DNA of 37,433 nt. It comes from Opitutia bacterium. GTDB lineage: Bacteria > Verrucomicrobiota > Verrucomicrobiia > Opitutales > Seribacteraceae. The notes under the pieces were generated by a model, which had not been told where the DNA came from, did not search any database, and worked only from the letters and a program-made list of their open reading frames with translations. A program made the position numbers and the translations under genes. The stretch lies in NCBI GenBank assembly GCA_002730975.1, contig PCBO01000036.1, forward strand, positions 1 through 37,433, read 5' to 3'. This document shows, piece after piece, positions 1 to 37,433 of the stretch. Each line of letters begins with the position of its first letter. Position 1 is the stretch's first letter.

Positions 1-1498
1 AGTTCGCTAGATAATTCCTTCGCGAGAGCATCCACCCCGGATGCAATCGTACAATGGCAGCGATCACCCCGTCGAGGGCCTTGATACGAGCGTATCGCTT
101 GCAATTGCCCTCGATAATCGTCCAGGGAGCGTAGGTAGTATGGGTGCGTAGAAACATTTCCTCGGTGGCCTCCTCGTAGAGGTCCCACTTTTCTCGATTA
201 CGCCAATCCTCTTCGTTCAGCTTCCACTGCTTGGAGGAATCTTTCTCGCGATCCTTGAACCGATTCATTTGCTCGTCCTTGTCGATCTGAAGCCAGAACT
301 TGATCACGACGGCACCGAAATTCCAAAAGTTTTCCTCCATCTCGTTTATCTCCCCATAGGCTCGATTCCAATCCGTCTCGGAGCAAAAACCCTCCACCCG
401 CTCTACGAGTACACGGCCATACCAAGAACGATCGAATATGGTAAGGTGACCCGCCTTGGGAAACTCCGTCCAGAATCGCCACAAGTAGTGGTGGACTTTC
501 TCCACGTCGTTGGGGGCCGCAATCGGTATCACTTCGTAACCACGGGGATCCATTTTCTCGGTCAAACGTCGGATATTGCCCCCCTTGCCTCCGGCGTCCC
601 AACCTTCATAGACGATTACCACCGGAATACGGCGACGATATATCTCATCGTGCAATTCGCCAATCCGCTTCTGTCGCTTATCGAGAAGTTTGCGGTATTC
701 GTCTCGATCAAGGCTTAGGGATAGGTCCGCCCTCTTCAAGCTCGGGGCAGTAGGAAAAACGGGCAAATCCTTCTTAGCGGGAGCCTCCTGCTTCGACGTC
801 TCCTTCGACACAGCAGCCACTCGCTTGCCCAAAACCTTAACCAAGCAACGAAGGATAAAGGCATTGGCGGAAGTGACATGTTTGGCATCGACCACCTTCC
901 AAGGAGATGCCGGAAGATCGGTGGCCTCGATCAATCGCTTGGTCGCCTTTTTGTACTGAGCATACTTGCAATGACGAGCGAGCACGTCGTCCGACACCCG
1001 CCAAGCAGTTGCGGGATTTTTACGAAGCTTGTCCAAACGCTCGGCCTGCTCTTCCTTCGAAATGTCCAAGAAAAACTTAAAGATCACCGTCCCTCCGTCC
1101 TTTAGCTGATTCTCAAAGGCGACGACGTCGTCGAATGCCTTGCTCAAGGCATCCTCGTCCAACTCTTCCCCCACATAATCATCCAGCAAAGTGCGGTACC
1201 AACTTCGGTCGAATATAGCCATGCGTTCAGCCGATGGCGTACGCTTCCAGAACCGCCAGAGAAACGGACGCAATTGCTCGTCTCGATTGGGAGCGGCAAT
1301 GCATGAAACCTTGAAACCACGAGGGTCCAGAGGCTGGATCACCCGGTTTATCATGGTGCCCTTGCCCGCAGCGCTCCAACCTTCGAAGACGATGAGCACG
1401 GGAATTCCCAACTCACGACAACGACGCTGGAGCAAAGCCAATTCCTGCTCCAGTTCTGCGATTTTACGCTTTAGTGCTTTTTTGCCATTCCCATCCAT
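1..1498 (-). CDS. pap: Two-domain PPK2-family polyphosphate phosphotransferase, probably polyphosphate:AMP phosphotransferase; 3' end cut by window edge
   Basis: The reverse strand is open from the ATG at 1496-1498 to base 1, about 499 codons without a stop. It encodes two tandem PPK2 kinase domains. Each has a Walker A (GWSAAGKG near residues 40-47; GWDAGGKG near 299-306), a PRGF/PRGY segment, an AAPN segment and an IFDRSWY Walker B-like motif. Known class II PPK2 proteins with this duplicated layout use polyphosphate to phosphorylate AMP to ADP in the cytoplasm and are about 500 residues long. The gene should therefore be nearly complete, ending just beyond the edge. Both P-loops look intact, whereas in characterised members the C-terminal half carries the activity. 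No Shine-Dalgarno sequence is obvious before the ATG. A fused PPK2 with another nucleotide preference cannot be excluded. No ppk1 or ppx partner is in the window. Confidence 0.88.
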   Translation of the reverse strand, partial: MDGNGKKALKRKIAELEQELALLQRRCRELGIPVLIVFEGWSAAGKGTMINRVIQPLDPRGFKVSCIAAPNRDEQLRPFLWRFWKRTPSAERMAIFDRSWYRTLLDDYVGEELDEDALSKAFDDVVAFENQLKDGGTVIFKFFLDISKEEQAERLDKLRKNPATAWRVSDDVLARHCKYAQYKKATKRLIEATDLPASPWKVVDAKHVTSANAFILRCLVKVLGKRVAAVSKETSKQEAPAKKDLPVFPTAPSLKRADLSLSLDRDEYRKLLDKRQKRIGELHDEIYRRRIPVVIVYEGWDAGGKGGNIRRLTEKMDPRGYEVIPIAAPNDVEKVHHYLWRFWTEFPKAGHLTIFDRSWYGRVLVERVEGFCSETDWNRAYGEINEMEENFWNFGAVVIKFWLQIDKDEQMNRFKDREKDSSKQWKLNEEDWRNREKWDLYEEATEEMFLRTHTTYAPWTIIEGNCKRYARIKALDGVIAAIVRLHPGWMLSRRNYLAN

Positions 1499-1589
1499 AT
1501 TTTGAACAAGCAGGTCATGCCCATACGACTAGGTCGCCAACTTTACAACACGGAAAAAAGAAAAAAGAAATTTGCCTAGTCCTTGAAAC

Positions 1590-1623
1590 AAAAAAAAGGC
1601 CTCGCCGAAATCGGCGAAGCCTT
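1590..1623 (-). terminator. Rho-independent terminator of the porin-like gene
   Basis: Read on the minus strand, a GC-rich stem (AAGGC-TCGCCGA paired with TCGGCGA-GCCTT, one mismatch, two-base loop) is followed by a run of about seven T. It starts 24 bases after the stop codon of the porin-like gene and separates it from the PPK2 gene, so the latter should have its own promoter in 1499-1590. Confidence 0.85.
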
Positions 1624-1647
1624 AGAAATAATTTGCGAGATGCCTAA

Positions 1648-2703
1648 TTAAAAAGTCAGAAAACTGTTGGCATAGAACTCATTGACATCGTAATCGCCAG
1701 CAACGGCGTCAACCGAAGCATGACTGTATTCAAGACCAAGACTGAAGTTGTCCGTGATGGCAAAGCTCGTGTACAAGGTAATGCGATCGGATTCTGCCAA
1801 ACCTTCAAAATCTTCGTGACTGTATCGGAGAGTGAGACCAAACAAATTATTGAACTGATAATTACCCATGAGCATAAGATTCCATGCATCAGTAGCACCG
1901 ACTTCCCAATTGTCGTATTCAATGGCAAGAGTAAGGGCTCGGTCGTTGTAAGCGAGCCATGCGTTGAATTGCTCGATATCTTTGTTAACGCCGTCATTGG
2001 ACTCGTGGGCATAACCCAAACGGCCTTCCAGTCCCGGCATGATCATAATGGCGGCCTGCAAGTCTACGGCTACGTCACCGGATTTGGTGGAACCATCATC
2101 CGGGAAAAGGGCGTTGTGCAAACCCAAGGAGAAACCAAAGCGTCCGTTGTTGAAATTAGCACGAACTCCATCCACGTAATTGCGGCGAAGCGATGGTGTT
2201 CCAAGAGAAGCAGTACTGGTTTGATCTCCCAAAAGATAGGCATGGGAAACTTGATAGAGGTTAGGCGATTCATCACCTTCGAAACCAAGTGTGCTCAGCT
2301 GACGACCCATGCTCAAACTGAAGTCGCGATTGACATTGTAACGAATGAAAGCCTGTTCGAGAAGATCGGTGTGATCAATCCGCGTGTGAATTTCAGCAGT
2401 GACCGGAGAAAAGTCGAAAAGGAAGTCAACGTCGGCGGCAGTTTCAAATCCAGCTTGATCATTGTTAACAACATTTTGCTCATTTTGATGATTGGCATAT
2501 GTGAAATCAACAAAGCCACGAAGTTTGACGCGGTTGGCGAGGTTAATACCACCGGCACCGCTAGTGGTGTTGGCGCCGAGTGAAGTTCCTTGAGGGGCAG
2601 AGGCAACAGGTGCACGGGAAAGGCCGGGTATGCCGGGTACTTGGGCAAAGGAAAAAGAAACGGCAAGTAGGGATACTGAAACGAGGGACAAGAGCGTTTT
2701 CAT
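1648..2703 (-). CDS. Outer-membrane porin-like beta-barrel protein
   Basis: A 351-residue protein with a typical Sec signal peptide (MKTLLSLVSVSLLAVSFSFA, cleavage probably near residue 20). A short Pro/Ala/Gly/Ser-rich linker follows, then alternating hydrophobic/polar strands with aromatic girdles (RGFVDFTYA, LRYSHEDF, LGLEYSHAS) and a C-terminal Phe (NSFLTF), the usual BAM-recognised end of a barrel. Mid-protein YVDGVRANFNNGRFGFSLGLHNA resembles the beta-barrel porin families of Verrucomicrobiota and Planctomycetota (BBP2/OmpL-like, DUF3138/Porin_4 type). The likely role is passive solute diffusion across the outer membrane; the substrate is unknown. It is monocistronic, with its own strong terminator. 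The ATG has no clear Shine-Dalgarno sequence. The long forward-strand frame inside it (1720-2583) is its antisense shadow. Confidence 0.8.
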   Translation of the reverse strand: MKTLLSLVSVSLLAVSFSFAQVPGIPGLSRAPVASAPQGTSLGANTTSGAGGINLANRVKLRGFVDFTYANHQNEQNVVNNDQAGFETAADVDFLFDFSPVTAEIHTRIDHTDLLEQAFIRYNVNRDFSLSMGRQLSTLGFEGDESPNLYQVSHAYLLGDQTSTASLGTPSLRRNYVDGVRANFNNGRFGFSLGLHNALFPDDGSTKSGDVAVDLQAAIMIMPGLEGRLGYAHESNDGVNKDIEQFNAWLAYNDRALTLAIEYDNWEVGATDAWNLMLMGNYQFNNLFGLTLRYSHEDFEGLAESDRITLYTSFAITDNFSLGLEYSHASVDAVAGDYDVNEFYANSFLTF

Positions 2704-2892
2704 GGGCGATGGTGTTATTAATAAACGGTAAGTTTGAAAAACTAATCTGAAAAAGCGAGTATGACAGTTCTTTTTATAACAATCGTCAAGAATGAAAAAA
2801 GCCGGACTGAAGGCCGTAAAATCATTCGTTGATTTTCCATCAATGCCAAAAACGGGAAGCGAAGGTGAGGACGGTTCCTAGAAAAAACTTTT

Positions 2893-3957
2893 TTAGAGAA
2901 GCTTGTCGTTTTTCTTAGGTATGCGCTTTGGTTTTGCGGGACCCTTGCCGCCTTGGTTGATCCGGATACTGACGTTTCCCTCAAGACTTTCAAGGCGCTT
3001 GAGCATTCCTTCGGGCAAGGCTTTTCGCTCGGCATCGCTATTGACGGGACCTTCGAAGAGCACTTCGCCATCGGAAGAGGTGGCCTTGAAGCGCTTTTTC
3101 CCATCTTTGACACTGTATTCGAAAGAACCGTCGTCATCTATGCTTACGACCTTTGTCTGGGCAGTCCCGGTGACGGAAGACCAAGAAGAGGCAGCGCCAC
3201 GCCGACGAGCGTCGCGAAAAATTTCACTCACGAGGGGAATAGTCCCGAAATCTAGATCGATGTCGAAATTGAAATCGAGTTCGGGAACGGCGCCTTCGTC
3301 ACGAGCCCTGTCACGCTCCATCGGGCTGAGTTTGCCATCGCCATCGGCATCGAATTGTTCGAGTAGCTTTGGATCGGAAAAATCAAGGTTGGGGACAAAC
3401 CCATGTAAACCGCGACGACCAAGCAAGTTCCGTTGTCCGGCTATCTGCTCGCGAATACGTTCGTTGAGGTCACGGGCGTCAGGGATAATAAATCCGCCAC
3501 CTCTTAAATCGTTGCCAAGAATTCGCGGAGCCGAAAACCCTCGAGCCTGAGCTTTCGATACCTGCTTGCTGCCGAGCTTGGCCTTAAGGACCTTCTCCTT
3601 GCCACCACGCAAGATGGTTAAAGAGATCTCTTGGCCGGCTTCGCGTAAGCGTACGAGCTCTAGAAATTGTTCCTGATTGACGAGGATTTGGTCGTCGAAC
3701 TTCTTCAGGACGTCGTACTGCTCCAATCCGGCTTTCTCGGCAGGGCTTCCCGGACTGACTTGTTCGACGGACAAGTATAGGTTGCCCGACAACCCAAGTT
3801 GGCGACTTACCACAGGTGAAAGCTTGGTCGCGTAAACGCCAAGGAACGTTGCCTTTTCGGGAGAAGTCTTGACTGCGACGCTGGCCTTGCTACCTGGATC
3901 GGCAGACAGCAACCCGCAAGATAATACTGTAGAAAGAATGAACGAGAGTGTTTTCAT
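2893..3957 (-). CDS. Secreted PDZ-domain protein with an EF-hand-like calcium motif
   Basis: The open frame extends upstream to 4074, but the ATG at 3955-3957 gives a clean signal peptide (MKTLSFILSTVLSCGLLSA) and avoids running into the upstream gene. The product is 354 residues. After the signal peptide comes a DegP/HtrA-type PDZ domain at about residues 36-130 (LGVYATKLSP, GSPAEKAGLEQYDVLKKFDD, LRGGKEK), with no protease domain. A single EF-hand-like loop (DADGDGKLSPME) sits in the middle and is followed by a basic C-terminus. It lies 32 bases after the anti-sigma candidate and is probably co-transcribed. It may sense or chaperone misfolded envelope proteins and feed the sigma/anti-sigma pair; that role is inferred from context only. 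No substrate is known. Confidence 0.75.
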   Translation of the reverse strand: MKTLSFILSTVLSCGLLSADPGSKASVAVKTSPEKATFLGVYATKLSPVVSRQLGLSGNLYLSVEQVSPGSPAEKAGLEQYDVLKKFDDQILVNQEQFLELVRLREAGQEISLTILRGGKEKVLKAKLGSKQVSKAQARGFSAPRILGNDLRGGGFIIPDARDLNERIREQIAGQRNLLGRRGLHGFVPNLDFSDPKLLEQFDADGDGKLSPMERDRARDEGAVPELDFNFDIDLDFGTIPLVSEIFRDARRRGAASSWSSVTGTAQTKVVSIDDDGSFEYSVKDGKKRFKATSSDGEVLFEGPVNSDAERKALPEGMLKRLESLEGNVSIRINQGGKGPAKPKRIPKKNDKLL

Positions 3958-3989
3958 GATGGTTGCGAGGTTAGTAGCTGTTCTCTGCT

Positions 3990-4601
3990 TCAATAAAGTT
4001 CCAGTCCGATGAGGACGACTTCCTGACGAGGAACGGAGGAACGCATGTGGGTTTTGGTTTCGGGATTTCGCCAAATAGTTTCGTCGAGGTAGCGATAACG
4101 ATACTGTCGAGCGGGGCTAGAGCCGGGTCGCTCGATGATTCCTTCGTCGGAAACGTCCAGAAGAATCTCTTTTACTTGCGGATCACTCCAACCTGATTCG
4201 GACATAGCGGCGAACTCGGCGGCGGAAACCCCGTGAAGTGGACTGAGGTCTTCCTCGCCCACGGCCTCCGGTTTCGGGGGAAGAGATTGCTCGGAGGCAA
4301 TGGAGGGAGGGACTGCAGAAGATGTTTTTTTCTGAAACACGGGATAAGCCACGTTTAAGGCAAGGACGACCAATGCGGCGACTGCGGAAACAGGGAAGGC
4401 GAACGCACGCAAAAAGGGAACAATTTTACTTTTATCGACAGGCAACGGGGTGGTTGCGTCCTCCTCCAATTCGGGTAAGCGCCGCACAGCAAGATTTCCC
4501 GATTCACCCAATGCTTTTTCGAGGCGAGACTCAAAATCTTCGGATGGCTTGACCGGCCGAAAGGAGCGAAGTTCCTTTTCCAGTTCTTCGAATTCGTTCA
4601 C
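3990..4601 (-). CDS. Putative membrane anti-sigma factor
   Basis: A 203-residue protein whose ATG overlaps the stop of the ECF sigma gene by four bases (ATGA), which implies translational coupling. The N-terminal cytoplasmic part is helical and charged (FEELEKELRSFRPVKPSEDF, ESRLEKALGE). One transmembrane segment lies near residues 64-88 (FLRAFAFPVSAVAALVVLAL). A Pro-rich linker and a C-terminal periplasmic part follow, with YRYRYLDETIWRNP and MRSSVPRQEV segments. No Cys/His zinc-binding anti-sigma motif is present. The position directly after an ECF gene and the topology suggest an inner-membrane anti-sigma factor that holds the sigma factor until an envelope signal arrives. Sequence similarity to a named family is not evident to me, so the call rests on context. 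Confidence 0.65.
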   Translation of the reverse strand: MNEFEELEKELRSFRPVKPSEDFESRLEKALGESGNLAVRRLPELEEDATTPLPVDKSKIVPFLRAFAFPVSAVAALVVLALNVAYPVFQKKTSSAVPPSIASEQSLPPKPEAVGEEDLSPLHGVSAAEFAAMSESGWSDPQVKEILLDVSDEGIIERPGSSPARQYRYRYLDETIWRNPETKTHMRSSVPRQEVVLIGLELY

Positions 4602-5119
4602 TTCGAATCCTCCCCGCGAGGTTCCGACAACAGCTCGGGAACCGACTTTTTGAGCTTACTCATCGCATAACGATAGCGGGATGCAGCCGTATTAAGAGAA
4701 ATACCAAGAGTCTTGGAAATTTCGTCGAAGGTTTGTTCTCCCCATATCTTAAGGGTGAGCACTTCCTTCTGCTCGGCGGGCAAAAGGCGAACTGCCTCCA
4801 AGAGGGCGTCCCGCCGTTCGTTGCGTTCCATGGAGCGGTCGAACCATGCATTCTTCTCCATGTCTGCGGCTACATTGTCCTCGCGAATGACCCGGCGATC
4901 CAAGCTACGCGCCCAGTCGATGGCTAATCGGCGGATGGCTCGATAAACTAAACCGGGAGGAACTTCTCCCGTGTGACCGTATAAACGCCACATCCGAACG
5001 AAAGCTTCCTGCAAAAGATCCTCGGCATCGGCGGAATTGCGAGCCTGTTGACGGGCAAACATGAGGAGCTTTGCCCCGTGACGGGCAAACCAGGATTTCC
5101 ATATGGGCTCGGTGTGCAT
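4598..5119 (-). CDS. ECF-family RNA polymerase sigma factor
   Basis: Region 2 is clear (NSADAEDLLQEAFVRMWRLY), followed by region 4 with a helix-turn-helix (LPAEQKEVLTLKIWGEQTF, then EISKTLGISLNTAASRYRYA). A short linker without region 3 joins them, which defines an ECF sigma factor. I chose the ATG at 5117-5119 (173 residues) because region 2 begins about 15 residues later, as is usual. A GTG at 5159-5161 in the same frame would add 14 residues (187 in all). Neither start has a strong Shine-Dalgarno sequence. It is the first gene of a cassette with the anti-sigma candidate and the PDZ protein, and is probably autoregulated like many ECF genes. The regulon cannot be read from the window. Confidence 0.88.
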   Translation of the reverse strand: MHTEPIWKSWFARHGAKLLMFARQQARNSADAEDLLQEAFVRMWRLYGHTGEVPPGLVYRAIRRLAIDWARSLDRRVIREDNVAADMEKNAWFDRSMERNERRDALLEAVRLLPAEQKEVLTLKIWGEQTFDEISKTLGISLNTAASRYRYAMSKLKKSVPELLSEPRGEDSK

Positions 5120-5185
5120 GGCGTTGATCGACAAAACGATCTTCGGAAAGGTTAGCGACACGATGATCGTCTTTTGTTTGAATAA

Positions 5186-5213
5186 AATATATGAAAAAAA
5201 GATTGAAGGTCAA
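5186..5213 (-). promoter_or_regulatory. Sigma70-like promoter of the ECF sigma operon
   Basis: On the minus strand TTGACC (5208-5213) and TATATT (5186-5191) each match the consensus at five of six positions, with a 16-base spacer. Transcription would start near 5178, upstream of both candidate sigma starts. The seven-T run in the spacer may bend the DNA. Confidence 0.55.
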
Positions 5214-5446
5214 ACCGTGGGTACCCTTTTTGGGCTCATCATTCAGGCTCCTACTTTCCGAGCAATTTCCGCGAAAACGATCAAAGCAAACCTAATGAAA
5301 CTAAGAATATGCGAGGCATCGGAAATCATTATCCCGTAACTTTTCTCAAAAAATGTCCCGAGCAAGGATTCGTAAAATAGAAAGCCCCCCCTTAAAAGGC
5401 TTGCCCCCGACAGAGAGTAAACACAGGTTTTTCCTTTACTTTTTGA

Positions 5447-5737
5447 ATGAACAATACGGATAAACAAAAAAAAATCGATTTCGTTGAGCTCGGCTTTATG
5501 GACGCCCGATGCAAGCTGATCGACGTAGCCGCCTTTCTAGACCGCACCCAAAGAGCGGGCCAGACGGACGATTATAGGGTACGAGAACTAAAAAAGGCGA
5601 TCGCCTGCCTCGATGGCGAAAACCCCGACCGAGCCAAGCAAGTCCTTCTTAGCCTAAGCGACACAACCGAGAAACCTATTGCCATTGCGCCCGGCAAAGG
5701 TGCCGCAGGAGCCTGGGAAGGTTCCGGTTCCTCATAA
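5447..5737 (+). CDS. Small conserved-looking protein at the head of the ebo cluster
   Basis: A 96-residue acidic/basic helical protein that I do not recognise with certainty. It has no signal peptide or membrane segment. The central part (LGFMDARCKLIDVAAFLDR, then VRELKKAIACL and RAKQVLLSLS) looks like a short helical bundle. The tail (PGKGAAGAWEGSGSS) is Gly/Ser-rich and probably disordered. It lies 19 bases before eboB on the same strand, so it is very likely in the same transcript. It takes the place that EboA holds in cyanobacterial ebo clusters. EboA proteins as I know them are longer, so equivalence is not shown. The ATG follows no clear Shine-Dalgarno sequence. Confidence 0.65.
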   Translation: MNNTDKQKKIDFVELGFMDARCKLIDVAAFLDRTQRAGQTDDYRVRELKKAIACLDGENPDRAKQVLLSLSDTTEKPIAIAPGKGAAGAWEGSGSS

Positions 5738-5756
5738 CTCCAAACTTTAATAAGAC

Positions 5757-6557
5757 ATGCGCTACGTAGAGCCGCACGCTCACATGGTTAGTCGGACAAC
5801 CGATGACTACATTAAATTAGTACAAGCAGGATGCGAAGCCGTTTGCGAGCCGGCCTTCTGGGCAGGCTTCGACCGCAGTTCCGCAAAAGGGTTTTTCGAT
5901 TACTTCAGCCAGTTGACCAAATACGAACCGGCCCGAGCAGCAAAGTTCGGGTTACCCCACTTCTGCTGGATCTGCTTGAACCCAAAAGAATCCGAGGATA
6001 TAAAACTCGCTGAAGACGTTCTTGAGATCATGCCCGATTTTCTCGATTCTCCCAACTGTCTCGGCGTAGGTGAAATCGGACTCAACAAGAACAGCAAAAA
6101 CGAATTGGAAATTCTTGAACGGCACATCGATATCGCCGCTCAACGAGACGAACTCATATTGGTTCACACTCCACATCTCGAAGACAAACTCAAAGGCACC
6201 AAGCTAATCGTCGACGCTATCCTCAACCAACCAAGCATTCGGCCCGAGCGAGTAATCATCGACCATGTTGAGGAGCACACCATTTCAATCCCCAGAGACA
6301 AAGGTTTTTGGGTGGGCATGACCTTATATCCTGAATCGAAATGCACGCCACAACGAGCGGCGGACATGCTGGAAGTCCATGGAACGGAAAGAATATGGAT
6401 GAATTCCGCCTGCGACTGGGGAATAAGCAACCCTCTCGCCGTGCCTGAAGCAGCCTTTGAGTTGAGGCGCCGGGGACAAACCCGCGAGATGATCGACAAG
6501 GTGCTTTACCAAAATCCACGCGCCTTTCTTTCCCAAAGCCCAAAGTTCAAGCTATAG
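5757..6557 (+). CDS. eboB: TatD-family metal-dependent hydrolase, EboB-like
   Basis: A 266-residue TIM-barrel hydrolase of the amidohydrolase/TatD type. The ligand motifs expected for a two-metal site are visible in order: HAH at residues 7-9, GEIG in the middle (LGVGEIGLN), HTPH, DHVEE and a late CDWG (NSACDWGISN). Typical TatD nucleases are of similar length. In this cluster setting the protein matches EboB, a TatD-like member of the ebo metabolite-traffic set rather than a general DNase. No signal peptide is seen, so it should act in the cytoplasm. The natural substrate is unknown. It is preceded at 19 bases by the small leader gene and followed after 61 bases by eboE. Confidence 0.85.
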   Translation: MRYVEPHAHMVSRTTDDYIKLVQAGCEAVCEPAFWAGFDRSSAKGFFDYFSQLTKYEPARAAKFGLPHFCWICLNPKESEDIKLAEDVLEIMPDFLDSPNCLGVGEIGLNKNSKNELEILERHIDIAAQRDELILVHTPHLEDKLKGTKLIVDAILNQPSIRPERVIIDHVEEHTISIPRDKGFWVGMTLYPESKCTPQRAADMLEVHGTERIWMNSACDWGISNPLAVPEAAFELRRRGQTREMIDKVLYQNPRAFLSQSPKFKL

Positions 6558-6618
6558 AAAAGGGAACGATTTCGCGTAAGCCTCTTACCGACCATCCTTA
6601 ACCCCTAATCTTCAAGGC

Positions 6619-7794
6619 ATGCGCCTCGCTCACGGCATACACCTGGCTTATTGCACAAACGTCCATCGCGGAAGAAACTGGACGGAAACCTTTGCCTCCC
6701 TCGAAAACGATGTCCTACGCGTACGCCACGCCGTATGCCCAGACGAACCCTACGCTATCGGGCTGCGCCTCGGAGCGGATGCCGCAAAAGAGCTTTCCGA
6801 CGGAAAGAACTTGTTGAAGTTCCGCAAATGGCTGGAAGCCAAAAATTGCTACGTATTCACCATCAACGGATTTCCCTACGGAAACTTTCATGGAGCAAGA
6901 GTAAAGGAACAAGTCTACCGACCCGACTGGACCTCTCCCGAGCGCCTCGACTATACCAACTTACTCTTCGACCTGCTGGCAGAACTTTCGGAGGAAGGCG
7001 CCGAGGGAAGCGTGAGCACCTTGCCGGGATCCTTCAAGGAATTCATCCCCTCGGGCGAAATTCCCGCCGTCATGCTCGATCACCTCGCGAAATGCGCGCA
7101 ACACATTGAGAAAGCAGCCAAGACAAAGAATCTCGACCTGCACCTCGGCTTGGAACCGGAACCACTCGGACTCTTTGAGACAAGCAAGGAGACCGTCACC
7201 TTTTTCGAAAAACTCCAACCAAGTTTCGGATCAAGCGAAGAATGGAGAAACGTTCTGGGCGTAAACTACGACACCTGCCACCTCGGAGTGGAGTACGAAG
7301 AACCCGAAGAAGCCCTCAATCGCCTTGTCGAAGCCGCAATCAGGATAAGCAAAATCCATCTCAGTTCCGCGCTCAAGGCAACACCCAAAATCGCCAACTT
7401 GAAACTTTTGGCGAGCTTTCAGGAAGAGGTCTATCTCCACCAAGTCGTGGAGGCGAAAAACGGCGAGGTCATCCGCCGTCACAAGGATCTCGATCTTGCG
7501 CTCGCTTTTGCTGAAACCGATCCAGCCGCCATCGGAGATGAGTGGCGCATCCACTTCCACGTACCCTTGCACACTCCTCCTGGGAATGACCTCGGCGATA
7601 CCCGCGACCACGTCGAAGGCACGCTGGACTACCTCGCCAAGCACCCCACGGCCTGTCGTCATCTGGAGATGGAAACATACACTTGGGAGGTATTGCCGGA
7701 CAATTTGCGAACGGGCGACGTAGTGGACCAAATCATTCGCGAGTACGACTGGACGCTCGACGAGTTGAACAAGCGAGGATTAAAAACTACTTAA
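6619..7794 (+). CDS. eboE: Xylose-isomerase-like TIM-barrel protein, EboE-like metabolite traffic protein
   Basis: A 391-residue cytoplasmic protein with sugar phosphate isomerase/epimerase (AP endonuclease 2) fold signals: LGLEPEPLG in the middle, the metal-site-like NYDTCHLGVE, KIHLSSAL, FHVPLHTP and LEMETYTWEVLP near the C-terminus. EboE proteins of ebo clusters have this fold and about this length. The ATG at 6619 follows an AAGG at a suitable distance. The stop lies three bases before the eboC start, so the two are tightly coupled. In the Nostoc order eboE follows eboD, whereas here it sits between eboB and eboC. The reaction is not known in any ebo system; the isomerase fold alone does not prove isomerase activity. 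Confidence 0.82.
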   Translation: MRLAHGIHLAYCTNVHRGRNWTETFASLENDVLRVRHAVCPDEPYAIGLRLGADAAKELSDGKNLLKFRKWLEAKNCYVFTINGFPYGNFHGARVKEQVYRPDWTSPERLDYTNLLFDLLAELSEEGAEGSVSTLPGSFKEFIPSGEIPAVMLDHLAKCAQHIEKAAKTKNLDLHLGLEPEPLGLFETSKETVTFFEKLQPSFGSSEEWRNVLGVNYDTCHLGVEYEEPEEALNRLVEAAIRISKIHLSSALKATPKIANLKLLASFQEEVYLHQVVEAKNGEVIRRHKDLDLALAFAETDPAAIGDEWRIHFHVPLHTPPGNDLGDTRDHVEGTLDYLAKHPTACRHLEMETYTWEVLPDNLRTGDVVDQIIREYDWTLDELNKRGLKTT

Positions 7795-7797
7795 TCC

Positions 7798-8721
7798 ATG
7801 ACCTTCCTTAGGAACTTGCTGACCCTCGGTCGCATCTCCAACCTACCCACGGTCTGGACGAACTGTCTGGCGGCTTGGACGGTAAACGCCTTTGCCTCCT
7901 CGATCGTGCGACAAATGCCGAACCCCATCAAAGACTTGAGCCTGCTTGCATGGGAGCAACTCGGTTGGCTCCTGATCGGGGCTAGCCTGATTTACGTCGC
8001 GGGCTGCACCCTAAACGACGCCTTCGATCAAGGTTTCGACGAAAAGCATAACCCGCAACGCCCCATTCCGAGCGGTGAAATGAAGCCAGTCTCCGTTTGG
8101 CTAGTTGGTTTCGCGGAGTTGATCGCAGGATCATTCGTTCTGCTCGATTTTGCAGAGGTATCCGAGGTTTGGCTAATCGCGCTGACGCTAGCAATTCTCA
8201 CATACGAGGCCGTTCACAAAAAATGGTTCGGAGCTGTATGGCTCATGGGCTCTTGCCGCTTTTTCCTTTGGCTTGCCGCAGCTTCCGCAGCAAATGAGTC
8301 GCTGGCCCCATTGACAATTGCCTGGGCCGGGATCGTGGCCATTTACGTTGTTGGAATTAGCCTCTTTGCAAGAGGCGAAGCAACAGGTGAATCAAGAGAA
8401 AACCGTTTACCTGTTCCCCTTCTGTTCGGCACTCCGCTCTTTGCCTTGGCCTTGCTCGTATATTGGAATAATTTACCCACAACCGCTCAGTTTGCCACCC
8501 ATGTTGCGGGCCTCATATCAGTGTGGCTTGCCTACACTGCAGTCAAACGTATGAGAACGGGTGAAGCAGGATGCATCGGGCAAGGCGTAAGCCGCTTGCT
8601 GGCTGGCATTTCCGCCTGCGACGCCACTGCCATCGGACTGGTATCTCCCTCGCTTGCGTATGGCTGCCTTGCTTGCATACCAATTGCCTTTTTAATGCAA
8701 AAGAAGTTTGCGGCGACCTGA
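7798..8721 (+). CDS. eboC: UbiA-superfamily prenyltransferase-like membrane protein, EboC-like
   Basis: A 307-residue protein rich in hydrophobic helices (about eight). The first Asp-rich motif of UbiA prenyltransferases is intact (NDAFDQGFD near residues 75-83) and is followed by the usual NPQRPIPSGE. The second Asp-rich motif of canonical UbiA enzymes is not obvious. UbiA enzymes move an isoprenyl diphosphate onto an aromatic or other acceptor in the inner membrane. In ebo clusters the UbiA-like EboC is needed for export of a precursor in scytonemin synthesis in Nostoc, which suggests a lipid or lipid-linked carrier. The gene is flanked by eboE (3-base gap) and eboD (13-base gap). Confidence 0.85.
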   Translation: MTFLRNLLTLGRISNLPTVWTNCLAAWTVNAFASSIVRQMPNPIKDLSLLAWEQLGWLLIGASLIYVAGCTLNDAFDQGFDEKHNPQRPIPSGEMKPVSVWLVGFAELIAGSFVLLDFAEVSEVWLIALTLAILTYEAVHKKWFGAVWLMGSCRFFLWLAAASAANESLAPLTIAWAGIVAIYVVGISLFARGEATGESRENRLPVPLLFGTPLFALALLVYWNNLPTTAQFATHVAGLISVWLAYTAVKRMRTGEAGCIGQGVSRLLAGISACDATAIGLVSPSLAYGCLACIPIAFLMQKKFAAT

Positions 8722-8734
8722 GACTCCTTCTTTA

Positions 8735-9940
8735 ATGCGAAACTTCTCCCCGATGGAAAATACTCACACCATGATTCGTCGCAACGTGCGGCTCGACTTT
8801 CAGCATTCCGTGTACTTCACACGAGAAGCGTTTTCAACCAGCAACGAAACGCTGGCAAAAATTCTTAGCCCTAATCGCGAGGGTCGTCGATCCAAGGTCA
8901 TCCTATATGTCGACGAAGGACTTCTCGACGGAAACCCAAACCTCCCACATCGGATTAAACAATACTTTCGCGCACACGAGGAGGAAATCAACCTCGTGCA
9001 CGAACCTTTGTTCATAAAAGGGGGAGAAGCAGCCAAGAACGACTGGGGACTCGTTGAAAAGGTCTGGAGCGACTTAAACGAACATAGCATTTGCCGTCAC
9101 TCTTTCGTGGTGATCGTTGGCGGGGGAGCTGCTCTTGACTTGGTAGGATTTGCTGCGAGCACTGCTCACCGAGGAATTCGTCTCGTACGTCTTCCCACCA
9201 CCACGCTCAGTCAAGGCGACGGCGGCATCGGTGTTAAGAACGGCGTCAATTTTTTCGGCAAGAAAAACTGGGTTGGCGCCTTTGCCGTTCCCGACGCAAT
9301 CGTCAACGATGCCTCTTTTCTGAGAAGTCTTCCCGAAAACCAGAAACGGGCAGGCTACGTCGAGGCAGTCAAGGTGGCTTTGATCAGGGATCGCTCCTTC
9401 TTCGAATTCATCGAGGAACGAGCGGAAGAGCTTTGTCACTTTGAGGAAACCGCGATGGAGCAAGTCGTTCGCAAAAGCGCCGCCTTGCACCTAGACCACA
9501 TTGCGGGCTCAGGGGATCCTTTTGAAAAAGGTTCGGCCAGACCACTCGACTTCGGTCACTGGGTGGCCCACAAGCTCGAGCAAATCTCCGACTTTCGAAT
9601 CGGTCACGGTGAAGCCGTCGCCATCGGCCTCGCAGTGGATCTCGTTTACTCAGCCCGCGTAGGTCTGGTTAAACCTGAAACCACTGAAAGAGTGCTAAGC
9701 CTGCTGGAGCACTTGGGCTTCAATATTTACGATGAATTACTTCTCGCAGATAGTAATGACGGTGGACGCATTATTTTAGAGGGGCTTGAAGAATTTCGCG
9801 AACACTTGGGAGGCCAACTGACAATTACGCTAATTCAGGGAATAGGTGAAGGAATAGAGGTCAACGCCATGGATCGGGAAGAAATCCTCGAATCGGTTGT
9901 AGACCTGCACGAACGGCATCTCGCCACACTCGTCAAATAG
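8735..9940 (+). CDS. eboD: 3-dehydroquinate-synthase-like sugar phosphate cyclase, EboD-like
   Basis: About 401 residues. The frame opens at a TTG (8708) inside eboC, and ATGs at 8735, 8753 and 8771 are all possible. I chose 8735 because it lies 13 bases after the eboC stop. The NAD-binding glycine-rich stretch (VVIVGGGAALDLVGF), the PTTTLSQGDGGIGVKNGVN stretch and the zinc ligands are all present: Glu in AGYVEAVK, His in DFGHWVAHKLE and His in RIGHGEAVAIG. This marks the sugar phosphate cyclase superfamily (dehydroquinate synthase, EEVS, DOIS and others). The DFGHW signature differs from the NFGHTFGH of AroB, so the enzyme is unlikely to be the housekeeping shikimate enzyme. The substrate and product of EboD are not established. 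Confidence 0.82.
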   Translation: MRNFSPMENTHTMIRRNVRLDFQHSVYFTREAFSTSNETLAKILSPNREGRRSKVILYVDEGLLDGNPNLPHRIKQYFRAHEEEINLVHEPLFIKGGEAAKNDWGLVEKVWSDLNEHSICRHSFVVIVGGGAALDLVGFAASTAHRGIRLVRLPTTTLSQGDGGIGVKNGVNFFGKKNWVGAFAVPDAIVNDASFLRSLPENQKRAGYVEAVKVALIRDRSFFEFIEERAEELCHFEETAMEQVVRKSAALHLDHIAGSGDPFEKGSARPLDFGHWVAHKLEQISDFRIGHGEAVAIGLAVDLVYSARVGLVKPETTERVLSLLEHLGFNIYDELLLADSNDGGRIILEGLEEFREHLGGQLTITLIQGIGEGIEVNAMDREEILESVVDLHERHLATLVK

Positions 9941-9943
9941 CGC

Positions 9944-11350
9944 ATGAAAACCCTCGGGCAGGACGGCAATGGCCGGTCAGCCATCATCAACGTAGTCGGT
10001 TTGACTCCCCGCCATCTTGGCAAGCACACGCCCTCCCTCCGTGCATTCGCCAAGCGGGAAGGCCATTCACAAATATCGATTGAACCGGTTCTGCCCGCAG
10101 TCACTTGCACCGCACAAGCAACCTACCTGACCGGCACCCCCCCTTCCGAACACGGGATCGTGGCGAACGGCTGGTACGATCGCTCACTCAGCGAGCACCA
10201 TTTTTGGAAACAGTCGAATCATCTAGTTGAAGGAGAAAAACTTTGGGAAACTCTCAGGCACGACAAGAAGAAACTAACCTGCGCTAAGCTCTTTTGGTGG
10301 TTCAATATGTATTCATCCGCCGACTTTTCCATTACTCCGAGACCTCTTTACAGGTCCGATGGGCTAAAGACCTTCGATGTGCACACCAACCCGCTTTGCA
10401 TGCGGGAAAAAGTCAAAGCCGATCTCGGCGAATTCCCCTTTTCGGCTTTCTGGGGGCCACGTGCAGGCATCGCTTCCTCCAGATGGATCGCGGAGTCGGC
10501 CAAATGGACAGAGGAAAACCATTCGCCCGATCTCTCATTAATTTATTTACCGCATCTGGATTACGACCTCCAACGCCTTGGTCCGAATCATCCCGGCATC
10601 CCCAAGGAACTTCGTGCTATCGACGAAGTAGCAGGTGATCTGATCGAATTTCTTGAAAAGAGAGATGTTCGCGTGGCCATACTTTCCGAATACGGAATAA
10701 CCGAAGCCAAAAAAGTGATCTACCCGAACCGAGCCTTTCTGAGAAAAGGCTGGTTAAGCGTTAAGGATGAATTGGGTCTGGAATATTTGGACTGTGGAGG
10801 CTCTCGGGCCTTTGCAATTACCGATCACCAGATCGCCCATGTATACCTCCGAGACGACTCCCCTTCCTTTGCACGGGAGGTGCGGTCTTCTCTAGAAAGC
10901 TTGGATGGGGTGGCAAAGGTATTCGATAAGGATTCCAGAAAAGAAGCGGGACTTGACCACGAAAGAGCGGGCGATCTCATTTTCATCGCCGAGGAAGACG
11001 CATGGTTCGCTTATTACCATTGGGAGGAGGACGCCAAGGCGCCCGACTTCGCTCGCTGCGTAGACGTCCACAGAAAATATGGATACGACCCAGCCGAATT
11101 ATTCATCAATCCTGAAATTCCCTTTCCTACTGCAAAAGCAGCCCTGCGTTTGCTTCAAAAGAAAATGGGGTTTCGCATGTCCATGGATTTGATCCCCTTG
11201 GACGCCTCTCTCGTCAAGGGAACGCACGGCGCCATACCGAAAGACAAAACCGATTGGCCCATGCTCTTGGGTTCCATCCCGGGACCCCGGCACGAATCGA
11301 TATCTTCAACGGAAGTAAGGGACATACTACTTAAGTTTTGCGCTCATTAA
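9944..11350 (+). CDS. eboF: Alkaline-phosphatase-superfamily phosphodiesterase-like protein, EboF-like
   Basis: A 468-residue protein of the nucleotide pyrophosphatase/phosphodiesterase branch. The nucleophile loop is visible as PAVTCTAQATYLTG, with Thr54 as the likely nucleophile, and a late GTHGA gives His428. Several positions that hold metal ligands in characterised NPPs are changed: the first Asp is Val18 (VVGLTP), the DxxxH pair reads Asp206/Gln210 (LDYDLQRLGP), and the Asp-His pair is Glu249-Tyr250 (SEYG). The metal site may therefore be altered or partly lost. No signal peptide is seen. It is the last gene of the cluster, three bases after eboD. The role in the ebo pathway is unknown. 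Confidence 0.82.
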   Translation: MKTLGQDGNGRSAIINVVGLTPRHLGKHTPSLRAFAKREGHSQISIEPVLPAVTCTAQATYLTGTPPSEHGIVANGWYDRSLSEHHFWKQSNHLVEGEKLWETLRHDKKKLTCAKLFWWFNMYSSADFSITPRPLYRSDGLKTFDVHTNPLCMREKVKADLGEFPFSAFWGPRAGIASSRWIAESAKWTEENHSPDLSLIYLPHLDYDLQRLGPNHPGIPKELRAIDEVAGDLIEFLEKRDVRVAILSEYGITEAKKVIYPNRAFLRKGWLSVKDELGLEYLDCGGSRAFAITDHQIAHVYLRDDSPSFAREVRSSLESLDGVAKVFDKDSRKEAGLDHERAGDLIFIAEEDAWFAYYHWEEDAKAPDFARCVDVHRKYGYDPAELFINPEIPFPTAKAALRLLQKKMGFRMSMDLIPLDASLVKGTHGAIPKDKTDWPMLLGSIPGPRHESISSTEVRDILLKFCAH

Positions 11351-11549
11351 ACAAAAAATCTTGGGAAAAAATCCACTTTAACCTTGCACGTTTAAAAAAG
11401 AAGACAATTCAATGGTGGATGTCTACAGCTTTAATAAATTGGCAGGTAAAAGGTTAACCGGAAAGATTCCGGTGATTGAATAAAATTTGTAAGCCCTATC
11501 GGCCAATTCTCTCCCTTATAAAACAGAAACCCGAATCATCGAATCAATC
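11351..11549. other. Intergenic region between ebo cluster and MoxR operon with a perfect inverted repeat
   Basis: A 199-base gap with no open frame of note. At 11457-11473 a perfect 7-bp stem (ACCGGAA/TTCCGGT, 3-base loop) overlaps the palindrome GGTTAACC at 11452-11459. No T-run follows, so it is not a standard terminator; it could be an operator or a leader hairpin of the downstream operon. No convincing sigma70 promoter was found. Confidence 0.4.
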
Positions 11550-12596
11550 GTGAGTGCAGCCACCAAAAAAAAATCCACTACTACCAAAGCTTCCGCTGAC
11601 GACGAGAAAATGGCGAAAGCCCTCGTCGATGCCTATGAGAAACTTAAGGCTCAAGTACATAAAGTCATCGTGGGACAAGACGATGTCTTGGAGCAATTAC
11701 TCATCGCAATGCTAGCCCGTGGACACTGTTTGCTGGAAGGAGTACCTGGCTTGGCAAAGACGCTCATGGTACGTTCACTGTCACAGGCCATCAACTTGAG
11801 TTTCCGCCGCATTCAGTTTACCCCCGACTTGATGCCCGCCGACATTACAGGCACGGACATTATTCAAGAAGATAAAACAACTGGCCACCGACAACTCGTG
11901 TTTGAGAAAGGTCCTATTTTCAGCCAAATCGTACTGGCCGACGAAATCAACCGTACTCCCCCAAAAACTCAAGCTGCGTTGCTCGAGGCAATGCAGGAAC
12001 ACGATGTCACGGTGGGCGGAAAAACCTATCACCTCGAGGAACCGTTCTTCGTTTTGGCCACCCAAAACCCGATTGAGCAAGAAGGAACCTATCATCTACC
12101 TGAAGCTCAGCGGGATCGTTTCCTTTTCCAAGTAATCGTCGATTACCCCTCGCGAGACGAGGAACGACAAATCGTAGAGCAAACCACCTCTACGTTCGAA
12201 TCCAAGCTTGAGCCTGTACTCGACGGCAAGACCATTATGGAATGCCAAGAGACAGTGAGACGAGTACCTGTTCCGGAACATGTCTACGATTATATTCTCG
12301 ATCTCGTTCGCATGGCTCGCCCAAAGGAAGAATCAGCTCCGAAGTGGGTCAAGGATCTCATCGAATGGGGACCCGGACCGCGTGCTTGCCAGCAACTCGT
12401 ACTCGGATCCAAGGTACGAGCTCTGCTACGAGGTCGCTACCATGTAACCGTAGACGACGTGGAGGCTCTTGCTCATCCGGTTCTGCGTCACCGCATCGTC
12501 CCGACCTTCAACGCAGAAGCCGAAGGCATATCCGTAGAGTTTCTTATCGACCGTCTCCTGAAGGACGCCCCGAAGAAGCAAGAGGCCGTAATGTAA
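11550..12596 (+). CDS. MoxR-family AAA+ ATPase
   Basis: A 348-residue protein starting at GTG, with a Lys/Ser/Thr/Ala-rich leader of about 20 residues. Walker A is GVPGLAKT (residues 64-71), Walker B is VLADEINR, and sensor 1 lies in [11 protein letters not shown]. The PEAQRDRF arginine-finger region and the C-terminal lid ([11 protein letters not shown]) follow. MoxR proteins are cytoplasmic AAA+ chaperones that usually work with vWA-domain partners encoded next to them, as is the case here with the DUF58 and BatA-like genes. It is the first gene of a run of seven plus-strand genes that ends near 28224. The GTG start gives the usual MoxR length (about 330-350). Confidence 0.93.
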
Positions 12597-12637
12597 GGGT
12601 TGAACCGACCTGTAACATTTATTGAAGCACGCGGCAA

Positions 12638-13558
12638 GTGGCCACGGTAACTGACTATCTAAATCCGAAGGATCTCTCTCACCTCGCCAACCATCAGGTT
12701 TTGGCGAAGAGAGTAGTCGAAGGATTCTGCTCGGGACTTCACCGCTCACCCCACAAGGGCTTCAGCGTTGAGTTCAAGCAGCACCGGCAATACGTACCAG
12801 GGGACGAAATTCGGCACCTCGACTGGAAGGTATACGGTAAAAGCGATCGCTTTTACATCCGCGAGTACGAGGAAGAGACCAACCTGCGTTGCAACATCCT
12901 CTTAGATGCCAGCGGATCCATGGCCTACGAGGGAACTCGGACTAAAGGTAGATCCAAACTTCATTACGCTTCACGCCTAGGGGCTTGCTTATCGTACATG
13001 ATACTTAAACAAACCGATAGCGTAGGGCTTGTCACCTTCGACACAAAGATTCGGAAAGTTCTCCCACCACGCGGTCGAGCCGCTCACGTAGGCAACATCA
13101 TCGACGTATTAGAAGACACCTCACCGGGAGGAGAAACCGACCTTGGAGCCGTTTTTCACGAATTGGTTCCAAAACTTAAACGGCGTGGTCTCGTCGTAAT
13201 CATCTCGGACTGCTTCGGTGACCTGGACTCGGTGATGAACGGCTTGGCTCACTTTCGTCACGCAAAGCACGACGTGGTAATCTTTCAGATTTGGGATCCC
13301 GACGAGCTCGACTTCCCCTTCAAGCAATGGACTCGCTTCGACTGCCTGGAAATGGCCGAGAAGAAGCACACGGTCGACCCCACGCATTTGCGACAAGCGT
13401 ATTTGGAAAACTTGGAAAACTATCGAGAAAACTTCACCAAAGGTTGCTACCGAAATCGCATAGACCTCGTGCCTATGACCACCGATCAACCCTACGCGGA
13501 CGCCCTCTCGTACTATCTCGCCTTGCGGAAACGCGGGGGCAGACCTTCCAGGAAATGA
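12638..13558 (+). CDS. DUF58-domain protein with vWA fold (MoxR partner)
   Basis: A 306-residue protein starting at GTG. The hallmark of DUF58 is present as [19 protein letters not shown] followed by EYEEETN. A vWA MIDAS motif follows (LLDASGSM, DxSxS). SDCFGDL is a further vWA strand/loop. The family is the constant neighbour of MoxR ATPases and is thought to be a client or adaptor. The protein has no membrane segment and should be cytoplasmic. The gene starts 41 bases after moxR, and its TGA overlaps the ATG of the next gene (ATGA), so translation is coupled. Confidence 0.92.
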
Positions 13559-15927
13559 ATTTTCTCAACCTAGGTTTGGCATTTGGCGCTGCTGCAGTGG
13601 TCATACCGCTACTCATTCACATTTTCAACCGCAGCCGATTCAAAGTGGTCACTTGGGGAGCCATGCACTTGCTGGAATCAGTACTCCGCGTTAATCGCAA
13701 GCAGGTGCAACTCGAACAAATCATCCTGCTAATCGTTCGCTGCGCCATTCCAATCCTGCTGGCGCTTTGCTTGGCTCGCATGGTGGTAACGGATTGGGGA
13801 CCCTTCCTGCACCGAATCATTTTGCCTTTGGCGGCGTTGGCTTTCCTTATCCTCGTGGCTCTGGCGCCAAGCCTTAAGAAACTTTTCGGCACGCTTTCCG
13901 CAGCTTGCATCCTATACGCCATCGCAGCGGAGGCCGGGATTTTTGGAGGAGGATATGAAAAGAAAAACGTGAGCTCGGATTCCACGGATATCGCGGCCTC
14001 AACGGTTATCTTGCTTGACGATAGCTTTTCCATGAATGCGGATGGCGGTTTTGCCAAAGCCGGCGCATTCACCGAAGGCTTCCTGAAAAACCTCAAAAAA
14101 GGATCAGACGCCTCCGTTGTGCGGATGGGTGGAAGTGCCTCGCCCATCTTTGCCAAACCCACCTCCGAAACAGAAGCCCTCGGTGAACGATCGGGTCAAC
14201 TCAAGGCGTCCTACGACAAGGTCGATCTAATAGGATCGCTCGACGCAGGAATCGCCACCATCCATGAAGGAAGAAACGCAAAACGCGAAATTATTCTTGT
14301 CTCCGATTTCCGCAAGGCTGATTGGGAAAAGACGGGAGGGGCGCTTGCGACCTTGAAGGAAAGACTTGATAATGAACCCCTCAAGCCCGCCATCACCCTA
14401 ATCGATGTTGGGGGCTCGGCTCGAGAAAACGTTTCTGTTGATTCCATCGAACTGTCAGCTACTTCCATAGGAGTGGGGCAGAAAGTCCTTGTGCGCGCAG
14501 AACTGCGCAACCACGGAAGCTCCTCCTACGAGGGCGACCTTCAAGTTCGTCTCCTTGTGAACGAAGAGTTGAATCCGGTTGATGAAACCGTGGTAACACT
14601 CAATCCGGGTGAAACGGGCCAAGTTCTTTTCACTCACAAATTCACGGAAGCAGGTTCGACTGTAGTCACTATTGAAATTGGGGCAAGCGATGCTCTTGAC
14701 GACGACGACCGAAGGTCGGCCTCGGTTACTGTATTGGACCGTATCGGCGTACTCCTTGTCGACGGATCTCCCTCAGAGGAATGGTTAAGCGGAGAGACGG
14801 ATTTCCTTAAGCTTGCCCTCACTCCGTTCGAAGAAGCCAAGATCAAGAATTCCGTGGAAACAAAAGACTTGATCGACGCCTCGGTTGTAAGGCTCGCAAA
14901 CTTTGATCCCGCCAAGCATCTCGACGGCAACCAGAGCGTGTTGGTGCTCGCCAACGTTTCTAGCCTGGAGGATGAACAAATTTCAGCACTTTCATCCTTT
15001 GTCCGCAACGGGGGAGGAATGTGGCTTGCCCTCGGAGACAAAGTCGACGCCGATTGGTACAACGAAATTCTTGGATCAGAAACAAACGACCTTCTCCCCC
15101 TCCCCCTCCGTAACATTGGCGGAAGCTTGTCCGACGACTCCGTGCGCACTCGCGTCGTCGCTTCTCACTTCGAACACCCCGCACTCTCGCTCTTCAACGA
15201 TCGCAGGAACGGTAATCTAGCCGACGCAGACCTTTGGCGGTGGCATCGTTTAGGCGAAAGCGACGGGACTGGAACCCAAGACGCCACAGTGCTCGCAAGA
15301 CTTGAAACGGGAGATGTGTTTCTCGCTGAAAAAAAAGTGGAGAAGGGAATAGTCATACAGATGGCGACAACCGTAGACGGTGACTGGACGAACATGCCAG
15401 TTCGCTCCTGCTATTTGCCCTTAGTTCAGCAGATTGCCTCCTACCTCGCCGATCAAGTAACTCCTCCACGCAACCTGCCGGCGGGAGCAACCCTCACCCA
15501 TTATCTGCCTCAAAAGGAAGCGGGCAAAACTTTAAACGTCACGAGCCCGGACGGTTCCACCCACACCGTAAAGGCAGTAAAGCGTGGTTCACAGGCAGTA
15601 GCCGAGTTTTCCAACACACGAAAACCCGGCACCTATCAGATGGATGGAGAAGAAGGAAGCTCGGTCAAATTCGTAACAAACGCATCGCCACGGGAATCTC
15701 AACTGGATCGCATGTCGGAAGAAGAAATTCGGGAAAGCACAAATGCTCTCGCTGACTCCATCGATTTTATCGACGCCTCGGAAAAAGACGCTCTAGCCCA
15801 GTATTTGGAACTGGATGGGGCGCGAACTTTTGGTCGTGAAACATGGAAGATACTTCTCGGAGCAGTCCTTGCCTTAGTGCTGCTTGAATTAATTCTGCAA
15901 CGAATCTTCGGGAGGGTACGAACATGA
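13555..15927 (+). CDS. BatA-like membrane protein with vWA domain
   Basis: The open frame reaches back to 13291, but the real start is the ATG at 13555. There the aerotolerance BatA N-terminal domain begins ([36 protein letters not shown]), and the ATG overlaps the DUF58 stop. The product is 790 residues. There are membrane helices near 4-22, 57-75, 86-105 and 112-130, then a vWA domain with MIDAS ([10 protein letters not shown]). CARDB/Ig-like beta domains follow ([19 protein letters not shown]), then a glutamine-amidotransferase-like region ([30 protein letters not shown]). A C-terminal helix anchors the end ([19 protein letters not shown]). Most of the protein should lie in the periplasm. 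The next gene again overlaps by four bases. Confidence 0.88.
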
Positions 15928-18900
15928 ACGACGATCGCACCGGCAGCAGTTTTCACCTCGCTGGAGATATTGAACCTTGGCTGGGTATCTTACTCGCCTT
16001 GGGCACGGCCGCTCTGGCGTGGTGGCTTTACCGGCTCGAAACTAAAAAAGGAACAATTGCCCCCTTGGACAAAGTACTTCCGCTTCTTCGCGCTGTGGCG
16101 GCAGGTCTAATCGTCATGATTCTCACCGGCCCGACGATAAGCAACGTCAGTGAGAAAGGGCAGCGAGGACGGGTATTGGTTTTTCTAGATGCGTCGAAGA
16201 GCATGTCCATCAAGGACGAGCACATGTCTCCCGGTCGAAAACTGCTCTTGGCAGAAAGGCACGGCTGGCTTCCAAAGGACCAAAACCTTCTCGACCCGGC
16301 TCTTCTCGATGCCGCGGATCTTCTCGCAGAAGCTCGCATCGGATTGAATGAAGGGCTCTCGGACCCAGCCGCGGACCTAAACAAACTTAGAGAAATCTTC
16401 GCAAAAAAAGCCAAGAAAGCATCCGAACTGCTTTCGGGTAAGGAATACGAAGTTTCAACCGCTCCTGAACGCAAGGGAGTTCTTTACCATGAAGTCTGGA
16501 ATGACATACCCGACGGCACGGTCACAAGCCTCACTAATCACCCTAAATTCAAGGAAGGAAATCCGGATTCAACTAGTTACGTAACCACCGCCGAAAGTCC
16601 ATCGAACGTGGGTGACAACTTCGGCAGACGCATCAGGGGAATACTGGTGCCTCCCGAATCCGGCGATTATCGCTTTTCGGTCAACGCAGACGATGAGTGC
16701 GTGGTTCGCCTGAACAACGCCGGAGAAAATCCGAAAAACGCTCGGGAGATCTTAAACACTCAAGGAACGACCGGACCGATAGCGCTCGATCACTCAAAAC
16801 GATACTATTTTGAAATTTTACACAAGGAGGCCGGAGGCGATGATTTCTGCACGGTTGGATGGACCTTGCCCGGCGGCCGAATCGAACGCCCCATCCTTGG
16901 TAAACATTGTCGTGCGCCTAGCTACGATAGCCCACCGACCTTTCCCGAACTGCGTGAAAGCATGCGCGCCGACGTAGTAAAAGCAGCCCAGTCTTTAATT
17001 AAGGGAAAGGATGCTGCTGCAGAAACCACCATGCGCGCAACACTATCCAACCTTACCGAAACCGCCCTCTCTTATGAAAACCGGTTTCGAGACACATTTG
17101 AGGTATATGCAGAAAACCGTGCTGCAGGAGATGATGAAAATATTAAGGAAGCCATCGAATCATTCAACTCCAACGACAGATGGAAGCGAGCCACTCGACT
17201 GCTCACTCAGCGCCGAAACAGCATCCTCGAGGAATTAGCAGACACTCATATCATTGAAGTGCGTTCACTTTCCGGACTAGAAACTGAACGCCTCTGGGAC
17301 AACACTGGAGACGCCGATCCTCCACCCGATTTCGGCCGATCTCCCGAGACCCGACGCACTGACCTCGCGACAGGTTTGCAAACTGCTATCAAGGTGGACG
17401 AGGACAACGGAGAAAACAAGAATGCCAAACAATCCAGAACGGCCGCCGTTATCCTATCAGACGGTTTACACAATATCGGCGCATCCCCCTTCGAGACCGC
17501 GAAACTAATGGCTGGTCGCGACATCCCCATACACACAGTTGGTTTTGGCAGCGTAACCCCCCCTCCCGATCTAGCCGTAATCGACGTAGAAATTCCTGCC
17601 AAAGTACTCAAGGATGATCGCTTCCGAGGCTCCGTCACACTCAAAGACAACCTGACTCCGGGTACCCCCTTCAAGATCGTGATCGAGGACGACCTGAATC
17701 AGACCATATGGGAAGAAAGCTTTTCCGGTATGAGCGCAACGCGTCGACGAGTCGCTTTTGATTTCTCTGTCGAAGAACTGGTGGAGGAAAAAATATCCAA
17801 CCTTGGCTTGGACAACAGTGTCGAGGTTAACGCAGTCCCCTTTCGCATGAAAGTACGTGTGGAGCCAGTTGAGGGTGAAGCTCGTGGCGACAATAACGTT
17901 CTATCGTTCGCTTTCGACGCCATCACGAAGAAGAACAAAATGCTCATCATCGACGGTCGACCGCGGTGGGAAACCCGTTACCTACACAATCTATTTGAGC
18001 GTGACGAGCGGTGGACAGTGACAGTCGCCTTCGCGGGTCCGGGTTCCGACGATGGAGCCCTACCCCGTGGCGAAGAAGGAGATGTATTTCCCGCCGACAA
18101 AAAATCTCTCTTCTCTTACGACCTACTGGTGTTAGGCGAAATAGCCCAAGGCCTTTTCAAAGAAGAGGAACTGGAATGGATTCGCGATTTTGTGGCCAGC
18201 AGGGGAGGCGGCATAATACTTTTGGACGGTCCTCGGCAAAAGTTTCGTGAATACGCCAATGACGAAGACAACCCGATCGCCTCACTTCTTCCCGTTAAAT
18301 GGAATGAAGACGGTCCCAAGCGACTAGCTCCACAGGCACTTCGCCTAACAGAGCGGGGTCTTTCTACGCCCTCTCTCTTCCTCCACCCTTCAGCCGAACG
18401 CAGCGCCGAACTCTGGGGCTATGTCCCAAAACCCGGTTGGGTTGCCCCCACCGAAGCCCTGCCCGGAACAGACGTGTATCTCGAGGCAACTCTAGATGAA
18501 AAAGGCGAAGAATCCGTACCACTGCTCGTTTCGCGGAAAGTGGGGGCCGGAAAGACTCTATATGCTGGTTTCGACGGCACTTGGCGCTGGCGTTTCGAGG
18601 TAGCCGACAAATACCACCAGCGCTACTGGCACCAAATAGCCTCTTGGATTATGGAAAAGCCATTTGCGGTAAGCGACCAATTAGTTGCCATTGATCCCGG
18701 CTCATCCACTTATCGCCCCGGCGAATCAGCTGCTCTTCGAATTCGAGTTCGCGACCGCGATGGGAAACCTCTCGATGACCCAAAAGCAGGGGTTGAGGCG
18801 TTAATCTGGAAAGAAGGTAAGATCGTGTCCACCGTACCGATGAAAACAGACCCCGACTCGGGCGGTCTCTTCCGTGGCGAAACCCCGGCGCTCAGTCCCG

Positions 18901-19232
18901 GAGAACACCAAGTTACAGTACGCGTAGACGGTCTTTTCGAAGAAGATGAACTGCGAAGCAAGGTTGAGTTTCTCGTCCGAGAGCCTGAAAGTCCGGAACT
19001 GGCAACGCTAATTTGCAAGGAGGATCTTCTTAGAGACGTGGCCAAGCTTTCGGGCGGAAGCTACCTGCGTGAAGAACAAATAGGGCGATTAAACGATTTG
19101 CTAAAGCCTATAAGCTCAGGCAGGCTCGTGAAAAAGGAAATCGCTCTTTGGCAAAGTTACTGGTGGTTCGTGCCTATCATTTTATTGTTAGGCTTGGAAC
19201 TCTTCCTGAGAAAACGGGCAGGCATGCTTTAA
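15924..19232 (+). CDS. Large vWA membrane protein carrying a PA14 domain
   Basis: A 1102-residue protein. Two N-terminal membrane helices (residues about 12-33 and 47-68) precede a vWA start with MIDAS DASKS (VFLDASKSMS, near 92). A PA14 domain follows at about 184-325 (GVLYHEVWNDIP, VPPESGDYRFSVNADDEC, YYFEILHKEAGGDDFCTVGW). After a helical stretch the vWA fold resumes near 505 (AAVILSDGLHN, HTVGFGS). Beta domains, a GATase-like region (MLIIDGRPRWETRYLHNLF) and a C-terminal membrane helix (WWFVPIILLLGLELFL) complete it. PA14 is a carbohydrate-binding or adhesive beta-barrel in many secreted proteins; its place inside the vWA region is unusual. The gene overlaps the BatA-like gene by four bases and lies 19 bases before the DUF4175-like giant. 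Confidence 0.86.
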   Translation: MNDDRTGSSFHLAGDIEPWLGILLALGTAALAWWLYRLETKKGTIAPLDKVLPLLRAVAAGLIVMILTGPTISNVSEKGQRGRVLVFLDASKSMSIKDEHMSPGRKLLLAERHGWLPKDQNLLDPALLDAADLLAEARIGLNEGLSDPAADLNKLREIFAKKAKKASELLSGKEYEVSTAPERKGVLYHEVWNDIPDGTVTSLTNHPKFKEGNPDSTSYVTTAESPSNVGDNFGRRIRGILVPPESGDYRFSVNADDECVVRLNNAGENPKNAREILNTQGTTGPIALDHSKRYYFEILHKEAGGDDFCTVGWTLPGGRIERPILGKHCRAPSYDSPPTFPELRESMRADVVKAAQSLIKGKDAAAETTMRATLSNLTETALSYENRFRDTFEVYAENRAAGDDENIKEAIESFNSNDRWKRATRLLTQRRNSILEELADTHIIEVRSLSGLETERLWDNTGDADPPPDFGRSPETRRTDLATGLQTAIKVDEDNGENKNAKQSRTAAVILSDGLHNIGASPFETAKLMAGRDIPIHTVGFGSVTPPPDLAVIDVEIPAKVLKDDRFRGSVTLKDNLTPGTPFKIVIEDDLNQTIWEESFSGMSATRRRVAFDFSVEELVEEKISNLGLDNSVEVNAVPFRMKVRVEPVEGEARGDNNVLSFAFDAITKKNKMLIIDGRPRWETRYLHNLFERDERWTVTVAFAGPGSDDGALPRGEEGDVFPADKKSLFSYDLLVLGEIAQGLFKEEELEWIRDFVASRGGGIILLDGPRQKFREYANDEDNPIASLLPVKWNEDGPKRLAPQALRLTERGLSTPSLFLHPSAERSAELWGYVPKPGWVAPTEALPGTDVYLEATLDEKGEESVPLLVSRKVGAGKTLYAGFDGTWRWRFEVADKYHQRYWHQIASWIMEKPFAVSDQLVAIDPGSSTYRPGESAALRIRVRDRDGKPLDDPKAGVEALIWKEGKIVSTVPMKTDPDSGGLFRGETPALSPGEHQVTVRVDGLFEEDELRSKVEFLVREPESPELATLICKEDLLRDVAKLSGGSYLREEQIGRLNDLLKPISSGRLVKKEIALWQSYWWFVPIILLLGLELFLRKRAGML

Positions 19233-19251
19233 GGCAAAACAGAGAATAGTC

Positions 19252-22200
19252 ATGAGTGTACAAGTAGATCCAATCATCCTACAAAAACTGGAAGACTTTC
19301 GACGCAGACGTCGAAACCTAATTTTCCTTCGTGGATTCTGTTCGGCAGTTGTTAGTCTGCTTGCGGTTTTCTCCACAATCGCGGTGGCCGATTATCTTGT
19401 AAGCGGATATGCTCAAGGTGGAATGCCCGACGAGGTGAGAACCGCTCTTTCCTATTTAGGATATGGGGTTGTCGTCTTTGCAGTATGGCGCACCTGCGCT
19501 CGCTTGCTCATACACCTTCCAAGCAGAAGGCATCTCGCCAGACTGATCGAGCAAACCGCTCCTGATCTCAGGGAGGACTTATTGTCCGCAGTAGAACTAG
19601 GAAGAGATGACGGGGCCGAACTCGACTCCGAAATTTTTCGCAACTTGGTCCAAAAAGACGTTTCGTCGAGAGTCAAGGACTTGGACATGTCCAACGCTCT
19701 CCCACTGACCCGGCTTCGACGTTGGCTTCAAGCTACCGCCGCGTTGATCGCATTTACCTTTGTCTTACTCAACATTCCCGATTTTGGAGGCCAATTCCAG
19801 CAACTCATGGGCCGAGCCCTTCTTCCTGGAGCTAACATAGCCCCCTTGACTGACATCGAAGTAACGATTCTGGCTCCAAATATCGAAAAAACCATTACCC
19901 CAAAAAGTGAACCTCTTCGATTCTTGGTCGAAGTCAAAGGGAAAGATAAAGATCAGACCTTTGGACGCGTTGAACTGGAAACAAAGATAAAGAACGCCAA
20001 GTTAAATCCCGTTGCCATGGCTCCTCGCCAAGCAAATCAGTTCTCGCTAGACTACAACGTAGACCGTGAAAAATTCGAATACCGAATTTGGGTGGACGGT
20101 TCGCCTCGCACAAAATGGTTCGACATGGACGTTGCCTCTCGACCCTACGTCACCTCCTTCACCAAGACCTACCGCTATCCCGAATATACCAAGCTAGAGC
20201 CAATTACCGCAAAAGAAGACCGTGGCGATTTGTCTGGTTGGGAAGGTACCGAAGTTGACCTTGTTCTTAATACAAACCAAGTCGTAACTGAAGGTACGAT
20301 GGAGTTGGACCTTACGGGAGGAGGCCTTTCGAAACTTCAACTTTCACCGACCGCCGATGGAAAAGGGCTAAAGACCACGCTCGTTCTAGTAAAGCCGGGC
20401 ACCTACCACACCTTGGGAGTCACCTCCCAAGAAACAGGTTGGAAAAGCAAGCCTTCGCAGGCTTATGAAATTGCCGTGCAACTGGACGAAGCTCCCGCCA
20501 TTCGAATCGTCTCCCCGGAAGAAAAATCCCAGCTTCTTGCACCCGACGACATACTTGGCTTGACCGCAATGGCCGAAGACGACCTTGCGCTGGAAAAGAT
20601 CGAGTACCATGTTCGCGTGAACAATCGTGGTTGGCAAAAATTTCCCGTTCCCGGCCTCGAGACGCCCATCGACGAAAAAAACGTCGTTCTGCAATTCGAC
20701 TTGGATCTGCTCGAGCTAAAACTCCGCCCCAATGACAGTGCCACCCTCAAGCTGGTCGCCTACGACCGGAAGGGAGCAATCGGTGAATCCGACCCCATAC
20801 AGCTTTCAATCATTTCTCGTGACCTTGATCTCTCCGCCATCCGGACCATCAAGCTTAAGAGCCTACTTATGGAAGGCGTAACCGAACTCGCCGAGGCCGC
20901 CGAGGCCCGAGCAAAGGAAAACAACGAGCTTTACTCGACCTTCCTAAAAAAGAATGGAGAGCCCATCTCCGGAGCAACAGCCGATAGCATGCGCTCCCTA
21001 ACGCGTTCCCTGGTCGAGGAAAGCACCCTCATGTTCGATCAAACTTTGACCACCTTGACCGCCATGCCACGCGGAACCGACTCCTTCGAAGTCGCACTTG
21101 TTACTCGCGCCATTAATGCGATAAACCAACTGCGACCGGGAATTGCCTCCACTCATGCCGAAACGGCCCTGGCTTCCGAAGACTCTAAAGTTCGCAAACA
21201 AGCCGTACAGGACTTGAAGGGATCGATCGAGTCCGACAAGGGATTACTCGGGAACCTAAGGAACATGGCAAAGGTTATACTAGACCAGCAAGTACTAGCC
21301 GTAGGTACGACATACCTTAGGCAACTGTTGAAAAATCAAAGAGAATTAATCGAGTTGGCCAAGGGTGAATATCATTACAAACTGATTGCTCGGAGGCAAG
21401 AAGTTGCCCTCAATCATTGGCGAACCATCGAGAATGTTTTTAAGGCCGGCAGCAATCGTCGGAGTTCGGCAACGAGGCAAATCACCAAACAAGAGGGTAG
21501 CCTGCGAGCTGCCCTAGACGCCGAAACACCCGATAGGGCAACACTTGCGAGTGAGATCTCTAAGTGGAACGACAGCGTCAGACGATTTCACGAAGTGGAA
21601 CAAAACTTACTTCGTAGCAGAACCCGTTCACTTCGATCAAACCGAGAAAACTTCCTCTGGCAAGTTCGAGACTCTTGGCATGGGATTGATGAATTCGCCC
21701 AAAAAATCACTTTGCTCAACTCGAATGAAAAAGAATACGCAGGAATGGGACGCATCTTGGGAGATCGGGAATGGCCTGCCTTGGTATCGGAGCTTCAAGG
21801 GAGATCTCGCTTGGAAGAGTCTCGAAAGGATGCCGATTCAGCATTCGTCAAGGACACCGGTCAAGCATCCAGAGCCCTTCAAGCTCTCGGGAACCAGTTC
21901 AGGTCGCAAATAACAGCTGGCGAAGAGACTGTCGTTATCGCCACCAAAATCAGGGAAATAGCATATCTCTTTCGTCTTCTGGAAGTCTATCATCAAGTCG
22001 TGGAAGCCTCAGGGCTCGCATCGACCTTTGCCAACAAGGAGAAATGGGAAATGATGAAATCGGACAACCGTGCGGAACGAGCCATCCACTGGGCTGCCGC
22101 AGCCTCCCCATGGCGTGCCCTCTCCGGAAAAATTGCAGGCATACCCTTAGATCAGTTGGGCGGATCCAACGAGGATCGAAACGAAGCTGCCAAAATCCTT

Positions 22201-25200
22201 CGCGATCTGCGTAAGCAAGCTTACACCACCGCCATCGAATCCGAAATGCAAATGCGGGTCGAAAATTTCGAGCGCAAGCCAAGCTCGACAAGTAAGAAAA
22301 TTGATTTGGTGCACGCGGACTTGCGAAAAGTTCTACAACTTCTGAAACCGGCGGTCATCGAATCTCGAAAAAAGCTCAATGACATCGCCCCTACCCTAGC
22401 CGAATTGGCTCGCCAACTGGCCGAAGAGGCCCGAAAGGCGCAAACCGTGTCCGAGGCCATCGTGCAAAAACCTGAAGAAGAAGCGCAAGAGGTTCGACAA
22501 GAGACCGCTAAGCTTCAAACCAAGCAACGTGAACTGGGCGCAGAAATCACCCTTTTCAACGCAGCCTTAAGGCAAGAGGCAAACGTACAGAACGTTCTGG
22601 ATGATGAAGGCAGGGAAATCGCCCGCGACGCCGACGATGCGGCCGCGCTCGTCCAAGACAAAGAAAACTCGGCAGAAACTGCCATAGAGAAAGCTCTCCA
22701 AGCTACCGATAGAGGAGCCCAAAACGAAAACCTGAACGAAGCTGCTGAAAGCCAAGGTGAATTGGCCGAAGTGCTCGATGCAATTGCCGATCACTTCGAA
22801 CGAGTTGAGAAAGGCGAGGAAGTCACCGAATCTCGGGAGGAACTTCGACAAGCCGAAGAAGACTTGGGCATACAGGATCAAATCGAGGAACAATTTGCAC
22901 AAGCCGAACGCCTTGCCGAATTAGCGCAACTTTCACCTGAAGAACTCCTCGCTGAGCTGGAAAAGGAACTGTCCGACAACGAACCCATGCAGAAGGAACT
23001 GTCCGAAATCGCCGAGGACACCATTGCCGAGGCCGAGGAAGCCCTCGAGGCGGCAGCCGAGGAAGAGGAGGAGATCGCAGAGCAACTGGAGAACACCGAT
23101 GAGGAGCTCGTTGATGAAAAGAAGGTATTGGCAAAGGAACTGGCGGAACTGGCGCTTGACATCAAGAGATTGGCCGATCGCGAAGTGAGGCAAGCCTCGC
23201 ATCTGGCGCGCCAAGCCAGTGCGGGTGAAGCTTTCGAGGAACTGACCGAAACACGAGAAGAACTACTTGAACTAGCACAGGACACTAAGGAAGATGCAAA
23301 ACCTGAGGAAACCGCTGCCGAACTTGCCCAAACCGCCCAAGATCTGGTCGAACCACTCCTCGAAGAGGCGGGCGACCTAGCCGAGGCCGCAGATGCAGCA
23401 GAAGCCGTTTCAAATCAAAGCCCGGAACAAGCCAACGAACAAGCGGAGGAGAGAGCGGCGAATGCTGAAGAAGCCCAAGCAAAAGCTGAGCAAGCTCAGG
23501 AACAAGCGGATACCGCCGAAGCTAAAGCCGAGCCCGCCCGCCAAGAAGCAGCTCAAGCCGTGCAAGAAGCCTTGAAAGCGGAGCAGGATGCTGCATTCGC
23601 ACAGCAAAAGGCGCAGGATGCTTCTGAGGATGCTGCCCAACAGCCTGACAATCAGTCTGCCCAAGCTCAAGCACGGCAATCTCAAGAGACAGCTCAAGAG
23701 GCTCAAAAGGAAGCACAAGCCGCCCAACAGGTAGCACAGCAGGCGCAGGAGCAAGCCAATCAACTTGCTCAAGAAGCAAATGCCGCTGAAGAGTCCGCTC
23801 AACAAGCTCAGGCAGAAGCCGATGAAGCACAGCAAAACGCCGACTTCGCAGAGGAAAGAGCAGAAAGAAAACCATCTCAGGTCGCTGCGTCGCAAAAAAA
23901 TGCCCAACAAGCGCAAGAACAAGCTGAAGCCGCCTCCGAAAAAGCCACCGATTTGGCTCAACAAGCTCAAGAAATCGCAGCCAAGCTCGACGAGCTCAGT
24001 GAAGGCGCTTCCCCCGACACGGAAGCCTTGGCGCAGGCTCAAGAGCAGCAGGAAGATGTAGGGGAAGACGTATTTGAAGCCGCCCAAGACGTAGCCAGAG
24101 CCGCTCGCCACGAGGAACGACTTGGCAACGAACAGGCAGCTGAGGAACTCTCTGAAATCGCCGAAGGAGCAGAGCAAGCCGCACAACAAGAAGTCGCTCA
24201 GGCGGGCCAGGAGTTGCAAAATGCTGAACTAGCTCAACAACTGGAAGATTTGGCACAGGACGCTCAAGAGATTGCTCAGGGACAAGAGGCCCAACAAGCT
24301 GCCCAACAAAACCAGCAAGCAGAACAGGCGCAGCAGGCTCTGCAGGAAGCCGGCCAAGAAGCCCAACAAGCTGCTGAAAGCCAACCGGACTTTCAAGAAT
24401 TGGGTGAAGCGGCCGATGATTTTGCCCAAGAAGCTCAACAAGCCGCTGATGATTTTGCCCAAGCAGCCGAGCAGGCTCAGCAACAAGCCGAACAGGCGCA
24501 GCAGCAGGCTCAACAGGCGCAGCAGCAGGCTCAACAGGCTCAGCAGCAGGCTCAACAGGCTCAACAGCAAGCTCAGCAAGAAGGGCAGCAAGCAGAGCAA
24601 GCCCAGCAACAAGCCGAACAAGCCCAGCAGCAAGCCACCGCGCAACCACAAAATGCCGAAGCCCAGCAGCAAGCCCAACAAGCTCAACAGCAAGCCACGC
24701 AAGAAGGACAAGAAGCGCAACAAGCCCAGCAACAATCTCAACAAGCCCAGCAAGAAGCGCAACAAGCCCAGCAACAATCTCAAGAGGCTCAACAGTCCGC
24801 GCAGGAAGCGGGTCAACAGGCACAAGCGGGTCAAGAAGCAGCACAAGAAGCAGCAGAATTAGCCGAAGCAGCCGATGCTTTTGCCGACGCGTTCCCCGAG
24901 GAACCCGCATTCGCAGATGCCTTTCCGCAAGATTCTCCGCCTGAGGATGGTTTTCCGCAAGATAACTTTGGGGAAGCTCTGGCGGCTGCCGAGCAAGCCA
25001 TTGGAGAACAAGCCGAGGCTCTCGAAGCCTTCGGTGAAGGCGAAGGTCAAGGTCAAGGTGAAGGTGAAGGCGAGGGTCAAGGTGAAGGTCAAGGTGAAGG
25101 TCAAGGTGAAGGTGAAGGTGAAGGCGAAGGTCAAGGTGAGGGTCAAGGCGAAGGTCAAGGTGAGGGTCAAGGCGAAGGTCAAGGCGAGGGTCAAGGCGAA

Positions 25201-25938
25201 GGTCAAGGCGAGGGTCAAGGCGAGGGTCAAGGCGAGGGTCAAGGCGAAGGTCAAGGCGAAGGTCAAGGCGAGGGTCAAGGCCAAGGTCAAGGTGAGGGTC
25301 AAGGCCAAGGTCAAGGCGAGGGCCAACAGGGAAGTCCTAGCGATGCTCCTCTTACCAATCCCGAAACAGCGCAGGCGCTCGCCCAAACTCTTGATTCATT
25401 GGATCAAGCGCTAAATCCATTTGAAAACCCATTCGGTGATGACGCATTCCCTGCTGAAGATGGATTCCCTTCGGATTCTCCATTGGCTCAAGCGGCGCAG
25501 GCCGCTCAATCCGGCCAACCGGGCGAAGGCCAACCGGGAGAAGGACCACCGGGCCAAGGACCACCGGGCCAAGGACCACCGGGCCAAGGGCAACCGGGCC
25601 TAGCAACTCAAGCGGCACAAGCAATGGCCGCCGCAGCACAGGCTATGGCTGCTGCGGCACAAGCTCAAATGGCTCAATCTCGGATTCCCGGACAAAGCCC
25701 AAAAAGCGAAGGTCTTCAACTCAATTCTGGTGAAGGAGCCGCCGTTCAAGCAGGAGCTATGGCCTTCCAAGACTTACCCGCCATGACGGAAATGTCTAAA
25801 CTGGAATGGGGGCGCCTACCTCCCAAACTAGCGAAAGACCTAATGGATGGTCGCAGGGAAGCCGTATCCGGCGAGTACCGCAACCGCGTGGAAGCTTACT
25901 TCCGAGCAATGGCTGATAAATCTCGAAAGAAAAAGTGA
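19252..25938 (+). CDS. Giant DUF4175-like membrane protein with Ala/Gln/Glu coiled coil and Gly-Glu-Gly-Gln repeats
   Basis: A 2228-residue protein. Two N-terminal helices (about 22-48 and 64-86) and a third near 159-178 anchor it in the inner membrane. Residues 180-530 look like beta-rich Ig-type modules, as in DUF4175-like proteins beside BatA genes (FRFLVEVKGKD-type strands, YRYPEYTKLEP). Residues 530-1100 are helical. About 1100-1870 is an extreme Glu/Ala/Gln coiled coil. Phe-Pro-Asp/Ala-Phe patches (FADAFPEEP, FPQDNF) come next, then about 98 residues of GEGQ/GQGE repeats (1928-2025), a Pro-Gly-Gln stretch (2090-2118) and an Ala/Met/Gln stretch. A folded C-terminus ends the protein (WGRLPPKLAKDLMDG, YRNRVEAYFRAMADKSRKKK), which resembles the conserved end of this family. 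Family members are usually about half this length, so the repeats are an expansion. A structural, perhaps wall-spanning, role is inferred. Confidence 0.82.
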   Translation: MSVQVDPIILQKLEDFRRRRRNLIFLRGFCSAVVSLLAVFSTIAVADYLVSGYAQGGMPDEVRTALSYLGYGVVVFAVWRTCARLLIHLPSRRHLARLIEQTAPDLREDLLSAVELGRDDGAELDSEIFRNLVQKDVSSRVKDLDMSNALPLTRLRRWLQATAALIAFTFVLLNIPDFGGQFQQLMGRALLPGANIAPLTDIEVTILAPNIEKTITPKSEPLRFLVEVKGKDKDQTFGRVELETKIKNAKLNPVAMAPRQANQFSLDYNVDREKFEYRIWVDGSPRTKWFDMDVASRPYVTSFTKTYRYPEYTKLEPITAKEDRGDLSGWEGTEVDLVLNTNQVVTEGTMELDLTGGGLSKLQLSPTADGKGLKTTLVLVKPGTYHTLGVTSQETGWKSKPSQAYEIAVQLDEAPAIRIVSPEEKSQLLAPDDILGLTAMAEDDLALEKIEYHVRVNNRGWQKFPVPGLETPIDEKNVVLQFDLDLLELKLRPNDSATLKLVAYDRKGAIGESDPIQLSIISRDLDLSAIRTIKLKSLLMEGVTELAEAAEARAKENNELYSTFLKKNGEPISGATADSMRSLTRSLVEESTLMFDQTLTTLTAMPRGTDSFEVALVTRAINAINQLRPGIASTHAETALASEDSKVRKQAVQDLKGSIESDKGLLGNLRNMAKVILDQQVLAVGTTYLRQLLKNQRELIELAKGEYHYKLIARRQEVALNHWRTIENVFKAGSNRRSSATRQITKQEGSLRAALDAETPDRATLASEISKWNDSVRRFHEVEQNLLRSRTRSLRSNRENFLWQVRDSWHGIDEFAQKITLLNSNEKEYAGMGRILGDREWPALVSELQGRSRLEESRKDADSAFVKDTGQASRALQALGNQFRSQITAGEETVVIATKIREIAYLFRLLEVYHQVVEASGLASTFANKEKWEMMKSDNRAERAIHWAAAASPWRALSGKIAGIPLDQLGGSNEDRNEAAKILRDLRKQAYTTAIESEMQMRVENFERKPSSTSKKIDLVHADLRKVLQLLKPAVIESRKKLNDIAPTLAELARQLAEEARKAQTVSEAIVQKPEEEAQEVRQETAKLQTKQRELGAEITLFNAALRQEANVQNVLDDEGREIARDADDAAALVQDKENSAETAIEKALQATDRGAQNENLNEAAESQGELAEVLDAIADHFERVEKGEEVTESREELRQAEEDLGIQDQIEEQFAQAERLAELAQLSPEELLAELEKELSDNEPMQKELSEIAEDTIAEAEEALEAAAEEEEEIAEQLENTDEELVDEKKVLAKELAELALDIKRLADREVRQASHLARQASAGEAFEELTETREELLELAQDTKEDAKPEETAAELAQTAQDLVEPLLEEAGDLAEAADAAEAVSNQSPEQANEQAEERAANAEEAQAKAEQAQEQADTAEAKAEPARQEAAQAVQEALKAEQDAAFAQQKAQDASEDAAQQPDNQSAQAQARQSQETAQEAQKEAQAAQQVAQQAQEQANQLAQEANAAEESAQQAQAEADEAQQNADFAEERAERKPSQVAASQKNAQQAQEQAEAASEKATDLAQQAQEIAAKLDELSEGASPDTEALAQAQEQQEDVGEDVFEAAQDVARAARHEERLGNEQAAEELSEIAEGAEQAAQQEVAQAGQELQNAELAQQLEDLAQDAQEIAQGQEAQQAAQQNQQAEQAQQALQEAGQEAQQAAESQPDFQELGEAADDFAQEAQQAADDFAQAAEQAQQQAEQAQQQAQQAQQQAQQAQQQAQQAQQQAQQEGQQAEQAQQQAEQAQQQATAQPQNAEAQQQAQQAQQQATQEGQEAQQAQQQSQQAQQEAQQAQQQSQEAQQSAQEAGQQAQAGQEAAQEAAELAEAADAFADAFPEEPAFADAFPQDSPPEDGFPQDNFGEALAAAEQAIGEQAEALEAFGEGEGQGQGEGEGEGQGEGQGEGQGEGEGEGEGQGEGQGEGQGEGQGEGQGEGQGEGQGEGQGEGQGEGQGEGQGEGQGEGQGQGQGEGQGQGQGEGQQGSPSDAPLTNPETAQALAQTLDSLDQALNPFENPFGDDAFPAEDGFPSDSPLAQAAQAAQSGQPGEGQPGEGPPGQGPPGQGPPGQGQPGLATQAAQAMAAAAQAMAAAAQAQMAQSRIPGQSPKSEGLQLNSGEGAAVQAGAMAFQDLPAMTEMSKLEWGRLPPKLAKDLMDGRREAVSGEYRNRVEAYFRAMADKSRKKK
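24475..24800 (+). repeat. In-gene tandem repeats coding Ala-Gln-Gln heptads
   Basis: Near-identical 21-base units (CAACAGGCGCAGCAGCAGGCT and variants) repeat through the coiled-coil part of the giant gene. They encode Q-Q-A-Q-Q-Q-A type heptads in one unbroken frame. Synonymous differences between units show that the protein pattern, not only the DNA, is maintained. Confidence 0.85.
25033..25323 (+). repeat. In-gene 12/18-base tandem repeats coding Gly-Glu-Gly-Gln
   Basis: About 290 bases made of GGTCAAGGCGAG / GGTGAAGGTCAA units, encoding nearly pure Gly at odd positions with Glu or Gln between. The units vary mostly at third positions (GGC/GGT, GAA/GAG), which suggests selection on the protein. 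Length variation between strains by slippage is likely here. Confidence 0.9.
25519..25605 (+). repeat. In-gene repeat coding Pro-Gly-Gln (collagen-like) units
   Basis: Short repeats with CCGGGCCAAGGACCA units encode PGQGPPGQ-type sequence. They lie between the Gly-Glu-Gln block and the conserved C-terminus of the giant protein. The Gly spacing is not strictly every third residue, so a real collagen triple helix is not implied. Confidence 0.75.
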
Positions 25939-25970
25939 GATTTGTTCAATTTTGCTATAAGTTATTAAAA

Positions 25971-27059
25971 ATGAAGTTTCTACTTTTATTTCTATTCCTA
26001 GTGCGGACAGCAATAGCTCCGTTATCGGGAGAGGAAGAAGTTCCTTCCGGCGATGAAGTCGGAAATCCCTTCCAAAAGGATAAGGTGGACAAGGCGATAG
26101 AAAAAGGAATTGCCTATATCGCCAAGAAGCAACAATCCGACGGATCCATTCATGACAGGGGAAATCCCACCACCATGACTGCCCTATCGCTAATGTCGAT
26201 GGCGGCAGTGGGTCACCAACCGATCAACCCAAACGAAGAAGGTCGTGTCATGCGGCGTGGAATCGATTTCGTGCTTAAAGAAGGAAGGCAAGACGAACAT
26301 GGCTATTTTGGGAACAGGGACGGAGGACGCATGTATGGTCACGGAATCATCACTTTGACACTCTCGGAAATGCTGGGAATGGGATTGGACGAAGAACAGG
26401 ACCAAAAGATTCGCAGGAGTACCCAAAAGGCAATAAACTTGATATTGCGTTCGCAAAAAGTGCCCAAAAGCCCATCCCACCAAGGTGGCTGGCGATACTC
26501 CCCCGATGCCAGAGACGCCGACCTTTCCGCCACCATCTGGCAACTGATGTCACTGCGTTCGGCAAAAAACGCAGGACTGGACGTGCCCTCTTCGGCAATA
26601 GAGGAAGCCGTTGGATACCTCCAAAGGTCCTATCACTCCAGCCTCGATTCTAAAGGTGAACCGGTGAACAAGAAATCAGGATTTGCCTACCAACCGGGAG
26701 GTCATCCCGAGTACACCACTACCGCAGCGGGTTTACTAGCCATGCAGGTATGCGGAGAATACGACTCCCCATTCGTCAAAGGGGCTTCCGACTGGCTTTT
26801 GGAAAACGAGCCCAATACCGGTAGAAAATTCTTTTTTTACGGAACCTATTATTATTCGCAAGCCATGTACCAACGCGGTGACGAACACGCGAAAATCGCC
26901 CGCAAGAAGGTGGAAGAGATTATGCTGAAACTTCAGCGAGGAGACGGATCATGGCATGGCAGCGGTTCCGAAAACAGTGCCGGACAAGTCTATTCGACTT
27001 CCATGGCAATTCTCGCCTTGGCAGTCAAATACCACTACTTGCCGATCTACCAGCGCTGA
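25971..27059 (+). CDS. Secreted alpha/alpha-toroid protein with squalene-cyclase/prenyltransferase-type repeats, copy 1
   Basis: The frame also opens at GTG 25935, overlapping the previous stop, but the ATG at 25971 gives a proper signal peptide (MKFLLLFLFLVRTAIA). That makes 362 residues instead of 374. The mature protein has squalene-oxidase/prenyltransferase-like repeats: QSDGSIHDRGNPTTMTALSL, GYFGNRDGGRMYGHGIITL, SHQGGWRYSPDARDADLSAT, EYTTTAAGLLAMQVCGE and RGDGSWHGSG. The DxDD acid motif of squalene-hopene cyclases and the thioester GCGEQ motif are both missing, so an enzyme of either type is not indicated. Homologues occur beside MoxR/DUF58/vWA genes in planctomycetes and verrucomicrobia. 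It is probably a periplasmic binding or scaffold protein of this operon; no direct function is known. Confidence 0.8.
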   Translation: MKFLLLFLFLVRTAIAPLSGEEEVPSGDEVGNPFQKDKVDKAIEKGIAYIAKKQQSDGSIHDRGNPTTMTALSLMSMAAVGHQPINPNEEGRVMRRGIDFVLKEGRQDEHGYFGNRDGGRMYGHGIITLTLSEMLGMGLDEEQDQKIRRSTQKAINLILRSQKVPKSPSHQGGWRYSPDARDADLSATIWQLMSLRSAKNAGLDVPSSAIEEAVGYLQRSYHSSLDSKGEPVNKKSGFAYQPGGHPEYTTTAAGLLAMQVCGEYDSPFVKGASDWLLENEPNTGRKFFFYGTYYYSQAMYQRGDEHAKIARKKVEEIMLKLQRGDGSWHGSGSENSAGQVYSTSMAILALAVKYHYLPIYQR

Positions 27060-27123
27060 GAAGGCGTTTCCACTGCAATTACCGGTCAGAAACAATATTT
27101 TCGGCCCAAGGATCATCTTGTAA

Positions 27124-28224
27124 GTGAAATTTGCTTTCGTTTGTAAAACCTTGTGCCTACTTGGACTGCCATTTGGTTGGCAAGCCGCCCATTCGGAGGA
27201 ACAGGGAACGAATGTTCCAACCGGCAACCCCTTTCAGCAGGACAAGGTGGACAAAGCCATCAAAAAGGCAGTCAGCTTTCTTGCCGAGAAGCAACAAGCG
27301 GACGGTTCCATTCACGACAAGGGCAACCAGACTACCATGACGTCCCTCTCCTTGATGGCAATGGCTGCCGTAGGTCACCAACCCGTGAACCCCACCGCGG
27401 AGGGACGTGTCATGCGACGAAGCCTCGATTACGTCCTGCGCGAAGACAGGCAGGACGACCAAGGCTACTTCGGCAACAGGGACGGCGGAAGGATGTATGG
27501 GCACGGCATCATCACCTTAATGTTATCCGAGATGCTTGGGATGGGACTGGACGAGGAGCAAGACCAACGCATCCGGAAGCGCTGCCAAAAGGCGATAGAC
27601 CTTATCTTGCGTTCACAAAAAGTCCCCAAACGACCGCCATCCCACCAAGGCGGTTGGCGCTACACCCCGGATTCCCGTAACGCCGATCTCTCGGCCACCA
27701 TTTGGCAACTCATGTCCCTGCGCTCGGCCAAGAATGCAGGTATGGACATACCTTCTTCCGCAATAGAAGACGCCATCGGCTATCTTCGGCGTTCCTATTA
27801 TTCACGGCTCGATTCCAAAGGCGACCCGGTGAACAAGAAATCGGGATTTGCCTACCAACCAGGCGGTGGTCCCGAGTACACCACAACCGCAGCGGGTTTA
27901 CTCGCCATGCAGGTATGCGGAGAATACGAGTCCCCCTTCGTCAAAGGAGCCGCCGACTGGCTTTTGGACAATGAACCCAATACCGGTAGAAAATTCTTTT
28001 TGTACGGAACCTACTATTATTCTCAAGCCATGTACCAACGCGGTGGCGAACACGCGAAAATCGCCCGCAAGAAGGTGGAGGAGATTATGCTGAAACTTCA
28101 GCGAAGGGACGGATCATGGCATGGCAGCGGTTCCGAAAACAGCACCGGACTAGTCTATTCCACTTCCATGGCAATTCTGGCCTTAGCAGTAAAATACCAC
28201 TACCTGCCGATCTACCAGCGTTAG
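27124..28224 (+). CDS. Secreted alpha/alpha-toroid protein, tandem paralogue (copy 2)
   Basis: A 366-residue protein starting at GTG with a signal peptide (MKFAFVCKTLCLLGLPFGW, ending near HSEEQ). From NPFQQDKVDKAI onwards it matches the preceding gene residue by residue with few changes. Long stretches are also nearly identical as DNA, for example around 28070-28200 against 26910-27040. The signal peptides differ clearly. The spacer between the copies is 64 bases. Copy 2 has one extra residue before the SHQGGWRY segment (KRPPSHQG). The pair arose by tandem duplication; the homogeneous 3' parts suggest a recent event or gene conversion. The function is as uncertain as for copy 1. No terminator with a T-run follows the stop. 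Confidence 0.8.
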   Translation: MKFAFVCKTLCLLGLPFGWQAAHSEEQGTNVPTGNPFQQDKVDKAIKKAVSFLAEKQQADGSIHDKGNQTTMTSLSLMAMAAVGHQPVNPTAEGRVMRRSLDYVLREDRQDDQGYFGNRDGGRMYGHGIITLMLSEMLGMGLDEEQDQRIRKRCQKAIDLILRSQKVPKRPPSHQGGWRYTPDSRNADLSATIWQLMSLRSAKNAGMDIPSSAIEDAIGYLRRSYYSRLDSKGDPVNKKSGFAYQPGGGPEYTTTAAGLLAMQVCGEYESPFVKGAADWLLDNEPNTGRKFFLYGTYYYSQAMYQRGGEHAKIARKKVEEIMLKLQRRDGSWHGSGSENSTGLVYSTSMAILALAVKYHYLPIYQR

Positions 28225-28273
28225 TTTGATTCTAGCTACTACTTTTTAACTTTTCTAACCACAGTGATTTTTT

Positions 28274-28292
28274 TGTTGCCTTGACGGCAACA
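28274..28292. other. Perfect inverted repeat upstream of the VCBS lipoprotein gene
   Basis: TGTTGCC and GGCAACA form a perfect 7-bp inverted repeat around a TTGAC centre, in the 116-base gap before the lipoprotein gene. The centre could be part of a -35 element (TTGACG at 28281-28286), so the repeat may be an operator. No good -10 is seen at the right distance. Confidence 0.35.
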
Positions 28293-28340
28293 TTGGAAAA
28301 ACACAAATTTTCGTTTCAAACCGATTGACCTACGGTTAAA

Positions 28341-31300
28341 ATGAAAAGTTCTCCTTCTAATATTCGACTTATCTGCTTATGTGCGAGCAGTGTCTTGTTA
28401 GTTGCAACAAGTTGTGAAAAAACGGAACTGGAGAAAGATAATCAAGAATCGGGATGGGAACAGATGCTTCCGTTTCAACCTGATGAAAAGATTTTTCAAT
28501 ATATAAGAGGTAAAAAATTGCCAATCCGAGAGGATTCCGATTCCAAAACCCGTTTCACCTTAGTTGGAGCAAAACAAACTGGCGTTTCTTTTATCAATGA
28601 GTTCCAACCGAACCACTCCCGAAAAGCTCTTTACTCCTCTGGCTTTTCTTGCGGTGGCGTAGCCATCGGAGACGTCAATGGCGATGGTTGGCCGGATATT
28701 TTTTTTACAGGTGGGCCCACCGCCAACAAACTGTATCATAATTTCGGAAACATGCATTTCAATGACGTCTCCTCGGAAAGCGGTCTGTCGACAGGGGGGA
28801 ATCCATGGTCAGCAGGAGCCGCATTCGCCGATATCGATGCCGATGGAGATCTCGACCTATATGTGTGCAATTACGAAACGCCAAACCAACTTTGGATAAA
28901 TGATGGCTCAGGCAAATTCATCGAAAAAGGAAAAGCTTTTGGAGTGGACACTGTCACGGCTAGCTTGATGCCCTACTTTCAAGACTACGATAAGGATGGG
29001 GACCTTGATTTTTTTCTTCTTACGAATCGGCTCTTTCTTCCCGGTGGAAGACCACAGGAACCACCCTTTAGAAAAGACTCGAATGGAAAGCCGGAAGTCC
29101 TGCCGTCTTTTCAAAAATACTTTCAAATGCGTGAAGCCGCCGAAGGCATAATGAAGTTAGAACCTGCCGGCCTTAAAGATCAACTCTACCGAAACGATGG
29201 AGGTGTTTTTAAAGAAGTTTCCGTCGAAGTAGGAATCGTCGAACGCGGTCATGGGCTATCCGCAGCATGGTGGGACTACGATGACGATGGCGACCCCGAC
29301 CTCTATGTCGCTAATGACTTCAAGGACTCGGATCACCTTTACCGTAATGACAGCGGCACATTCGTGGATGTCGTCAAGGAAACATTCCCTCACATTGCTT
29401 GGTTTTCAATGGGCTCTGATGTAGCTGATCTTGATGGGAACGGCGGTGATGACCTTTTCACTTTGGACATGTCGGGAACAAACCACTTTCGGCAAAAGAC
29501 CACGATGGGCACGATGAACTCGCACAAGATTTTTTTGGAAACGGCAAACCCTCGCCAATACATGAGAAATGCACTCCTTATGAATGAAGGAGAAGGTCTT
29601 TTTCGGGAAGCCGCTTATCTGGCCGGACTCGCCGACGCCGATTGGGGGTGGGCACCCAAACTGGAAGACTTTGATGAGGATGGAAGGGTAGACGTATTCA
29701 TCACGAACGGCATGACTCAAAATTTCACGAATTCCGACTTGCCGATGAGCGCACAGGATAGAATCGGCCAAACTGAGTTCGATCACTACCGGGCTAGCGG
29801 CTTCAAGAAAGACGTTAATCTTGCATTCGAAAATGCTGGCAAACTTAACTTCACCAAAGTCTCCGAAGCTTGGGGGCTTGACCATGAAGGGATGAGCTTT
29901 GCCGCCGCTCACGGAGACCTTGATCGCGACGGGGATCTCGATCTAATTGTCGCCAATCTCAATGAGCCAGCCCACTTCTATCGGAATGATTCCTTTGAAG
30001 GAAACCGGTTACTCCTCTCGCTAAAAGGGCCGAACGCATGGGGTTCAAAAGTAATGGTGGTAACCGCCAAGCGTAGACAGACTAAAACGCTACGCCCCAC
30101 CACTGGCTATATGTCCTCGGACGAACCAATCCTACACTTCGGTCTCGGCGAAGAAGATTACATTGGCGTAATAAAAATCATTTGGGCTGACGGAACAGAA
30201 CAAGAATTCGGTGATTTGTACGCCAACTATTACTACGAAATCACTCAAACTACCTCGGAAGCTACAATTCCCGAACCTCAGAAGCCGAATCAACTACTCT
30301 TTCGAAAAGTTTCCACGAATACGGAACTGCTTCACAAAGAGAAACCATTTGATGACTATAAGATTCAGCCTCTCCTCCCACACAAGCTCTCCAGACTGGG
30401 TCCGGGCATGGCTTGGCACGACATCGATGCAAACGGTTTCCCTGACTTGTTTTTGGGTGGAGCAGCGGGCAAGCCGGGTACCATTTGGCTAAATCATGGC
30501 GAAGGAGAGTTTCGACGCCTCGTCACGCCTGCATTGGAATCCGATAAAAACTGCGAAGACATGGGTGCCCTATTCTTTGATTATGACTCGGATGGAAAAA
30601 CTGATTTGCTAGTAAGCTCAGGTGGAATTGAGTCTCCCAAAGGTTCGAACAATTACTCGGACCGACTTTACCAAAATGTTGGCGGATTCCGATTTGAGCG
30701 AGTTCCCTTTTCGGGTGGCTCGACTTCATCCGGGTCGACAACAGCCTGCGACTTTGATCGCGACGGGGACCTCGACCTGTTTATCGGAGGAAGGCTGACC
30801 CTTGGCGAATACCCTCTACCAGGTGCTAGCCGGCTTCTACGCAACGACAACGGAAATTTCGCAGACGTTACAAAAGACCTTGCCTCCGGTCTGTCGGCGG
30901 CGGGTATGGTTACGGGTGCCTTATGGACTGATGCAACGGGAGATGGCTGGACGGACCTGCTAGTCACCACCGAATGGGGTCCTGTCAAACTGTTTAAAAA
31001 CAACAAAGGCAAACTGGTAGATGCGACAAAAGAAGCGGGACTTTCGGATCTTACAGGATGGTGGACAGGAATAACATCTGCGGACTTCGACGAAGACGGA
31101 GACCTAGACTACGCCGTAGGCAACCTAGGACTTAACACCAAGTACAAAGTATCGAAAGCGCATCCCTTCGAAGCATATTATGGCGCCTTTGACGAAACTG
31201 GGAACAAACGCTTTGTCGAGGCCACTTGGGAGCACAACAAACTCTACCCTGTGCGAGGACGTAGTTGCTCCACGGAAGCCATGCCTTTCGTGAGTAGAAA

Positions 31301-32054
31301 GTTCGGATCATACGCCTCTTTCGCCAGAGCCACCATGCCTCAAATCTACACCTCGAAATGCCTCGCTGAAGCTTATCGGGTAGAAGCTAAAACTCTTGAG
31401 TCCGGAATATTGCTAAACGATGGAGCAGGACACTTTAGTTTTCGTCCCCTACCCCGCATAGCTCAAATAGCCCCAATATTCGGCATCGTCGCTAAGGACC
31501 TAGATAACGACGGGCACATTGATTTAACAGTCGCTCAAAACTTTTTTTCTCCTCAGCCTGAAACAGGTCATATGGACGGAGGACTCGGTCAGTTTTTAAA
31601 AGGTCTTGGCAATGGAGAATTTATTCCCCTCGCTCCAAAAGAAAGTGGAATTGCCGTTAAGGGAGATGCTAGAAGTCTAACCGCCATAGACCTCGACGAC
31701 AATGGTCGCCTGGACCTAGTATTCGCTCGCAACGACACCGCGCCTGAAATTTATCTTCACAACCCAAATGACCTAGGCAATAAAGAAAATCGGTGCCTAA
31801 AGATTCTCCTTAAAGGCTCTAAAGGGAATCCCACGGGAATCGGTTCGCAAATCACCTTGCACGTTCAGGGCGGAAATAAACAATCCGCAGAAATACATGC
31901 TGGTTCCGGATACCTCACTCAAACTCCTGCACAAATATACTTCGGTCTGGGAAATGAGGAAGTCGCAACGATCCAAGTACGTTGGCCAAGCGGAAATACT
32001 TCGACCACCAAAGTATTAAAAGGAACAAGAGAAGTTATCATCTCTTCCCCATAA
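28341..32054 (+). CDS. Large VCBS/FG-GAP and ASPIC-UnbV (CRTAC1-like) lipoprotein
   Basis: A 1237-residue protein. The signal peptide ends in a lipobox-like LVATSC with Cys25, so it is probably anchored to a membrane by lipid. At least fourteen acidic loops of the D-x-D-x-D-G type follow (DVNGDGWPD, DIDADGDLD, DYDKDGDLD, DYDDDGDPD, DFDRDGDLD and others). They mark FG-GAP/VCBS blades of two beta-propellers that bind calcium. Two ASPIC/UnbV domains are visible: one in the middle (LLLSLKGPNAWGSKVMV to ILHFGLGEED) and one at the C-terminus (LKILLKGSKGNPTGIGSQI to IYFGLGNEE). Such proteins in Bacteroidota and Verrucomicrobiota often accompany outer-membrane nutrient uptake genes, and a TonB receptor lies convergent here. 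The ligand is unknown. The ATG has no clear Shine-Dalgarno sequence. Confidence 0.85.
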   Translation: MKSSPSNIRLICLCASSVLLVATSCEKTELEKDNQESGWEQMLPFQPDEKIFQYIRGKKLPIREDSDSKTRFTLVGAKQTGVSFINEFQPNHSRKALYSSGFSCGGVAIGDVNGDGWPDIFFTGGPTANKLYHNFGNMHFNDVSSESGLSTGGNPWSAGAAFADIDADGDLDLYVCNYETPNQLWINDGSGKFIEKGKAFGVDTVTASLMPYFQDYDKDGDLDFFLLTNRLFLPGGRPQEPPFRKDSNGKPEVLPSFQKYFQMREAAEGIMKLEPAGLKDQLYRNDGGVFKEVSVEVGIVERGHGLSAAWWDYDDDGDPDLYVANDFKDSDHLYRNDSGTFVDVVKETFPHIAWFSMGSDVADLDGNGGDDLFTLDMSGTNHFRQKTTMGTMNSHKIFLETANPRQYMRNALLMNEGEGLFREAAYLAGLADADWGWAPKLEDFDEDGRVDVFITNGMTQNFTNSDLPMSAQDRIGQTEFDHYRASGFKKDVNLAFENAGKLNFTKVSEAWGLDHEGMSFAAAHGDLDRDGDLDLIVANLNEPAHFYRNDSFEGNRLLLSLKGPNAWGSKVMVVTAKRRQTKTLRPTTGYMSSDEPILHFGLGEEDYIGVIKIIWADGTEQEFGDLYANYYYEITQTTSEATIPEPQKPNQLLFRKVSTNTELLHKEKPFDDYKIQPLLPHKLSRLGPGMAWHDIDANGFPDLFLGGAAGKPGTIWLNHGEGEFRRLVTPALESDKNCEDMGALFFDYDSDGKTDLLVSSGGIESPKGSNNYSDRLYQNVGGFRFERVPFSGGSTSSGSTTACDFDRDGDLDLFIGGRLTLGEYPLPGASRLLRNDNGNFADVTKDLASGLSAAGMVTGALWTDATGDGWTDLLVTTEWGPVKLFKNNKGKLVDATKEAGLSDLTGWWTGITSADFDEDGDLDYAVGNLGLNTKYKVSKAHPFEAYYGAFDETGNKRFVEATWEHNKLYPVRGRSCSTEAMPFVSRKFGSYASFARATMPQIYTSKCLAEAYRVEAKTLESGILLNDGAGHFSFRPLPRIAQIAPIFGIVAKDLDNDGHIDLTVAQNFFSPQPETGHMDGGLGQFLKGLGNGEFIPLAPKESGIAVKGDARSLTAIDLDDNGRLDLVFARNDTAPEIYLHNPNDLGNKENRCLKILLKGSKGNPTGIGSQITLHVQGGNKQSAEIHAGSGYLTQTPAQIYFGLGNEEVATIQVRWPSGNTSTTKVLKGTREVIISSP

Positions 32055-32059
32055 AAAAT

Positions 32060-32087
32060 AACCCCGCCTCTATAAAGAGACGGGGTT
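32060..32087. terminator. Terminator hairpin between two convergent genes
   Basis: A strong stem (AACCCCG/CGGGGTT and CTCT/AGAG, with a C-A mismatch) and a four-base loop. On the minus strand it is followed by ATTTTTTAT, so it works best for minus-strand transcripts coming from the TonB receptor or from the hairpin array. It begins six bases after the stop of the plus-strand lipoprotein gene and may also end that transcript. Confidence 0.75.
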
Positions 32088-32091
32088 ATAA

Positions 32092-32208
32092 AATGGGGAG
32101 TGCCGATGTCCTGCCGACAGTTCCCCGACTTGACTTGTACCATCGTCAAAGTGGGTCCCTTCCCCGGCTTGGACCGGAAAAGGGACTGGTCATGGGTATT
32201 AATCCCAT
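32092..32208 (-). ncRNA. Possible structured RNA: four consecutive hairpins before a terminator
   Basis: In 117 bases four stems follow each other almost without gaps. On the minus strand these are ATGGG/CCCAT (32192-32208), a 13-bp stem GTCCCTTTTCCGG/CCGGGGAAGGGAC (32155-32186), ACTTTGAC/GTCAAGT (32128-32152) and GGGG/CCCC with an inner TGTC/GACA (32095-32126). The 13-bp stem pairs fully only on the minus strand, where two positions are G-U; on the plus strand these become C-A mismatches. The terminator at 32060-32087 then follows. It could be an independent small RNA, a processed 3' UTR of the TonB receptor transcript or a repeat element. No known RNA family was recognised and no clear promoter was found. 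Confidence 0.4.
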
Positions 32209-32252
32209 AAATTTTGGTCCGCTTTTAATACGGTTAACCAAAACAAACAAAA

Positions 32253-34433
32253 TTAGAAATCAAAGGTCATTCCAAGGCTTGCTACACGAGGTGCGCCAGG
32301 ACGAAAGCCATCGGGTAAATCGCTTACGGCATATTCCTTGTCTGCCAAATTAGTAACTTTTCCGAAAATGCTTACGCCTTCGGAAATCTGATAAAAGGCA
32401 GACCAGTCTACAACGCCGTAAGACTCGATTTGAGCGTCGAAGTTGGTAGGCGCAGTGTTAGATGCGTTTACGTAGACGTCGTCTTGCCAATGGTAGTTCA
32501 AATAAGTGCTGAACTTATCGAGTTCCAATCCTCCACGAAGGTTGTACTGCACGTCAGCCACGAAAGGAATGGCGTTGCCGGCGACTCCACCTTCGTAACG
32601 ACTTTCACCATCGGTCCTTGTTGCGGAATCGAATTCAGCATCAGTAAAGGTGACGGACAGTTGAATGGGAACACCTATACCGCCTTCGGGAGTTAGGTCA
32701 GTTGACAGAACTGCCTCAAGTCCTTGAATCGACGCTTCTCCAATATTAATGGCATCGTCTCCTAAACCGCTTCCAGCGCTAGGAATAGCGAGCATGTCGT
32801 CGATGCTGGTATTGAAATAAGCCAATTCAAATCCAAAGAAGCTTGTTTCCCCACGAACTCCCAATTCTAATCCGAGGGATTGCTCCTCCTCCAAGACACC
32901 GGAAGCTCCATTGTAACCAGGCAAGGCATGCCCTTGGTGCACACCTCCGAAAATAGTAGCGGATCCGATATCGTAGGTTGCACCCAATCCTAACAAGACG
33001 TCACTTACGGTATCCTGCTTGTTGTTATACTCGTATTCAACGGAAGTGTACCGTAGACCGGGGGTAAGAGTCAAATTACCGAAGTCAATTGAATCCACTA
33101 AGTGCCACTCCCAAGCATTGGAAACACGGTCTTTTTTGGATCCCTTTGAAGAGGCTGAAGTAGAAACATATGCGAGTCCGCCTGCATTGCTAACGGAGTA
33201 AACATCTTCAGTGTAGTCCTTGTAAGTATAATGGTCATCAGTGTAGCGGAAACCAAGATCCAGAGAGTGGTTACCCAATTCCCAATCCAAATTTGCCTGC
33301 AAGCCTTTGTTTACATAGTTTCGATCATTATGCTTGTATTTAACGCGACCGTTTCCAGATACATCGGCTCCTTTAAGAACATTCACGATACCGGTAGTAC
33401 CAAAAGCACCCTTTCCGATGGAACTCCAATTGGCTCCAGCATCGGTAGAAACTTTACCAATCTTGTACCAATCGCGATTAAACTCATTGTGGAAAAGAGT
33501 CGCGCTGAAACGCACTTCATCTGTAAATTCCTTTAAGAAACGAAGATAATAGCGAGACTGATCAGAATCCATGTTGTCATGCTTTGTAGCATAATAGCGT
33601 TGATAAGGATTGGAGTTAAAATCATCTTTACTCAATCCGATGTAGCTTACGTCACCGTCTAGATCGGTACGACCAGCCTTGAACTCGAGATAATTTTCGT
33701 CGCCGAACTCATAACTAAGCTTAAAAGTTAAGTCAGTCTTAACTAATGGTGCGTTGGAGGAAGGTTCATTATTAAGTCCGTTAATGGTCTTCCATCCGTC
33801 TGTTCTTTGATCAAACACCTCGACCAAGTAACCTAGAGTACCACCTCCCAGAGCGCTTTTTCCTCCGGAATGAACATGACTGATACGTTCATTATTCTGA
33901 CCGTAGCTTGCTCTCAAGTGATGCAATTGCTGGTTGGGAATTGGTGTTGATAAGTAGTTGATGACGCCACCTGTATTGTTTGGGCCGTGCTTCAGAGAAC
34001 TGGATCCCTTGAGGATTTCAAAACCTGCCATACGACCCGCAGTTGGCGAATAGTATGCGGAAGGATCGGAGAACGGTGAAGGAGAGGAAGGTATACCATC
34101 CTCCATTATCGTAACCTTGGCGGAACGATTAGGATCAACTCCTCGCAAGCTGATGTTCGGGAATAGACCGTAACCTTCCTCCGGACGAATGTAGACACCC
34201 GGCACCTGACGAAGTATCTCCGTAATGTCGGTATGGAAGTAGGGTCCGAGGTCGGAAGCATCCAAAACCGTTCCTGAGCCTTGGAGACTAGGAATGTCTG
34301 CCTTACTCCCTATTACGTTGAACGGAGCCAGTTTATCAACCGGTTCCTTTGCGTTTTCTTCTTGCCCGTGAACGGAGCCTACCAGCAAGGCGGCAGCGCA
34401 CATCGAGCCTGTCGTTTTACACCATTTATTCAT
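32253..34433 (-). CDS. TonB-dependent outer-membrane receptor, FecA/siderophore type
   Basis: A 726-residue protein with a signal peptide (MNKWCKTTGSMCAAALLVGS, cleavage near HGQ). A TonB-box-like stretch follows (LAPFNVIGS), then a plug domain at about 45-160 (TDITEILRQVPGVYIRPEEG, NISLRGVDPNRSAKVTIMED, GFEILKGSSSLKHGPNNTGG). A 22-strand type barrel completes the protein and ends in a terminal Phe (LGMTFDF). There is no N-terminal STN signalling domain. The plug resembles ferric-citrate/siderophore receptors. The upstream Fur-like operators support iron uptake as the role. No TonB/ExbBD, ABC transporter or SusD-like gene is next to it, so the energy and inner-membrane steps must be encoded elsewhere. 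Vitamin B12 is less likely because no cobalamin riboswitch was seen. Confidence 0.9.
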   Translation of the reverse strand: MNKWCKTTGSMCAAALLVGSVHGQEENAKEPVDKLAPFNVIGSKADIPSLQGSGTVLDASDLGPYFHTDITEILRQVPGVYIRPEEGYGLFPNISLRGVDPNRSAKVTIMEDGIPSSPSPFSDPSAYYSPTAGRMAGFEILKGSSSLKHGPNNTGGVINYLSTPIPNQQLHHLRASYGQNNERISHVHSGGKSALGGGTLGYLVEVFDQRTDGWKTINGLNNEPSSNAPLVKTDLTFKLSYEFGDENYLEFKAGRTDLDGDVSYIGLSKDDFNSNPYQRYYATKHDNMDSDQSRYYLRFLKEFTDEVRFSATLFHNEFNRDWYKIGKVSTDAGANWSSIGKGAFGTTGIVNVLKGADVSGNGRVKYKHNDRNYVNKGLQANLDWELGNHSLDLGFRYTDDHYTYKDYTEDVYSVSNAGGLAYVSTSASSKGSKKDRVSNAWEWHLVDSIDFGNLTLTPGLRYTSVEYEYNNKQDTVSDVLLGLGATYDIGSATIFGGVHQGHALPGYNGASGVLEEEQSLGLELGVRGETSFFGFELAYFNTSIDDMLAIPSAGSGLGDDAINIGEASIQGLEAVLSTDLTPEGGIGVPIQLSVTFTDAEFDSATRTDGESRYEGGVAGNAIPFVADVQYNLRGGLELDKFSTYLNYHWQDDVYVNASNTAPTNFDAQIESYGVVDWSAFYQISEGVSIFGKVTNLADKEYAVSDLPDGFRPGAPRVASLGMTFDF

Positions 34434-34476
34434 ATCAGTTTGTTTGTATGTTTGCTTTAATTAGGGATATCAAGAT

Positions 34477-34491
34477 TGAGAATGGGTCTCA
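34477..34491 (-). promoter_or_regulatory. Fur-like operator 1
   Basis: TGAGA-ATGGG-TCTCA, a perfect 5-bp inverted repeat with a 5-base centre. It lies 44 bases upstream of the TonB receptor ATG, downstream of the predicted -10. It resembles the TGA(G/T)AAT half-sites of Fur boxes. Confidence 0.55.
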
Positions 34492-34499
34492 TTTTCAAT

Positions 34500-34514
34500 T
34501 GATACTGGGTCTCA
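34500..34514 (-). promoter_or_regulatory. Fur-like operator 2, overlapping the -10
   Basis: TGATA-CTGGG-TCTCA, the same layout with one arm mismatch. It starts exactly 23 bases from operator 1 and overlaps the predicted -10, so binding here would block RNA polymerase. Confidence 0.5.
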
Positions 34515-34538
34515 ATAGCACAAATTTACTGCTGTCAA
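34512..34538 (-). promoter_or_regulatory. Predicted promoter of the TonB receptor gene
   Basis: On the minus strand a perfect TTGACA (34533-34538) is followed after 15 bases by TATTGA (34512-34517), preceded by TGC, an extended -10. The spacer is short but the -35 is ideal. The element sits between operators 2 and 3. Confidence 0.5.
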
Positions 34539-34545
34539 CACTTAT

Positions 34546-34560
34546 TGAGAATAAATCTCA
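34546..34560 (-). promoter_or_regulatory. Fur-like operator 3, upstream of the -35
   Basis: TGAGA-ATAAA-TCTCA, a perfect inverted repeat. It starts 46 bases (twice 23) from operator 2, just upstream of the TTGACA. It is the closest of the three to a canonical Fur box (TGAGAAT half-site). Confidence 0.58.
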
Positions 34561-34676
34561 TTTATTTTTTCTTTCGATTATTTAACTTCCAAAAAAGCAG
34601 ACCGTACTAAACACCATACTTAAGCAATTGACCCTTAAGCACTCTCCAACCAGTATAACTACCGACTATTGCGTTA

Positions 34677-34751
34677 GCTCCTGTAGTTCAATGGATAGAA
34701 CATCGGTTTCCGGAACCGAGGATCAGGGTTCGACTCCCTGCGGGAGTACCA
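34677..34751 (+). tRNA. tRNA-Arg (anticodon CCG)
   Basis: The full cloverleaf can be drawn. The acceptor stem GCTCCTG/CGGGAGT has a G-U first pair and discriminator A. The D arm is GTTC...GAAC. The anticodon stem TCGGT/ACCGA has loop TTCCGGA, giving anticodon CCG. The T arm contains GGTTCGACTCC, and CCA is encoded at 34749-34751. It reads CGG arginine codons. tRNA-Arg genes are common integration sites, and the sequence downstream looks accessory. Confidence 0.95.
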
Positions 34752-35134
34752 GTCTGAAAAAGTGCAAAGCAAGCGTGATTCCCATTTAAATAGTGCGTTT
34801 CAGAGGGATTGCTCAAGCAGTTCGCTAGCTTTCTTCAAGTCTTTCATTCTGCAAGGAAATGTCCTAAAGTTGCATATTTCGGCAAATATACTGACAACGC
34901 AGGGGGCAGGGATTGCTTACGAATCTGAGCTTTTTCTTATGATTCATCAATACCCCCACGCAATTTTTTCAAATAGGGGCAATTCTTACCAGAAGGTAGT
35001 CTTGTCAAAGTTGATTTACTGCAGCTGTCGCCCCCTCGACCACATTGTTTACACGCCAATACAGCGGCGGATAGGATACGGGATGAAGTTGTTTAAAACT
35101 CTTATAGGAGTCTGTTTGCTCCACAGCAGGAAGA
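34752..35134. other. 383-base region after the tRNA with no supported gene
   Basis: An open frame at 34762-35355 exists, but its composition (many Cys, Ser and Arg, no domain) and its overlap with the next gene in another frame speak against it. No copy of the tRNA 3' end, integrase or terminator was seen. It may be remnant sequence of an insertion. Confidence 0.4.
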
Positions 35135-35572
35135 ATGACGGCAGAGGAGTATCGGATCTTCTGGAATGGTCCACACGACTACCCGAAACTAAGACAGATA
35201 TCATCGCTCGACAATATCAGCGGGGTCTACATGTGTACGGTCCTCGGCCAATCAGGGTACGTCTGCTCGAGCTGTGGCATAACAAAGAGGACGATACGCA
35301 AACGAGCGCTGGAGCACCGACTGGGATACCTCAGAGGCGCATACACAATGTTTGACATTGACGAGATGCGGAAGGGAAACAGGAAGGAGATCTGGCACGG
35401 CATGTGGGCAGGATTCGATTCACCGGAACGGAAAGCTGAATTCCCAGATCGTAAAGATGAATTACAAGCGGTTGCTCAGCAGCAGATGGACAGCCTGCAA
35501 ATCTTTGTGGTTCCGGAACAAGACCAACGAATTAAAGAACGTATCGAAGCAGCAGTTGTCTCAACAATCTAA
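35135..35572 (+). CDS. Small GIY-YIG-like nuclease-fold protein
   Basis: A 145-residue protein with an ATG behind a good Shine-Dalgarno sequence (AGGAAG). It has a GIY-like GVY at residues 30-32. A degenerate second motif YVCSSCGIT (42-50) stands where YIG is expected. The basic helix TKRTIRKRALEH (50-61) and a later EIWHGMW segment complete the pattern of short GIY-YIG superfamily proteins. The fold acts as a nuclease in homing, repair and restriction enzymes. Here the replaced second motif makes activity uncertain. It lies about 380 bases after tRNA-Arg, in sequence unlike the neighbouring operons, so it may have been acquired by transfer. The stop is followed in the same frame by further open codons (see 35621). 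Confidence 0.55.
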   Translation: MTAEEYRIFWNGPHDYPKLRQISSLDNISGVYMCTVLGQSGYVCSSCGITKRTIRKRALEHRLGYLRGAYTMFDIDEMRKGNRKEIWHGMWAGFDSPERKAEFPDRKDELQAVAQQQMDSLQIFVVPEQDQRIKERIEAAVVSTI

Positions 35573-35620
35573 GATGCAAAACCGCCATACTGTGACCTGC
35601 CCGACCGTTGGACTCTGAGA

Positions 35621-35710
35621 ATGCCACGCAGAGGAGAAGAACAAACGCTGATCTTCATCAACCAGTCAAACCAACACTTCGTGAATCTCGCGGAAAGAAT
35701 GGTTTCGTAA
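35621..35710 (+). other. Short frame in phase with the GIY-YIG gene
   Basis: From ATG 35621 there are 29 codons (MPRRGEEQTLIFINQSN and on). The same frame is open all the way back to the stop of the GIY-YIG gene at 35570-35572. It is either a tiny separate gene or the former C-terminus cut off by a nonsense change. The evidence is slight. Confidence 0.25.
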
Positions 35711-35785
35711 TTTCAGCAGGATAGACCTTGTTCTCCGCTCTGCGGATCAATTCCAAGTCTGGATAAATCCCCAGAGTTTGGCGAG

Positions 35786-35956
35786 ATGGGGATTGTAACT
35801 CTTAATGGGTCAATGCCCTTGGGGTCGCTTGCCCATAGGTCTAAGTTCGACGAGATTCTATTCGGTTCGCCGGCATCGCTCGAAATAGTGTGGAGATTTA
35901 CCTTCTTGTTCGAAATGTATAAAACCTTTGGTGATCCGCTTTTGATCAAGCTTTAA
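35786..35956 (+). other. Small frame of 56 codons, possible remnant
   Basis: From ATG 35786 the frame reads MGIVTLNGSMPLGSLAHRSK and ends in FGDPLLIKL with TAA at 35954-35956. It is open for about 26 codons upstream without a usual start. Composition is protein-like, with a hydrophobic aromatic end, but no family is recognised. The opposite strand is open over the same stretch, so the true coding strand is unclear. Confidence 0.25.
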
Positions 35957-36248
35957 GCACTTTAGGCTTTTCGAGCATGTATTTAAAAAAAACGATTTTT
36001 TACATATAAAAAAGCTGCTGTAGTAAGACATAGTAAAAGTAAACTTAGTTTATTAGATTTATAACTTAGTCTAAAATATTCAGTTAAGTTTCAGAATGAA
36101 AGATTATCTGCAAAACTACTTCCGAATTCGGTTCGAACAAATTCTATATTGCGGTGTTAATATCCATGTCGCCGGAATACACCGAGGATGCATGGCTGGT
36201 CATTTTTTGGCCTCACCAGCATGAACCGGATGCCTGTCGAGCTAAGAG

Positions 36249-37166
36249 TTAAGCCAACTGAACCTCGACGGTGAACTCGTCGCGACCGGATGGCGGGACA
36301 AAGCGGGCAGACTTTATTTCAGGTGCGTTGGGAGGAGCCATCCAGGGTTCGACGCAATAGAAAGGGCTATCGTCCGACTCGGTCCAGGAAACAAAAGTGA
36401 GACGCGAACCAACTTCGGCTCCGCCCACTTCGGTAATTGAGATTTGTTCCTCCTCATTGCCAAGCCCAAAGACTGCGCAAGGTTCCTTCAACTCGTAGTG
36501 TATCCGGTTTACGAGGCCGGGGTCATCGAAAGGGACGGGACCCTTGGGCGGATCGATCTTCTCGAGAAGGCCACCCTGCTTGTATTGCCTTACCTTAGAC
36601 GCGGGGATGGACAACTGGTAATCGGAACGGGATAGACCTTGCCGCCATGGCAACTGGAAATAAAAATGATGCCCGGCCGCCCATGGAATGGAAGTCCGCA
36701 TTTCGTTTTCCAAAATCAGGCTGACCTGCAAGGACAATTCCGAAAAACGATAAACGACGGAAAACTTGTAATCGAACGGGTAAGCAATCTTAGCTTGCTC
36801 GTCGGGAATCAAGTCGGCCGCAAAGCCATGGTCATCGATCGAGGAAATGCTGAAGCGACTGTTGCGGGAAAATCCGTGCTGGGGCATAGGGAGCACTTCG
36901 CCTCCGGGAGCAAGCCACTTGTCGAGGTCACCAGTACGAATACAACGCCCGGAAAAGGGAAAAAGAATGGGATTGCCGCCGCGAACCTTGGCGAATGTGG
37001 AAGCGTCTGCATCCTCGGGCCAGTGGATGACGTCGCGAACGGAACCATCGCCCATGTTGACATGCCAGTTCATGAGGCGAGCCCCTCGTTCAGGCGAGGC
37101 GAGAAAAGTGGAAGGTCCGACGTCCCAGCGCCGAATTTCCATGCCTTGGTAGGAAATGGTATCCAT
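36249..37166 (-). CDS. Aldose-1-epimerase (mutarotase)-like protein
   Basis: The frame opens at 37259, but the ATG at 37164-37166 is preceded by a strong Shine-Dalgarno sequence (GGAAAGG) and gives 305 residues, the usual family length. Galactose-mutarotase-like features are NPILFPFSGR near residue 67, MPQHGFSRN with the conserved His in the middle, AAGHHFYFQLPW and a late Glu (CVEPWMAPPNAPE). The family interconverts alpha and beta anomers of aldoses or hexose-6-phosphates in the cytoplasm. Here the preferred sugar is unknown. No sugar operon is adjacent. The gene is divergent from a secreted-protein gene at the right edge, with a 66-base shared promoter gap. Confidence 0.85.
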   Translation of the reverse strand: MDTISYQGMEIRRWDVGPSTFLASPERGARLMNWHVNMGDGSVRDVIHWPEDADASTFAKVRGGNPILFPFSGRCIRTGDLDKWLAPGGEVLPMPQHGFSRNSRFSISSIDDHGFAADLIPDEQAKIAYPFDYKFSVVYRFSELSLQVSLILENEMRTSIPWAAGHHFYFQLPWRQGLSRSDYQLSIPASKVRQYKQGGLLEKIDPPKGPVPFDDPGLVNRIHYELKEPCAVFGLGNEEEQISITEVGGAEVGSRLTFVSWTESDDSPFYCVEPWMAPPNAPEIKSARFVPPSGRDEFTVEVQLA

Positions 37167-37232
37167 GTAACCTTTCCTTTGACTCCACTTTACGGTTTGC
37201 GCAATGCCTTTTAATAAACAATAATAAAACTC

Positions 37233-37433
37233 TTGGCAAAAAAACTGACAGATACCCATGCCATTGTTTGCTTAACGGCTGTGCTTGGATTTACGCTTCC
37301 CCTGCTCGCAGAGGAAAATGTCGGTGTTGCTGACGATGCAAACTCCAGTTCGAGCGGAGCCTTGGCGGAAAACAACGGAACTCTGGACGAGCTCGCGAAT
37401 GAAACAAATGCCAGCGAAGAATCGGATTTTTCC
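37233..37433 (+). CDS. Start of a secreted acidic protein, cut by the window edge
   Basis: The frame from TTG 37233 is open to the end of the window (67 codons). A signal peptide is plausible (LAKKLTDTHAIVCLTAVLGF, then TLPLLAEE). After it come acidic, Asn/Ser/Ala-rich residues typical of a linker. The nearby ATG at 37258 is out of frame and stops after a few codons, so TTG is the best start. No domain is visible in the part present. Confidence 0.5.
   Translation, partial: MAKKLTDTHAIVCLTAVLGFTLPLLAEENVGVADDANSSSSGALAENNGTLDELANETNASEESDFS

Follow-up and report, generated by a model that had tools for sequence, protein, structure and literature searches.

A bacterial membrane protein with roughly 1,080 residues of strongly biased composition is encoded in the 37,433-nucleotide stretch of DNA analysed here (the window), which lies within an 81.7-kb contig of the draft genome (3.85 Mb, 152 contigs) of a marine Verrucomicrobiota bacterium. 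The open reading frame (positions 19252-25938, forward strand) is intact, without interruption, and specifies 2228 amino acids. Residues rich in Ala, Glu and Gln, followed by Gly-Glu-Gly-Gln (GEGQ), Pro-Gly-Gln and Ala-Met-Gln blocks, are flanked by an N-terminus of Ig-like and helical domains and by a conserved C-terminus; positions 22400-25610, which the initial annotation described as an extreme low-complexity expansion, correspond to aa 1050-2120. In our analysis the biased composition is real but was partly misread, and it is the length-lock that is the point of interest: some 680 residues, in which the letters change but the length hardly does, probably fold back into a helical stalk that belongs to an envelope complex encoded by six genes (Table 1).

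Table 1. Features of the 2228-aa protein and its operon; positions are those of the window.
Feature	Position	Strand	Evidence
MoxR AAA+ ATPase	11550..12596	+	PF07726 E 6e-64
DUF58 protein	12638..13558	+	PF01882 E 2e-43
BatA/VWA membrane protein; start overlaps DUF58 stop by 4 bp	13555..15927	+	PF07584, PF13519; four hydrophobic segments
Second VWA-type membrane protein; 4-bp overlap	15924..19232	+	PA14 E 1e-8; DASKSMS MIDAS-like motif; C-terminal hydrophobic segment
Membrane anchor, aa 1-199; predicted membrane helices 7-53, 60-87, 152-173	19252..19848	+	AlphaFold2; conserved phylum-wide (N_TM profile)
Three Ig/FN3-like beta-sandwich domains, aa 200-525; DUF4175-homologous part	19849..20826	+	AlphaFold2 pLDDT ~90; Foldseek; hhalign
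Folded all-helical domain, aa 527-1040; faster evolving, indel-tolerant	20830..22371	+	AlphaFold2; indel rate
Short antiparallel helices (C1-C2), aa 1041-1345; in most phylum relatives	22372..23286	+	Profiles, AlphaFold2
Near-fixed-length helical region, aa 1092-1770	22525..24561	+	Orthologue lengths, indels; dN/dS 0.08
Predicted antiparallel hairpin, aa 1391-1537; helices of 73 + 70 residues, turn P1465	23422..23862	+	AlphaFold2 pLDDT ~90
Second long predicted hairpin, aa 1714-1880; 84 + 79 residues, turn QPQN at 1799, holds AQQAQQQ heptads	24391..24891	+	AlphaFold2
21-bp tandem repeats coding AQQAQQQ heptads	24465..24794	+	Tandem Repeats Finder; copies differ in codons, exact repeats up to 33 bp
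(Gly-Glu/Gln)n disordered linker, aa 1928-2025; lineage-specific, variable	25033..25326	+	Repeats, orthologues, pLDDT <35
Conserved NPETAQALAQTLDSLDQALNPFENPF motif, aa 2033-2062	25348..25437	+	Columns invariant across 14 orthologues
Pro-Gly-Gln tandem block, predicted disordered	25516..25600	+	Tandem Repeats Finder, AlphaFold2
Ala-Met-Gln block, aa 2117-2141	25600..25674	+	Orthologue sequences; AlphaFold2 helix
C-terminal motif W..LPPKLAKDL....E.V...YR..V..YF..MA, aa 2185-2228	25804..25935	+	Alignment of orthologues and same-genome paralogues
Alpha/alpha-toroid protein, signal-peptide-like N-terminus; 4-bp overlap with 2228-aa gene	25935..27059	+	PF13243 E 4e-9; adjacency kept phylum-wide
Second alpha/alpha-toroid protein, tandem copy	27124..28224	+	PF13243 E 1e-8

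The biased region is part of a selected protein

The residue composition recovers more than 1000 biased residues in the block order first described: Glu/Ala at aa 1101-1400, Ala/Gln at 1401-1900, Gly/Glu/Gln at 1901-2030, then Pro/Gly/Gln and Ala/Met/Gln at 2080-2145. At the DNA level, Tandem Repeats Finder confirms two arrays with a 21-bp (7-aa and 21-bp) unit, at 24465-24794 and 25615-25664, one with a 12-bp unit (25049-25319) and one with a 15-bp unit (25516-25600). Comparison with orthologues shows that the biased stretches are broken up by the conserved segments RQEANVQNLLDEEGREIARDADDAAALV, ARAARHEERLGN and NPETAQALAQTLDSLDQAL. Since orthologous frames are kept in relatives and dN/dS is 0.08 over aa 1092-1747 (against the nearest sister, 95% identical), this is a selected protein and not a chance frame. 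Long antisense open reading frames (up to 304 aa, for example 23996-24910 on the reverse strand) were not taken as genes and are regarded as by-products of biased codons, and a Pfam TrAA12 match (E 1e-7, aa 1976-2034), inside the GEGQ block and just under the cut-off, was dismissed as a composition artefact.

Perhaps repeat collapse or expansion during assembly created the biased blocks. The genome is a draft, and the contigs of four relatives (L035, L037, L041 and L134) stop inside GEGQ, which leaves the copy number of that block uncertain. However, the longest exact repeat in the biased region is 40 bp, the frame is intact, the same architecture occurs in independently assembled genomes, and the 95%-identical sister contig, which has two heptads fewer, gave an independent reading of the AQQ copy number. 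As an explanation of the biased blocks, an artefact is thus hardly credible.

Length is conserved where sequence is not

The N-terminal 916 residues, used as query, retrieved relatives in 27 of the 42 genomes of the family, and the full-length orthologue set comprised 14 proteins of 2111-2491 aa, the window protein included. The comparison of lengths called for by the initial annotation separates two kinds of sequence. In all 14 orthologues aa 1092-1770 measure 671-679 aa, at a mean identity of about 0.43 (alignment anchored on conserved residues), with successive segments of 39, 87, 32, 47, 94, 146, 31/33, 51, 37/38, 30-40 and 73 residues. Strong length variation is confined to the AQQAQQQ heptads (aa 1771-1870) and the GEGQ block (aa 1928-2028).

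The same partition is seen in indel events per 1000 substitutions: aa 1092-1540 have 1.5 and aa 1541-1770 have 6.9, the helical domain (aa 530-1091) has 19.2, and the AQQ and GEGQ blocks reach 28 and 69. The Ig part (6.0) and the membrane part (1.9) match the core in their scarcity of indels, so it is against the helical domain and the variable blocks that the core stands out. Gaps occur in 13 of 681 columns of the core versus 37 of 574 in aa 530-1091 (Fisher p 6e-5, which is indicative because neighbouring columns are not independent). One orthologue (L036, positions 2329-9804) has an insertion of roughly 270 aa within the helical domain, its core unchanged at 679 aa, and was excluded from the indel rates. 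The summed fraction of Ala, Glu and Gln in aa 1092-1770 is 0.61 in the window protein versus 0.42-0.57 in the other, less biased orthologues, and invariant motifs, seen as columns across the 14 orthologues, occur within the biased region.

It is possible that a fast-evolving, non-essential region was simply filled with Ala, Gln and Glu by slippage, its length unselected. Such neutral drift would explain the strong bias, the real tandem repeats, the lineage-differing composition and the lack of GEGQ in most orthologues. It is refuted for aa 1092-1770 by the near-constant length, the few indels, the low dN/dS and the invariant motifs, and fits only aa 1771-1870 and 1928-2028; as a general account we consider it highly unlikely. 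Hence the term expansion suits about 100 residues of AQQ and about 100 of GEGQ, but not the roughly 680 residues of conserved length.

Coiled coils of divergent sequence and conserved length have been interpreted as spacers (PMC5082667), and those of synaptonemal-complex proteins are depleted in indels (PMC8598163). Fixed length, low identity and few indels, as in aa 1092-1770, constitute this published signature of coiled-coil spacers. Scarcity of indels is common to coiled coils in general, and it does not prove a ruler.

According to sub-region profiles, relatives throughout the phylum have the membrane anchor and the Ig region, and most also have C1-C2 and the C-terminal tail, whereas segments C3-C4 (aa 1346-1720) are confined to the query family and to family f16. 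Given this confinement, a gain of about 400 residues of the fixed region predates the divergence of these two families of the order; the length has been kept since, and the gain is not recent slippage. A peptide-pattern scan of genome contigs added no relatives to the near ones.

Predicted fold

AlphaFold2 models aa 1-1040 at a mean pLDDT of 86.9, with three predicted membrane helices, as expected of the membrane-anchored N-terminus originally proposed, beta-sandwiches at 200-525 and helices up to 1040. There is one strong hydrophobic segment (28-46), with RRRRR just before it. Foldseek and VIA match the Ig region to Ig, FN3 and alpha-2-macroglobulin MG domains. The alpha-2-macroglobulin match (Z 9.6 over 93 residues) stays at the level of the common Ig fold and was rejected as evidence of kinship; the presence of toroid proteins together with MG-like domains is suggestive.

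For aa 1041-2228 the mean pLDDT is 70.4 and pTM 0.35, with helices at 80-95 in most of 1290-1580 and 1660-1880. This coil model is a monomer built from 19 sequences, with low-confidence packing that does not distinguish hairpin pairing within a chain from pairing between chains. Its longest helices, joined by tight turns, span 1391-1463, 1468-1537, 1714-1797 and 1802-1880, and Pro is conserved at the turns of the first hairpin, which belongs to segment C3. Beyond 1880 disorder is predicted through GEGQ and Pro-Gly-Gln, with helices at the Ala-Met-Gln block and the C-terminus. Across all orthologues Pro and Gly make up 12.9% of predicted loops versus 1.5% of helix cores, a sign of consistency and not independent proof because the model used the same alignment. 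A Foldseek search of the stalk gave no match at E<=0.001, an absence made uninformative by the low-confidence packing, and profile matches of helical parts to designed helical bundles were discarded as probably composition-driven.

Hydrophobic helical or heptad periodicity is found in aa 1241-1640 and 1741-1870 (period 3.44-3.65, power 15-30 versus a shuffle 99th percentile of 6.4-8.5). A heptad-like period of about 3.5 was detected in 1341-1640 and 1741-1870 (best period 3.44-3.56), and by comparison with shuffles a simple heptad fit is absent in 1141-1240 and 1641-1740. The periodicity and the predicted helices agree with the very long helical region initially perceived.

At a rise of 0.15 nm per residue, a straight helix of 770-790 residues would measure about 115 nm. 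The initial annotation had already argued that one straight rod could not be housed in a periplasm, and AlphaFold2 indeed folds the region back as antiparallel helices of at most 84 residues, the longest corresponding to about 12.6 nm (monomer, pTM 0.35), so that no 115-nm rod is predicted. The main argument against such a rod is that conserved Pro/Gly breaks recur every 35-85 residues. An extended parallel, multi-stranded coiled coil, a TolA-like or Omp-alpha-like rod spanning or running along the envelope, would accommodate this periodicity and the Ala-rich cores, which suit several-stranded coils, and periplasm-spanning coiled coils do exist, for example Omp-alpha (PMC5082667). The Pro/Gly breaks, the predicted hairpins, the length of a straight helix and the arm covariation described below nonetheless make an extended rod unlikely.

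The variable blocks

In the AQQ block, the window and its sister L035 are exactly two heptads apart, one per predicted hairpin arm. Over 16 orthologues the arms measure 66-94 and 65-88 residues, with steps mostly of 7 residues, and their lengths covary (Pearson 0.82 raw; 0.75 with phylogenetic independent contrasts, permutation p 0.005). This covariation is only suggestive, because the turn positions were picked by eye from the sequences and because dropping either member of the sister pair weakens it (r about 0.53 and p about 0.05). Slippage by 21 bp could account for the 7-residue steps of the repeats.

GEGQ is present in the genus of the window, in genus g4 and in family f16, and most other orthologues have different or shorter linkers. 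The bias of the Ala-Met-Gln block is present as initially noted, but by comparison with the orthologue sequences the block is a degenerate, biased copy of a conserved helix, A.ALQ.L..A..A.AQ.M.Q.R.

A conserved operon with several copies

The 2228-aa gene is the fifth of an operon encoding MoxR, DUF58, BatA-VWA, VWA-PA14, the 2228-aa protein and an alpha/alpha-toroid protein, in an order conserved across the phylum and with 4-bp overlaps at three junctions. In the fourth gene the PA14 domain (about aa 204-322) splits VWA-like sequence, lying between the DASKSMS motif and the rest. The two toroid proteins at 25935-28224 (squalene-cyclase-like fold) are closely similar, in tandem and both with signal-peptide-like starts; most relatives show one.

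Three more divergent copies of the operon are found in the same genome (L141, L142 and L143, on contigs 25, 44 and 46), although not every gene is seen in each stretch. Their fifth gene encodes a DUF4175-type protein ending in the related motif VP/LP..F...V..YY/F; in L142 it is present as two open reading frames (547 + 569 aa), with the motif on the second. The conserved C-terminus of the initial annotation includes a motif common to orthologues: those in Verrucomicrobiota keep W..LP..LA.DL...E....EYR..VE.YF.A.A, more weakly in the most distant ones, and it is the most widely shared signature, present in part also in paralogues. A far longer relative of 3680 aa (L136, positions 7656-18698) shares the anchor and ends in a C-terminal motif of the related type, and its stretch also holds MoxR, DUF58, VWA and toroid genes detected by BLAST.

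Upstream of the operon, at 5757-11350, lies an Ebo-like metabolite-traffic cluster with TatD-like, EboE (equivalog E 9e-130), UbiA-like, 3-dehydroquinate-synthase-like and phosphodiesterase/nucleotide pyrophosphatase proteins. Directly after the operon, a 1237-aa FG-GAP/ASPIC-UnbV (CRTAC1-like) protein is encoded at 28341-32054, followed on the opposite strand by a TonB-dependent receptor at 32253-34433. The reverse strand encodes a polyphosphate kinase 2 domain protein at 2-1498, truncated at the edge of the window, and at 4598-5161 a sigma-70/ECF-type factor.

Distant kinship to DUF4175

The protein was initially called DUF4175-like. It scores below the Pfam DUF4175 (PF13779) cut-off of 27.3 bits, with no family at E<=5 for aa 1-1070 and no DUF4175 match over the full length. 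The best score among orthologues is 26.7 bits (G021), and one of 27 alignment members matches DUF4175 (E 3.9e-9). TIGR02302 (aProt_lowcomp; cut-off 394.3 bits) does not match the window frame at E<=10, and the best score in the genome, 14.8 bits, lies elsewhere. Nevertheless, hhalign of the orthologues against ten paralogues and relatives, most of them recruited by the PF13779 profile and several above its cut-off, gives a probability of 99.7 and E 7.4e-26 over 455 columns. The name is therefore fair as a statement of distant kinship despite the failed cut-offs, and not as membership of the Pfam family.

A proposed folded-back stalk in an envelope complex

The spacer signature, the operon and the topology together point to a stalk or scaffold. 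We infer that the 2228-aa protein is most likely an inner-membrane-anchored periplasmic scaffold or spacer of a Bat-type complex, and we lean, somewhat beyond an even chance, towards the fuller proposal of a scaffold or stalk subunit of a MoxR-DUF58-VWA complex whose tail docks to a partner. Three membrane helices would anchor the protein in the inner membrane, with three Ig-like domains and the helical domain on the periplasmic side, as the positive-inside rule suggests. The stalk would consist of antiparallel helices of fixed length, among them two long hairpins (about 10.5 and 12.5 nm); selection would act on its length and helical register, whereas its letters may drift toward Ala, Gln and Glu. 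The conserved C-terminal motif would be carried by a flexible Gly/Gln/Glu/Pro linker and most likely docks on an operon partner, which would be one of the VWA proteins or the toroid protein, whose translation is coupled to that of the stalk. Low complexity would be a by-product of a coiled coil with a nearly freely drifting surface, together with slippage in the linker and heptads gained or lost in one hairpin. The domain layout, the operon, the constraint on length and the pattern across lineages come directly out of the computation, and the hairpins, the disorder and the topology are predictions.

A more specific scenario is that of a periplasmic length gauge, in which the length-locked hairpin bundle, with one hairpin undergoing whole-heptad changes in both arms, sets the distance of the docking motif from the membrane while the linker is free to expand. 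We regard this gauge as a tentative idea. Alternatively, the hairpins might be tentacles that grip periplasmic clients like Skp/OmpH or prefoldin, with MoxR and VWA proteins as loading machinery. Two studies describe MoxR AAA+/VWA pairs as chaperones for protein complexes (PMC3893208, PMC9976466), a precedent to which the Gln/Ala-rich surfaces and the weak matches of profiles to OmpH and to designed bundles of antiparallel helices may be added. Yet the helical-bundle matches are probably composition-driven, no client is known and gripping needs no fixed length, so that client-binding tentacles seem improbable and we retain the stalk.

Stretches that would be masked by a repeat filter can thus belong to those parts of a bacterial protein whose length is most constrained. 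A cheap test, based on indels per substitution, register steps and arm covariation, separates structural helical spacers from junk expansions. The analysis also highlights a widespread, multi-copy Verrucomicrobiota envelope system, MoxR-DUF58-VWA-VWA-stalk-toroid, in which the C-terminal motif offers a mutational handle for finding the partner.

Comparison with known systems

Among the closest known systems are the Bat operons (Bacteroides aerotolerance; MoxR, DUF58, BatA, BatB, BatD), the functions of whose complexes are unsettled (PMC3557215). In the window MoxR AAA+, DUF58, a BatA N-terminal domain and VWA proteins are likewise encoded in one direction, with the same order of MoxR, DUF58, BatA-VWA and second VWA, and a large membrane protein with Ig-like domains comes next. 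The 2228-aa frame and its neighbours have no BatD or TPR Pfam match, and the window operon differs by adding the stalk protein and the alpha/alpha-toroid proteins.

DUF4175 and TIGR02302 proteins resemble the 2228-aa protein in having N-terminal membrane helices followed by an Ig-like region matched by the DUF4175 profile, and TIGR02302, by its model name (aProt_lowcomp) only, in a long biased C-terminal half. Paralogues in the same genome and relatives exceed the Pfam cut-off, and those examined in the genome share the operon. In contrast, the 2228-aa protein is more than twice the model length, and its fixed-length hairpin region is not seen outside the two families. In Rhodobacter, the envelope regulator CenR has a TIGR02302 gene among its targets (PMC9275681). 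AdvA of Acinetobacter baumannii is given in an excerpt as an essential, division-linked DUF4175 protein, and that excerpt describes neither a MoxR/VWA operon nor a long coil (PMC7481262). It is the main functional lead found here for a DUF4175 protein, and has the DUF4175 name and membrane anchoring in common with the 2228-aa protein.

The full-length protein has no Pfam TolA domain match. In TolA, long helices rich in Ala and charged residues connect a membrane anchor to a further module. Omp-alpha of Thermotoga is a periplasmic helical spacer that likewise leads from a membrane anchor to another module (PMC5082667). Both differ from the 2228-aa protein, for which antiparallel hairpins rather than one rod are predicted. 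SYP proteins, golgins and Rad50 are unrelated and mostly eukaryotic, and the whole-heptad steps of the 2228-aa protein are confined to one hairpin, but all share with it a conserved length, few indels and divergent sequence.
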